A DNA stretch of 53,053 bases from Hahella ganghwensis DSM 17046 (lineage in GTDB: Bacteria; Pseudomonadota; Gammaproteobacteria; Pseudomonadales; Oleiphilaceae): the NCBI RefSeq assembly GCF_000376785.1, contig NZ_AQXX01000098.1:1-53053 (forward strand), given 5' to 3'. The position numbers were made by a program, and so were the translations under genes. A model generated the notes under the pieces. It made no database searches, was not told where the DNA came from, and saw only the letters and a program-made list of their open reading frames with translations. Shown one piece after another: positions 1-53,053 of this stretch (positions are counted from its first letter, which is position 1; every line of letters begins with the position of its first letter).

Positions 1-296
1 TCAGTTGATAAAAGCCCATGGCTTTGTTGGCAGCATGAGTCGAAAGGGGAACTGCTGGGATAACGCGGTAGTGGAGAGCTTCTTCGGTAGCCTGAAGCAA
101 GAACGGATTCAATGGCACCACTACCAGACTCGACGAGAAGCACAGCAAGATGTGTTGCATTACATCACGATGTTCTACAACAGCTTTCGGCTACATTCAT
201 ATTTGGATTACCAAAGCCCGAATCAATATGAAACGGCCTGGAAAGAATTACGAGAAGTTGCTTAACTGGGTTGTCACAAATCAGTTGACCACGTCA
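1..296 (+). mobile_element. Right end of an IS3-family insertion sequence (partial)
   Basis: This holds the transposase 3' end plus about 30 bases of non-coding terminus. The segment at 271-296 (ttgtcacaaatcagttgacc, then acgtca) has the look of an IS3-type terminal inverted repeat ending in CA. The exact end (about 290-296) and the target duplication cannot be fixed because the left end of the element lies outside the window. The stop codon of the neighbouring minus-strand TPR gene falls inside this terminus. Confidence 0.7.
2..265 (+). CDS. IS3-family transposase, C-terminal fragment (partial at window edge)
   Basis: This is the last 87 codons of an IS3-family DDE transposase (OrfB). The frame is open to the left edge, so the 5' part lies outside the window. 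The stretch S-R-K-G-N-C-W-D-N-A followed by V-E-S-F-F-x-x-L-K is the family signature around the catalytic glutamate. It is followed by the usual F-Y-N-x-x-R-x-H-S-Y-L-x-Y-x-S-P ending. The protein cuts and joins the ends of its own element. The gene stops about 25-30 bases before the likely right end of the IS, next to a damaged TPR gene on the opposite strand. The family call is firm; the IS group is not resolved. Confidence 0.92.
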   Translation, partial: QLIKAHGFVGSMSRKGNCWDNAVVESFFGSLKQERIQWHHYQTRREAQQDVLHYITMFYNSFRLHSYLDYQSPNQYETAWKELREVA

Positions 297-1417
297 GTAT
301 TAGTCACAAGATCTGTCGCCAGAAACCATTCCACCCCGCTGTTCTGGCGCTTGATCTCCACCAGGGTCTGCAAAGCCCCCTGTTTTTTCAAAGAGGCGGA
401 AAGGGTTTGCAACTGCCGCATTTCTTTTTCATAAACGGCAATGGCTTCCAGATAGGCATCTATCGCCGTGGCACGCAGGTTTTCCTTTTCATAGCCATAG
501 GCAATCGCCTGAAAGGTATCCGCTACACCAGGTATTACCAAAGCGAATTTCTTGGCGCGATGCCAGGACTGTATCGCCGTCCGGTAGCGCCCCAGACCGG
601 CATATGCCCTGCCATAATCGTATATCGCAGCCGGGGCACTGGTACCCGCAGCACGCACATTTTTCAGAAAAGAAAGCGCTTTGTTATAGTCCTGTTCGTC
701 CAGCGCAATATGCCCGGCAGCCAGTTGAATCCTGTCATTCAACTCCAGACCTTCGAGAGAATCATCCGTCATTGCCGAAGCAACTCTCAGAGAAACGAAG
801 GCTCGACTATTGTCAGGATCATCAGCGGCATAAAAGACCCCAAGATTGTGATACCCATAGGCTGCCCAGAGACTTCCGTCACTAATGCGACCGAGTACTT
901 TGGCCGCTTCATTCGCCCGTCTGACTTTCAGGTAGCTGTTCGCCAGATAATATAGCGCCTCATCCTTTTCCTTTTTTTTCAGCCCCCTCCCTTTGAGCGC
1001 ATCCGCAAACAGGTTGATTGCTTCCCGCCAATCTCCAGCGTTATAGGCTCTGCGTCCTTTAAACAGAATGACACTCTGCTTGATATCCTGTTCCCTCGCA
1101 GTGAATCCGAGGTGCTGCAATATGTCATCGACACTGGCGTCCATCCCGAACCTCATGTTGGTTTCAAGCGCCAGAAGGTGATTCAGGTTATGGAATTCAT
1201 TGTCTATGTGATTAGAGCCAATATGCGAGTTTTCGAGTAATACCAGCGTTTGGAGGTAGTCATTATTGTAGAAATGGTACAGAGCTTCGCGATGTAGCAG
1301 CTCGTCCGCAGCCCCCGGCTCCTTGCCATCAGCAAATGCAGCAGATGACACCAGTAAGCAAACAGCCAGCATAACCCCCAGAACAAGCCGGATTGGAACG
1401 ATGAAAGATAGAGACAT
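281..1417 (-). pseudogene. TPR-repeat periplasmic protein, C-terminally truncated by the IS3 element
   Basis: A 378-residue protein with an N-terminal signal peptide (about residues 1-29, ending A-F-A) and TPR-like helical pairs after it. It is a paralogue of the protein at 25781-28051. Both open with an E-A/V-L-Y/F-x-F-Y-x-x-D-Y segment, and both have a matching TPR segment ending in A-I/L-x-A-Y-x-x-A-I/V. The other copy continues for roughly 300 more residues past that point, while this one ends within 50. Its last residues and TGA stop fall in the terminus of the IS3 element. I infer that the insertion removed the C-terminal part. The truncated protein could still be made. It lies 15 bp downstream of a partner whose homologue also precedes the intact copy. 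Confidence 0.72.
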
Positions 1418-1432
1418 CAGGAAAGGCCCCGG

Positions 1433-1978
1433 CTAACGCTGCATTTCCTTGACCAGGAATCTGGGCAGATTGGTTTTGCTATTGTTACGCTCCACTCTGA
1501 GTTCAATAAACTTGGAACTCGATCCTTTCTCAAAGTTCAGGGTGGCGGCATTGCGGAAATACTTGTCGTTGCCGCCCCGCCCATTGAAAACCGCTTCCAC
1601 TTTATGAGGCCCGGCGGAAAGGCTCCCCATATACAACCGCTGAACACCTCCCTGCTTCAGGGCATTCACTTCACGCTCAGAATACAGGTAGGAGGTCGCC
1701 AGAATACCGTTGAGACTCAGTTCCACTGAGTCCAGCTCAAAATCCGCATTTTCTGCGACAGACAAAAATACGACCACCTGTGTATTGGCCGGATAAAGAA
1801 TCTCCTCCTCAAGCTTGTAAAGTTCCCGGTTCAGCTCGATAACCCGTTTTTTGAGCGATTCCGTTCGTTGTGCCAGATTATCTGTAGAGTTCGCCGACGC
1901 CGCCGCAAAGGCCAGCAGCACAATAGACAGTTTGAGGAGTGCCTTACTGAGGACTTCCTTATCAATAAAAGGAAACAT
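1433..1978 (-). CDS. Exported coiled-coil plus beta-domain protein (paralogue of 28062-28643)
   Basis: About 181 residues: a signal peptide, a short heptad-rich segment (T-E-S-L-K-K-R-V-I-E-L-N-R-E-L-Y-K-L-E-E), then a beta-rich domain with V-V-F-L-S-V, L-x-L-N-G, T-S-Y-L-Y-S-E and G-G-V-Q-R-L-Y-x-G-x-L. These motifs recur in order in the protein at 28062-28643, so the two are paralogues. I chose the ATG at 1978 because AAGGGG lies 9 bases upstream; ATGs at 1984 and 2020 and a GTG at 2026 are also in frame. Function is unknown. The beta domain resembles PEGA-type periplasmic domains, but that is only a resemblance. There is no DNA-binding motif. The TPR gene follows 15 bp downstream. Confidence 0.75.
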   Translation of the reverse strand: MFPFIDKEVLSKALLKLSIVLLAFAAASANSTDNLAQRTESLKKRVIELNRELYKLEEEILYPANTQVVVFLSVAENADFELDSVELSLNGILATSYLYSEREVNALKQGGVQRLYMGSLSAGPHKVEAVFNGRGGNDKYFRNAATLNFEKGSSSKFIELRVERNNSKTNLPRFLVKEMQR

Positions 1979-2186
1979 AGGCATTAGCCCCTTGGTTCTT
2001 ACACCATCAGACAATTTCATGCCCACATACTAGCACTGCTTCTGAAACAAAAGTGTGAACTCCTTTACTCAGCGGAGACAAAACTTTACAAAACGAGACA
2101 CAGTTAAAATTAGGCAGGTACTTATTCTCGGGTGGCCAGCTATGTTCTGCGGCATAGCAAAGCTCTGCCTGATATCAAATGAGGAG

Positions 2187-2214
2187 GAAAAGGCCGGCAC
2201 AGTGAAGTACCGGC
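2187..2214 (-). terminator. Intrinsic terminator of the moxR/VWA operon
   Basis: On the minus strand an 8-bp stem (GCCGGTAC / GTGCCGGC, one G-U pair) with a 6-base loop is followed by CTTTTCC. It lies 14 bp beyond the VWA stop codon. Confidence 0.65.
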
Positions 2215-2227
2215 TTAGATCTGTGAG

Positions 2228-3406
2228 CTATTTACTCAGGTATTTCATTCCCTGTTCCATGCCTTCAATGGTCAATGGGAACATCTTGTCGCCAATTAGT
2301 TGCCGGGTAATTCCCAACGATCCGCCCTCTCCCCAATATTGCTCAGGCAGAGGGTTCAACCAGGCAACTTTATCGAACTTGTCGATGACACGCTGCATCC
2401 AGACGGCTCCGGCTTCTTCATTCCAGTGCTCAATACTGCCACCGGGATGGGTAATTTCGTAAGGAGCCATACTGGCATCCCCGACAAATATCACTCTATA
2501 GTCAGAACTGTACTTGTGCAGGATGTCATAGGTAGAAGTGGTTTCTGACATTCTGCGAATATTATTCTTCCACACCCGCTCATAGATGAAGTTGTGGAAA
2601 TAGAAGTACTCAAGATGCTTGAACTCACTTCTGGCGGCAGAGAACAACTCCTCACAGACCCTGATGTGAGGATCCATCGACCCGCCGATATCCAGGAACA
2701 ACAATACCTTTACCGCATTGTGGCGCTCGGGAACCATTTTGATATCCAGGTAGCCGGCATTATTGGCAGTACTGCGAATCGTATCCGGCATATCCAGTTC
2801 ATCCTGAGCCCCCTGTCGGGCAAATTTTCGCAATCGGCGTAAGGCGACTTTGATATTCCGAATTCCCAGGGTGATGGAATCGTCCAGATCCTTGTAGGCT
2901 CTTTGCTCCCAGACTTTAACCGCTTTTTTGTTGCGAGAATTCTTCTGCCCGATTCGAACCCCTTCCGGGTTATAACCATTCGCCCCAAACGGCGAGGTAC
3001 CGCCGGTACCAATCCACTTATTTCCGCCTTCGTGCCTTTCCCTTTGTTCCTCCAGCCGCTTCTTGAAAGCTTCGATCAGCTCTTCGAGCCCTCCCAATGA
3101 CTGAATTCGCTCTTTTTCTTCCTGGCTCAATTGCCTCTCAAATTCCTTGCGCAGCCAGTCATCAGGTATCAGCGCTTCCAGCAGCGCATCCATATCCTCC
3201 AATCCTTTAAAATAGCTGGCAAAGGCTCGATCAAACTTATCGTAGTGTTTTTCATCCTTTACCAGACAGGCGCGGCTGAGATAATAAAACTCGTCCATAT
3301 CGGCAAATGCAAGCCGATGCTGGAGAGCTTCCAGAAAATCCAGAAACTCTCGTAACGTGGCCGGAACTTTGGACTTCCTGAGTGTGATAAAGAAATCTAT
3401 CAGCAT
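2228..3406 (-). CDS. CoxE-like VWA-domain protein
   Basis: A 392-residue protein without signal peptide. The N-terminal half is helical and charged. The C-terminal half holds a von Willebrand A domain with the metal-site motif L-F-L-D-I-G-G-S-M and a downstream V-G-D-A-S-M segment. In this group the usual D-x-S-x-S becomes D-x-G-G-S. Proteins of this family act with MoxR-type AAA+ ATPases, often as chaperone or metal-insertion pairs; the client is unknown here. The ATG has GGAGG 5 bases upstream. The gene follows the MoxR gene by 34 bp on the same strand, and a terminator follows it. Cytoplasmic location is inferred. Confidence 0.88.
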   Translation of the reverse strand: MLIDFFITLRKSKVPATLREFLDFLEALQHRLAFADMDEFYYLSRACLVKDEKHYDKFDRAFASYFKGLEDMDALLEALIPDDWLRKEFERQLSQEEKERIQSLGGLEELIEAFKKRLEEQRERHEGGNKWIGTGGTSPFGANGYNPEGVRIGQKNSRNKKAVKVWEQRAYKDLDDSITLGIRNIKVALRRLRKFARQGAQDELDMPDTIRSTANNAGYLDIKMVPERHNAVKVLLFLDIGGSMDPHIRVCEELFSAARSEFKHLEYFYFHNFIYERVWKNNIRRMSETTSTYDILHKYSSDYRVIFVGDASMAPYEITHPGGSIEHWNEEAGAVWMQRVIDKFDKVAWLNPLPEQYWGEGGSLGITRQLIGDKMFPLTIEGMEQGMKYLSK

Positions 3407-3440
3407 GCGTTCCTCCGGTTGGTTCCAGACTTCAACGCCA

Positions 3441-4283
3441 TCATCCGCCCCGGCGGGTCATGAAAGCGAGCTTCTGCAACAGGTGGACATCCTGTTCATT
3501 TTTGACCAGAGCGCCATACAAAGGAGGAATCGCCTGGCTTGCATCATGATTGCGAAGAATATCTTCAGGCAGATCATCAGCCATTAACAACTTAAGCCAA
3601 TCGATCAATTCAGAGGTGGACGGTTTCTTCTTCAGTCCAGGCACTTTGCGGACATCAAAGAAGATATCCAGAGCATCTTTCACCAGGGCTTTTTTAATTC
3701 CGGGATAGTGAACATCGATAATATTCAGCATCGTGTCTCTGTCGGGGAAATTAATATAGTGAAAGAAACACCGGCGCAGAAAGGCGTCCGGCAGCTCTTT
3801 TTCATTGTTACTGGTAATAATAACAATCGGACGGGTGGTCGCTCTGACCCGTTCCTGAGTCTCATAGACGTAGAACTCCATCTTATCGAGCTCTAACAAC
3901 AGGTCATTGGGAAATTCGATATCAGCCTTATCAATTTCATCGATCAGCAATACGGCCTGCTGCTCAGACTCGAAAGCTTCCCAGAGTTTACCCTTTTTAA
4001 TGTAGTTACCAATGTCATGAACCCGGTCATCCCCAAGCTGGGAATCCCTGAGTCTGGACACGGCGTCGTACTCATACAGCCCCTGTTGCGCCTTGGTGGT
4101 GGACTTGATATGCCATTGAATCAGCGGGGCACCCAATGCTTCTGCCAATTCTTCTGCGAGCATGGTTTTACCGGTGCCTGGCTCGCCCTTGATCAATAAA
4201 GGCCGTTGCAGAGCAATGGCTGCATTCACCGCCAATTGCAGATCTTCGGTAGCAACGTAATTTTCAGTACCTGTAAACTTCAT
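3441..4283 (-). CDS. MoxR-family AAA+ ATPase
   Basis: A 280-residue AAA+ ATPase. The Walker A motif G-E-P-G-T-G-K-T is at residues 33-40, Walker B is V-L-L-I-D-E-I-D-K-A-D, sensor 1 is I-I-T-S-N-N-E-K-E-L-P, and the arginine-finger region is F-L-R-R-C-F-F-H. This is the compact MoxR subgroup that pairs with CoxE-like VWA proteins to remodel or activate a target complex. It is the first gene of a two-gene minus-strand operon with the VWA gene and diverges from cysK across about 400 bp. No obvious client such as a dehydrogenase is adjacent, so the substrate is unknown. Confidence 0.92.
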   Translation of the reverse strand: MKFTGTENYVATEDLQLAVNAAIALQRPLLIKGEPGTGKTMLAEELAEALGAPLIQWHIKSTTKAQQGLYEYDAVSRLRDSQLGDDRVHDIGNYIKKGKLWEAFESEQQAVLLIDEIDKADIEFPNDLLLELDKMEFYVYETQERVRATTRPIVIITSNNEKELPDAFLRRCFFHYINFPDRDTMLNIIDVHYPGIKKALVKDALDIFFDVRKVPGLKKKPSTSELIDWLKLLMADDLPEDILRNHDASQAIPPLYGALVKNEQDVHLLQKLAFMTRRGG

Positions 4284-4691
4284 TCAATATGATCCCGTTG
4301 TTTAGACCTTCAGCCTGACTTTTAGGTGCGCGCACCATGAAACTGGTGCCTTGTTCTGATTCCTGTCTCCACATCGACGTTTTGTGTGAATGATCCGGGC
4401 AGGAATGTCACTTTCTCTTTTCTCAGCCCCTTATAGGGATGAGTGCCTGGTGAAGTGGCTAACAACGCCAGACTTCACTATTTCCACCCCGATACTAGAC
4501 TAAAGTCGGAGTTTATACGCTGGTCAATCCTGCCTCAACCTTGGCCAAAAGTTCCAACTTGCCAGGAACCACCACAGATTCGTATATTGAAACCTGTATC
4601 CACACCTGAATTTGCAGATTTGACAGGTTCTGCACTAAGCTCCCATACCCGGGTTCTGACGACCTGCACAAAAATTAATAAGGAGAACCAC
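4284..4691. other. Divergent intergenic region, MoxR gene / cysK
   Basis: This 408-bp stretch separates two divergent genes. It has a perfect 12-bp palindrome GGTGCGCGCACC at 4325-4336. The partly overlapping GCACCA-N6-TGGTGC at 4333-4350 could be an operator or a transcript hairpin. A weak promoter-like pair for cysK lies further right. The cysK frame stays open upstream to an ATG at 4443, but the conserved protein begins at 4692. Confidence 0.45.
4620..4648 (+). promoter_or_regulatory. Possible cysK promoter
   Basis: TTGACA at 4620-4625 is followed after 17-18 bases by CCATAC/CATACC, a poor -10. The position, about 45 bp before the cysK ATG, is sensible. Only the -35 is convincing. Confidence 0.3.
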
Positions 4692-5657
4692 ATGCCCGTC
4701 TACGAAGACAACTCTCTTTCCATTGGTAACACGCCTTTAATTAAACTTAACCGTGTTACCAAGGGCCGCGTCCTGGCCAAGATAGAGGGTAGAAATCCTG
4801 CCTATTCTGTAAAATGCCGAATAGGCGCCAGTATGATCTGGGATGCTGAGAAATCCGGACGCCTGACACCGGGCATGACCATCGTAGAACCAACCAGTGG
4901 CAATACAGGTATTGCTCTGGCGTTCGTCTGCGCTTCACGCGGCTACCGCCTGGTGCTGACCATGCCTAACACCATGAGCCTGGAACGTCGGAAGATCCTC
5001 AAAGCCCTGGGGGCAGAGCTTGAGTTGACTGAAGGCGCCAAAGGCATGAAAGGGGCCATCGAAAAGGCCAAAGAGATTGTTGCTTCAGATCCGGACAAGC
5101 ATCTGCTATTACAACAGTTTGAAAACCCGGCCAACCCTGCCATACACGAGCAGACTACAGGCCCCGAAATCTGGAAAGACACTGAAGGTAGCATTGATAT
5201 CCTGGTGGCAGGTGTGGGTACTGGCGGCACCATCACCGGTGTATCTCGCTACATCAAGAAAACTCAGGGCAAAGCGATCACCTCAATTGCAGTAGAGCCA
5301 GCCCTTTCACCAGTTATTTCCCAGACACTGGCTGGCCAGACTGTCCAACCGGCACCACATAAAATTCAGGGTATCGGTGCAGGTTTTGTCCCCAAAAACC
5401 TTGACCTGGAAATGGTGGACACCGTGGAACAGGTCACCAATGAAGAAGCGATTGAATACGCGCACAGGTTGATGAAAGAAGAAGGTATTCTTGCTGGAAT
5501 CTCCTGTGGGGCCGCCGTTGCAGTTGCCGCCAGGATTGCAGAAAGACCGGAGAATGCCGACAAGACGATCGTAGTGATTTTACCGGACTCCAGTGAGCGT
5601 TATCTTTCCAGCCCACTGTTCACGGATGTCTTTTCTGATAAAGAGTTACAGCAATAA
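4692..5657 (+). CDS. cysK: Cysteine synthase A (O-acetylserine sulfhydrylase)
   Basis: A 321-residue PLP enzyme that makes L-cysteine from O-acetylserine and sulfide. The PLP lysine lies in [11 protein letters not shown]. The substrate loop T-S-G-N-T-G-I-A-L and the phosphate loop G-T-G-G-T-I-T-G are present, as is G-I-S-C-G-A-A-V-A near the C-terminus. The ATG at 4692 is preceded by AAGGAG at a good distance and gives the normal family length. The longer frame from 4443 adds unrelated residues. The gene is monocistronic, with a strong terminator just after the stop. N-P-A-Y replaces the more usual N-P-S/A-F, a mild change. Confidence 0.96.
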
Positions 5658-5665
5658 TATTTCTC

Positions 5666-5692
5666 GCCGCCGGATTCTCCGGCGGCTTTATT
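5666..5692 (+). terminator. Intrinsic terminator of cysK
   Basis: A perfect 8-bp GC-rich stem (GCCGCCGG / CCGGCGGC) with loop ATTCT is followed by TTTATT. It starts 9 bp after the cysK stop. Confidence 0.85.
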
Positions 5693-5785
5693 GGTGCTTT
5701 TGTGCTACAGCTTCACAAAACTCTATTCGCGTTGCAGAGAACAAAATAAGGCTTCAGCATGCCCTTCGCCTGAAACGCCAAGCTT

Positions 5786-8380
5786 CTAGGATTTTTTGTC
5801 ATCCTCCGGTGAAGGTAGATCATCCGTATCTGAAATATCAAAATCTTCCAGATTGAACTCATCGTCGGGGTCAGCGCCACTTTCATTGGACTTCAGAATT
5901 TCATCTGCCAATTCCTCAGCTGACTTCTCACCAACAGTAGGCTCTTTATCAGCTCCTCCCTGATTCAACAACTCATCGATTTCATCCTGAGCGCTCTTTC
6001 CAGTTTCAGGCTCCTCAGGCAATTCCGGTTCCTGGGCAGGCTCCGGTTCTTCTAGGGGCTCTGGTTCCTCTGGGGGCTCCGGCTCTGACATTTCAGAGTC
6101 CTCAAGAGAAAATTCCATGTTATCCGTATCGTCTTCGGCTTCTTGTGTCTCTTCTGCCTTTTCTGTTTTTGGCGCTTCTTCTGTCGAATCCTCAAGCCCG
6201 AATTCCTGAGCTTCATCCATATCGAAAGCTGGATTCTCCAGTTGCTCAATTTCGTCTTCCAGATCCGGCTCCGTGTCATCTTCTTCGGCTTTCGCTTTAG
6301 CGACCTCCTTGGCTTCCTCTTCCTGCTTCAGCGTTCGAGGTTCACGGGATCCGGCTCCGGTTCTTTCTGCCAGAAGTTTTTGTTCTTTTCTTTTCTTGAG
6401 AAATGCCCACACACCAAGCCCAATCAAGCTTAAGACAACAACCCCGCCACCAACAGCAGCAACAATATACATGATGGTGCGTTTACTACTCTTCGGCTTT
6501 TCCTCTTCTGTCATTGCCGCTTCCTGCTCTGCCTGAGCCTGTTGCGCAACCTCCTCAGGAATTGGCGGCACAATACTTTCTTCCGACGCTTCAGTTGGCG
6601 CCGCTTCCGGCTCTGCTGGCTTCGCCGTAGCCTCGGCCAGGGCCTCATTCATTGATGCGGCACCTTCCTGGTCTACAAGAGAACGGAATTCGTTGGGCGA
6701 TGCTTCCTGCCTAGGAAATTCAGCAGAAATGACTTCCGGATCAAAACGGAAATTACCGCCTTGGGTAGTTACACCTTCGACCCGTAAGTTAAGCTCATAT
6801 ATACCATCTCCCTTGGTGGGTTCGATATCCAGTTCCCAGCGCCCGGTTTCAGGGTTAAAGGGCACCGACTTAATAAGGTTACTACCATCAGGCCCCTTCA
6901 CTTTTGAGATAATGGATGTTTTCTCATTGTCGATATGACTGCTCAGAGCATTCACCACCACTCTATAGCGGGTTTCCTCGCCTGTTCCGGTCGCTTCCAG
7001 ATCAACAGCCATAGGTGCGTTCAGATTAATCAATTGACGAATCTGGCGACGGAAGGTCCGACCGTCACCCAGCACAGATACTTCATAGCGTCCGACGTCT
7101 TTCAGTTTGGTGACTTTTTCCCTGAAAATACCATCCGCCGGCGGCTCACCATCCTTGGAGATTCGTTTCGTGCCAGACTTGTTGTCTTCCGTCTTAATCG
7201 TGACATCAACGGCCACCAGCCCCAAGAACGAAGAATTGAGAACCTGCTCGCCATCTTCAAAAAAGGCTACCTGGATTTCCAACTGATCACCGGCGTAAAA
7301 ATTGGAAGGTAGCGGTTTCATCACCATTTTGAGATTGCTGACCACTGTTACCCGACTCCCTGGCGCCAGCTCAGCCTCCAGTTGCCATTCGCCCTCAAGT
7401 GGACGACTAACGGTAATCAGGTCATAACCGACCTCACGAAACCAACGCACATATTCAGGCTTACTATCGACCGTAAATTTTTCACCGGTAGGTTCAATAA
7501 TTGCCGTCTGACTGTCTTCTTCGGATCGGAAAATCAGGGCGGTGAATTCCTCAATACTGGAATCCACATCAAATTTGTTGTCCTCAAGCGGAATCTCTTC
7601 AGCCGGGGCTGCTGTCTGCAGCGCCTGTAGAAATACTTTACTGAGTTCATCTGACGTCTCCGCCAGGGCATAAATACCGTCAGTTTCAACAGAGATATTC
7701 TGAAGCAATGATTGATCGGCGTTTTTTGACAATGCGACCGTATGGATTCTGGCTCCTAGTGACTTAAACTTCGGCAGAACCTTGGTCAGTATTCGTTCAC
7801 GCTCAGTGACATTGGCGCCCGGTGTCTTGGATATATCCACCACACCATCGGTTAAGAGAATAAAGTGGGTATTGGAATAATCCTCCCCGCCCTTTAAATC
7901 TGCCGAGGACTTTTCCAGCGCTTCACCGATATTGGTAAACAGAGCAACCGAACTGATTTCGTTGCTCTTTTCCCTGGCCAGATTGCGCCATTGCGCAGTG
8001 ACCTGTTGATGCTTCACCAATTCATTTACATACTGCCCAAATGTCCAGACACCTGCGGAGTTACCCTCAGGCAGCAATTCGGTGATTAGATTCAATGCTG
8101 GTTTACGAAGGTTCTTCGGATCGTTTTTCTTCATACTCCCAGAAATATCAATCAATACCCGGACATCGGAAGTAGACGGGACTTCCATCTGGGCCTGCAC
8201 CGGCAGGAACCAGAGTATCCCGACAATCGACAGAACAAAGATCTGAAACCTTTTTGAAAACAATTCCTTCAGAAACAGACTATTCAAAAACAGACTCGCC
8301 ACGTCACTCAATGTAATTACTCTTTCATTGATTGATAAAGAAGGCAGATAACCTGCCAACCAACACCAACCGCCATCCAT
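5786..8380 (-). CDS. Membrane-anchored VWA-domain protein with long acidic tail
   Basis: 864 residues as the longest frame. A signal sequence lies at about 45-64 (ending V-Q-A-Q), so the true start is probably later; TTG at 8311 is one candidate, and no start has a clear ribosome site. Next is a VWA domain with MIDAS D78-I-S-G-S82 and I-L-L-T-D-G, then beta-rich domains to about residue 560, then a linker. A transmembrane helix lies near 635-660, followed by K-K-R-K. The last 200 residues are a cytoplasmic, strongly acidic, E/P-rich tail. VWA domains bind metal-dependent protein ligands in the periplasm. It resembles gammaproteobacterial VWA proteins of the TIGR03503 type, extended by the tail. 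The tail carries three E-F-x-L-E-D copies. The partner is unknown. Confidence 0.85.
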   Translation of the reverse strand: MDGGWCWLAGYLPSLSINERVITLSDVASLFLNSLFLKELFSKRFQIFVLSIVGILWFLPVQAQMEVPSTSDVRVLIDISGSMKKNDPKNLRKPALNLITELLPEGNSAGVWTFGQYVNELVKHQQVTAQWRNLAREKSNEISSVALFTNIGEALEKSSADLKGGEDYSNTHFILLTDGVVDISKTPGANVTERERILTKVLPKFKSLGARIHTVALSKNADQSLLQNISVETDGIYALAETSDELSKVFLQALQTAAPAEEIPLEDNKFDVDSSIEEFTALIFRSEEDSQTAIIEPTGEKFTVDSKPEYVRWFREVGYDLITVSRPLEGEWQLEAELAPGSRVTVVSNLKMVMKPLPSNFYAGDQLEIQVAFFEDGEQVLNSSFLGLVAVDVTIKTEDNKSGTKRISKDGEPPADGIFREKVTKLKDVGRYEVSVLGDGRTFRRQIRQLINLNAPMAVDLEATGTGEETRYRVVVNALSSHIDNEKTSIISKVKGPDGSNLIKSVPFNPETGRWELDIEPTKGDGIYELNLRVEGVTTQGGNFRFDPEVISAEFPRQEASPNEFRSLVDQEGAASMNEALAEATAKPAEPEAAPTEASEESIVPPIPEEVAQQAQAEQEAAMTEEEKPKSSKRTIMYIVAAVGGGVVVLSLIGLGVWAFLKKRKEQKLLAERTGAGSREPRTLKQEEEAKEVAKAKAEEDDTEPDLEDEIEQLENPAFDMDEAQEFGLEDSTEEAPKTEKAEETQEAEDDTDNMEFSLEDSEMSEPEPPEEPEPLEEPEPAQEPELPEEPETGKSAQDEIDELLNQGGADKEPTVGEKSAEELADEILKSNESGADPDDEFNLEDFDISDTDDLPSPEDDKKS

Positions 8381-8562
8381 ACAGACAAACGATGGCTTAC
8401 AGGGGGCTGTTGACGTTTCATTGGGTAAAACCCCAATAAAAAAATCTATAACCCCTAGTAATTTATAGCAGTTATTTCGAGGACTACAACGCGATTTTAA
8501 AGAATAGCTTTAAGTTACAATATGAAGGTGATTGATTTTCAAAGAAATGAGCTGCCCCCCAA

Positions 8563-8590
8563 GGTGGCAATGGAGGGCGGAAGGTGACTG
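8563..8590 (-). terminator. Possible weak terminator after the small membrane protein gene
   Basis: On the minus strand GCCCTCC and GGGGGGC can pair around an 11-base loop about 10 bp past the stop at 8598. There is only a short T-rich run after it, so the call is weak. Confidence 0.25.
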
Positions 8591-8597
8591 ATCGGAA

Positions 8598-9056
8598 TCA
8601 ATCCACATGCGGCTCTATACGCTCACGCACGGCGGTCTTTTTCACTTTAGGTTTCTTAGGCTTCTTGTCAGCACTTTTTTGCGCTTTCTTATCAACCGCT
8701 GCTTTTGGGGCTGCCTTTTGGCCTCCTCGGCCGAGCTTGCCCAAAATGAACTCCAGCGCGAACAACAAACCAATCACACACAATGATCCGGCCATGAACA
8801 TACTCGCATGCAAGGCCCGCACTTCATCGTTTTGCATCAGACTTGCCAGTGCAACGATATAGGCGGGCGCCCACAACCCTTGCTCTGGAACTGAAATGGC
8901 CGGCGTAAAGAGCACTGCCGCCACCAGAGCTCTAAAAAACAATTGAACCGGGCGGGGACCAAGGCGTTTAAACAACGGCCACATAGCAAAATAAAACACC
9001 AGGCCGGCAACCAGGTAGATCGCCCAGGCACTAAGATAACCAAATTGAGTCAACAT
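8598..9056 (-). CDS. Small integral membrane protein with basic C-terminal tail
   Basis: A 152-residue protein of unknown function. It has about four hydrophobic segments: residues 8-28, 40-56, 64-75 and 84-106. The last 45 residues are rich in K, A and P (K-K-P-K-K-P-K-V-K-K type) and probably cytoplasmic, possibly contacting nucleic acid or the membrane surface. The start is ATG 9056. It follows ycgN on the same strand by about 90 bp, so it may be the last member of the rnd-ycgL-ycgN run. I do not recognise a named family. Confidence 0.75.
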   Translation of the reverse strand: MLTQFGYLSAWAIYLVAGLVFYFAMWPLFKRLGPRPVQLFFRALVAAVLFTPAISVPEQGLWAPAYIVALASLMQNDEVRALHASMFMAGSLCVIGLLFALEFILGKLGRGGQKAAPKAAVDKKAQKSADKKPKKPKVKKTAVRERIEPHVD

Positions 9057-9146
9057 ATCAGATACAGTTTACTATTCATTTAATTCAAATAAATGCCTGC
9101 CCAAAAGGCTTTGGCATCCTAAGTCTTTTTTATGACCTTGCAGAGA

Positions 9147-9602
9147 TCAGAGAATGTCCAGCAGGATCAGTTCTTCCCAATCAGCATCAGGTTCAAGCCG
9201 CTCCTCACTAATCACCCGGTGCTTCACGGAATGACCACAACGTACTATCTGAAGCGCATCACCGGAAATCAGCGGATGCCACGCAGGCAAGGATTGCCCT
9301 TCATAACGCAATCGATAGGCACAGGTTTGGGGAAGCCAATCCAGCATGGATTCGATATTATCCGGCTTGATCACCAGGCAATCCTGATTTTTGACAGCCC
9401 GATCCTGATAGCAGGTACATCTGACGGCCTCCGTATCAAGAAAGCGGCAGGCTACAGCGGTAAAATACAATTCTTCCGTATCTTCGTCCTGTAGCTTATG
9501 CAGACAACACTTCCCACAACCATCACACAGCTGCTCCCACTGTACGGGACTTAACTTGTCCAGTGGCAGCTGCCACCATCGCTCAACTCTCTTGTCCGAC
9601 AT
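9147..9602 (-). CDS. ycgN: YcgN-family cysteine-cluster protein (UPF0260)
   Basis: A 151-residue cytoplasmic protein. The conserved cysteine pattern is L-C-D-G-C-G-K-C-C-L-H near residue 25, followed by C-R-F-L-D, C-T-C-Y and D-C, and later T-C-A-Y-R-L and L-P-A-W-H-P-L. This is the UPF0260 signature, likely to bind metal or an Fe-S centre; the biochemical role is not known. I chose ATG 9602 rather than the TTG at 9617 because it gives the usual M-S-D start and length. It overlaps the 3' end of ycgL by 20 bp, so the two are probably co-translated. Confidence 0.93.
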   Translation of the reverse strand: MSDKRVERWWQLPLDKLSPVQWEQLCDGCGKCCLHKLQDEDTEELYFTAVACRFLDTEAVRCTCYQDRAVKNQDCLVIKPDNIESMLDWLPQTCAYRLRYEGQSLPAWHPLISGDALQIVRCGHSVKHRVISEERLEPDADWEELILLDIL

Positions 9603-9921
9603 TTGAGCGGCTGACAATAGGTTGGGATTCCCTGGCCTTTACAACGTCCTGCATATACTCTTCTGCCGGTGGCGGCATCTGCAGGTAAAACCCCTGCTCT
9701 TCAATCTTTTCGAGGACCTCTTCCACATTCGCACGAGCCAGCTTTTTCTCTGGCATCAGCAACAGGTCGAATACGTGCTGTGGCTTACCGAAATGTGTCA
9801 ATAGGGCTTCAGGTAGTTCTTCAACGCCCTGCTTTTTATCTACATAGACATACATCTCGTCTTTACGGGAACTCCTGTAGACAGACACCAGCCGTTTTGC
9901 GGCCGAAGACAATTTATTCAT
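9583..9921 (-). CDS. ycgL: YcgL-domain protein
   Basis: A 112-residue protein of the YcgL family, close to the 108 residues of E. coli YcgL. Recognisable segments are V-S-V-Y-R-S-S-R-K-D-E-M-Y-V-Y-V, L-P-E-A-L-L-x-x-F-G-x-P and G-F-Y-L-Q-M-P-P. The family is small, cytoplasmic and of uncertain function. It starts at ATG 9921 with AGAGAG upstream and sits between rnd and ycgN, the order seen in Pseudomonas relatives. Confidence 0.93.
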   Translation of the reverse strand: MNKLSSAAKRLVSVYRSSRKDEMYVYVDKKQGVEELPEALLTHFGKPQHVFDLLLMPEKKLARANVEEVLEKIEEQGFYLQMPPPAEEYMQDVVKARESQPIVSRSNVGQES

Positions 9922-10067
9922 GTTCTCTCTGCTTTACTACTTAATCTTTACTCAGAACAACATTCCCGGATCTGCCCGGTAATCCACAATACCTTTCTCC
10001 GGCGACGGTCAACGCTATCAGCTACCGTTAACCTTTTCAGTCGCCGTTATTCGACTTAGCGACAATG

Positions 10068-11222
10068 TTAGCCTGTAGCCTCTTCCAGGGTTTCCAGCAG
10101 TTCCTCACCGAGAAACTCGCCCCGCCAGTGTGTGAGGATACCGGGCTTATCTGCAGATTGCCCTTTAATATACCAATCCACCAGTTCTTCCAGCATACTC
10201 CTGCTGGCAAGCAACCCGGGATTAATCCCCGCTTCTGATGCAATCGCCTGAGCACATTCCCGGGTCAGACGATAAGTATCCTTGGCTGATTTGGGCAACG
10301 GTGGCCGAATCATAACAAATTCTGTATTTTCGTTGTCCTTTTCCTGATCTTCCTTAACGATCTTGAGAACCGCAGCGCCATATTTCCTTAACTGACTTCC
10401 CATCATTTTCGTGCATTGGGTGATATGCCCTAAAGTATGAGGACGTCGCAAGGCAATCTGAATCAAATCATCATCAGTGCAGATACGTCTACGGGGAATG
10501 TTCCGGCTCTTGGCTTCCTTTTCCCTCCAGGCTGCAAGATTGGCGAGCAGTTGTTGCGCATGCTTCCGAAGCTTCCAGCCACCCCGCAGTTTCAGATAAT
10601 AGCTGTCTTCGGATATTGGGTTTGCCGCCTGCGCCGCGGCACCAGCGCCTTCAGCAAGCACATATTGAAAATACCCTTTGGTATCCAGTTCAGCTTTTTG
10701 CTTTTCGAAAAGGGGCATCAGAATCACCACATCTTCCTTGGCATATCTGACCTGCTCCTCACTAAGTGGGCGAAGCGTCCAGTCCGACCGGGTTTCATGC
10801 TTGGGCAAGTGCAAATCCAAGTGCCTGCCCACTAAATTCTGTAGCCCTTCATTCAATTCGCCACCCAGCATTGCCGCAGCGACCTGTGTATCGAATAGCG
10901 GCTGAGGCTGTTCTATGCCAAGGCTGTAGAAAAGTTCAAGGTCTTCACCGCAGGCATGCAAAACCTTCAAAACCTCCCGATTGCCAAACAGCTCAGACAA
11001 TGGAGACCAATCGCTCAATGGCAAAGGGTCAATCAGATACACCTGATTGCCGTCGTATAACTGCACCAGACCCGGAATGGGATAAAAGGTATTGGTACGG
11101 ACAAACTCAGTATCCACTGCCACCCAGTCTACCTTGCACAGCCTTTCACACAGGGTTTTCAGCTCGGCATCCGATGAAACCCATTGGTGCTCACGTAATA
11201 GATCTTCTGGCTGTAACGGCAT
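10068..11222 (-). CDS. rnd: Ribonuclease D
   Basis: A 384-residue 3'-5' exoribonuclease that trims tRNA precursors and other small structured RNAs. The DEDD residues are in V-D-T-E-F-V-R, H-A-C-G-E-D-L-E-L-F and V-R-Y-A-K-E-D-V-V. A C-terminal HRDC-type helical region follows. I chose ATG 11222, which gives the usual length. The longer frame begins with TTG at 11255 without a ribosome site. The gene lies 70 bp after recR on the same strand, between recR and ycgL. Confidence 0.95.
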   Translation of the reverse strand: MPLQPEDLLREHQWVSSDAELKTLCERLCKVDWVAVDTEFVRTNTFYPIPGLVQLYDGNQVYLIDPLPLSDWSPLSELFGNREVLKVLHACGEDLELFYSLGIEQPQPLFDTQVAAAMLGGELNEGLQNLVGRHLDLHLPKHETRSDWTLRPLSEEQVRYAKEDVVILMPLFEKQKAELDTKGYFQYVLAEGAGAAAQAANPISEDSYYLKLRGGWKLRKHAQQLLANLAAWREKEAKSRNIPRRRICTDDDLIQIALRRPHTLGHITQCTKMMGSQLRKYGAAVLKIVKEDQEKDNENTEFVMIRPPLPKSAKDTYRLTRECAQAIASEAGINPGLLASRSMLEELVDWYIKGQSADKPGILTHWRGEFLGEELLETLEEATG

Positions 11223-11292
11223 GGAGTTATCCGGAATGATGAATGGTGCCCGCAATAGGGACAGACAGGTTTAGTTTAGGGTCAGATTGCAT

Positions 11293-11898
11293 TCAAAGAA
11301 GTGACTTTCGCCCCTCCAGAGCATGGCTGAGCGTACCGGCATCCAGCATTCCCAGCTCACCTCCGACAGGGATTCCGTGAGCGATCCGCGACACCGTGAG
11401 GTTAAGACTCTTGGCGATTTCTGCGACATAGTGTGCTGTCGCCTCCCCTTCGACTGTCGGGTTGGTGGCCAGAATCACTTCTTCCACCTCAGCTTCGTGC
11501 AGCCTCGACTGCAACTTGTCCATCCCGATTTCGCGCGGACCTATTCCGTCAATGGGCGACAGATGCCCCATCAGTACGAAGTACCTTCCGCGATAGGCAG
11601 ACGTCTGCTCAAAAGCCACAACATCGGTCGGGGACTCTACAACACAGATCTGCTTTTCTGTGCGGCGTGGATCAGAACAGATCGCACACAGCTCCTCTTC
11701 CGTGAAGTTCTGGCAACAAGTGCACCGCTTCACCCGGGTCAACGCCTCACTGAGCGCAATTGCCAGCTCCGCGGCCCGGTCCTGGTTCCTTTCCAGCAGA
11801 TGCAATGCCATACGGGTAGCCGACTTGGGGCCAACCCCCGGCAAATAACGCAGACATTTCACTAACTGATCAATACTGGGGGTAAGACGGCCCGACAT
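11293..11898 (-). CDS. recR: Recombination mediator RecR
   Basis: A 201-residue protein that works with RecF/RecO to load RecA on gapped DNA. It has an HhH segment L-P-G-V-G-P-K-S-A (residues 19-27), a zinc finger with Cys59, Cys62, Cys71 and Cys74, and a TOPRIM domain opening with I-C-V-V-E-S-P-T-D-V-V-A-F-E. The C-terminal Walker-B-like region matches the family, and the length is standard. It lies 29 bp after ybaB in the classic dnaX-ybaB-recR operon. Confidence 0.97.
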   Translation of the reverse strand: MSGRLTPSIDQLVKCLRYLPGVGPKSATRMALHLLERNQDRAAELAIALSEALTRVKRCTCCQNFTEEELCAICSDPRRTEKQICVVESPTDVVAFEQTSAYRGRYFVLMGHLSPIDGIGPREIGMDKLQSRLHEAEVEEVILATNPTVEGEATAHYVAEIAKSLNLTVSRIAHGIPVGGELGMLDAGTLSHALEGRKSLL

Positions 11899-11927
11899 CT
11901 GCTACCGATTCCTGAATGTGCAATGGA

Positions 11928-12254
11928 TTAAAACGGCATTTTGAAATTAGGAGGAACTCCCATACCGGACGTCAGGCTGGACATTTTTTCCTGATTGTTC
12001 GATTCAACCTTACGTACTGCATCGTTTACAGCGGCAGCAATCAGGTCTTCCAGCATGTCTTTATCTTCCTGCATCAGCGAGGCATCAATCTCGACTTTTT
12101 TAACATCGTGACGGCCATTCATAATGACCTTGACCATGCCGGCTCCCGCTTCACCCTGAACTTCAGCATTGGCCAGTTCTTCCTGGGCCTTCTGCATTTG
12201 TTCCTGAATCTTCTGGGCCTGCTTCATCAGGTCGCCCACATTACCTTTAAACAT
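11928..12254 (-). CDS. ybaB: YbaB/EbfC nucleoid-associated protein
   Basis: A 108-residue DNA-binding dimer of the YbaB/EbfC family. The N-terminal helix is rich in K/Q/E ([12 protein letters not shown]). The core contains [17 protein letters not shown] and [12 protein letters not shown]. The ATG is 2 bp past the dnaX stop, so translation is likely coupled. The conserved position between dnaX and recR supports the call. Confidence 0.96.
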
Positions 12255-12256
12255 GT

Positions 12257-14971
12257 CTACAGCTCCCGAATAATCGGCTCTATGGATTGATCTATCAATG
12301 TTGCCCCAAACCGCTGGATCATGGCATTGACGTAAGCATCATTCTGAATCTCACGTTCAGCCTCAGCCTGCAGCTCGGCGCGCTTCTTCTCAACTTTCTG
12401 TAACGGGGATAAAAACGGTGAATCCCCGACAACGACCTCAATTGTAACGTTTTCACCGGTAAATTCCGATAACGCGGCCTGCAATCTTGTTCTGTGGACT
12501 TCATTGAAAAAGTCAAAATGGTCCTGGTCGATAACAAATTCAACCCTTTGCCCCAACACATCCTGCAGGATACAGCGTTGTGCCAGGCTTCTGGTCATTC
12601 CCGACACAGACAGACGGCGTAACGCCTCATCCCAGGTCATGCCTTTCAGACGCGGCTCTTCTCCACCCTGAGATTTACTCACATGAGCCACATCGAAATC
12701 TCTTTCCATGCTCTTGGCAGACTGCTGATAAGACTCCAGTTCATCTTCCTGGCTCTCTAAATCGTCTTCCGCATCATCTTCCAGACCGTCACCAGCTACT
12801 GACGCCGTAATGCTCTCTGCCGGGTTGGCGACAGGAGTTGCATGGGAAGAGACTGACTTCTCTGAAAATGTGCCCGCTGCACTACTTGACACAGAATTGC
12901 CCCCTGCATTCCGCTGGACTTGCCCCCTGTCAGGCGTGGCAGAGGGGGCTGCCTCCGCAAAGGCTGAGTCATAGGACTCACGTACCGGAATCAGATCATC
13001 ATAGCTCGCTTCAAAATCGTCCGGTCCATACTCTGGATAGTCAGCATATCCAGAATCATTACCAGCAGACATCCTCGACTGATTCTCATTCGCTCGAGAT
13101 GATGGCCGACTCTCAGTAGATGTTTGATCGCCAGACTCGGTCCGAGGCGCAGATGCTGGACTGGTCCCGCCCCCGGTTTGCGCGGACGACTGACGGGGAG
13201 TGACAGAAGGCGTTTGGGCAGCAAAATCAGTCGTATCCTGCAGAACCTGCTCTTCCTGACCAGCGACTGAATTTCCAGCGGATACTTCGTCAATTCCCGA
13301 AGGTTGCTGAGACACCTGTTCTGCTGAAGGTTCCGAACCGGGCTGCTCATTAGTAACACCCGTTTCTACCGACTGATGTGACTCCCCACCGTTACCATGC
13401 CTGTCATGAGCACCGACACGGCTAATATTGACACCACCTTCATCGGAGCTACTTTCATTCACGCGACCCTCATTGGCACGGGCATCGTTTGCAGGGCCTT
13501 CATTCTGACCAACTTCAGTTGTAGTGGTCTCTGAAGTCGCTACGGGTTCTCGGCTACCAACCAGTGCTTGAGAAGTATGATCAGTCTGCGCGGACTCATC
13601 ATGCGTTTCCGTAATTTGCTCATCATCTTTTGACGTTGCAGCTTCCTGCTTATTACCGCCCAGATCAGAAACTGGCTGATCAGCTCGATTTTGGTCAGCA
13701 CGATCATACGCAGGCTGACCTTCAGAGAATGTATTGATTGAAGCGCTACTGGTCGAAGGAGCATTGGCAGAGTGAGCATTGTCTAACGAAGAACTGGAAT
13801 CAGGTGCCGGGTCGCTCTCCTGGTCAGCATTGCTGCCAGAAGTCACCGCAGTTGAGCCACCGCTGTGAATTTCGCGGGCGGACTTTGCATTTGGCCTGAA
13901 ACTGATCATCCTCAGTAACGCCATTTCAAACCCGATCCGCGGATCGGGCGCCAAAGCCAGATCTTTTCTACTGGTCAAAGCAATCTGGTAGAACAACTGG
14001 GTATCTTCTGCAGCCATCTGCCTGGCCAGGGACACTACCTGCTGTTGGTCACCAAAACTATTATCAATCGCGCCCGGAACGGCCTGCTCAATGGCCACCC
14101 GATGCAGAAGTTCCGCAACAGCCTGCAGAATATAGGCATAATCCGGAGAAAACTCCGCCATATGCTGAACTTTGGCCAGCACACCGGCAGTGTCTGACAC
14201 GGTGACCAGTTGCAACAACTCCAGAACCACATGCTTTTCAATGGTTCCGAGCATATCAATGACATCTTTTGCCTTAACCTCCCCATTGCCGAACGCAATG
14301 GCCTGATCAGTCAGGCTCAGAGCATCCCGCATACTCCCTTCGGCAGCCTTGGCCAATTCCCAAAGAGCTGCTTCTTCAGCGGGAACCTGTTCAGACTGCA
14401 GAACATGGGTCAGGTGGCGAACAATTCTCTCAGGCGACATGTTTTTGAGGTTGAACTGCAGACACCGGGACAGAATGGTAACCGGAAGTTTCTGCGGATC
14501 AGTCGTCGCCAATAGAAACTTGATATGTGGAGGTGGTTCCTCGAGCGTCTTCAACAATGCGTTAAAGCTCGAGTTGGACAGCATGTGCACCTCATCGATC
14601 AGGTAGATCTTATAGCGCCCTCTGGTAGGGGCGTACTGCACATTGTCCAGAAGTTCGCGCATATCCTCGACTTTCGTGCGGGATGCCGCGTCTATTTCAA
14701 TCAGATCAACGAAACGGCCTTCGGTTATCTCGCAACACACCGCACACTCGCCACATGGCTGGCTGGATATCCCCGTCTCACAGTTGAGACTTTTGGCGAA
14801 GATTCTCGCCACGGTGGTTTTTCCAACACCTCGGGTGCCTGTAAACAGATAGGCATGATGCAGGCGGTCCTGATTGAGTGCGTTACCCAAAGCCTTGAGC
14901 ACATGCTCCTGACCGACCATTTCCTGGAAATTCTGGGGGCGCCACTTCCGGGCGAGTACTTGGTACGACAT
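12257..14971 (-). CDS. dnaX: DNA polymerase III subunits gamma/tau, with an unusually long linker
   Basis: A 904-residue clamp-loader ATPase. Walker A is G-T-R-G-V-G-K-T (45-52), zinc-binding cysteines are at 64, 73, 76 and 79, Walker B is Y-L-I-D-E-V-H-M-L and the SRC motif is I-L-S-R-C. The clamp-loader collar ends near residue 365. The C-terminal 130 residues (from about W-D-E-A-L-R-R) are the tau domain that binds the polymerase alpha subunit. Between them about 400 residues are low complexity (S, T, E, D, Q, A, N). This makes the protein about 220-260 residues longer than the E. coli and P. aeruginosa forms (643 and 681 from memory). I saw no A-AAA-AAG slippery site, so gamma may be made by proteolysis or not at all. 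Confidence 0.96.
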
Positions 14972-15248
14972 GCGATTGAATTTACCGAAAGAAGAGGCTT
15001 AACCGTCAAAAGCGTAACCTTATCATGCGGACCCGAGTCTGTCACCGGCGACTGCACCACGCAGCGTTAGTTTCACATCAATCTACTTAAGGGCCTGGCA
15101 AAAGCCACCCGGTATCCCCTTTCCGGCAGCAAGAATGCTCTAAAATTCAGCTGGCACTATTTTCGCTACCCGGGATAAACTAGATAAGCACCATATTGGT
15201 GCATAGAAGATTCAAAATGTCAGGAATATACAAACTATGGAAGGATCC

Positions 15249-15692
15249 ATGTCCAAAGCACTTAAAAATATCGCTTCAAGTACGGTTGCACTGAGTCTTT
15301 ATTCTGCCCCCGTCTTCGCAGAAGTCGCCTATTTCGAATTTACCGACGTTAATCCGGAGCAAACATTTGTCATTCAACTGACAGACAGCGAGAAAATTGC
15401 CCAGGCACGTGACATTATTAACACCGGACAAACCCAGAATTTCCATGTCATGGGTTACATCACTCCACACACCGCCCCATACAACTCCCACTGGCAATAT
15501 CATCTGGATACCGACACCATTCATTTCTTTGAATTTGCCATAGAAGTCTGTGATGCCAGTATAGCGTATGTTCAGCAGCACCTTGACGAGGTTGGCGGCG
15601 CATTTCTTCCCAACAATATCTGGTGCCCCTGGAGCTCAAGACTCATTAGAGAAATTGAGTATCCATCCCCTAATCAATCTTTCGACTATTAA
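15249..15692 (+). CDS. Secreted BP74-like domain protein
   Basis: A 147-residue protein: signal peptide to about residue 25 (A-P-V-F-A), then one domain. It includes A-Y-F-E-F-T-D, F-V-I-Q-L-T-D-x-E-K-I-x-x-A-R-x-I, H-V-M-G-Y-I, A-P-Y-N-S-H-W-x-Y-H-L-D-x-D-T-I-x-F-F-E-x-A-I-E-V-C-D-A and G-G-A-F-L-P-x-x-x-W-C-P-W-S-S. I recognise this from memory as the BP74 N-terminal domain found in actinobacteria and some eukaryotes. The role is unclear; a protease-inhibitor-like or calcium-linked role has been proposed for relatives. Two cysteines may form a disulfide. I chose ATG 15249 over 15237 because AAGGA lies just upstream. The gene stands alone, convergent with nothing, upstream of a solute-binding protein. 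Confidence 0.78.
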   Translation: MSKALKNIASSTVALSLYSAPVFAEVAYFEFTDVNPEQTFVIQLTDSEKIAQARDIINTGQTQNFHVMGYITPHTAPYNSHWQYHLDTDTIHFFEFAIEVCDASIAYVQQHLDEVGGAFLPNNIWCPWSSRLIREIEYPSPNQSFDY

Positions 15693-15990
15693 GATCTCTG
15701 AAAGCGTTGACGAAAAAGCGCTGTTCATTGTGAATAAATGCGCTTTGTTGAGTCACCGTTTGACACCGTGAGGCAACTTAGGTGACTTTTCAGAGACTCT
15801 GCCTACCGGCTTTCTCAGACACTCCACCCGCAACCCCTGTCGCCTGACACTGGCTACCTCTAACAGATACAGCCGCCGTTAATATTTCCAGTTTGGCCAC
15901 CCTGGCATCAAACCGTGATTTCTCATCCTCGTTTTGACGTCGTTGACTATAGTATAAAGAGTAAATTGTCGCTTTAGACTGAGTTCACCT

Positions 15991-16797
15991 ATGCCCTCCT
16001 GGCCCAAATGGCTTCGACATCTGATCCTGCCACTACTGACAGGCTGGATCTTTTGCGCCAATGCAGAAGATGACATCAAGCCTCAAATCGTATTGGCAAA
16101 TGGTGAATGGGAACCCTTTCTTTCCAGAAGTCTGCCACATTATGGCTTTGCCTCTCACATCGTAAGCGAGGCCTTTGCCGCATCCGGGGTTTACGTGGAG
16201 TACGCCTTCTTTCCCTGGGCGAGAGCCGAATCCATGGTCGAGTATGGGCAAATTGACGGCTCGTTGCTTTGGACGCAGACACCAGCCAGGAGCAATTTTG
16301 CGTTGTTCAGCGATGTGGTCATTACACAGGATGAAGTACTCTTCCACCTTCGAAGCAACTCTCTAGACCCGAAATCTCCCATGGACATGGCCGGGAAATC
16401 CATCGTAGTCCCTCTGGGCTCCAAACTTGGCGTCTGGGAACGAGCAGTTAAGTCGGGCCATGTGACGGTGGTTGAGGCAAGAAATATCAATATAGGCTTT
16501 ACCATGCTTTTACGCAGCCGGGTCGATGCCTTCCCACTGGCAAAGGCCGTAGGTTACAGCAACCTTCGCTTGCACTTCACTCCTGAACAACAGTCTCTCA
16601 TCACAAACTCCAGCACAGTATTTGATCGCCACGAATATCGGTTGATGCTGACACGAAAATCCCCTGCCAATGACAAACTTATCACTCTTTTTAATCAGGG
16701 ATTACGCCATTTAAGAGACACGGGAAAATATGCCGAGATGGAAGCTGACTATTACAAAGGAGTCTATGATCTTACTAGTGAATCAAGTCAAAATTAG
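15991..16797 (+). CDS. Periplasmic family 3 solute-binding protein
   Basis: A 268-residue protein with a signal peptide ending near C-A-N-A and an SBP_bac_3-type fold. It contains G-E-W-E-P-F-L, G-F-A-S-H-I-V-S-E-A-F, F-F-P-W-A-R-A-E, and G-Q-I-D-G-S-L-L-W-T. The domain hinge is F-S-D-V-V-I-T-Q-D-E-V-L-F. Orphan members without transporter genes are common in marine gammaproteobacteria. They may bind amino acids or polyamines or act as sensors. No permease or ATPase gene lies nearby, so the ligand is unknown. The upstream sequence has TATAGTATAAA about 40 bp before the ATG but no good -35. Confidence 0.87.
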   Translation: MPSWPKWLRHLILPLLTGWIFCANAEDDIKPQIVLANGEWEPFLSRSLPHYGFASHIVSEAFAASGVYVEYAFFPWARAESMVEYGQIDGSLLWTQTPARSNFALFSDVVITQDEVLFHLRSNSLDPKSPMDMAGKSIVVPLGSKLGVWERAVKSGHVTVVEARNINIGFTMLLRSRVDAFPLAKAVGYSNLRLHFTPEQQSLITNSSTVFDRHEYRLMLTRKSPANDKLITLFNQGLRHLRDTGKYAEMEADYYKGVYDLTSESSQN

Positions 16798-16905
16798 TAG
16801 AAGCCATGCACAGCACACGCACTTGAACTCAATACTGAATTAATTTAGTGCAACCACTTAAAACCAGAAAAGAGGATAATTTGGAAACAAAATGAGGAAA
16901 TTGGA

Positions 16906-17017
16906 GGTGAACCCTACCAGCCACACCCCGGCGCCCAAGTCCTCCGCTGTGGCTGCTCCCTTCCGGGCCTGACCAGGTTCGCGGGCTATTGTCGCGAGGG
17001 GACCGGTAAGGCCCACC
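16906..17017 (-). ncRNA. ffs: Signal recognition particle RNA (4.5S type)
   Basis: A 112-base RNA. The universal SRP apical hairpin is present: ACCTGGTCAGGCCC, then GGAAGGGAGCAGCC on the minus strand. The two ends pair over 13 bases including G-U pairs (GGTGGGCCTTACC with GGTAGGGTTCACC), which sets the limits. With Ffh the RNA targets membrane and secreted proteins to the translocon. Placement near dnaX is as in Pseudomonas relatives. A promoter and a leader hairpin lie just upstream. Confidence 0.95.
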
Positions 17018-17023
17018 ATAGAA

Positions 17024-17044
17024 CTGACAAGGATTGCTTGTCAG
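17024..17044 (-). other. Hairpin in the SRP RNA leader
   Basis: A perfect 8-bp inverted repeat, CTGACAAG-N5-CTTGTCAG, lies between the predicted transcript start and the mature 5' end. It could guide 5' processing of the precursor. Confidence 0.55.
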
Positions 17045-17053
17045 GAGGCGCGC

Positions 17054-17082
17054 ATCATAACAAAGAGGATCGTATGGCTCAA
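17054..17082 (-). promoter_or_regulatory. Promoter of the SRP RNA gene
   Basis: On the minus strand -35 TTGAGC (17077-17082) and -10 TATGAT (17054-17059) are spaced by 17 bases. The base run after the -10 is GCGCGCC, the GC-rich discriminator seen at growth-rate and stringently controlled stable-RNA promoters. The predicted start is about 30 bases upstream of the mature RNA. Confidence 0.7.
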
Positions 17083-17188
17083 GCTTTTCTACTGTATTAG
17101 CTTATCTATTCGGCATCCGTACAAATTCTGTACTTTCAAGCACCTACACTAAAGTGAGATCAACCCCGAGGCATCACCAAACCAAAGA

Positions 17189-18658
17189 TCATTTACGCTT
17201 GGATTCCACTCTACTGATAAACTCCTCAAAAATAATTCGATAAAGCTCATCCCCCAGATACTTGTCCTCAACACCTGATTCGATGCTCGGATTATCATTG
17301 ACCTCAATGACAGCTGCCCGCTCACCTGACTGTTTGACATCCACCCCATACAAACCCTTGCCTATCAGATTGGCCGCTTTGACCACAGCATTCAGCACCA
17401 CTTTGGGGACCTCATAGGTAGGCAGTGTATCCCAGGCACCGGAATCCGTCTGGCCTTCTCCATGATGGTAGATTTGCCAGTGATTTCTGGCCATATAATA
17501 TTTACAGGCGTATATCGGCTTGCCGTTCAGCACGCCAATACGCCAGTCGAAATCGGTAAACATGAACTCCTGTGCCAGGAGCAACGCCGATTGCTTGAAC
17601 AGTGAAGCCGCTTTCTGTGCAAGATCATCCGCACTTTCCGCCTTGACCACCCCACGCGAAAAAGACCCATCAGGTATTTTCAACACCAGAGGAAAGCCCA
17701 ACTCCTCTCCGGCTTTTTTCAGTTGGGCAGTGTCGCCCTTGCTCAGGATCAGGGTTGCCGGCGTCGGCACCTTGTGTGTGTTGAGCAAATCAGCAAGATA
17801 CACCTTGTTGGTACAGCGCATGATCGAAGTGCTGTCATCCATCACGATCAGCCCTTCCGCCTCCGCTTTCTTGGAGAACTTGAAGGTATGATGATCAATG
17901 GCTGTCGTTTCCCGAATAAACAACATGTCATATTCCGGTACCCGCTGATAGTCCCGAGGCCCAATGATATCCACGGCAATTCCCATCTGTTTGCCGACCT
18001 TCACCATTTTTTTCAGCGCTTGACTGTCACTTGGAGGAAATTCTTCCGCAGGATTTGCCAATACCGCCATATCGTAGCGATATTTCCGGCGCTCTTTGGG
18101 CTTCCTCCAGACTTTCTGGCTGAAACTGTCCAGAGCATCTGCAAAGCGCGTCTGCTGCGCTTCATCCAAACCTTTTGGACTGACCGGTTTGATGCCGGAT
18201 ATTTTCCAGCCTGATTTAAACTCAAGCTGCACCTCGGTCACCGGACAGGCAAAACGCTCGAAAATCAGAGACGCCAGGCCGTCCAACTCTTTGGTACCAG
18301 TAGACCCAAAATAAGATTTGAAAGACATCTGACTGGAGTCCGCTTGCGGAATCTTGCGAAAAGCTCCCGCCACTGCCGGATCGGCCATTTCAAAAGCCAT
18401 TGAATATAATGTACGTTTTTCCAGATCATTTAACGTACGTACGGAGGGTATGACATGATGCCCTCTGGCTTCCGCCAACAACGAACAGTAATACCCCTTG
18501 CTGAGATATTTATAGCTTCGACACAAATTAATAACGCGCACTCTGCCGTTTTTGCTTGTCGGCATTGCCAGGTAATCGTCAAACGTTATGACATCTTCAC
18601 TTGGATAATAGGGAGTCCAGTCTTTCAGAGACTCCACCACGATATAGAGTCGTGACAT
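17189..18658 (-). CDS. RimK-family ATP-grasp ligase with RLAN-type N-terminal domain
   Basis: 489 residues. The N-terminal 200 or so resemble the domain that precedes ATP-grasp in this RimK subgroup (S-K-G-Y-Y-C-S-L-L-A-E-A-R-G-H). The C-terminal half is an ATP-grasp ligase. It includes N-K-V-Y-L-A-D-L-L, F-P-L-V-L-K-I-P-D-G-S-F-S-R-G-V, Q-E-F-M-F-T-D-F-D-W-R-I-G-V-L, and the Mg site V-I-E-V-N-D-N-P-S-I-E-S-G. Such enzymes join an amino acid, often glutamate, to a carboxylate on a peptide or small molecule. It is divergent from the GNAT/C39-peptidase gene, its usual partner, so the two probably act on the same product. The substrate is unknown. Confidence 0.9.
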   Translation of the reverse strand: MSRLYIVVESLKDWTPYYPSEDVITFDDYLAMPTSKNGRVRVINLCRSYKYLSKGYYCSLLAEARGHHVIPSVRTLNDLEKRTLYSMAFEMADPAVAGAFRKIPQADSSQMSFKSYFGSTGTKELDGLASLIFERFACPVTEVQLEFKSGWKISGIKPVSPKGLDEAQQTRFADALDSFSQKVWRKPKERRKYRYDMAVLANPAEEFPPSDSQALKKMVKVGKQMGIAVDIIGPRDYQRVPEYDMLFIRETTAIDHHTFKFSKKAEAEGLIVMDDSTSIMRCTNKVYLADLLNTHKVPTPATLILSKGDTAQLKKAGEELGFPLVLKIPDGSFSRGVVKAESADDLAQKAASLFKQSALLLAQEFMFTDFDWRIGVLNGKPIYACKYYMARNHWQIYHHGEGQTDSGAWDTLPTYEVPKVVLNAVVKAANLIGKGLYGVDVKQSGERAAVIEVNDNPSIESGVEDKYLGDELYRIIFEEFISRVESKRK

Positions 18659-18981
18659 AGAGGCGTATGGCTCACAATAGGTTAAATAGAGAGAATTCGA
18701 TAGGGCCTGTTGTTCCGCCCTCTAAAGTTTTAGAGTAGCGTTTTTGTTCTGAGCCACATTCTTGCCGGATCCAACGGGCGAGTGCGTTTGGCAGAATATT
18801 CAGATTCAGGCCTGGATCTGTTGATTCCGTGTACTTCAGATAGCTATGTTTTCCGGTATCTTAGTCTTGCTGATAATTGTGCGACTGTCCACTATTGTTA
18901 AAGTGACTTTTACGTATCAGGATAAGCGACTTTCGTGCCTCTATTTCTTCTCGTTCAGCGTGTTGAATTCAGGACTTCTGT
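18659..18981. other. Divergent intergenic region, RimK-like ligase / GNAT-C39
   Basis: 323 bp that must hold both promoters. A near-palindrome CTCTAAA-GT-TTTAGAG lies at 18720-18735 and could be an operator. I found no strong sigma-70 pair. Confidence 0.35.
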
Positions 18982-20187
18982 ATGTCGAATAACCCAACGC
19001 CTACGGCGTTAAATTCTTCACCCTTGTTCCGCCGTGCAAATATCAACGATCTTGCTGCATTGATTGACCTTGAGAACCGTTGTTTTCAGACGGACCGACT
19101 CAGCCGGCGCAACTTCAAACACATGCTGAAGGCAGAATCAGCCGTTCTGCACATTGCCGAAATCGACAACAAGTTGGCCGCATACATCATTACCCTGTTC
19201 CACCGGGGAACCAGTCTGGCCCGACTCTACAGCATTGCCGTTGACCCGAATTTTCGCGGCTACGGTCTGGCACGCAAACTGATTGAATTGTCAGAACAAA
19301 CCGCCATCGAGCGCCGTTGTATCTTCATGCGCCTGGAAGTCAGAACGGACAATCAGGATGCTATTCGCCTGTATGAAAAGCTGGGGTATCAACAATTCGG
19401 CATCTACCATGACTATTACGAAGACCACCTGGATGCGCTGAGATTCCAGAAACAGATAAAGCGGTTTGCCCCACCTGAGCCCAGTCTCCGAGTAGCGTAT
19501 TTTGAGCAGACGACTGACTTTACCTGCGGGCCCGCCTCATTGATGATGACGATGGCTACCCTAAACTCAGACTTCCTACCGAATGCCACTGAGGAATTAC
19601 AGATTTGGCGTGAAGCGACAACTATCTATATGACGTCCGGCCATGGAGGCTGCGGCCCCCACGGACTCGCTCTCGCAGCTCAAATGAGAGGCTTTAGTGC
19701 CGAAGTATATGTGAGTCAGGCAGGCCCACTATTTACCGAAGGTGTCCGGATACAGGAAAAAAAGAATGTACTGCGACTGGTGCACGAGAGTTTTGTTGAA
19801 AAACTGGAACAGCAGAAGATCCCCATTCATTACACCGCCATCACACAGAATGATATCGAACTTGCTCTCAGCCAACATAAGCTGGCGCTGGTGATGATCA
19901 GCACATATCATTTTGACCGTAAAAAAGCCCCTCACTGGGTGGCCGTTACAGCGATCGATGAGGATTTTGTGTATATTCACGATCCCGATGTAGACAGGGA
20001 TAGTCATCAACGCCCTATCGACAATCAATACATTCCGATTTCCAGAGCACAGTTTGATCGCATGTCACAGTTTGGCCAGAACCGTTTGAGAACCGCAGTC
20101 ATTATTGGTAGAGATTCGCACTGTAAAGAATCCTCAAAACCACAAGACCTTATTGAAGAGACACACCAGCAGGACACCCATCAGTGA
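18982..20187 (+). CDS. GNAT acetyltransferase fused to a C39-like cysteine peptidase
   Basis: 401 residues with two domains. Residues 15-155 are a GNAT domain with the acetyl-CoA loop V-D-P-N-F-R-G-Y-G-L-A and Y-E-K-L-G-Y-Q. Residues 170-375 are a papain-like peptidase of the C39/DUF3335 group. Its expected triad is Cys182 (D-F-T-C-G-P-A-S), His318 (A-P-H-W-V-A-V) and Asp334 (I-H-D-P-D). There is no signal peptide. The ATG has AGGA 8 bases upstream. It is divergent from a RimK-like ligase and overlaps tlyA by 4 bases. Ligase, acetyltransferase and peptidase together suggest building and trimming of a peptide-like product or protein tag; this is inference. Confidence 0.9.
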   Translation: MSNNPTPTALNSSPLFRRANINDLAALIDLENRCFQTDRLSRRNFKHMLKAESAVLHIAEIDNKLAAYIITLFHRGTSLARLYSIAVDPNFRGYGLARKLIELSEQTAIERRCIFMRLEVRTDNQDAIRLYEKLGYQQFGIYHDYYEDHLDALRFQKQIKRFAPPEPSLRVAYFEQTTDFTCGPASLMMTMATLNSDFLPNATEELQIWREATTIYMTSGHGGCGPHGLALAAQMRGFSAEVYVSQAGPLFTEGVRIQEKKNVLRLVHESFVEKLEQQKIPIHYTAITQNDIELALSQHKLALVMISTYHFDRKKAPHWVAVTAIDEDFVYIHDPDVDRDSHQRPIDNQYIPISRAQFDRMSQFGQNRLRTAVIIGRDSHCKESSKPQDLIEETHQQDTHQ

Positions 20188-20978
20188 AAACCCGGCTAGA
20201 TAAGCACCTGGTGGATCAGAATCTGTGTCGCTCCAGAAGCCAGGCCCAGGAACTGATTTCCAGGGGAGACGTTGAAATCCGGATTGGCAGTCACTGGCAA
20301 CAGGCAGCCAAGGCCAGCCAAACCATACCGGAAGGCACCCCGGTCAGAATTAATGACAATGAACTTCAGCGCTATGTATCCCGTGGCGCACTTAAACTGG
20401 CCGGCGCTCTGGACCATATACAGAAAACTCTGAGCAGCTCTGGGCAATTAGAGTGGGACTACGGAAGAATGGCTGCCATTGATGTTGGTCAGTCCACCGG
20501 GGGCTTTACCCATGTCCTTCTGGAACGAGGTATTGCAGAAGTTACAGGAGTGGAGGTAGGCCATGACCAATTGGCATCAGAAATCCGAAGTCATTCAAAG
20601 GTGTCGGTATTCGAAGGGGTGAATGCAAAGCAATTACGTCAATGGTTTGCTGAGCAACTCCCAGGACATCCCGGTTTCGATCTGGCAGTTATGGACGTCA
20701 GCTTTATTTCTCAGACATTGATACTGCCTGAACTCGCCGGCGTGCTTAAACCCGGCGGAAAGCTCGTCAGCCTCGTTAAGCCTCAGTTTGAAGTGGGACC
20801 ACAAGGTCTCGGGAAAGGCGGACTGGTCAACAACCCAAACCTGTATCCCGAAGTGGAAAAGACTATTCGCACCTCCTGTGCAGAAGTTGGCCTGGAGGTA
20901 CTAGAGTACTTCAACAGCCCCATCACAGGAGGCGATGGTAACCACGAGTTTTTTATCTACGCGGTGCGTCAGCATTAA
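20184..20978 (+). CDS. tlyA: TlyA-family rRNA 2'-O-methyltransferase (hemolysin A family)
   Basis: 264 residues: an S4 RNA-binding domain (R-L-D-K-H-L-V-D, S-R-S-Q-A-Q-E-L-I-S-R-G-D-V), then an FtsJ/RrmJ-like methyltransferase with A-I-D-V-G-Q-S-T-G-G-F-T-H. Family members methylate rRNA. The S-adenosylmethionine loop usually reads D-V-G-A-S-T-G-G-F-T-D; here Q replaces A and H replaces the last D. The start is GTG at 20184, sharing bases with the stop of the GNAT-C39 gene (GTGA), so translation is coupled. Confidence 0.9.
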   Translation: MKTRLDKHLVDQNLCRSRSQAQELISRGDVEIRIGSHWQQAAKASQTIPEGTPVRINDNELQRYVSRGALKLAGALDHIQKTLSSSGQLEWDYGRMAAIDVGQSTGGFTHVLLERGIAEVTGVEVGHDQLASEIRSHSKVSVFEGVNAKQLRQWFAEQLPGHPGFDLAVMDVSFISQTLILPELAGVLKPGGKLVSLVKPQFEVGPQGLGKGGLVNNPNLYPEVEKTIRTSCAEVGLEVLEYFNSPITGGDGNHEFFIYAVRQH

Positions 20979-21040
20979 CTCTGCGGAAACCATCTATCCA
21001 ACCTGATAGGCCGCCCGAGACTTCTATAGCCAGATGAACT

Positions 21041-21511
21041 TTAATGAAGGGAAGGCTCGGAAGGCCCCTCGGGGCGCGCATCGGTTGATTCAATAAAGCG
21101 GCAATCCACTAGATCTCTGAGTACATCAGTTTTGGCATCTATGGCCGCTCGCAGGAATACGCCAAACTGGTCGCGGGTGATACCAGCAGACACCCACTGG
21201 GTATCACAGATAATCAGACGGGCTGGACCATCATCGCTGACATCCAGAAAGAACTTCAGATTGGCATAGGTACCATTAAATCTGGTGAGTTCCGCGCTCA
21301 CGGCCAGCACAGTAGAGTTTCGGATGTCCACTTCCGTCGTAAAAATCAGGCAGTCCTGCTCCAGAAATACCCTGCTCTCCAGAACCCCCAACTGACTTTG
21401 AACCTCAGTAATATGCACACCCTGACACTGTCCGCATAAATAGTGCTGAAGCCCCAGATCCTCCAACCAGTTAAGAAGGCTGTCCTGATCAATAAACTTA
21501 AGTGTCGGCAT
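21041..21511 (-). CDS. ybjN: YbjN-domain protein
   Basis: A 156-residue cytoplasmic protein similar to E. coli YbjN through its length: L-L-N-W-L-E-D-L-G, C-x-Q-C-Q-G-V-H, L-E-S-R-V-F-L, L-A-V-S-A-E-L-T-R-F-N, K-F-F-L-D-V-S-D-D and G-I-T-R-D-Q-F-G-V-F-L-R. YbjN-family proteins affect motility, stress response and protein stability in enterobacteria through an unknown mechanism. It is convergent with tlyA, and the ATG has AGAGA upstream. Confidence 0.9.
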   Translation of the reverse strand: MPTLKFIDQDSLLNWLEDLGLQHYLCGQCQGVHITEVQSQLGVLESRVFLEQDCLIFTTEVDIRNSTVLAVSAELTRFNGTYANLKFFLDVSDDGPARLIICDTQWVSAGITRDQFGVFLRAAIDAKTDVLRDLVDCRFIESTDARPEGPSEPSLH

Positions 21512-21731
21512 GAAAATCTCTTGGGTAGTGCAATTGAAATGAGGCGCGGATTATAAATTAACCAAGCCTTTAACGATAGGGGTTGACAGGATATCGGCAG
21601 GTTTAAATTTTTATAGAAAGCGATGAAAAAACTTAGGTGGGAACCCAAAACTCAAAATTGAATGAGGGTATTTTTTTACCAATAGCGCTTCAAAAATTAG
21701 CAACCTTTCACACCACCACGGGATCAGCATC

Positions 21732-21911
21732 ATGCAATGGCTTAAATATGTGGAACGCCTCTATCAGCGCCAGGATCACAGGGAGTCAGAAAACACACAA
21801 GCGAAGGAGTTGCCGCCATCAAAAGAACAAGAGGGAACATTTTGGGGTATGAGTGCCCATGACGCTCTGGCCGTAGACATCGTCACCCGCGAGTGCGGAC
21901 GCAAATCCTGA
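21732..21911 (+). CDS. Possible small protein, 59 residues
   Basis: An ATG-to-TGA frame encoding a hydrophilic, charged peptide (starts M-Q-W-L-K-Y-V-E-R-L-Y-Q-R, ends E-C-G-R-K-S). The codon use looks like coding sequence and there is no competing gene here, but no good ribosome site precedes the ATG and I know no homologue. It lies between ybjN (divergent) and the end of the TPR operon. Confidence 0.35.
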   Translation: MQWLKYVERLYQRQDHRESENTQAKELPPSKEQEGTFWGMSAHDALAVDIVTRECGRKS

Positions 21912-21977
21912 GATTGGAAAGCGTTGATTTATCGGCCGCTGTTTTGGCCTTTCACTTTCAGCTTTGACCTCCAGCAG

Positions 21978-22337
21978 TTACTCGCCACCAGCTATATCAG
22001 CCTCAGTAGAGACATCTTCAGGGGATTCCTGATGAAACAAATCAAAATAGGCCACTTCTCTGAGAAATTCTTCTCTATAAATGGGCTTTAACAGTCCGGC
22101 TCCTACGATATCAACGGAACTGGGTTCCAATCCTCCCCGACTGCCTGGCCGTTGCCAGGGAACGATATAAAGAATCTTTGGCTGTTCCTGGTCACCGCGG
22201 ATTTCAGCCCCATCAATAACAAGAACCTCATCAGCTGCCTGTACATTGATAGCCATTCCAAACCAGCACACGCCACAGACCAAAGCTGACTTCTTTGCTT
22301 TCGGAACCAGGTAATTCAGAACCATTTTCAAATACAT
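21978..22337 (-). CDS. Small exported protein of the envelope operon
   Basis: 119 residues of unknown function. The N-terminal hydrophobic stretch ending V-Q-A-A looks like a signal peptide. The mature part has V-L-V-I-D-G-A-E-I-R-G and I-L-Y-I-V-P-W-Q, then an acidic end. The ATG overlaps the TGA of the upstream TPR gene (TGATG), so the two are probably co-translated; an in-frame ATG at 22326 is an alternative start. It is the last gene of the leftward envelope operon and no clear terminator follows. Confidence 0.75.
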   Translation of the reverse strand: MYLKMVLNYLVPKAKKSALVCGVCWFGMAINVQAADEVLVIDGAEIRGDQEQPKILYIVPWQRPGSRGGLEPSSVDIVGAGLLKPIYREEFLREVAYFDLFHQESPEDVSTEADIAGGE

Positions 22338-22963
22338 CAGTTCAGCCTCGCTTCAATATCCACTATCCAGAACTTGACTTGCTCTACCGGCTCCGGCTGC
22401 AGTAACTGGAAAGTTTTGTAATGCCCAACAGCTTCAGACAGCTTACCCATGTATAAATCATAAACAATCCCCAGATTCAAATGGGCGCTCGCATGATTCG
22501 GATTCAATGCGATGGCTTTGAGGTATTTCTGTTCCGCCTCGACAAAATTCCCCTCTCTTCTGTCGAGAAGTCCTAAAGCCACATAGGCATCGGCATTATC
22601 AGGATTTACTTCCAAAGCCCGCAGAAACAGCTTCCTGGCCTCGTCAAGATCATCTTCCTGTAATTCAAGCAGTCCAAGGTTCACATATGGACCGGAAAAA
22701 GAAGGATAATGACTGATCAATGCCTTGAAATTTTCACGAGCTTCCTCAGGACGACCGCTCTTCGCAGCATCCAGCGCCTGTCCAAACAACGCTGACGCCT
22801 CTTCAGGCACAACCGTTTCCGGCGCTACGGACTCTCTGGATGCATCCTGCGAACCGGATATTGTCGCTGCATCCTGTGTCGCAGAGGGCTGCATCGTACC
22901 GCATCCGGCTAAAGTAGCCAGCATGCAGATAACGGCTGATTTATAGAATGCTTTCACTGACAA
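22337..22963 (-). CDS. TPR-repeat lipoprotein (small)
   Basis: 208 residues as drawn. A lipoprotein signal peptide ends L-A-G-C-G. Four to five TPR motifs fill residues 60-185, with the pattern A-x-x-x-L-G-L-L-x-x-x-x-x-x-x-x-E-A-x-x. It is probably held at the outer membrane. The start is uncertain: TTG 22963 has GGAAGAG 7 bases upstream, and GTG 22957 is alternative. It overlaps the upstream TPR gene by 23 bp. TPRs bind other proteins, so a scaffold role in the complex built by this operon is likely. Confidence 0.88.
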   Translation of the reverse strand: MSVKAFYKSAVICMLATLAGCGTMQPSATQDAATISGSQDASRESVAPETVVPEEASALFGQALDAAKSGRPEEARENFKALISHYPSFSGPYVNLGLLELQEDDLDEARKLFLRALEVNPDNADAYVALGLLDRREGNFVEAEQKYLKAIALNPNHASAHLNLGIVYDLYMGKLSEAVGHYKTFQLLQPEPVEQVKFWIVDIEARLN

Positions 22964-25784
22964 CAGGGATCTCTTCCGTTCGTTGATATCTTACAGGGAA
23001 CAACTTCTCCAAGGCCTTAAAGCTGTTCTTAACCCAGGTGTCATACACACCATCCCAGCTTCTTTGCGCATTTGATTCATGAATACTGATCGCATCTTCC
23101 TCAAATGGATAGGCCTGATCTTCCAGCAGCAGTTCATATTGCTCCAATTCCAGGTCGGACAGGTTTGCCGGTCTTTCAGAATCCAGCAAATCACGACTGA
23201 ATTGGGCATATATCTCCCCCATCTGGAAGGTCGAGCGTGTTGTATATTCCGCAATTCTGTAGTTGGCAGCTTTCTTGTAGGCATTCATTGCCGCTGCCAT
23301 GGTTTTCTTCTTTCGGGCCAGATTCTGACTCAGTGGTGCTCTTAACTTGATCTGTTGAAACTCGGCGTAGGCATCATCCGCCAGCTCGATTGTCGCTCCT
23401 GCTGCCAGGAACCGCATACGATCAGATGCTTCATCTGAGTGACTGGCGTAACTCTCTTCCAGCTTCCGTAGCCAGAAATTGCGCTTTTCTGGCTCATTCG
23501 TGGTCTTATAAAGCCCAGCCAACACAAACTGCGCCTCCATTGCCAGGTCTGCTGGCTCAGGATAAGTGTGCGCATAATTGCGGTAGGTCTCAATTGCCTC
23601 CGCAACATAACCATTGGCTTCATAGATCTCTGCAGCCATCAGAAGTGACTCTCTTCGCACTTCCGGATCCTCATGGGAGCCCGCAATTGCCTTCAATTCT
23701 CTGGCCGCGTAATCCCACTGCTTGGTCTCGCGATATGCCACCGCCAGCTTCGCAGGAATATCCTGGCTAAGCTCATGTGCCGGATAACGAGCCCGAAAAT
23801 CTTCCAATACAGGAATCGCTCGATCATATTGTGACAGCTTCAGCATGTAAGTCGCGGCATCATACTGCGCATTCACCCGTATTTTCGCGTCCGGCGTCAC
23901 CAAACCGACACGAAGAAATTCATCAATCGCAGCCTCAGTCTCTCCCTGGGTCAGGAGCATTTCCCCCTGTCGATAAATACTGGCAGCCAAAAGCTCCACC
24001 GTGTCCACACGGCGTTGATCACCTGGCACCATCAGCGCGATGGATTGTGCGTAGGCCCGCTCAGCCAGCGCGTAATGATTCAATGCATACTCACTGTGGC
24101 TGATAATCAGCCACGCATTTAATTGAACTTCCTGTGATGGGAGCGGTTGCCACTCCGTCACTTTGGTTGCCGCCGGAATTGCCGCCAGATAGTCTTTCGA
24201 TTCAAACAGCGTTGCCGCAGCATTGGCCTGAACATCAAGCGCTCTGGGATCCTGTGGATAGTGGTCCACAAATCTTAGCTGGCTGGCAACTTTCTGTGAC
24301 GTCAGAATGTCCCGGGAGGCTTCCGGAGACTGACTGATCAACTCAGAATGGGTCGTAATGGCGGCATAACCCGCTTCCGCCCCCTCAGCAAAAGCCGGAT
24401 ATTCATAGGCTGCCCTTTCGTAAGCAACAATAGCTTGGTCATAGTCTCCAACCTCATATAACGTCTCTCCTAACAGGTATACCATCTGGGGAGTATTTGG
24501 AGAGTTTGGAAAGGTCTCCGCAAATTCACCGTAATAACGAGACGCCAAGCGGTATTCAGGCTTTGCATTGCCACCGGACTTACGTTGCTGCTGCGCACGG
24601 GCGTGATGATATTTGGCCAGCTCATCAATAAAGAGCGATAACTTCTCGTCAACAACCGCGGGGATTGGCTTCCCTCTACGTTCCGCCACTCTTCTTCTGA
24701 AGTCACTCCGAATACCATAGTTATCGACAAAACGGGCTTTTTCTTCCCTGGCCTCAGATACCAGCCCTTCCTTCATCTGTATATCGATGACTTTCGCCTG
24801 GTATTGCGGAGACCACAAACTATAGGGATGCAGACTGATATATTGCTGATAAAGTTTGATGGCATCGATTTCCTGCTCTCTGCTGATCAGCAGATTGGCA
24901 TAATTGTCATATACCAGATGCTCATAATGACGCTCACCAACTTCCTGGAACAGTTGTTGGACGGACTCAGCACCATCCATATAGGAAAAGGCAAACCCCA
25001 TTACCCGGAACTGGTCATTCAACAGTTTGGTGCGATCCTCATCAAGCGGTTCGTAGCTTGCCCGCTCCGGCAGCATCTGATCAAGCAGCGCCACAAACGT
25101 CTTCAACGCCTCATTAAAACTCCCCTGCTTGAACTGGCTCCAGCCTTTCATATAGAGCGCTTTTTCGAAAAACGTATTATTCGACCGCGCCCTGGAGACA
25201 ACCAGGTCAAAAGCCTTACCGGCTTCAGGGTAATCCCCCTGTGAGTACAAGATTTCACCCCGACGGAAGTTGGCCTCAATGGCATGATCAGATTCCGGAT
25301 ACTGGCCGACCAACTGGTCCAGGCGATCAAGTGTAGCATCCTGCTTGCCCTGAAGATCGTAGGCCTTGGATAACTGGTACAGAACCTGATCATTGTCAGC
25401 CCTGTCAGGGTAGGTTTCGAGAAGTGATTCGTATGTTTGAACTGTCAGCTCATATTCATCATATCCAGGCACAACTTCAGCGACTTCAGTGTCCTGGACC
25501 TCATCAGTCTGGAGCATTTTGAGATCAGCCAGTCGATACAGTATTCTGGCCCGGACCTCAGGATCGGCCACCGAGGGCAAAAGGTCCTGGTAATGACTGA
25601 TCACCTCGCTTATATCAACCTTGACCTCTTCTTCCTGTACCTCTTCCAAAGTAACAGGCTGAAGTTCGGCAAGTGTCGGCATGTTTCTGGCGTGATCTTC
25701 ATCATCTTTAGAGCCTATCATTGAGCAGCCTGCAAGGCTCCCCATCAGGATAGTGTGAATCATCAGGCGCTTCAGACTACTCAT
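22941..25784 (-). CDS. Large TPR-repeat lipoprotein
   Basis: 947 residues with a lipoprotein signal (residues 1-19, lipobox S-L-A-G-C). Many TPR and Sel1/YbgF-like helical repeats run through the protein, for example V-L-Y-Q-L-S-K-A-Y-D-L-Q-G-K and E-A-N-F-R-R-G-E-I-L-Y-S-Q-G-D-Y. It should sit on the inner face of the outer membrane. Long TPR lipoproteins of this kind occur in envelope machines such as the gliding-related complexes of myxobacteria (AglT type). The resemblance is general, not a proven orthology. The ATG overlaps the stop of the preceding TPR gene (ATGA) and has GGAGGG upstream. Confidence 0.9.
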   Translation of the reverse strand: MSSLKRLMIHTILMGSLAGCSMIGSKDDEDHARNMPTLAELQPVTLEEVQEEEVKVDISEVISHYQDLLPSVADPEVRARILYRLADLKMLQTDEVQDTEVAEVVPGYDEYELTVQTYESLLETYPDRADNDQVLYQLSKAYDLQGKQDATLDRLDQLVGQYPESDHAIEANFRRGEILYSQGDYPEAGKAFDLVVSRARSNNTFFEKALYMKGWSQFKQGSFNEALKTFVALLDQMLPERASYEPLDEDRTKLLNDQFRVMGFAFSYMDGAESVQQLFQEVGERHYEHLVYDNYANLLISREQEIDAIKLYQQYISLHPYSLWSPQYQAKVIDIQMKEGLVSEAREEKARFVDNYGIRSDFRRRVAERRGKPIPAVVDEKLSLFIDELAKYHHARAQQQRKSGGNAKPEYRLASRYYGEFAETFPNSPNTPQMVYLLGETLYEVGDYDQAIVAYERAAYEYPAFAEGAEAGYAAITTHSELISQSPEASRDILTSQKVASQLRFVDHYPQDPRALDVQANAAATLFESKDYLAAIPAATKVTEWQPLPSQEVQLNAWLIISHSEYALNHYALAERAYAQSIALMVPGDQRRVDTVELLAASIYRQGEMLLTQGETEAAIDEFLRVGLVTPDAKIRVNAQYDAATYMLKLSQYDRAIPVLEDFRARYPAHELSQDIPAKLAVAYRETKQWDYAARELKAIAGSHEDPEVRRESLLMAAEIYEANGYVAEAIETYRNYAHTYPEPADLAMEAQFVLAGLYKTTNEPEKRNFWLRKLEESYASHSDEASDRMRFLAAGATIELADDAYAEFQQIKLRAPLSQNLARKKKTMAAAMNAYKKAANYRIAEYTTRSTFQMGEIYAQFSRDLLDSERPANLSDLELEQYELLLEDQAYPFEEDAISIHESNAQRSWDGVYDTWVKNSFKALEKLFPVRYQRTEEIPVVSESIL

Positions 25785-28051
25785 GTGCTCACGCCCTCCT
25801 CTTCACTGGCAGTGGAAGGTGCTTGCTGGCTTTCATCATCAACACCTACTTCACCACTCTGGGTATCCACTTCCGGCTCTTTATCATCAGGGGAGGAAAC
25901 TTGTCCCGCAGGCGCGCCACTTCCACTGATTGGGCCGAGACTTTCTTCCAGGAGTTTGTCCGCTATACGCGCACGGGCAAGCTTGGAGGCATTCAAATAG
26001 GTCAGAATTCGCTCCTGCTGACCACGTAGCTCCTTGCGGGCCATTTCTGCAGCTTCTTCCTTACGGGTCTTCAGAGCTCGACTTACTCGCTGAGACAGCT
26101 GCTCAATACGCGGCTTGGCAGCGTCAACACGTTGCTCCAGCGTCGCAATCACTGTCTGGTCCGACATTAGCTGCGAGAGGCGCGATCTCCGCTCATTATA
26201 TTCACCAAGCGTTTCGTCCAGCTCTTTCAATGCTTTCCGGGCATCCCATGACTGGGCTGAAGAAGTCTCGCTGACCTGCCAGATAAAATGGCCCTCGATA
26301 CGACGTAGCTTCTCCCTGTACTCTTCAATATCGGGATCATTTTCCAGCTTTTTCAAACGGTCCTTAATCTCTTCTATGAGCCCCTTGAACTCCAGTTGCT
26401 CTTCATTAAGAAATGCCTGTCCGGATTCATCCTGAAGCCCTTGTTCCAAAATACCCGCCAATCGATCCCTTCTTTCCTGAATTTCCTGGGATTGCTTTTC
26501 CGCCAGACTTTCGGCTGTCTCTTTCACCCGTTGCTCTCGGGCTTGCTTGCGGGTTTCCACCATGACCTCAAAACTTCCGACACTGGATTTCCAGGTTTCC
26601 AGATCATTTTTCAGGAAAGTAAGCTCTCTGATATCTTTCAAAATGGTCAAAAACGCTTCAGAGGCAAACAAGGTTGCAAGATTTGCCGCAGCCGGCTGAA
26701 CCTTTAAACGCCCATAACTGTCTGTCGACAACTCTGGATCATCTATTGCCACTTTCCGGCCGGTTCCGGGTAGCGCCATTTTTCCAGCAAAATAATTTTC
26801 ATCCAGAGACCGGATCTCATCCAGCAGACTGGCACTGCTCTGATTATAGGCGTCGACAGCATTTCGATAAGCCTTGAGCGCGCGACCTTCCTGCTCCAAC
26901 TGCTCATATATGTAGGCAATGGCGTAGTGTGATTCCCGCACCCAGGGACTATCGGACTGCATGGAGTTCAATTGCTCCAACGCTCCCAGAGCCAACCCAA
27001 ATCTTTTATTGTTGGCTGCCGCGAGTGCGAAACCAAAAAGCGCTCTTTCTGACCAGGGACCGTTCAGCCGGATCTGGCGATAGGCCTTCATGGCTTGATC
27101 AGCCTCCCCCTTTTCCAGGTAGAGTGTTGCCTTGGTCAAGGCGACTCTATCCTGGAGTGCCAGGATCTCGCTTCTGAGAGACTCCTCGTCTTCATCCACG
27201 CTATCTTCCAGCAGCTCTTCATAGTCCTCGAATGAAATTTCCTGTAAGACCAGCAACGCTTCGTCAATCTCAGCGCGATCCAGCAAAGCCAGGGATTTAT
27301 TGAACGTCAGGTAAGACAACGAGAGTGACGATTCATCTACTTCGTCCCGCATTTCAGCCAGCAAATCATCCAAGGCATCCAGTTGCTTCAGGCCGATCAT
27401 GGTTTGGGCTTTAAGGTAGTAATACTCTTCAAGTCGCTCAGGCCATTCATCTTCAAGAAGCTCAAAGTCAACCTGCGCCAGAGAGGATTGGGCTTTTTCC
27501 CAATTCCGTCGCAGATAGTGAACTTTGGACAGATAGAACCATGCCTGCATCCGCACAACCGGGCTGACATATACCTCATCCGGCGCAGATTCAGATGACT
27601 CCTTTTTACTTTCCTGATCTAAGCCACTTTCCTGGGCCAAGACATTATCCAGTGCCAAGCCATTCTCTACATCCAGACCTTCTTCATCAGCTGAATGATC
27701 TTTATCAACCAAACCAACCGACTCCTGGTCTTCAGGTTGGCCTTCAGCGGGAATTGCCAGTAATTGATTAAATATTCTCTCTGCGGGCCCAATCATGCCA
27801 TAGGACAGCATCATGCCACCCTTCAGTACTTCCGGATGTGCACCATGACCACGAATCCCACCCCGAACCTCTGCAATGGCCAGATCAGTCAGGGATTTGA
27901 AATAGTCTTGCTGGTAGAAGGAAAACAACACTTCCCCATAGGCCAGATCATTTGCCCGGGTCGGAGGGGGGGCTTCCGCTTTAACGCCAAGACTGACTAG
28001 CGCAGCCAATAAGCCGATACAACTTGCTTTGGAGATCATTTCTGGGAACAT
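25781..28051 (-). CDS. Large periplasmic TPR/coiled-coil protein
   Basis: 756 residues: a signal peptide (cleavage near V-K-A), TPR-like repeats in residues 30-420 broken by an acidic insert near 110-155, then coiled coil in about 500-700 rich in E, R, K, Q and L. The tail has P, D and E. I chose ATG 28051 (GGGA upstream); TTG 28078 and ATG 28039 are also in frame. It follows its beta-domain partner by 10 bp. A second copy of this pair at 0.3-2 kb is truncated by an IS. It is probably a scaffold of the envelope system. Confidence 0.88.
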   Translation of the reverse strand: MFPEMISKASCIGLLAALVSLGVKAEAPPPTRANDLAYGEVLFSFYQQDYFKSLTDLAIAEVRGGIRGHGAHPEVLKGGMMLSYGMIGPAERIFNQLLAIPAEGQPEDQESVGLVDKDHSADEEGLDVENGLALDNVLAQESGLDQESKKESSESAPDEVYVSPVVRMQAWFYLSKVHYLRRNWEKAQSSLAQVDFELLEDEWPERLEEYYYLKAQTMIGLKQLDALDDLLAEMRDEVDESSLSLSYLTFNKSLALLDRAEIDEALLVLQEISFEDYEELLEDSVDEDEESLRSEILALQDRVALTKATLYLEKGEADQAMKAYRQIRLNGPWSERALFGFALAAANNKRFGLALGALEQLNSMQSDSPWVRESHYAIAYIYEQLEQEGRALKAYRNAVDAYNQSSASLLDEIRSLDENYFAGKMALPGTGRKVAIDDPELSTDSYGRLKVQPAAANLATLFASEAFLTILKDIRELTFLKNDLETWKSSVGSFEVMVETRKQAREQRVKETAESLAEKQSQEIQERRDRLAGILEQGLQDESGQAFLNEEQLEFKGLIEEIKDRLKKLENDPDIEEYREKLRRIEGHFIWQVSETSSAQSWDARKALKELDETLGEYNERRSRLSQLMSDQTVIATLEQRVDAAKPRIEQLSQRVSRALKTRKEEAAEMARKELRGQQERILTYLNASKLARARIADKLLEESLGPISGSGAPAGQVSSPDDKEPEVDTQSGEVGVDDESQQAPSTASEEEGVST

Positions 28052-28061
28052 TCCGGAGTCC

Positions 28062-28643
28062 CTACTCCCATTCCACAACTGAGAAATCGGGCTGATAATT
28101 CTTGGTGGAATCCCTGATCCTTAATTCCAGGGAGGTAATATCAGAACCCTTTTCGAAAGTTTTGGTGGTTCCGAGTTTATACTGACGATCATTCGGTCCA
28201 GTGCCGGTAATAAAGGCTGTTAGTTCATGCTCTCCACTTCGCAGATTGCCTGTATACAGTCTTTGAATCCCACCCCGATGAAGCGCTTTAATCTGCTTCT
28301 CTGTGTAGAGATAGGATGTCACGGTTTCACCGTCAATTTTCAACTCAACCGCATCCAGGTCCAAAAACTGCCCGACATCCACCGAAAGGAAAACCACAAA
28401 TTGCGTCGTGGCCGGAAACAGCAGATCTTCTTCCAGAATAAACAGGTCTCTGTTCAGATTGATCACTTCCTGCTTCAGATCCTCAACTTCATCCACCAAA
28501 GGCTTCTGCAGCTCATCAACACTCCCGGCTTCAGTTGGTTCCTGAGCAAATGCCAACACAGGCATCAATAACACCAGCAATCCCCATCGCGCTCTCACGC
28601 CCAATAACTCGCTTGCTGTTTTGAGAGTTGAAAATTTCAACAT
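28062..28643 (-). CDS. Exported coiled-coil plus beta-domain protein (intact operon copy)
   Basis: 193 residues: signal peptide to about F-A-Q, a short heptad segment (V-E-D-L-K-Q-E-V-I-N-L-N-R-D-L-F-I-L-E-E-D), then a beta domain with V-V-F-L-S-V, L-K-I-D-G-E, Y-L-Y-T-E and G-G-I-Q-R-L-Y-T-G-N-L. Homologues may appear under an AraC-regulator name; there is no helix-turn-helix here and the protein is exported. The start is ATG 28643 with GAGG upstream. It lies between the DUF3570 and TPR genes, and is a paralogue of 1433-1978. Confidence 0.85.
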   Translation of the reverse strand: MLKFSTLKTASELLGVRARWGLLVLLMPVLAFAQEPTEAGSVDELQKPLVDEVEDLKQEVINLNRDLFILEEDLLFPATTQFVVFLSVDVGQFLDLDAVELKIDGETVTSYLYTEKQIKALHRGGIQRLYTGNLRSGEHELTAFITGTGPNDRQYKLGTTKTFEKGSDITSLELRIRDSTKNYQPDFSVVEWE

Positions 28644-28655
28644 GGCCGCCTCGTA

Positions 28656-29807
28656 TTAATATTCCAACTTCAAGAAAAGACGCGTGACTAAGGCATCAAA
28701 CTCATAGAAAGGCTCATCGCCCACATCGTACCCTTCCTGTGTGATATCCCGAAAATCTTCGTACTCAAACTTCAGGTAATCGACAAACAGATTTATCTGA
28801 CCTTTCTCAATGAACGAAATCATTGATGGCTGGAATTCATAGGTCACCCCGAGCCCAAAGGTATGATTCGAGAAGGTACTTAATTCTTTATCACGTGCCA
28901 GAAAGTTCTGGGCGTTCTGAAAAGCAAACAGGTCACTGTAAAAATCTGCTTTGGTTTGCGAGTAGTAACGATATTTGAATTCGAAAATCCACTGATCGAA
29001 CGCAGGATGGATATATCCGATTTCATATTGATCGGCCCGGATTCCCCAAGTGTCGGAAAAGAATCGGTACTCACCTCGAATGGCGGCGCGATACGGCAGG
29101 TAATACATTCCCCGAATCGCTATAGCACGACTGGTTCGCGTGGTTGGGTATTGTTCGCTCTGAAAATCATAACCACGGGCACTATCACTGACAAACCGGA
29201 CCTGCCGATAGGCATTATTGAGAAACCCCTCATCGGTAATTGCCTCGAAATCCAGGTTAATAATCGCGTTCTTGGTGAGAATCTGAGTCACTCCCAAGCG
29301 GTATTGCTGACGATCGAGTTCTTCAGAAAAGTTGTCATCGCCCACTTTGCCCACTTCATCCCAGCCTTTGGTGTAGCCCATGGATATCGTGGTCAAATCT
29401 CCAAATACATCCTGACTGACATTGAAACTGAGAGCATTCGATTCATAGTCATTTTCTTCACTGTTGCTGTATGACACGCTCAGAATCGATTTGCCTGTCA
29501 GGTAATCCATCGCCACCGACGTCTGAATCCGCTCTTCTTCATACTCACTGGCGGTTGACTCTACATCAATGGAAGCACCACTGACGGAATCCACCAGATA
29601 TTCACCACTCAGGGAAAATGTCGAGTCGAAGTTCTTTCGCACTAGAATTGCCGGGCCGTCGATCAACTGACCGTCCTGATCATATCGATGATAAAGTACC
29701 TCGACCGCTTGCTCAGGCAACACTGCCGCGGGTGCCGGAAGACTCTGAATAACAAACAGACATGCCACCAGCAAAAAGAGCGGCTTGAGTACTTTCGAGC
29801 TATCCAT
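28656..29807 (-). CDS. DUF3570 outer-membrane protein with possible flavinylation site
   Basis: 383 residues: signal peptide ending P-A-P-A-A, then beta-barrel-like sequence with alternating aromatic strands to the end (F-L-K-L-E-Y). It matches the DUF3570 family, which occurs next to DUF4266, TlpA and ApbE genes. Residues 73-79 read D-S-V-S-G-A-S, fitting the D-x-x-S/T-G-A-S/T site that ApbE modifies with FMN. I chose ATG 29807, 4 bp past the DUF4266 stop; the longer frame overlaps that gene. The role may be to carry flavin or to form a pore at the outer membrane; both are inference. Confidence 0.88.
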   Translation of the reverse strand: MDSSKVLKPLFLLVACLFVIQSLPAPAAVLPEQAVEVLYHRYDQDGQLIDGPAILVRKNFDSTFSLSGEYLVDSVSGASIDVESTASEYEEERIQTSVAMDYLTGKSILSVSYSNSEENDYESNALSFNVSQDVFGDLTTISMGYTKGWDEVGKVGDDNFSEELDRQQYRLGVTQILTKNAIINLDFEAITDEGFLNNAYRQVRFVSDSARGYDFQSEQYPTTRTSRAIAIRGMYYLPYRAAIRGEYRFFSDTWGIRADQYEIGYIHPAFDQWIFEFKYRYYSQTKADFYSDLFAFQNAQNFLARDKELSTFSNHTFGLGVTYEFQPSMISFIEKGQINLFVDYLKFEYEDFRDITQEGYDVGDEPFYEFDALVTRLFLKLEY

Positions 29808-29811
29808 AACT

Positions 29812-30033
29812 TTAGTTACACCCACAGCCACCACCTGATCCGCCTTCGGCACCACGGGCACCTTCACGAGACTGATACATGTGATGCATATAAGAATTGG
29901 CAATCCCCATCCTTCCGAAGCTCATAATAGGATCAGCGAGGTTATCCCTTTCATAAGGCTTAACCCAGGGTTTGATTTCGCCACACCCCGCCAATACCAA
30001 TAGCGCCAGCAAACCTGCAAGGCCGTGTTTCAT
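29812..30033 (-). CDS. DUF4266 lipoprotein
   Basis: A 73-residue lipoprotein: signal with lipobox L-V-L-A-G-C-G, then V-K-P-Y-E-R-D-N-L-A-D-P-I-M-S-F and a glycine/cysteine tail ending G-G-G-C-G-C-N. This is the DUF4266 pattern. The three close cysteines at the end could bind metal or be a TlpA substrate; that is inference. ATG 30033 is chosen; GTG 30042 with AGGGA upstream is a real alternative. It lies between TlpA and DUF3570, the usual order. Confidence 0.92.
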   Translation of the reverse strand: MKHGLAGLLALLVLAGCGEIKPWVKPYERDNLADPIMSFGRMGIANSYMHHMYQSREGARGAEGGSGGGCGCN

Positions 30034-30046
30034 GAATCTCACGTCA

Positions 30047-30544
30047 TTATTCCCTGATCAGCTTTTTAACTTCTTTGGCATACTTTTCTTCAAATCCAGG
30101 CTGATAACCTTTGTGCAAATATCTCATGTTGCCATTTCTATCGACCATGATAGAAGTCGGCATGGCTTCTACGTTGTACATTTCACTCACCTCATTCTTG
30201 GTGTCGTAGAGGATAGGAAACGTCACACTGACATCATTCAGAAATTCATCAGCCAAAGAAGGGTCTTCATCCACATTGACCGCCATGATGGTAAAACCGA
30301 ATTTCTTGTACTTGTCATAGATTTCCTGCATCAACGGCATTTCCTGCCGGCAGGGGCCGCACCATGAAGCCCAGAAATTGATCATGACCACCTGCCCTTT
30401 ATGCTCACTGAGTCGCAGGTTTTTCTCCAACGAACTCCTTAGTGTGAAGTCCGGAGCTGCCCCTTCAATTTCTACTGCCTGAGCCATTGCGCCGAAGATC
30501 ATCACCGAAACGGCCAGTATTCCTGTCATCAGCGTCTTCTTCAT
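30047..30544 (-). CDS. TlpA-family periplasmic thioredoxin
   Basis: 165 residues: signal peptide to A-Q-A, then an AhpC/TSA-thioredoxin fold. The active site is W-C-G-P-C (Cys62 and Cys65) and the cis-proline region is V-E-A-M-P-T-S. TlpA proteins reduce disulfides in the periplasm, for example apo-cytochrome c haem motifs. That fits a region with several CxxCH proteins and the cysteine-rich DUF4266. The ATG has AGAGGA upstream. It is expressed with the genes on each side. Confidence 0.94.
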   Translation of the reverse strand: MKKTLMTGILAVSVMIFGAMAQAVEIEGAAPDFTLRSSLEKNLRLSEHKGQVVMINFWASWCGPCRQEMPLMQEIYDKYKKFGFTIMAVNVDEDPSLADEFLNDVSVTFPILYDTKNEVSEMYNVEAMPTSIMVDRNGNMRYLHKGYQPGFEEKYAKEVKKLIRE

Positions 30545-30600
30545 GTATCTGTCCTCTTTCCGAATCTCTCATCATCTCCATCAACGCGAAGGAGATGTCA

Positions 30601-31254
30601 TTAGAAAAATATGGTTAATCCTGTCGTAAATTCCAGGTTATGAGTGGTTTTATCCGCCCCGAGAATATCGTTATCAAAAATGTGATCACGCATATCCAGC
30701 CTGAACGATAACCAATCTGTCGGCAGGAACTGGTAGCCCCACCCGAAGCTGGCAGTTAGACGATCATCCCCGGCGAACTCCGTTGCTCCCAGACCGGCCA
30801 GCACATAAAAATTGGTATTGAACGCATACTCCCGTCCAAAAAACGCCTCTCCGGGCAGGAAGTTATAGCCGATGCTCAGGTTATAGTACGTCAGGTCACG
30901 ATCATCATCCGGTAACAACTGAACATTACCGCTCAGAGTTTCAAAGCTGGTTTCCCCTGCTTCTGTCATACCATAATTAGCTTCCAGAAACAGATCCTCA
31001 CTCATGTGATAAGCTGCCTTGACACCAATCACGACATCGGACCCAAAGTCTTCAATGCTATATATCCCACCATAGATACCGATCTCAAAGTTTTCAGTAT
31101 CTATCAGGTCTTCCGTCACCGGCCGTGGTTCCACTTCCGGTTTGATAATAGGCTCATCTGTCTCAGAAGGCTGCTCCTGAGACCAGGCAGACGGCGTTGC
31201 CGCCGCGACGGATAAACCACTAATTAAAAGAACACGCTTAAACCAATTTTCCAT
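30601..31254 (-). CDS. Outer-membrane beta-barrel protein (OMP_myx_plus type)
   Basis: 217 residues: signal peptide to about W-S-Q, an acidic proline-rich linker (residues 27-50), then a barrel of about eight strands. The end is typical of the barrel group first seen in myxobacteria: L-S-F-R-L-D-M-R-D-H-I-F, then H-N-L-E-F-T-T-G-L-T-I-F-F. The last residue is Phe, as needed for BAM-dependent folding. It overlaps the SH3-barrel gene by 31 bp. The upstream gene carries the same barrel type, so the two are likely duplicates. Confidence 0.87.
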   Translation of the reverse strand: MENWFKRVLLISGLSVAAATPSAWSQEQPSETDEPIIKPEVEPRPVTEDLIDTENFEIGIYGGIYSIEDFGSDVVIGVKAAYHMSEDLFLEANYGMTEAGETSFETLSGNVQLLPDDDRDLTYYNLSIGYNFLPGEAFFGREYAFNTNFYVLAGLGATEFAGDDRLTASFGWGYQFLPTDWLSFRLDMRDHIFDNDILGADKTTHNLEFTTGLTIFF

Positions 31255-32006
31255 TCTTCCGCTTCTTCGTTATCGTCTCGCGTAGTCATAACCACATACT
31301 CCCGGTACTCAGCTCTCAGGAAATAGCGGTCAGTCAGGTAATATCTCAGTCCAAATCCATAATGGGTGGTGTCCTCATCCCGGTCTTCGACCTGAACGAG
31401 GGTCGCCTTGGGTTTGATATAGGCCATTCCTGTCCCCAATGTGAAGAAAGGCGATACTCTCCATTGAGGAAAAGGTTGGTGGACCAGATTGATATTCGCA
31501 ATCCAAATCTGAGAAAAGTCACCCAGCACCTGGGAGGAGCTGATTTCTGCAGACAGGTTCGGTGTAAACTGGTAACCCACATACAAGGTATTCACCGAAG
31601 CGTTTTCGAAACTCCCGGTGAGCACTCCAGCCTCCCAGTCCCTGGAATTGAAATCGTCAAATCTAGGATCGCTGAAAGCAACGGCCTCCCCTGTGGCGTC
31701 AAGGGTTTTCTCAATATCATTCCGATGCACCCAGCCTTCTTCACCCTGAACGGTCCTGACTTTTATCCAGTCAGTTTTTCTCTTCAGCAGTTCGATCCAT
31801 TCATCTTTTTCTGCCACATAAAAAACCGGAAAACCTCTTCCGGGACCACTTCGAATTTCAACATAAGGCTCTACCACCTGAGCTTGTTGTATTTCATCGT
31901 AAAAAGGCCAATACCAGGGCGCACCTTCACTTTCCTCCGCATTGGCAGAGATGGAACACACACCGAAAAACACAAGCCCACACCAGGCGAATAGCGAATT
32001 TCGCAT
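31224..32006 (-). CDS. SH3-domain plus outer-membrane beta-barrel protein
   Basis: 260 residues: signal peptide to A-N-A, then a bacterial SH3 domain. The SH3 part has V-E-P-Y-V-E-I-R-S-G-P-G-R-G-F-P-V, D-W-I-K-V-R and E-G-W-V-H-R. A C-terminal eight-strand barrel follows, ending I-G-L-S-V-F-F. SH3 domains in the periplasm often bind peptidoglycan, so it may link the outer membrane to the wall. ATG 32006 is chosen; TTG 32021 is also in frame. It lies 20 bp after the HzsA-like gene. Confidence 0.88.
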   Translation of the reverse strand: MRNSLFAWCGLVFFGVCSISANAEESEGAPWYWPFYDEIQQAQVVEPYVEIRSGPGRGFPVFYVAEKDEWIELLKRKTDWIKVRTVQGEEGWVHRNDIEKTLDATGEAVAFSDPRFDDFNSRDWEAGVLTGSFENASVNTLYVGYQFTPNLSAEISSSQVLGDFSQIWIANINLVHQPFPQWRVSPFFTLGTGMAYIKPKATLVQVEDRDEDTTHYGFGLRYYLTDRYFLRAEYREYVVMTTRDDNEEAEEWKIGLSVFF

Positions 32007-32026
32007 TGTTGAACTAAACAAGAGAA

Positions 32027-34762
32027 TTAATCCTGAGGTATATCAAATGGGTTATTGTAGTACTGAGCGCCGATATCCACCCATTCGGAAAGCAACTTCA
32101 GCTCGGCAGATGACAGATAACCTTCGTGGCTACCACCAGAGGCAAACAGATCGAAGAAATCACCACTCTGAAGTGCATTGCCGGCCCTCAGCGAAGGCGC
32201 TACCGCAACTGTCGTCATCAACGGAATCGGATTATCGTCAGCGTCCAACACAAGATTGCCGTCAGCGTCCGTTTCATATACTTGATTACCTTCGGCATCC
32301 AACACCGGGACCAAGACATCCTGAAGATTGCCGGAATCCATATCGATCTCCAGCTCTGCATCCGTAAAAAGAAGCTCCCGATATGCCTTGAAATGGTCGT
32401 CTTCCTGGTCAGAAGCACCATCGGTCAAATCCAGCTGTGCTGCAGGAATCATCGTGGCCGACATAGCATCGGTATCAGTGTGGCAACTGGTGCAGGTGTC
32501 TGCCACAAGATCACCATCACTGTCGGGACGAACCAGGCTCCACATAGGATGAATATGAGTTTCGTAGTTAATCACAATACGGCAGCTGCTGGTCCAGTTA
32601 TCGCTGCAGTTCTCACTGATAGGCGCAGCAGTTTCAAGGTCTGCGTAAGCATAGCTGAAATCAGCTTCTTTGCTACCCGCAGGAGCCCAATCATCGACAA
32701 AATTGATATCAGGTGTCGGTTCCCTGGCACTCTCAACGATTCGGGTTAATGTCTGGGCCATGGTCTCCCCCATATCAGCCGTCAGAGTCGTGTCCGCTCC
32801 GGCGAAGCCCAGACCTGTTGTTGGCGCTCCTTCATTAATGGTTGGAGCCTGACTGCCCGCTCTGCCGTGCGGCAACTCGCTGGTGGAGGTATGACATCCC
32901 ACACACTCCAGCTCTTCCCCGGGTTTTACCTCTAGCCAGTTATGGTGCTGTGATGAAATCCGTTTACCATCCCCGTTCAGAATACTGATGGCAAAGGCAA
33001 CATTGGCAGGCACTTTAAATCGTGCAGAACCATCGGGCTCAACAGGCACATACCCCAGAATTTCACGCATACGCAGGCTACCCGCCCGGCCGAAGGCAGA
33101 TCCCGGCACGTCAATCACATCCCTATCGGCACGGGATACTGGCTTTTCCAGTCGAATAAATCTCGCTTCTCTGGCAGAAGCAGGTGTCATCGTAGGATTG
33201 GACATCACGCTGAGTCCAACATCGGTCGAATCTGATCCATCAATATCATAAACACTCCTGATATCAACGATCCCATAACCTTCGTTAAAGAGCTCCTCAT
33301 CCACATCAACCCCGGCCACCACGTCTGGAATATAAGTCGGCAGGGGGAGATCCTGCATGATCACGGCATCACTGTACATGACACCTTCTTCTGGTTGCAC
33401 AATGGGTAATTGTGTGCCCGTCTGAGGATTCAGAATCCACAATCCATACAAGGGAGTAGCAGCTTCATAGTCTCCGGAATCTATACGTTCCTGCGTACAG
33501 GGATAGATAACCGGGTCCGGATCAGGTACTTCAACATCATCTTCCTGTGCAAGAACCAGGCGACATTGACTCCAGCTCACTACCAGGCGGCCGGTGCCAT
33601 CCAGCAAAGGCGCAGCAAAGGCATAGCGACCGGCAAGGTTGACGCCTTCACCGGTCAATATATCCTCACTGGTCAACGACTCCTGGGCTTCACTAACCGC
33701 CCCCAGATTGGAGTAAATTGGCTGCGTGTTATCCGTATACCCACTGATGTCCACCGCCACAAGATCCGCCCCGAAATCTGTTGCAACATATGGGCGCAGA
33801 CTGACCATGATCCGTCCATCTTCCATTTCCAGAGGCTTAATGAAGTGAACATCGGAATCGTCTGTACCGGTTTCATGAGAGTGATGACCGTAAACAATCT
33901 CAAGTTCAGTTCCGTCAGGATTCACCTGATACAGATCCATCGCGTCATTGCCTGGTCCACGGTTCCAGCGTGTAAACAGAATTTTCCCGTTTTCCAGCAG
34001 AATGGGGTCGAGATCGCTGCTTTGATTAAACGTAATCTGATGGATATCGGAACCATCACTTTCCATGACATGAAGATTTAGCGCCGGCTCGTTATTCGCT
34101 TCATTAAGTGCTGGGTATTGCGGCTTACCTTCATCCAGTAAAATCGCCTGAGACTGGCGCTGGCGGGTTGAACTGAAAACGATTCTTCCGTCCGCCAGGT
34201 ATTGAGGGGCAAGGTCCTGGCCGTCTTCAGCAGTATTGTCAGAAGTAATAACCCGCCTCAAAGTACCAGCGGTATGATCGTACTCCCAGATATTCCAGGT
34301 TGGCTGCTCATCGTCATCGGCATCCTCAATTTCAGGCGCTCGCATTGAGAACAACAACTTGGTACCGTCATAAGACGTGGAGAGATCTTTTATATCAAAT
34401 AGCACCTGGCCATCTTCGTTGGCAAATTCAGCCGCCGGAAATACGCCTGCAGTAACATGGCGCTCCTCAGCGCTTGGTGACGCCTGCCCTCTAACAAAAA
34501 GCCGGGCACCAGGCTTGAACTCTAATGGATCACGCACATCATCTCTGACAATTTCGCCATCTTCGTCCGTAGGTATCTCCCGCTTGACATAAGCGATCGG
34601 GAAATCCTCGACCACTGGATCAGCCCCCTGACCGGAAGACCCGATTCCACCGCCACCACAGCCGGTGATTACTGAACAAATGAGTCCGATAAGCACTGTC
34701 TTACCAATAGGACGGCCTTCTTCACCGATAGAGCAAATATCGTTCTCGAGACCAGCTTTCAT
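32027..34762 (-). CDS. Di-haem HzsA-like lipoprotein with beta-propeller
   Basis: 911 residues from ATG 34762 (GGAG 8 bases upstream); the longer frame adds 45 residues of no clear value. A lipoprotein signal ends V-I-T-G-C-G-G-G-G. The middle part has PD40/TolB-like propeller blades (M-E-S-D-G-S-D-I-H-Q-I-T-F-N) and looks like the middle domain of hydrazine synthase alpha. Two c-type haem motifs follow: C-V-G-C-H (32891-32905) and C-T-S-C-H (32480-32494). There is no evidence of anammox metabolism, so it is likely a general surface or periplasmic redox protein. It is first in the leftward operon. Confidence 0.87.
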   Translation of the reverse strand: MKAGLENDICSIGEEGRPIGKTVLIGLICSVITGCGGGGIGSSGQGADPVVEDFPIAYVKREIPTDEDGEIVRDDVRDPLEFKPGARLFVRGQASPSAEERHVTAGVFPAAEFANEDGQVLFDIKDLSTSYDGTKLLFSMRAPEIEDADDDEQPTWNIWEYDHTAGTLRRVITSDNTAEDGQDLAPQYLADGRIVFSSTRQRQSQAILLDEGKPQYPALNEANNEPALNLHVMESDGSDIHQITFNQSSDLDPILLENGKILFTRWNRGPGNDAMDLYQVNPDGTELEIVYGHHSHETGTDDSDVHFIKPLEMEDGRIMVSLRPYVATDFGADLVAVDISGYTDNTQPIYSNLGAVSEAQESLTSEDILTGEGVNLAGRYAFAAPLLDGTGRLVVSWSQCRLVLAQEDDVEVPDPDPVIYPCTQERIDSGDYEAATPLYGLWILNPQTGTQLPIVQPEEGVMYSDAVIMQDLPLPTYIPDVVAGVDVDEELFNEGYGIVDIRSVYDIDGSDSTDVGLSVMSNPTMTPASAREARFIRLEKPVSRADRDVIDVPGSAFGRAGSLRMREILGYVPVEPDGSARFKVPANVAFAISILNGDGKRISSQHHNWLEVKPGEELECVGCHTSTSELPHGRAGSQAPTINEGAPTTGLGFAGADTTLTADMGETMAQTLTRIVESAREPTPDINFVDDWAPAGSKEADFSYAYADLETAAPISENCSDNWTSSCRIVINYETHIHPMWSLVRPDSDGDLVADTCTSCHTDTDAMSATMIPAAQLDLTDGASDQEDDHFKAYRELLFTDAELEIDMDSGNLQDVLVPVLDAEGNQVYETDADGNLVLDADDNPIPLMTTVAVAPSLRAGNALQSGDFFDLFASGGSHEGYLSSAELKLLSEWVDIGAQYYNNPFDIPQD

Positions 34763-35325
34763 ATCAGGAACTCCACTTATGGAAAAATGAACATCTTTAA
34801 TAACTGACCACAAGCTTCCAGAAAAAGTCATGACTGAGTATTTACAGCTGGCCATGCTAACAACTACCTTTGGTATAATTTTCCCAAATACAACCACAGA
34901 GATATCTTTATCGTCTGATGAATCTGTACTAACGCTTTCAAAAGAGTATTTAGAAGCTATATATAGAGCCAGACTATCAATGTAACCGAGTGTAATATCG
35001 TGAGTTTTATCACAAAAACACGAACGCCTGTTCTATTACAATCAACCCCAGTTGTAAACCTCGATATCACTTTCAACAATATATTTTGTTGAAATCAAAG
35101 GGAAACCCATGCCGCCATAATCCCAAGGAACTACAACTTTAAACAAACAATAGTCCTTATTGCCTAGTACTTAGGATAGGTTATTTAATATGCATTCTGG
35201 GTTAGTATTAAAATTGATTAGGGACAGTCAGTCTTTTCTTCGGGAAATGCAATTCAAAACATTATATTGCATTAGAAAATTTAATCGCCATGAGTTCGAT
35301 CCTTATTCATGCCAGGGCAGTTATT
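34763..35325. promoter_or_regulatory. AT-rich divergent control region of the two envelope operons
   Basis: 563 bp between the HzsA-like gene (leftward) and the haem-protein gene (rightward). It is clearly more AT-rich than its surroundings. It holds CTATATATAG at 34957-34966, a perfect 9-bp inverted repeat TTTCAACAA-N6-TTGTTGAAA at 35071-35094, and AATGCAA-N14-TTGCATT at 35246-35273. The promoters of both operons must lie here. I could not assign -35/-10 pairs with confidence. Confidence 0.55.
35071..35094. repeat. Perfect 9-bp inverted repeat, likely operator
   Basis: TTTCAACAA and TTGTTGAAA flank TATATT, giving 24 bp of dyad symmetry in the middle of the divergent region. No T-run follows, so it is more like a protein-binding site than a terminator. 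Confidence 0.55.
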
Positions 35326-36615
35326 ATGTATAAGAAGTATCTTAACCGCACACGCCACACAACACTAAAAAAGCTGACTGCCCTCGCACTGGTCATTACA
35401 GCCTCCTCCAACAGTTGGGCTTTGGGCACCGTTGATACCCCCGAGAAAGCAAAACGCTTCTTCGACCGTATCGCAGGCGTACCGCCAACACCAGCAGAGA
35501 TCACGGAAATCATGAACGCCGCGACGCTTGATGACGCCGCTGACGTCGCCTTCAGAACCCCCGACTTCTACAATGTCACCCTGAAGAACATGATCTCACC
35601 TTGGACCAACGAAGATCAGACCCCGTTTGCGCCTTTGAACGACTACACCGCGACGGTCATCGGCATCGTTAAAGATGATCGGGATTTTCGAAGCGTTCTG
35701 TACACGTCTGATGTTTATGTCGCTAAGTCCAGCTATGGACTGGTCGGCTATTCGTTGTCGGACAACAACCACTATCTGGCCATCGAAGGATTGATGGATC
35801 AGGGAATCAGCCTGGAAACCATTCTGACCCCCAGAGCTCAGGCACTACCTTCTGGCGCTGCAGCAGGTGTAATGTCCACCCGGGCGGCAGGCCGGGCGTT
35901 CTTTAGTGGTGGTACCAACAGGGCCATGCTACGTTTTACGCTGATTAACCACCTGTGCATGGACCTGGAGCAACTGAAAGATACTTCTCGCCCGGCCGAC
36001 CGCATTCGTCAGGACGTATCCAGAAGCCCCGGCGGTGACAGCAGTATTTTTCTAAATAACTGCGTCGGCTGCCACAGCGGGATGGATCCATTAGCTCAGG
36101 CCTTTGCCTATTACGATTATGACTACGGCGGGGACGACGACAATATTGAAAACGGAACTCTGGTATACAATAGCGCTGGCACAGTAGATCCGGCAACCGT
36201 CGAAATTCTGGAAGACACCCCTGCCCTGAACCGGGTTTCTGATCCTAACGTGTTATATCGGGTACAGGAAAAATACTTCTTCAACAACGGCACATTCCCA
36301 TTCGGGTACGTTACTACTTCGGATCAATGGACCAACTACTGGCGTGTCGGTCCTAACGAAGGAGTTGAGTGGAATGCTACCGGAGATGCTCCGAACGGAT
36401 CAGGAACCGGTGCCAACAGCCTTGGTAGAGAGCTTGCCAACACAGAGGCGTTTGCACAGTGCCACGTTAAGCGCGTTTTCAAAACAGTTTGCCTGCGTGA
36501 TCCTGAATCAAGCGATATTACAGGAATCATTACGACAATGAAGTCTGAGTTCATGGCCAATTACAACCTGAAGACACTGTTCGCTCTGGCCGCTGAAGAA
36601 TGTGCCGCAGACTAG
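35326..36615 (+). CDS. Exported c-type-haem protein of the DUF1549/DUF1588-like group
   Basis: 429 residues from ATG 35326, which gives a normal signal peptide (ending S-N-S-W-A); the frame also opens at 35290. The early part F-F-D-R-I-A-G-V-P-P-T-P-A-E-I resembles DUF1549. The later A-G-V-M-S-T-R-A-A and N-N-C-V-G-C-H-S-G-M-D-P-L-A-Q-A-F-A-Y-Y-D resemble DUF1588, with one haem motif at 36061-36075. These domains are typical of planctomycetal secreted proteins of unknown role. It heads the rightward operon and lies 9 bp before the next gene. The family link is from memory and moderate. Confidence 0.78.
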   Translation: MYKKYLNRTRHTTLKKLTALALVITASSNSWALGTVDTPEKAKRFFDRIAGVPPTPAEITEIMNAATLDDAADVAFRTPDFYNVTLKNMISPWTNEDQTPFAPLNDYTATVIGIVKDDRDFRSVLYTSDVYVAKSSYGLVGYSLSDNNHYLAIEGLMDQGISLETILTPRAQALPSGAAAGVMSTRAAGRAFFSGGTNRAMLRFTLINHLCMDLEQLKDTSRPADRIRQDVSRSPGGDSSIFLNNCVGCHSGMDPLAQAFAYYDYDYGGDDDNIENGTLVYNSAGTVDPATVEILEDTPALNRVSDPNVLYRVQEKYFFNNGTFPFGYVTTSDQWTNYWRVGPNEGVEWNATGDAPNGSGTGANSLGRELANTEAFAQCHVKRVFKTVCLRDPESSDITGIITTMKSEFMANYNLKTLFALAAEECAAD

Positions 36616-36624
36616 GCGAAAAAC

Positions 36625-39210
36625 ATGCACATCCAAAACAACTCTACCAAACAATATGCTGTAGCCGGGTTAAGCAAAATGAATATTCTGAAGTTTCTAA
36701 GCAAAAGCTACCTGATGCGTCTGATCCTGATCCTAATTGCGGCTTCAGGACTGGCTGCTTGTGGCGGTGGTGGCGGTGCCGATACTGTTTCGCTGCCCAA
36801 CACAGGAACAGTCACTGCCAGCAACTACAACGGTCCACCGCCATCCACTGATGACGTTCAGCTCTTTAAGCTGAATGTCTGGGACAATCTGGTAGACCAG
36901 AATCGTTGTGGCGCCTGTCACGGCACCAGCGGCCAGTCCCCGAACTTTGTCCGTGGCGACAACATCAACCTTGCATACACAGAAGCCAACAAGATCGTCA
37001 ACCTTGCAGAACCTTCAGAATCCAGAATGGTGACCAAGGTCGCCGGGGGCCATAACTGCTGGCTTCCTTCGGACCAGGGATGCGCTGACACTATTACTCA
37101 ATATATTGTTCGTTGGGCAGGTGATTCAGTGGGCTCTGTCAAAGGTATTGAGCTGACAGAACCGACAAGTCTGTCTGACCCAGACGACTATCTGTCATTG
37201 GATACCAGCCCCAGTAACTATCAGGCGTTGTATGATCTGTTCACAGACCCTGCCAGAGGAAACTGCGTTCGGTGCCACTCACGTGCAGCGTCAGAGCTTT
37301 CACAGTCACCCTACTTCGCAGAGACCTCTCTTGGCGCTTCAAATCTGGAGGAATCCTATAAGGCCGCTTTCTCTAAAATTGATCCCAATGACACAGTTTT
37401 AGGGCCTGATGACGAACCTCAATCACGCTTTTATATCAGGCTTGCGAAAGAGTCACATAACTGCTGGACAGACTGTCAGACAGACGCAGATACCATCTTG
37501 GCATTGATCCAGGCGATGAGTACGACAACCTCAGAACTGGACCCGGACGCGATTGCCAGTAAACTTTCACCAACTTTACCGAATGGTTCCCCCGCCAACA
37601 CAGGTGGACGTTATGAATCAAACATTATTGCCAAGTGGGAGTTCAAAACTGGCGAAGGCACCGTCGCCTATGATACCAGTGGCCTGGAACCCGCGATCAA
37701 TCTCAATCTGCTTGGTGATGTCGAGTGGGTTGGTGGCTGGGGGATTCGACTGGCGGGTGGTAAGGCCCAGGGCAGCACCTCTTCCAGCACAAAACTGTTC
37801 GACCTCATCAAGTCCTCAGGTGAATACTCCATCGAAACCTGGGTTGCTCCGGCAAATGTTACCCAGGAAGGACCGGCAGTCATCATCGACTATGGTGGCA
37901 GCGACACCCGACGCAACTTTACGCTGGGTCAAACCATGTATAACTACGACTTCCTCCAGCGTAGCAGCACTACGGACCTCAATGGTGAGCCAGCCTTGTC
38001 CACACCAGATGGCGAAGAAATCTTGCAGGCAACCCAGCAACATGTTGTCGCAACTTTCAGCCCGTCAGCTGGAAGACAACTCTTTGTTAACGGAAAACTC
38101 ATCGAGGAACCGGACAGCGTCAGCCCAGGCAACCTGAATGACTGGGATGATACCTATGCGTTCGTACTGGGAAGCGAACCTTCCGGTAATGATGCTTTCG
38201 AGGGCACCATTCGCATGGTCGCTATACACAACAGAGCACTGACGGAAGAGCAGATCAAAAATAACTACGATGTGGGCGTCGGGCAGAAGTTCTACCTGAT
38301 GTTCAGCGTCAGCCACCTCCTGGAGAATATGCCCAAGAGCTATATTGTTTTCGAGGTAAGCCAGTTCGACAGCTACTCTTACCTGTTTAATGCCCCGTTT
38401 TTTATCAGCCTTGATCCCGACGCTGTTCCTGACCACATTCCTCTGGGCGGCATCCGACTCGGACTGAACGGCCAGGAACTGGAAGTCGGTCAAGCCTTCA
38501 CCAATTTGTCAGTCAACGAACTGGATGCGGCTTATTACACCAGCGAGGCAGGCCAACAGCTGTCGGATGTTGGCACCATCATCCCTCTGGACGGTGGCCC
38601 CGAAGTGGATCAGTTCTTCCTTATTTTCGAATCCATTGGCGATCACACTGACGGCGCGGTCAGCGAACCAGGTGACCCTGTTGACCATTTAGTGATTCAA
38701 CCTTCGTCTGACCAACCACGCATCGCCGTGCGGAACTTTGATGAGATTGTGGCGTCCATGGCCAAGCTGACAGGGGTGAATGCGAGTGATGTACCCTATG
38801 AGGATATTGAGCTGTCACTCCCCTCCTCGGAAGACCCGCTATCGTTTGTGCCTTCCAATAACGTTGCCATCACCCAGCTGGCAATCGAGTATTGCAATAC
38901 GCTGATAACAGATGCGGGTTACACCACTCGTAGGAACAGCCTGTTTGATTCCTCATTGTTTAGCAGTGGAGCCGATTTCTCCGGTGCTGATAAAACGGAT
39001 TTACTGACAGATCTATATGAAGCATTTATTGGTAACGGACTCGATACCCAGCCAGCAAGTAGTGATTTTGATGACGAGGTCAGCCTTCTGATCGATGAAC
39101 TGGCAACCGACATGTGCGGTGGAGCCAATTGCAATGCGTCAGAAACTCAGAAAGTTGTGACCGGCGCCTGCGCATCGGTGCTGGCCAGCTCAACGATGTT
39201 GCTGCAGTAA
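36625..39210 (+). CDS. Di-haem lipoprotein with LamG/concanavalin-like domain
   Basis: 861 residues as drawn; the lipoprotein signal (L-A-A-C-G-G-G-G-G) makes ATG 36679 or 36715 possible starts. Two haem modules follow: C-G-A-C-H (36907-36921) with G-G-H-N-C-W, and C-V-R-C-H (37264-37278) with S-H-N-C-W, an internal duplication. Residues 330-540 form a LamG-type beta sandwich (W-E-F-K-T-G-E-G-T-V-A-Y-D-T-S-G, Y-S-I-E-T-W-V-A-P). The rest is beta-rich with no known motif. LamG domains bind carbohydrate or protein surfaces. It may be a surface redox or adhesion protein. Confidence 0.85.
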   Translation: MHIQNNSTKQYAVAGLSKMNILKFLSKSYLMRLILILIAASGLAACGGGGGADTVSLPNTGTVTASNYNGPPPSTDDVQLFKLNVWDNLVDQNRCGACHGTSGQSPNFVRGDNINLAYTEANKIVNLAEPSESRMVTKVAGGHNCWLPSDQGCADTITQYIVRWAGDSVGSVKGIELTEPTSLSDPDDYLSLDTSPSNYQALYDLFTDPARGNCVRCHSRAASELSQSPYFAETSLGASNLEESYKAAFSKIDPNDTVLGPDDEPQSRFYIRLAKESHNCWTDCQTDADTILALIQAMSTTTSELDPDAIASKLSPTLPNGSPANTGGRYESNIIAKWEFKTGEGTVAYDTSGLEPAINLNLLGDVEWVGGWGIRLAGGKAQGSTSSSTKLFDLIKSSGEYSIETWVAPANVTQEGPAVIIDYGGSDTRRNFTLGQTMYNYDFLQRSSTTDLNGEPALSTPDGEEILQATQQHVVATFSPSAGRQLFVNGKLIEEPDSVSPGNLNDWDDTYAFVLGSEPSGNDAFEGTIRMVAIHNRALTEEQIKNNYDVGVGQKFYLMFSVSHLLENMPKSYIVFEVSQFDSYSYLFNAPFFISLDPDAVPDHIPLGGIRLGLNGQELEVGQAFTNLSVNELDAAYYTSEAGQQLSDVGTIIPLDGGPEVDQFFLIFESIGDHTDGAVSEPGDPVDHLVIQPSSDQPRIAVRNFDEIVASMAKLTGVNASDVPYEDIELSLPSSEDPLSFVPSNNVAITQLAIEYCNTLITDAGYTTRRNSLFDSSLFSSGADFSGADKTDLLTDLYEAFIGNGLDTQPASSDFDDEVSLLIDELATDMCGGANCNASETQKVVTGACASVLASSTMLLQ

Positions 39211-39296
39211 CCCTATAACGACCTTGATTAACGGCACTTATTAGGAAAGCAACTCATGAAATTCGACAAGTTCTTTTATTCAGAGGAAGACTGATT

Positions 39297-40880
39297 ATGA
39301 AACGTACCAAGAACTCAAAGCTTCCTTATGAACCAATGAGACATCCGGATCATCGTCGTCCGGTTACCCGGCGTGAACTAATATCTCAAGGGTTTCTGGG
39401 GGGGACAGCTGCAGCCGTCGGAATTTCTCCCCTGGCCTCACTGTTTTTTTCAAGAAACGCAAGTGCTGACCCGATAGATCTGGATATCGACCACCTTATA
39501 AGCACCTGCAAGCTAGACGGCGAATCCACCAGAATACCATTCATATGTTTTGATCTGGCGGGTGGAGCCAACATTGCTGGATCTAACGTCTTAATGGGTG
39601 GTCAGGGTGGTCAGGAAGACGTGTTGTCAACCGCAGGCTACAACAAGCTTGGACTTCCTGGAGACAGAACCCCCTCTCCTGGTGGCGACGATCCCTCAAC
39701 AAACTTTATCAATACTGAGTTTGGTCTACGCTTCCATAATGAAAGCGCCATGCTGCGAGGCATGAAGGGCAGCGTTTCGGGAACGATGACTGCAGGTACA
39801 GTGAATGGCATGATCATCGCCGCCCGATCAGAAAATGATACTGCCAATAACCCTCACAACCCACTCTATGGTATCGCCAAAGCTGGTGCTCAGGGCAGAT
39901 TATTAACCCTGATAGGAACCCAGACCAGTGATTCAGGTGGCAACTCTATGTCCCCCGGCTACCTGATCGATCCAACACTTCGGCCAACCAAAATATCGCG
40001 TCGCAGTGATGCCACGGGCCTTGTCGACACTGGCAAGCTTGCAGAGCTCCTTGACCAGGACAACAACTCTCCAGAGAACGCAGCACGCGTCATGAGGACC
40101 ATGTATCGGCTGGCAGAACTTCAAATCGGACTCAGTGCGCACGATGGCGAGTCAATCGATGTTAAGAACCAGATTCGTTGCGGTTATGCCAAAAGCGCCA
40201 ACAATGTCAATGAGTTTGGCCAATTATCTGCTCTCGATCCACGTGCGGATCTGAGAATTACTACTTCCGTAGGCGGAAGCAAACCAATATTTACGGAAAG
40301 CGAACTCGACTCAAATTCTGAGTTTGAACGGACAGCAACCGTGATGAAACTGGTCATTGATGGACTGGCTGGCGCAGGATCAGTCACTCTTGGTGGATTC
40401 GATTATCACACCGGCGAACGCACTCGTGGAGAGTCCCGGGATGAGTCTGCAGGCCGATGCATAGGGGCTTGCCTTGAGTACGCAAAACGCGCTGGCAAAC
40501 CCGTAATGATCTACGTCTTCTCAGACGGATCTGTATCAAGCAACGGAAGGATCGACATGCAGCCCGATGCACAAGGTAAACCAGAATGGACAAGCGACAA
40601 TCAATCAACAGCCTCATCCTTTATATTGGTCTATAACCCAAGCGGCGTTACGTCAATCAGAAATCAGCTGGGCTATATGTCATCCGACGGAAGCGTCGTC
40701 ACCAGCTCCAGCCCAGCAGCCAATAGTGTGAACCAATTGGTCAACACCGTCATACTCAATTACATGGCGCTGAATGGGGAAATCAATCAGTTTTCAAACC
40801 TCTATTCAACCTTGGGAGTGGACCATGGATTGGGTAGCAGCATGTCAGCTCTTGAGAGCTTGGTAGGGATGAGCATCTAA
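39297..40880 (+). CDS. Tat-exported DUF1501-like protein
   Basis: 527 residues. The N-terminus has a twin-arginine signal: V-T-R-R-E-L-I-S-Q-G, then G-G-T-A-A-A-V-G and cleavage after N-A-S-A. The mature part has C-F-D-L-A-G-G-A-N-I-A-G-S-N, G-F-D-Y-H-T-G and V-F-S-D-G-S-V-S. This resembles DUF1501, a sulfatase-like fold that binds metal and is paired with DUF1549/1553 haem proteins in planctomycetes. Tat export suggests a folded protein with cofactor. AGAGGA precedes the ATG. It follows the di-haem LamG gene by 86 bp. Confidence 0.8.
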   Translation: MKRTKNSKLPYEPMRHPDHRRPVTRRELISQGFLGGTAAAVGISPLASLFFSRNASADPIDLDIDHLISTCKLDGESTRIPFICFDLAGGANIAGSNVLMGGQGGQEDVLSTAGYNKLGLPGDRTPSPGGDDPSTNFINTEFGLRFHNESAMLRGMKGSVSGTMTAGTVNGMIIAARSENDTANNPHNPLYGIAKAGAQGRLLTLIGTQTSDSGGNSMSPGYLIDPTLRPTKISRRSDATGLVDTGKLAELLDQDNNSPENAARVMRTMYRLAELQIGLSAHDGESIDVKNQIRCGYAKSANNVNEFGQLSALDPRADLRITTSVGGSKPIFTESELDSNSEFERTATVMKLVIDGLAGAGSVTLGGFDYHTGERTRGESRDESAGRCIGACLEYAKRAGKPVMIYVFSDGSVSSNGRIDMQPDAQGKPEWTSDNQSTASSFILVYNPSGVTSIRNQLGYMSSDGSVVTSSSPAANSVNQLVNTVILNYMALNGEINQFSNLYSTLGVDHGLGSSMSALESLVGMSI

Positions 40881-41035
40881 CTAGCTTGACTTGATGTTTT
40901 CTGTGCCAGGGACGGCACCAACTCTCACAAAATAGACCTTTTGCCCTACTCCCATTTCCCGCCTTTTAGTGTTACATTACGCGCGCTTAATGTAATCGTT
41001 TGTAACCATTGATTCACGCAACCCCCTGAAATCCA

Positions 41036-42688
41036 ATGGAGATTCAATCAACCTGCTCAAGGAAGATTTCTTTGATTACCAGTCTCAATCCAAAGAAAAA
41101 AGTTCGCGTTTTACCTGTCACTGTAGCCATTAGCTCAGTACTGATGACCGGCCTCGCCCACTCTGCTTCCCCTACTGCCGTTGATGACAGCAGAACGGTT
41201 CCGGCGAATTCCAGTATCACCATGAATGTACTCGGTAACGACTTTGACACCGATGGTGATCTGCTGAATGTCACAAGTGTGATACAGCCTCAGCACGGTA
41301 CAGCGACAGTCAATTCTGACAACAGCATTACTTATGTACCAGACGCTGACTACCAAGGACCAGACAGCTTCACCTACTTTATTGAGGACGTGTCACCCCA
41401 GTCGTCCGTGGCTTCAGCGATTGTGTCGATCAGTGTTACTTCGCCAACCACTTATATAGATAAAAAGTCCAATACGGCCAATGTCGCCACAACATTAACC
41501 GGAGCCTGTACTGACCTTCAGGATAAACCATCTGATGAACTATCCGGTGCCCAGCAGGACTTACTGGATCGATGCCTGGAGCTATCTGAACTCGAAATCA
41601 GCAATCCCGAACAACTCGAAGAAGTCGTCCGTCAGATCGCGCCGGAAGAGACGACAGCGAAAATGAGAACGGCCACCAACTCCAGCCGTACTCAAACCCA
41701 AGCAGTCCAACAACGTATCGGATTACTGCAAAATAATGCCGGCTCTGTATCCTTCAATGGACAGTCGCTCAGTGGCAGTCTTGCCGCTACATCTTCGTTT
41801 AAAGGCGGAAGTGCCGGCGACACTCCAAGCACCTGGTCACGACTTGGTCTGTTTGCCTCAGTACAACAGGAAGGCGCAGAGCACGATCAGACTACACTGG
41901 AATCCGGCTACGAATATACCGGTAACAATCTGACCATCGGTGCCGACTACCTTATACGCAATAATCTGGTCCTTGGTGGAGCCTTTGGCTGGACCCAAAG
42001 TGACACAGATCTTTCCTCCGGCAATGGTAACTTTACCTCGGATGTGTACACCTTTATCGCCTACGGTACCTATTTTACTGACAGCTTCAGTATCGACCTG
42101 CAGGCCGGATACGGCAGCATGGATTTTGAGTCCGTACGCCGCATTCATTTTACGACCACCGATGAAACCGATGTATCTGCTACTGGCTTCACTTCCGGTG
42201 AGCAATTCCTGTTTAACGGACAGATTGACTGGGCCTGGAATAGAGAGGCATTGTCCATACTACCCTTTGCCCGATTTGACTATGTTAACAGCCAGATCGA
42301 CGGTTACGGTGAAAATGGTGCCGGAGGATTGAACATGACGATCAGTGAACAAACGATCGATCAGTTAACAGTCTCCGCGGGCTTTCAGACGACCTACGCG
42401 ATCAGCAATTCTTGGGGGGTGCTCATTCCTACAGCCAACGTTCGCCTGCTCAGCGAAGTCGAATCCAACCGGGATGAAGTATTCGGCCAGTTTGCTTCTG
42501 ACCCGGATCCGGAGAATCGCTTCGTATTGTCTGCGGATGATGCGGATACGCTGTACTACCAAATTGGTGTGGGAACCTCTGCCGTGTTGAAGGGCGGAAT
42601 ATCGCTTTTCATTGAATATCAGCAACTCCTGGGTCAGGACAACTTGTCCACCTACCAGATTCAGTCGGGAGTTCGTTGCGAACTTTAA
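41036..42688 (+). CDS. Cadherin-like domain plus autotransporter-type beta-barrel protein
   Basis: 550 residues. A signal peptide ends near A-H-S-A. An Ig/cadherin-like repeat fills about 45-140 (A-V-D-D-S-R-T-V, N-V-L-G-N-D-F-D-T-D-G-D, Y-V-P-D-A-D-Y-Q-G-P-D-S-F-T-Y), then comes a helical linker. The last 290 residues are an autotransporter-type barrel (S-T-W-S-R-L-G-L-F-A-S-V, L-V-L-G-G-A-F-G-W-T-Q-S-D). It ends V-R-C-E-L rather than in Phe or Trp, which is odd for a barrel. TTG 41072 has AAGGAAG 6-7 bases upstream and may be the true start. It lies 155 bp after the Tat protein gene. Confidence 0.84.
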   Translation: MEIQSTCSRKISLITSLNPKKKVRVLPVTVAISSVLMTGLAHSASPTAVDDSRTVPANSSITMNVLGNDFDTDGDLLNVTSVIQPQHGTATVNSDNSITYVPDADYQGPDSFTYFIEDVSPQSSVASAIVSISVTSPTTYIDKKSNTANVATTLTGACTDLQDKPSDELSGAQQDLLDRCLELSELEISNPEQLEEVVRQIAPEETTAKMRTATNSSRTQTQAVQQRIGLLQNNAGSVSFNGQSLSGSLAATSSFKGGSAGDTPSTWSRLGLFASVQQEGAEHDQTTLESGYEYTGNNLTIGADYLIRNNLVLGGAFGWTQSDTDLSSGNGNFTSDVYTFIAYGTYFTDSFSIDLQAGYGSMDFESVRRIHFTTTDETDVSATGFTSGEQFLFNGQIDWAWNREALSILPFARFDYVNSQIDGYGENGAGGLNMTISEQTIDQLTVSAGFQTTYAISNSWGVLIPTANVRLLSEVESNRDEVFGQFASDPDPENRFVLSADDADTLYYQIGVGTSAVLKGGISLFIEYQQLLGQDNLSTYQIQSGVRCEL

Positions 42689-42723
42689 AATGGCTATTTG
42701 AACGTTATTATCAGGGACAGACC

Positions 42724-45700
42724 GTGTTAAGCAATCTCAAAACACTCATCATACTCATACTGTTGACGACCGTTCTCGCAGGTTGTGGTGGTGGCTCTTC
42801 GAGCACCGATCTCAACGAATCATCAGGGACAGATTCTTCTGCCGGTGGCGGTGGCTCTCCTACAACGGATGACGGCGTCAAACACTCCAACGATAACGGC
42901 TCGCCAACCCAGAATACTGCCAGGCCGGATGTCTTTGCCGGTATCGATCAGTATGCAGATGCCAATGTCGCTTTAACACTTTCTGGCAGCGCTCAGGGGA
43001 AAAACGGGGCAGACATTGTTCATACCCAGTGGACCCAACGCTACGGCCCTGCAATCGACATCCCCACGCCACAACAACTATCCAATATTATTGTGACTCC
43101 GGATGTTTCTGAACTACAGAGATACACATTCGAACTGGTCGCCACTGATTCAGACGGCAATATCAATTCCGATACCGTCAATATTTTTATTCGGCCTCTC
43201 TATAGCGCCGTCAGAATCACGAGTAACAGTGTTAACGAAAATGCAGGTTATGCGGAACTGCGGGTGATTCTGTCCTCCCCCCAGCAATCCCCTCTGACAC
43301 TTGAATATAGAACCCAAGAAGGCTCTGCACGCTCAGGGGATGATTTCATCCATAGTTCAGGTTCAATTACGTTCGAACCAGGAACGACAGAAAAAACAAT
43401 TCGCGTCGACATCGTTGATGACTACAACAACGAATACGATGAGATGTTCTACGTGAAACTGTCAAACGTTAAAAATGGGTCTATTGCCCAAGGCACAGGG
43501 ACCATCATTATCCGACGCGGTGAAGACCAGACACCAGACAGAAAAGCTCAATCCATCAGGTTTTCTTCTCTAGGCCCCATTGATATTGAAATCGGAGATA
43601 CCTTCACCAACGAGGCAATGGACGCCAGTGAGACCCAACATGGTACCGGCGCCATCAGTTATCTTTCCAGCAAGCCCGCCACAGCTGCCGTGGACCCCAA
43701 TACAGGACAGGTACAGGCATTCGCTGCCGGTGAGGTTGTTATCACTGCGACCAAGCAGGCTGATGCCAACTTTCATTCAGCGAGAACCAACTATACCCTG
43801 AAAATTCATAAACACTCACAGTCCCTTGAATTTAAACATACAGGGCCAGTAGATATCGAGATTAACACCTCTCTCAGTAATCCTGTTGTTATCGATCCGA
43901 ACCAGTCTCCGGGCACTGGCGCGGTTTCCTATTCATCCAGTGACGAAAGTGTTGCTGTGGTCGACCCAGTGACAGGGGAAGTGACTGGCATCAGCGTCGG
44001 ATCTGCGGTGATTACCGCAACAAAAGAGGCAGATCCGGATTATTCGGAAGCGACAGCCACCTATTCGTTAACCGTGTCACTGCCATCGACCGGTCGACTG
44101 CCACAAACGATTTCCTTTGGCTTGGATAACTCCGTAGAGGGTTACGTCAATGATACGATGACGTACGCTATCACCAACACAGGCTCCGGTATCGGATCTA
44201 TCACTTACGCTTCCAGCCAGCCTGGTATTGCCACCGTAGACGCCTCTTCCGGAGAGGTCACACTTATCGGGCCTGGCACAACCACCATTACAGCGACCAA
44301 AGCCGGCGACACCACCTATTTGCCTGCCAACGATACCTATAGCCTGACGGTTCTTCGACTGCCTCAGGATATTGAGTTTACCAACCCTGGTCCGTTACGA
44401 GGGCATGTCGGCAGCCAGATCAGCAATACCATCATTGCCGGCAGTCCGGGAACCGGCCTGATTACCTATTCGTCCAACAACCCCAGTGTCGCCATTGTCG
44501 ATGCATCCAAGGGAACCGTCACTCTGGTCCAGAATGGCAGCACCACTATCACCGCCACAAAAGCGGCGGACAATGTGTATGACCAGGCCACAGCCAGCTA
44601 TCAGGTGACCGCCTTCAAGCAAACGCAATCCCTGGTTTTCAACGATGCCGGCCCTCTCTCAATTGCGGCGGGAACCACTACGACCAATACTGCTAACGGC
44701 GAAGGCAGTGGCCAGATTACCTACTCAAGTAACAACACCTCTGTGGCTGAAGTAGATCCAAGCTCAGGAAAGGTCACAGGTATCGCACACGGCTCAGCTA
44801 TCATCACCGCCAATATCCAGGCAGACTCCCAGTACGAATCTGCTACGGCCAGTTATACGATTAACGTCGACCGTCAACAAAACACGCTGAGTTTTGCTGA
44901 CCCGGGCCCGGTCACTGGGAAGATCCATGAAACGGTCACCAATATCGCCAGTGGTCCCGGAACCGGCACCATTACATACTCATCAGCCAATACTTCCATC
45001 GCCACTGTTGATAGCAATACCGGAAAAGTGGAAATGGTTGGAGCCGGCACCACAATTATTACAGCCAACCAAGCCGCTGACAGTGTATACAGCGCCGCTT
45101 CCACTAATTACAGCCTGAGGGTCAGCAAACTTGATCAAACGCTTACTTTTACAAACCCAACAGGCATATCAGGAATTGCGGGAGAACAACACAGTAACCC
45201 GGCATCAGGCCAGGGTACAGGCACCATCGTTTACTCCAGTGCCGATACCGGTGTAGCCCAAGTAGACAGCAATGGCCGGGTAATGCTGGTTGAGCCTGGA
45301 AATACCATCATTACCGCGACGATTGCCGCAGACTCAACCTACAACTCAGCGACATCTGATTACAAGGTGAGCGTTTCGCACGACATCACACCCGACCCAT
45401 TTACCCTGGGCTCCGTCACAGACGCTGCGGTTGGCTCCGACGCCTATTCCAACACCGTTACCATTTCCGGTCTTTCCGGTCCTGCAGATATCAGTATTAC
45501 CGGGGGTAGCTACTATATTGGCGCAGGGAGTCCTACGAGCAGTCCGGGTGTTGTCAGCAATGGTGACACTGTAACCGTCGTTATTCCAGTGACCTCTTTG
45601 GGACAAACCCTGACCGCGACCCTCACCGTAGGGACCTATAGCGACACTTTTACAGTGACAGCAGAAGCTTATGACAGAGAGCCTGACCTCTTCTCGATGA

Positions 45701-47709
45701 CGCCGATTACCTCAGCACCACCTAATACCAAACAACTTTCCAATATTGTGACGGTATCCGGCGTCAATACCGATGTCATTGTAAAAGTGACGAACGGTGA
45801 GTATTCAAAAAACGGTGGGGGTTTTACCACGACACAAGGAACGGTCAACAATGGTGACACGGTACAGGTAAGAACCGTATCCTCCAGCATCGATGGCGAA
45901 ACTGTTAATGCGATTCTGACAATAGGCACAATGTCCAGCACCCTTCATGTTACCACTGAGATCAGCAATCAACCTCCAACAGTGTCTAACGTTGTACTGA
46001 CAGATGCCAACGGTGGGGAGGCTGTTTCCGGTGACGTTATAAAACTCACCTATGACTATACTGATGCTGAGAATGACGCAGAAGGAAACACTGCGATTCG
46101 CTGGCGTAGCAACGGTAACGTCATCAACGGACAGTCGGGAATGGACTATACCCTGACTGCCAGCGATGTCCCGGGGAAAATATCTGTTGAGGTTACACCT
46201 GTTGCTCAGACCGGTGAAACGCAGGGAAGCACTGTCACAGCTGAAATCGCTACAGGGCCAGCGCCAACTCTTACTGACAATGCCATCTATATTGACAGCA
46301 ATATGAACGCCAATATGGACGCAGGAGATCAATTGATTCTCTCATTCAGTAGCCTGGTGACAGCGGACCAGGGAAGCGAAGATGACTTTAATATGCCGGT
46401 CAGTGGTGACAGCCTTGGGACAGGTGCAACACTATCAGCGACATCAGTGTCTAGCGTCACCAATCAAGTGACCATTAGTCTGGGTGATTTTCCAAACTTT
46501 TCTACCTTTGGAATCTTTGATTCTTCGGCGACTCACAATGGTGCATCTTCAGGTATCGACGTAGCATCAAGCATTTCTGGCAATTCGGTGAAGGACTATC
46601 GAAGCGGCCTATCCGCAAAGGCCTCTACACCCGTTGATATTGTTCCCGGTTTTATAGATACCAACCAAAGACTGGGCAATAGTGACAGCCACTCAGTTGC
46701 CCTGGGTGACATGGACAACGACGGTGATCTGGATATGGTGGTAGGAAATCACGGGGCAAATAAGATCTGGCTGAATGACGGTGATGGCAACTTTACGGAT
46801 TCTGGTCAGAACCTGGGAACATTCGATACTGAAGTGATAAAACTGGCTGACGTTGACAGAAATGGTTACCTCGATGTTATCACGTGTAATTTTTCCAATG
46901 AGGGGACCAGAGTCTATCTTAACGACAATCAATTCAAATTCACTGACTCCGGCCAGATATTGGGAGATGGAGCCTGTCGTGATATTGCAGTCGCCGACGT
47001 AGATAATGACCAGTTTGTCGATCTCGTTGTTGCCAATGTCGGAACCACAGGCACTAAGAAGCTTACCCGAGTATGGATAAACGATGGCAATGGCGGCTTT
47101 AAAGATACAAACCAGGAATTAGCCACAAACGACAGCATTGAAGTCGAGTTAGGAGACCTGACAGGGGATGGAATTCCTGAGTTGCTTATAGGACTCCAAG
47201 GGTCCGATGCCCGCGTTTTCAGTAATAATGGTGAAGGAACTTTTTCAGAAAGTTACTCACTGACTGACGCTGGATCTTCAACTGATATTAAAATAAGAGA
47301 TATCGACGGTGATGGAGACTTAGACGCGATATTGGCTAACGGCTTTTCACCATTAATTTTCACCAATGATGGTGAAGGACTATTAGCGCTTTCCAAAACA
47401 CTGGTAGCTTCACGAGACTATGTAGAGTTTGCCGATGTCAATGGCGATAACTTGGTAGACTTAATTTCTACGGTCAGATCACATTCTAGTTTTTCCTTTC
47501 ATACTAACGATAATACTCCCTCATTTGGTAATGCATATTCTGTTTCTACCGGAGGTACAGCCGCCTTCGCTATCGCTGTAGGGGACATAGATGGTGACGG
47601 AGACGACGACATCGTACAGGCTTCCGGCTCCTACTTGGAACGCAGCATCGAAAACAGGGTTTACAAACACTCTCTGTCAGGCTCTTATCCCGTTATCACG
47701 CCACAGTAG
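42724..47709 (+). CDS. Giant repeat lipoprotein: Calx-beta, Big-like and FG-GAP/VCBS repeats
   Basis: 1661 residues from GTG 42724 (AGGGA upstream; the frame also opens at TTG 42676). The lipobox is V-L-A-G-C-G-G-G. In order: a PKD-like domain, a Calx-beta domain (V-N-E-N-A-G-Y-A-E-L, E-Y-R-T-Q-E-G-S-A), and seven Big-like repeats of about 87 residues (G-T-G-x-I-T-Y-S-S, then T-I-T-A-T-K-A-A-D). Two beta repeats, one cadherin-like domain and about seven FG-GAP/VCBS blades (G-D-x-D-x-D-G-D-x-D-x-V) end it. The blade loops should bind calcium. It is probably a surface adhesin or matrix protein. The operon ends at a strong terminator. Confidence 0.9.
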   Translation: MLSNLKTLIILILLTTVLAGCGGGSSSTDLNESSGTDSSAGGGGSPTTDDGVKHSNDNGSPTQNTARPDVFAGIDQYADANVALTLSGSAQGKNGADIVHTQWTQRYGPAIDIPTPQQLSNIIVTPDVSELQRYTFELVATDSDGNINSDTVNIFIRPLYSAVRITSNSVNENAGYAELRVILSSPQQSPLTLEYRTQEGSARSGDDFIHSSGSITFEPGTTEKTIRVDIVDDYNNEYDEMFYVKLSNVKNGSIAQGTGTIIIRRGEDQTPDRKAQSIRFSSLGPIDIEIGDTFTNEAMDASETQHGTGAISYLSSKPATAAVDPNTGQVQAFAAGEVVITATKQADANFHSARTNYTLKIHKHSQSLEFKHTGPVDIEINTSLSNPVVIDPNQSPGTGAVSYSSSDESVAVVDPVTGEVTGISVGSAVITATKEADPDYSEATATYSLTVSLPSTGRLPQTISFGLDNSVEGYVNDTMTYAITNTGSGIGSITYASSQPGIATVDASSGEVTLIGPGTTTITATKAGDTTYLPANDTYSLTVLRLPQDIEFTNPGPLRGHVGSQISNTIIAGSPGTGLITYSSNNPSVAIVDASKGTVTLVQNGSTTITATKAADNVYDQATASYQVTAFKQTQSLVFNDAGPLSIAAGTTTTNTANGEGSGQITYSSNNTSVAEVDPSSGKVTGIAHGSAIITANIQADSQYESATASYTINVDRQQNTLSFADPGPVTGKIHETVTNIASGPGTGTITYSSANTSIATVDSNTGKVEMVGAGTTIITANQAADSVYSAASTNYSLRVSKLDQTLTFTNPTGISGIAGEQHSNPASGQGTGTIVYSSADTGVAQVDSNGRVMLVEPGNTIITATIAADSTYNSATSDYKVSVSHDITPDPFTLGSVTDAAVGSDAYSNTVTISGLSGPADISITGGSYYIGAGSPTSSPGVVSNGDTVTVVIPVTSLGQTLTATLTVGTYSDTFTVTAEAYDREPDLFSMTPITSAPPNTKQLSNIVTVSGVNTDVIVKVTNGEYSKNGGGFTTTQGTVNNGDTVQVRTVSSSIDGETVNAILTIGTMSSTLHVTTEISNQPPTVSNVVLTDANGGEAVSGDVIKLTYDYTDAENDAEGNTAIRWRSNGNVINGQSGMDYTLTASDVPGKISVEVTPVAQTGETQGSTVTAEIATGPAPTLTDNAIYIDSNMNANMDAGDQLILSFSSLVTADQGSEDDFNMPVSGDSLGTGATLSATSVSSVTNQVTISLGDFPNFSTFGIFDSSATHNGASSGIDVASSISGNSVKDYRSGLSAKASTPVDIVPGFIDTNQRLGNSDSHSVALGDMDNDGDLDMVVGNHGANKIWLNDGDGNFTDSGQNLGTFDTEVIKLADVDRNGYLDVITCNFSNEGTRVYLNDNQFKFTDSGQILGDGACRDIAVADVDNDQFVDLVVANVGTTGTKKLTRVWINDGNGGFKDTNQELATNDSIEVELGDLTGDGIPELLIGLQGSDARVFSNNGEGTFSESYSLTDAGSSTDIKIRDIDGDGDLDAILANGFSPLIFTNDGEGLLALSKTLVASRDYVEFADVNGDNLVDLISTVRSHSSFSFHTNDNTPSFGNAYSVSTGGTAAFAIAVGDIDGDGDDDIVQASGSYLERSIENRVYKHSLSGSYPVITPQ
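43549..45380 (+). repeat. Seven tandem Big-like domain repeats (about 260 bp each)
   Basis: Each unit encodes the order F-x-x-x-G-P, then G-T-G-x-I-x-Y-S-S, then V-A-x-V-D-x-x-x-G-x-V, then G-x-x-x-I-T-A-T/N-x-x-A-D. The units differ from each other at DNA level, so the array is old rather than recently expanded. Confidence 0.85.
46641..47640 (+). repeat. FG-GAP/VCBS beta-propeller repeats with calcium loops
   Basis: About seven repeats, several with D-x-D-x-D-G-D-x-D (for example D-M-D-N-D-G-D-L-D and D-I-D-G-D-G-D-L-D), predict a seven-blade propeller at the C-terminus of the giant lipoprotein. Confidence 0.85.
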
Positions 47710-47779
47710 TTTTACCTGTGCAAGCATGAGAGACAGAGTTGATTAGCCAGATCTGATTGGCAGGCAATTGGCGTAAAAA

Positions 47780-47811
47780 AAGCCTCTGATATTCTCAGAG
47801 GCTTAATTTTT
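47780..47811. terminator. Bidirectional intrinsic terminator
   Basis: A perfect 10-bp stem (AAGCCTCTGA / TCAGAGGCTT) with a 5-base loop has an A-run on the left and a TTTTTT run on the right. It can stop the rightward operon (70 bp after its last stop) and the leftward zinc-ribbon gene. Confidence 0.88.
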
Positions 47812-47887
47812 TCTAAACAAATAAAAGGCGCTGCAACTAGGCTCTGCTGTGAACCCTAGAGTTTGGTATCTCATCTAAAGAGATAGA

Positions 47888-48091
47888 CTACCCTGCGACC
47901 TGAAGACATTGCTCAGCAATTTCCGCACAATCGGTCAGACCGGAACTTTCGAGCTGCTGCATGCAGGATAAACAAATGATGGAGGAATTCACGCCGACGG
48001 TACTGCCGGGTACTTCCATCCGGTGAGATTGCCATTCTATAAAACTGCTCTGACCACAGTCTTTGCAAACATATCTTGATAGGTCTTCCAT
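47888..48091 (-). CDS. Small zinc-ribbon-like protein
   Basis: 67 residues of unknown function with two CxxC pairs: Y-V-C-K-D-C-G-Q-S and I-I-C-L-S-C-M-Q, spaced as in a zinc ribbon, and two further cysteines near the C-terminus. I chose ATG 48091 because AGGGA lies about 7 bases upstream; a start at 48124 would add eleven residues. It lies between the terminator and apbE, on the same strand as apbE, about 125 bp downstream of it. Confidence 0.65.
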   Translation of the reverse strand: MEDLSRYVCKDCGQSSFIEWQSHRMEVPGSTVGVNSSIICLSCMQQLESSGLTDCAEIAEQCLQVAG

Positions 48092-48217
48092 AACGTCGTC
48101 CCTGATTTCCAGTGTGCTGAACACACAGGTTGATTAAAAATCCATCATATCCCCTGACCCTTTGGAAGGCCACAGACAGTTTTGAAAAATGTTAACGAGT
48201 TAGCTATGTATTTATGC

Positions 48218-49264
48218 TTACTTCTGTGGTGCAGTCAGCTCCGACGAATAGTGCATCTTTCTCTGCTGGTCGACGATAATGGCATCTATTCCCGGTAACC
48301 GTTCCACAAGTTCAAGACCCTTCTCTACCCCCAAAACAAAAACGGTAGTGGAAAGTGCGTCAGTGGTGGTTGAGTCTGGCCCTATAATAGTGACGCTCTG
48401 AACCTCCCCGGCTGATTTACCGGTCTTCGGAGAAATGATGTGATGGTAACGAACCCCGTCCTGAACGAAGTAACGTTCATAATCCCCTGAGGTGGATATG
48501 GCAACTTCTTCCAAAGGCAGTAAAACCGCACTCGCATCTTCTCTTCTGGGGTCTTTGATAGCCACAATCCAGGGTTTTCCGAGCTTATTCCCAATAAGCC
48601 TGGTATCGCCACCGGCACTTACCAGGCCAGACGTTATACCCGCCTTTTTAAGGATACCAATAGCCCGATCGACAGAATATCCCTTGGCGATCCCTCCAAG
48701 GTCGATATAAACATGTGAGTGAGAAAAGTATATGGTGGACTTTTGCTCATCGATCACCACATGCCGGTAGTTGATAGCCTCCAGATTAGCCTCAATCTGA
48801 CTTTGATCAGGTGCCCGTTTATTCCGATAGTCATAATAGCGGCCGATGGAGGCATAAGTAATATCGAAGGCACCATGACTGAGTTGTGACACCTGTAGTG
48901 ATTTCTTAATCAGTTGAATTAGCTCGGAGCTTACTTTTACCGGCGCCTTTGATGCCAAACGATTCACTTCGGAAAGTTCGCTGCTTTCTATATAAGGGCT
49001 CATTGAGGCTTCAAGCCTGAGAAATTCTTCATGGACCTGATCAATCAGTTCGTTGGCCTGCAGCTCTGTCTCTCCCCAGAGTTCAACATGGATGCGCGTT
49101 CCCATCCCATTCCATGAGCGCTCAAACCACTGCGCATTAGCCGTAGAAGTCAGCAACAGTAATGCCACACATACAAAGCCGCACAATCTATCCAGACTAT
49201 TCAGACTATTCAGACTATTCAGACAAGAGACTTTGACATTGGGTTGCCCTGAGATTCGCTCCAT
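48218..49264 (-). CDS. apbE: FAD:protein FMN transferase
   Basis: 348 residues. ApbE moves FMN from FAD onto a Ser/Thr of exported proteins. Matches are G-A-F-D-I-T-Y, D-L-G-G-I-A-K-G-Y-S-V-D, S-A-G-G-D-T-R-L-I-G, A-I-S-T-S-G-D-Y-E-R-Y-F, H-H-I-I-S-P-K-T-G and T-D-A-L-S-T-T. A signal peptide lies at about 25-43 (T-S-T-A-N-A). ATG 49264 is preferred (GGATGG upstream); the frame opens further at 49399 and then overlaps the LysR gene end. Just before the hydrophobic core an in-frame 9-bp repeat gives L-N-S-L-N-S-L-N-S-L-D. A likely target is the DUF3570 protein. Confidence 0.93.
   Translation of the reverse strand: MERISGQPNVKVSCLNSLNSLNSLDRLCGFVCVALLLLTSTANAQWFERSWNGMGTRIHVELWGETELQANELIDQVHEEFLRLEASMSPYIESSELSEVNRLASKAPVKVSSELIQLIKKSLQVSQLSHGAFDITYASIGRYYDYRNKRAPDQSQIEANLEAINYRHVVIDEQKSTIYFSHSHVYIDLGGIAKGYSVDRAIGILKKAGITSGLVSAGGDTRLIGNKLGKPWIVAIKDPRREDASAVLLPLEEVAISTSGDYERYFVQDGVRYHHIISPKTGKSAGEVQSVTIIGPDSTTTDALSTTVFVLGVEKGLELVERLPGIDAIIVDQQRKMHYSSELTAPQK
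49193..49224. repeat. 9-bp tandem repeat inside the apbE signal region
   Basis: Three and a half perfect copies of CAGACTATT. In the apbE frame each copy gives Asn-Ser-Leu, so copy change keeps frame but alters the length of the signal peptide n-region. Confidence 0.9.
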
Positions 49265-49349
49265 ATTTCCATCCAAAAACACGATCAAAAACTTTCTCCA
49301 AGGAACAACATCTGACGATACTGCATAAACTTTACGTGGCGACCGCATT

Positions 49350-50237
49350 CTATCGGCTTGGAGGAAAATCCAGAAACCATTCCTGCAGAAAAGCCACACA
49401 TTTTACCAGACTCGGCGGCAAATGATGCCGGGCAGGATATAAAGCATAGAGTACCAGCCGTGGCCTATTAGCCTTCGTCAGAATCTCGACGACCTCACCT
49501 GCTTCCAACATTTGCCGGCATACAAAGTCCGGAACAAAACCAACCCCCAGACCAGCCTTAACAGCCTCCATCATAAAAGGTGTACTGTTGACTCTTAAGT
49601 TTCCCGTAACCTGCACCCCTTCGCCCAAAGGCCAAACATCCTTTCCCTGAAAATAGCTATAGATAAAGCAGTTATGCTGCGCCAGATCCTCAGGCTCAAC
49701 AATTTTGGTATGGGACGCCAGATAGGACGGCGCAGCACAGACCCGATAGCTAAACTCCGTCAGTGGTTTACCCACATATCCAGTATCAATCTGCCGACTG
49801 GAAGCCCTGAATCCCAAATCGAACCCCTGCTCAATCAAATCGATGGGCTCATCATCCAAATGAATATCCAGCTCAATTTCGGGATATGCAGCCATAAACT
49901 CTGCCAGCACTTTGGCAAGATCGGTTAATCCAAGTGCCATTGGCGCATTAATCCGCAGCTTCCCTCTGGGAAGACTCTGCTGATACTGAACATAACTATC
50001 CGCATCAGAGAGCTTTATCAGAATTTCCCGACAGTGCTGCAGATACCCTTCTCCCACCGGAGTCAGTTGGATACCCCTTGTGGAACGATGCAGAAGACGA
50101 GCCCCAATCTGGTCCTCCAACCTGGAAACTTCTTTACTGATCATTGATTTTGAAGCATTCAGCTCTTCTGCCACCCTGGTGAAGCTACCGGTTTCAGCCA
50201 CTCTGACAAATAACTGTATCGCTCTGAGTTTATCCAT
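49350..50237 (-). CDS. LysR-family transcriptional regulator
   Basis: 295 residues from ATG 50237, the typical M-D-K-L-R-A-I-Q-L-F-V-R-V start; ATG 50249 is also in frame. The winged helix is A-E-T-G-S-F-T-R-V-A-E-E-L-N-A-S-K-S-M-I-S-K-E-V, then R-L-L-H-R-S-T-R-G. The effector domain begins near P-R-G-K-L-R-I-N-A-P. It is divergent from a GST gene, with a perfect 7-bp inverted repeat between them, so it probably regulates itself and the GST run. The inducer is unknown. It has the CrgA/DmlR-like look common for regulators of redox and detoxification genes. Confidence 0.92.
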   Translation of the reverse strand: MDKLRAIQLFVRVAETGSFTRVAEELNASKSMISKEVSRLEDQIGARLLHRSTRGIQLTPVGEGYLQHCREILIKLSDADSYVQYQQSLPRGKLRINAPMALGLTDLAKVLAEFMAAYPEIELDIHLDDEPIDLIEQGFDLGFRASSRQIDTGYVGKPLTEFSYRVCAAPSYLASHTKIVEPEDLAQHNCFIYSYFQGKDVWPLGEGVQVTGNLRVNSTPFMMEAVKAGLGVGFVPDFVCRQMLEAGEVVEILTKANRPRLVLYALYPARHHLPPSLVKCVAFLQEWFLDFPPSR

Positions 50238-50251
50238 GCCTGTTTCCATAT

Positions 50252-50270
50252 TGAGAACAACAAGTTCTCA
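50252..50270. promoter_or_regulatory. Likely LysR operator
   Basis: A perfect inverted repeat TGAGAAC-N5-GTTCTCA, 19 bp in all, starts 15 bp upstream of the LysR ATG and about 98 bp upstream of the GST ATG. The size and position suit a LysR-type recognition site for self-repression and control of the divergent gene. Confidence 0.7.
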
Positions 50271-50367
50271 TTGTCGCTATTTTTCCAACCATAACAGTTT
50301 CCTAAAATCTCTTCACGCTCTCCACTACCAGAGAGACCAAGTCACTCAACCTTTAGGAAAATACATC

Positions 50368-50961
50368 ATGTACACACTCTATTACGTACCAGGCGCCTGC
50401 TCTCTTGCAACACAAGTTGTTATCAGAGAGCTGGGCCAGGACATCTCGCTCATCAATAAGAATGAAGTGAACGACTTCAGTGACATCAATCCCGTCGGTA
50501 CCGTGCCTGTCCTGGTCGATAACGGATTCAAAATACGGGAAGGTGCAGCCGTCATGCTCTACCTGCTGAATAAGCACCCGAATCGATTCCTGCCGGAAGA
50601 CAGTATGGCGCGGACAAAAGCCACTCAAGACATCATGTTTGCCAATGCCACAATGCACCCTGCCTACAGCCGACTCTTTTTTATTGCTGGCAATATGTCC
50701 GACGGAGAAGCAAAAGACCAAATTTTTCAAAGTGCAGCGTTAGCAATCAACCAACTTTGGGCAGTCGTGAACGATCAACTAAACGAGCAACCGTTCCTAG
50801 GTGGCAGCAATTATTCAGCGGCCGATATCATGCTGACGGTCTATTCCCGGTGGGGTGAACATTTCCCTGTCGACATTCACTTTGGAGCCAATGTTGAAAA
50901 AATGCTCGCGTCTATTCAAGAGCTTCCAAGTTTCCGTATGGCAGTGGCGGCGGAACACTAA
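50368..50961 (+). CDS. Glutathione S-transferase family protein
   Basis: 197 residues, a full-length small GST. The N-terminal thioredoxin fold has Y-Y-V-P-G-A-C-S-L-A-T (the catalytic Cys/Ser region of bacterial beta-like GSTs) and the cis-proline V-G-T-V-P-V-L, then E-G-A-A-V-M-L-Y-L. The C-terminal helical domain has N-Y-S-A-A-D-I-M-L. I chose ATG 50368 with AGGA upstream; the longer frame overlaps the LysR gene on the other strand. It likely joins glutathione to a reactive compound, first in a three-gene detoxification run. Confidence 0.92.
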   Translation: MYTLYYVPGACSLATQVVIRELGQDISLINKNEVNDFSDINPVGTVPVLVDNGFKIREGAAVMLYLLNKHPNRFLPEDSMARTKATQDIMFANATMHPAYSRLFFIAGNMSDGEAKDQIFQSAALAINQLWAVVNDQLNEQPFLGGSNYSAADIMLTVYSRWGEHFPVDIHFGANVEKMLASIQELPSFRMAVAAEH

Positions 50962-51030
50962 TCCGCCTGACATAAATTCAGATATACAGAGGCACTTGTG
51001 TATCTGCCAAAACGATACAGGAGGCACATA

Positions 51031-51417
51031 GTGACGGATCAATTACCAGGTATGACGGATCAGGCAACCTTTCACAGTCTGATGACGATGCTGAAGGACT
51101 ACTTTGACGGGCTATATTTTGCTGATATCCAGAAGCTCCGGAAAATCTTCCACCCGGATGCCGCACTGAAAGCCCCGGGTCAGAGACGCTCAAGGGATGA
51201 GTGGTTGCAACAGGTTGCGAATCGACCCATTCCGGCTGAGCTTCAATCACCTTACCGCTTCCGTGTACTGTCACTGGAAGTGATTAAGGATCAGGCCATG
51301 GCGAAAGTGGAGTGTCCGCTGTTTGACTACTTCTACGTGGATTACCTGGGATTTCTATATGAAAACGATCACTGGCAAATCGTGAACAAGATGTATACCG
51401 ATATATCTGACACTTAA
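51031..51417 (+). CDS. NTF2/SnoaL-like small protein
   Basis: 128 residues. The start is GTG 51031, since GGAGG lies 6 bases upstream; the frame opening at 50998 has no ribosome site. The sequence suits an NTF2-like cone fold: M-L-K-D-Y-F-D-G-L-Y-F-A-D-I-Q-K-L-R-K-I-F-H-P-D-A, then C-P-L-F-D-Y-F-Y-V-D-Y-L-G-F-L-Y-E-N-D-H-W-Q-I-V-N-K. Such proteins are enzymes (isomerases, dehydratases) or binding proteins for small hydrophobic molecules. It lies between GST and tautomerase genes, so a small-molecule role is likely. Confidence 0.85.
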   Translation: MTDQLPGMTDQATFHSLMTMLKDYFDGLYFADIQKLRKIFHPDAALKAPGQRRSRDEWLQQVANRPIPAELQSPYRFRVLSLEVIKDQAMAKVECPLFDYFYVDYLGFLYENDHWQIVNKMYTDISDT

Positions 51418-51498
51418 CGCCATCAACACTAAAAATGTCGGTATTCACCAGGCTTTCATACAGGCCTGACTTTACAACTAATTTTTGAGGTTTTACCC

Positions 51499-51705
51499 AT
51501 GCCCTATGTCAACATTAAGATTACTAACGAGACGGTTAGCCGGGAGCAAAAATCGCAGTTGATTAAAGGTGTCACCAAACTGCTCGTGGAAGTATTAAAC
51601 AAAAAACCGGAGACCACTTTTGTCGTCATTGACGAAGTGGATCTGGACAACTGGGGAATCGGATTCGATCAGGTATCTGAGCTCCGTAAAGTGCCGTCAG
51701 ACTGA
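51499..51705 (+). CDS. 4-oxalocrotonate tautomerase-like protein
   Basis: 68 residues. After Met removal the N-terminal Pro-1 (M-P-Y-V-N-I-K-I) would be the catalytic base. Other family marks are R-E-Q-K-S-Q-L-I-K-G-V-T and V-V-I-D-E-V-D-L-D-N-W-G-I-G. Tautomerase superfamily enzymes isomerise unsaturated keto acids or act on halogenated compounds. The length is standard. TTTTTGAGG lies upstream of the ATG. It is the last gene of the GST run, and a hairpin follows. Confidence 0.92.
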   Translation: MPYVNIKITNETVSREQKSQLIKGVTKLLVEVLNKKPETTFVVIDEVDLDNWGIGFDQVSELRKVPSD

Positions 51706-51746
51706 CGATCTCGGGGATAGTGAACCAAGGTAATGACTTTGCATCC

Positions 51747-51771
51747 AGCCGATACCCGGAAAGTATCGGCT
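51747..51771. terminator. Hairpin, probable terminator after the tautomerase gene
   Basis: A perfect 9-bp stem (AGCCGATAC / GTATCGGCT) with a 7-base loop lies 42 bp after the stop at 51705. There is no clear T-run, so it may also be a transcript-stabilising hairpin. Confidence 0.5.
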
Positions 51772-51912
51772 TGCCGTTCTATTACAGCGACCAAAACCAG
51801 CACAGCTTACAAGTCCACAGAAATAGCGACACAATTGTCGACCCTCCCACAACATATTCAGAACAACCGAAATACAGATCGTGCGAAAGCCGGGCCTGAC
51901 AGCCTCTAACCG

Positions 51913-52524
51913 TCAACCATCAGACAGAGCGAGTTTTAAGCCTAACGCACCAAACGCTCCTGCAAATCCCCTTTTCAACCAGCGCATGACACCCGGCTTG
52001 GAAACAACATATCGCCTTGTCGCAGAGGCACACGCGCCGTAACCCAAAAATACGACAAAGGTCAATAACATGAAGATGCCTGCCAGTTCCAACATGAATT
52101 GAGTGGCATTCGGTGCGTTGGCGGGAACAAACTGGGGAAGAAATGCCAGAAAGAAAAGGGAAAGCTTGGGGTTTAGTATATTCAACAGTATGGCATTGGT
52201 AATGATACGGCGGTTATTGCTTTCGGAAGCGTTTTCATTGATTTCCATAACACCACCTGAGCGAAGAATTCCCCAGGCCATATAGAAGAGATAAGCAACC
52301 CCGAGATACTTGATTACCTGAAAAGCCAGTGCGCTGGTGTGCAGCAAAGCTGCCAATCCGGCAATACTTGCCGCTATATGAGGAACAATCCCCAAAGTAC
52401 AACCAAAGGCAGCGACAGCACTTGCCCGTCCTCCCTTGCTGAGCCCAAAGGCCATGGTGTACAGCACACCGGTTCCCGGCAATAGTACAACCACCAGCGA
52501 AGTCAGCACATATTCCAGTGTCAT
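51913..52524 (-). CDS. LysE/RhtB-family amino-acid exporter
   Basis: 203 residues with about six membrane helices. Family marks are L-P-G-T-G-V-L-Y-T near residue 15, G-C-T-L-G-I-V-P-H, A-Y-L-F-Y-M-A-W-G, and N-I-L-N-P-K-L-S-L-F-F-L-A-F-L-P-Q-F. Members export amino acids or related small molecules by proton motive force. It is convergent with the tautomerase gene and has its own 5' region to the right. The substrate cannot be told from sequence. Confidence 0.92.
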   Translation of the reverse strand: MTLEYVLTSLVVVLLPGTGVLYTMAFGLSKGGRASAVAAFGCTLGIVPHIAASIAGLAALLHTSALAFQVIKYLGVAYLFYMAWGILRSGGVMEINENASESNNRRIITNAILLNILNPKLSLFFLAFLPQFVPANAPNATQFMLELAGIFMLLTFVVFLGYGACASATRRYVVSKPGVMRWLKRGFAGAFGALGLKLALSDG

Positions 52525-52766
52525 GCTAGGTTTCCCCCACTATATCCTTGGATCATTCCCTGTTTTTCAAAAGAGCCAGGACTCATAATCCTGTATCAAC
52601 GACATTGACAGTCAGAGACTGATTACTGTATCGAGGATACGAGACAGAGACCAGATATTGACCCTGAATTTTTATTGAGAATCATTATACCTATATTATT
52701 GAGAAAATATTCTGGGGACCAATTGCCGATGGCGAGATCAGAATAAAAAAAACCCGCCAAACGGCG
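52525..52766. other. Upstream region of the LysE-family gene
   Basis: 242 bp with no gene seen. It contains a Fur-like sequence TGAGAATCATTATAC at 52676-52690 (12 of 15 match to TGATAATNATTATCA) and a minus-strand terminator-like hairpin at its right end. Confidence 0.4.
52745..52766 (-). terminator. Minus-strand terminator at the IS4-family boundary
   Basis: On the minus strand CGCC-GTTT-GGCG is followed by GG and eight T residues. The IS inverted repeat begins at the next base (52767). Confidence 0.55.
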
Positions 52767-52811
52767 CAATGCTGTTCACTTAAGTGTTTGAGTTAGCGCA
52801 GGGCTTAATAG

Positions 52812-52845
52812 AAAATCCAATGATGGAAACATCATCGGATTTTTT
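52812..52845 (+). promoter_or_regulatory. Hairpin with T-run just before the IS4 transposase start
   Basis: 13 of 14 bases pair (AAAATCC-A-ATGATG with CATCAT-C-GGATTTT) around a GAAA loop, then T residues run to the ATG at 52846. It would act as a terminator or hide the ribosome site on transcripts that enter from outside. Confidence 0.7.
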
Positions 52846-53053
52846 ATGGATTTTCAGCAAGACCTGCTCGACCTCAGCGACCTCTTTAACTTCTCAGACC
52901 TCAGCTCATTTACTCAAAACATCCCCGTCGAATGGGTTGAATCTGCACTGCGTTTGAGTGCCTCCGCGACGATTAGAAGGCGCCGACTACCATCAGACCA
53001 AGTACTTTGGCTTGTCTTGGGGATGGCAATGTTTCGGGATGAACCCGTGCATG
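52846..53053 (+). CDS. IS4-family transposase, N-terminal fragment (partial at window edge)
   Basis: The first 69 codons of an IS4-family transposase. F-T-Q-N-I-P-V-E-W-V-E-S-A-L and R-R-R-R-L-P-S-D-Q-V-L-W-L-V-L-G-M-A-M-F-R match the IS4 N-terminal domain. The DDE catalytic residues lie beyond the window. No Shine-Dalgarno motif precedes the ATG; a strong hairpin does, so expression should be low. Confidence 0.9.
   Translation, partial: MDFQQDLLDLSDLFNFSDLSSFTQNIPVEWVESALRLSASATIRRRRLPSDQVLWLVLGMAMFRDEPVH

Follow-up and report, generated by a model that had tools for sequence, protein, structure and literature searches.

A candidate ApbE flavinylation site in a predicted DUF3570 outer-membrane barrel of Hahella ganghwensis, probably at the outer mouth of the barrel

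Results

The DUF3570 protein encoded at 28656..29807 (minus strand) of the Hahella ganghwensis DNA analysed here, a stretch of 53,053 nucleotides that we call the window, is likely to be an outer-membrane barrel that holds an ApbE-attached FMN at its outer mouth and would pass electrons between the periplasm and the outside. The motif and its conservation, the protein families, the gene order, the ApbE clade with its linkage, and the co-loss behind this reading are observed in the sequences. The barrel and the side on which the site lies are predicted, and we infer FMN loading, because of homology, conservation, linkage and co-loss, as well as the electron route.

The 383-residue protein matches PF12094.14 with an E-value of 1.2e-38 and 133.4 bits, against a curated cut-off of 25. 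Its residues 73-79 read DSVSGAS (site 1; 29571..29591, minus strand), a match to D-x-x-[ST]-G-A-[ST] that would carry FMN on Ser79. Counted from the start ATG at 29807, the motif occupies bases 29591-29571, exactly where the original prediction had put it. Among 100,000 shuffled versions of the DUF3570 protein, 0.2% contained D..[ST]GA[ST], the strict motif, and 2.6% the looser [ST]GA[ST]. A motif scan of window ORFs of at least 120 aa found the strict motif nowhere else and the loose one in one further ORF, of 1697 aa. The Pfam match starts at residue 87, so site 1 lies just outside its aligned part. Eight residues on from site 1 is a second, glycine-less site, DVESTAS (site 2; residues 81-87; 29547..29567, minus strand), whose D81 and S87 are kept in all 44 rows of the alignment described below. 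The prediction was right about site 1, and missed both site 2 and the prior publication on this family. In that publication, the DUF3570 protein of C. luteolum is flavinylated by its own ApbE, by experiment (PMC8238504), so the central idea was already known for the family. The serines of both its [ST]GA[ST] motifs had to be replaced before labelling vanished, and two such motifs are reported to be conserved in ApbE-associated DUF3570 proteins (PMC8238504). The window protein has one, since its site 2 is STAS; a single site still counts as an ApbE motif.

DUF3570 matches were found in 71 of 274 genomes that sample the class. With the window protein as phmmer query against 82 loci plus the window, the family split into two types. 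In the classic type, apbE lies 0.7-1.6 kb downstream of the DUF3570 gene in 22/32 cases. The window type, which comes with the gene row described below and was defined by a phmmer score above 200 bits against the window protein, gave 46 rows. L003, which duplicates the window, and L047, whose site 1 is cut by a contig end, were dropped, leaving 44 rows, the window included. The long ORFs of L004 and L011 were excluded from one alignment, and 40 stretches were picked by hand from the DUF3570 matches, leaving out, for example, the partial-profile matches G017, G052, G076, G093, G101, G136 and G264. The closest relative found, from Hahella sp. CCB-MM4, is 81% identical.

Window-type DUF3570 proteins form a divergent subclade in which two sites stand almost in tandem; in the window they read D73xxSGAS79 and D81xxSTAS87. 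At site 1, D..[ST][SGA]A[ST] is present in 42/44 rows, with the glycine mostly replaced by Ser, and site 2 follows its looser pattern in 42/44; the exceptions at both sites are the same two loci, L078 and L079. The sequence [ST]GAS is much scarcer, with 10/44 rows at site 1 (three of them Hahella: the window, L034 and L035) and 5/44 at site 2, and it is absent from both sites in 29/44 rows, which counts against the flavin reading. The prediction had named a poorly conserved motif as evidence against itself, and what was found goes half that way: the strict form is kept in few rows and the looser form in nearly all. A tree that leaves out the loop puts the Hahella rows, with weak support, among DxxSSAS rows, so the glycine may have been regained there. 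In another ApbE target, a Gly-to-Ala change is reported to leave about half of the flavinylation (review PMC12052999), and Ser at the glycine position is therefore no clear disqualification.

The AlphaFold model of the window protein, made from a nine-sequence alignment (pLDDT 74.0), has 16 barrel strands by count, and a second model, made after a Steroidobacter protein was put at the head of that alignment, has the same strand order (pLDDT 72.7). An N-terminal helix at residues 4-22 precedes the barrel in the model of the window protein. In both models the two sites take up the last part of strand 3 and the loop that joins it to strand 4, on the side opposite the termini. Loops on the side of the sites are 2, 11, 2, 2, 29, 4, 26 and 17 residues long, and those on the other side 2 to 9. 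The long loops of such barrels are on the outside, and as all loops of more than 9 residues are on the side of the sites, this should be the outer side by the usual barrel rule. The side was assigned from strand parity and loop lengths; the site loop (residues 77-89) has pLDDT below 50, and the two models share one alignment. The sites are thus probably at the outer mouth of the barrel and not in the periplasm, which the original prediction had them face.

An outer-membrane barrel, as that prediction had proposed, agrees with the beta-barrel of the models and with the generic outer-membrane barrels, porins and others, that Foldseek returned (best E-value 5.5e-8, with a TM-score of about 0.45). 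Since the TM-scores are mostly 0.3-0.5, we do not infer a transport substrate. A sequence search for a solved relative of the barrel returned none, with a best E-value of 0.46. Positions conserved in at least 90% of rows make up 8/17 of the site loop against 31/222 of the strands, and 9/29, 12/26 and 0/17 of other loops on the same side.

The DUF3570 gene belongs to a row on the minus strand in which genes overlap or are at most 56 bases apart. The row begins with an HZS-alpha-like protein with two CxxCH motifs by count (32027..34897; PF18582 3.7e-17), followed by an SH3 plus barrel protein (31224..32021; PF13505 9.4e-10, PF08239 1.7e-08), a 217-aa small barrel-like protein present in 44/44 rows (30601..31254; PF13505 1.9e-05, below the curated cut-off), a TlpA-like thioredoxin (30047..30544; PF08534 5.6e-30), and a small DUF4266 protein that ends in CGCN (29812..30033; PF14086 2.7e-18). 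After DUF3570 come a 193-aa conserved protein with no Pfam or NCBIfam match (28062..28643), a 765-aa protein with TPR matches below the curated cut-offs (25781..28078), a 947-aa TPR protein (22941..25784; PF13174 6e-24) whose PDB matches are designed and consensus TPR chains, and a 208-aa ORF, TPR-like by eye, that has relatives at the equivalent place (22337..22963). DUF4266 and the thioredoxin-like gene thus cluster with the DUF3570 gene, and the C-terminal CxC of DUF4266 is kept in 42/42 relatives. The 193-aa and 765-aa genes are downstream in 24/44 rows, and ExbB, ExbD, a further ExbD and a TonB-like gene occur in 11, 11, 11 and 7 of the 38 loci examined, many of which have truncated flanks. 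Two genes related to those for the 765-aa and 193-aa proteins are also present at 281-2026 of the window.

The HZS-alpha-like gene was found by tblastn in 32/36 window-type loci among L042-L079 (absent from L047, L069, L070 and L078) and by BLAST clustering in 42/45 loci. It is retained in L079, which has lost the flavin site; its presence is thus independent of the flavin, a point against the flavin reading. Beyond it are two divergent genes, at 35290-36615 (one CxxCH) and 36625-39210 (two CxxCH). As a side observation on 32027-39210, one of these two divergent CxxCH proteins has a LamG-like domain, and the HZS-alpha-like and CxxCH genes are kept next to window-type DUF3570 genes in many loci.

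The flavin transferase gene apbE of the window, assigned by family (PF02424 4.3e-85), clade and linkage, is at 48218..49399 on the minus strand as the longest ORF; the original prediction had correctly noticed it in this region, as 48218-49264 from a Met of its choosing. It is 19 kb from the DUF3570 gene, on the same strand and with other genes between, which counts against the flavin reading. An apbE within five genes on either side, the span used in PMC8238504, is therefore not found here, and the one that is present belongs to a linked clade.

At least one ApbE match was present in each of the 45 window-type genomes searched. In a tree of 94 sequences (the best-matching ORF per stretch, with 6 of 100 matches excluded, five as partial and one as below the cut-off), the window ApbE falls in a clade with support 0.893 that has one member in each of 36/45 genomes. 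Members of this clade lie within 35 kb of a window-type DUF3570 gene in 21/36 cases, versus 2/58 for other ApbEs (Fisher 2e-9, with ancestry ignored, the 35 kb limit chosen after the distances were seen and some cases hidden by contig ends). The linkage extends to glycine-less DUF3570 carriers: L043, L046, L049 and L037 have a linked-clade apbE about 1 kb off. This ApbE clade is present in each of the 15 rows that have [ST]GAS at one site or the other, versus 20/29 of the remaining rows (Fisher 0.018, ancestry ignored). The genome of the window has two apbE genes and three FMN_bind genes; the second ApbE copy, on C128, is beside an FMN_bind gene and falls in an NQR-type clade.

Loss of the site coincides with loss of other components in L078 and L079, two genomes of one family. 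Their sites are broken (EQISGLP and ESIRGLP), DUF4266 and TlpA are missing from the operon, and a linked-clade ApbE is absent, while the barrel, the 217-aa protein and the TPR block are kept; this co-loss is that of a single lineage. The lineage offers a natural comparison for the role of the flavin module. Counting against the flavin reading, seven genomes without this ApbE clade retain a Dxx[ST]SA[ST] site, DUF4266 and TlpA, and in L042 and L072 the site is present with no TlpA match. DUF2271 was considered as the true partner of this ApbE clade and rejected: it occurs in 5/45 genomes, three of them above the cut-off, and in the genome of the window there is none.

Discussion

We propose that, after export of the DUF3570 protein, periplasmic ApbE would move FMN from FAD onto Ser79 of DSVSGAS, and perhaps weakly onto Ser87 of DVESTAS as well. 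Loading would take place before or during insertion of the barrel, and in the folded barrel the strand 3-4 loop would hold the flavin at the outer mouth. There it could link periplasmic electron partners, with the DUF4266 CxC protein, the TlpA-like thioredoxin and possibly the HZS-alpha-like c-heme protein as candidates to feed it, to a partner in the outer membrane or outside it. Much of the interpretation in the original prediction survives here, namely the motif, the predicted barrel and an apbE that proves to be of a linked clade, and its periplasm-facing site does not.

The same loop might be a structural feature of the barrel that carries no flavin, the SGAS of Hahella being a neutral variant of SSAS and ApbE having another target. 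The 29/44 rows that are glycine-less at both sites fit this view, as do the place of the Hahella rows among SSAS rows in a weakly supported tree and the seven genomes that retain the site without this ApbE clade. However, the clade is linked to window-type DUF3570 genes, glycine-less ones included, and site and ApbE are jointly lost in L078 and L079. The window has no second strict motif in its ORFs of at least 120 aa, and DUF2271, another ApbE target, is absent from its genome. Moreover, the C. luteolum relative is flavinylated by experiment (PMC8238504) and Gly-to-Ala in another target left about half of the flavinylation (PMC12052999). We consider an unflavinylated loop unlikely.

If the flavin is attached, it could still face the periplasm and serve a periplasmic thiol relay, with nothing outside. 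ApbE, DUF4266 and TlpA would, judging by their families, all work in the periplasm, and both models give the site loop low confidence, but the strand order and loop lengths of both models favour the outer side, and we regard this arrangement as rather doubtful, if a little less so than a loop with no flavin at all. That the NQR-type ApbE of the genome flavinylates DUF3570, with the window apbE serving a different target, seems very unlikely. The two apbE and three FMN_bind genes allow for it, as does the separation of the window apbE from DUF3570, yet the C128 copy falls in the NQR-type clade and adjoins an FMN_bind gene. The window copy belongs to the DUF3570-linked clade, and its spacing of 20 kb recurs in a second Hahella. 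We favour as likely a barrel that is flavinylated by the window ApbE and holds the flavin at its outer mouth.

The window shares with the published DUF3570 system its families, its ApbE motif and the C-terminal CxC of DUF4266 (PMC8238504). The clusters described there combine ApbE with a thioredoxin-like protein and a DUF4266 protein that ends in CxC, and some of them include DsbD; a scan of 15 window proteins turned up no DsbD. In contrast to that system, the window has one strict site rather than two, an apbE 19 kb off, and a DUF3570 protein of a divergent subclade, whose Pfam match covers profile positions 113-382 only. Its row also adds the TPR block, the c-heme protein that resembles HZS-alpha and a pair of small barrel-like proteins. 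The job of DUF3570 was rated uncertain in 2021, and the main text of that paper never uses the term 'barrel' (PMC8238504). In the literature searched, DUF3570 is named in this paper alone, and DUF4266 likewise in a single paper. A 2024 paper (PMC11334425) models other flavinylated domains, and in the sections that we draw on mentions the outer membrane once and does not name DUF3570. Relative to the published DUF3570 case, the window differs in its attachment sites, in the genes that surround them and in the likely outward position.

The TPR block resembles the Agl-Glt core (GltC, GltD, GltE, GltG, AglQ, AglR, AglS), a likeness in gene content and not an assigned membership. The function of the gammaproteobacterial Agl-Glt core complex was called unknown in 2011 (PMC3169522). 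TPR and small barrel-like proteins are common to both, and in some window-type relatives the same stretch also holds ExbB, two copies of ExbD and a TonB-like gene. In the window itself, unlike in that complex, ExbB/ExbD genes are not beside the TPR block, and flavin or heme genes go unmentioned in the parts of PMC3169522 that we draw on. Our literature search found no paper that brings together four of the five subjects AglQ, GltC, thioredoxin, cytochrome and gammaproteobacteria, and none tying hydrazine synthase, outer membrane, thioredoxin and ApbE together. On the left-end side of the CCB-MM4 locus (L177), TPR, ExbB, two ExbD and TonB-like genes form a second Agl-Glt-like cluster, which adjoins MoxR-like and VWA-like genes, named by eye.

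Porin-cytochrome conduits such as MtrCAB combine an outer-membrane barrel with redox cofactors. Here, the putative cofactor would be a covalent flavin on the barrel itself rather than a multiheme plug, and electron transfer is a proposal. If true, a flavin at the outer mouth would be a testable electron path over the outer membrane with no heme plug; the gene row suggests its partners and joins the flavin module to a TPR/ExbB-ExbD type of complex. It is a far more tentative thought, and one we rather doubt, that the barrel is a trans-outer-membrane conduit in which flavin replaces or complements heme, that it forms one unit with the HZS-alpha-like protein, the thiol relay and an Agl-Glt-like machine, and that ApbE accepts DxxSSAS. 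If natural glycine-less DxxSSAS were indeed accepted and labelled, the motif now used for predicting ApbE targets would be too narrow, and the search for flavinylated proteins would need a wider one.

Other genes of the window deserve a mention. Between the heme genes and apbE, 41036-47709 encodes an autotransporter-type protein that carries Ig/cadherin-like domains, together with a repeat-rich protein of 1677 aa, in an order shared with a second Hahella (L179). At 17189-20187, a RimK-type ATP-grasp ligase-like ORF is beside an acetyltransferase-C39-like peptidase fusion, both recognised by eye.
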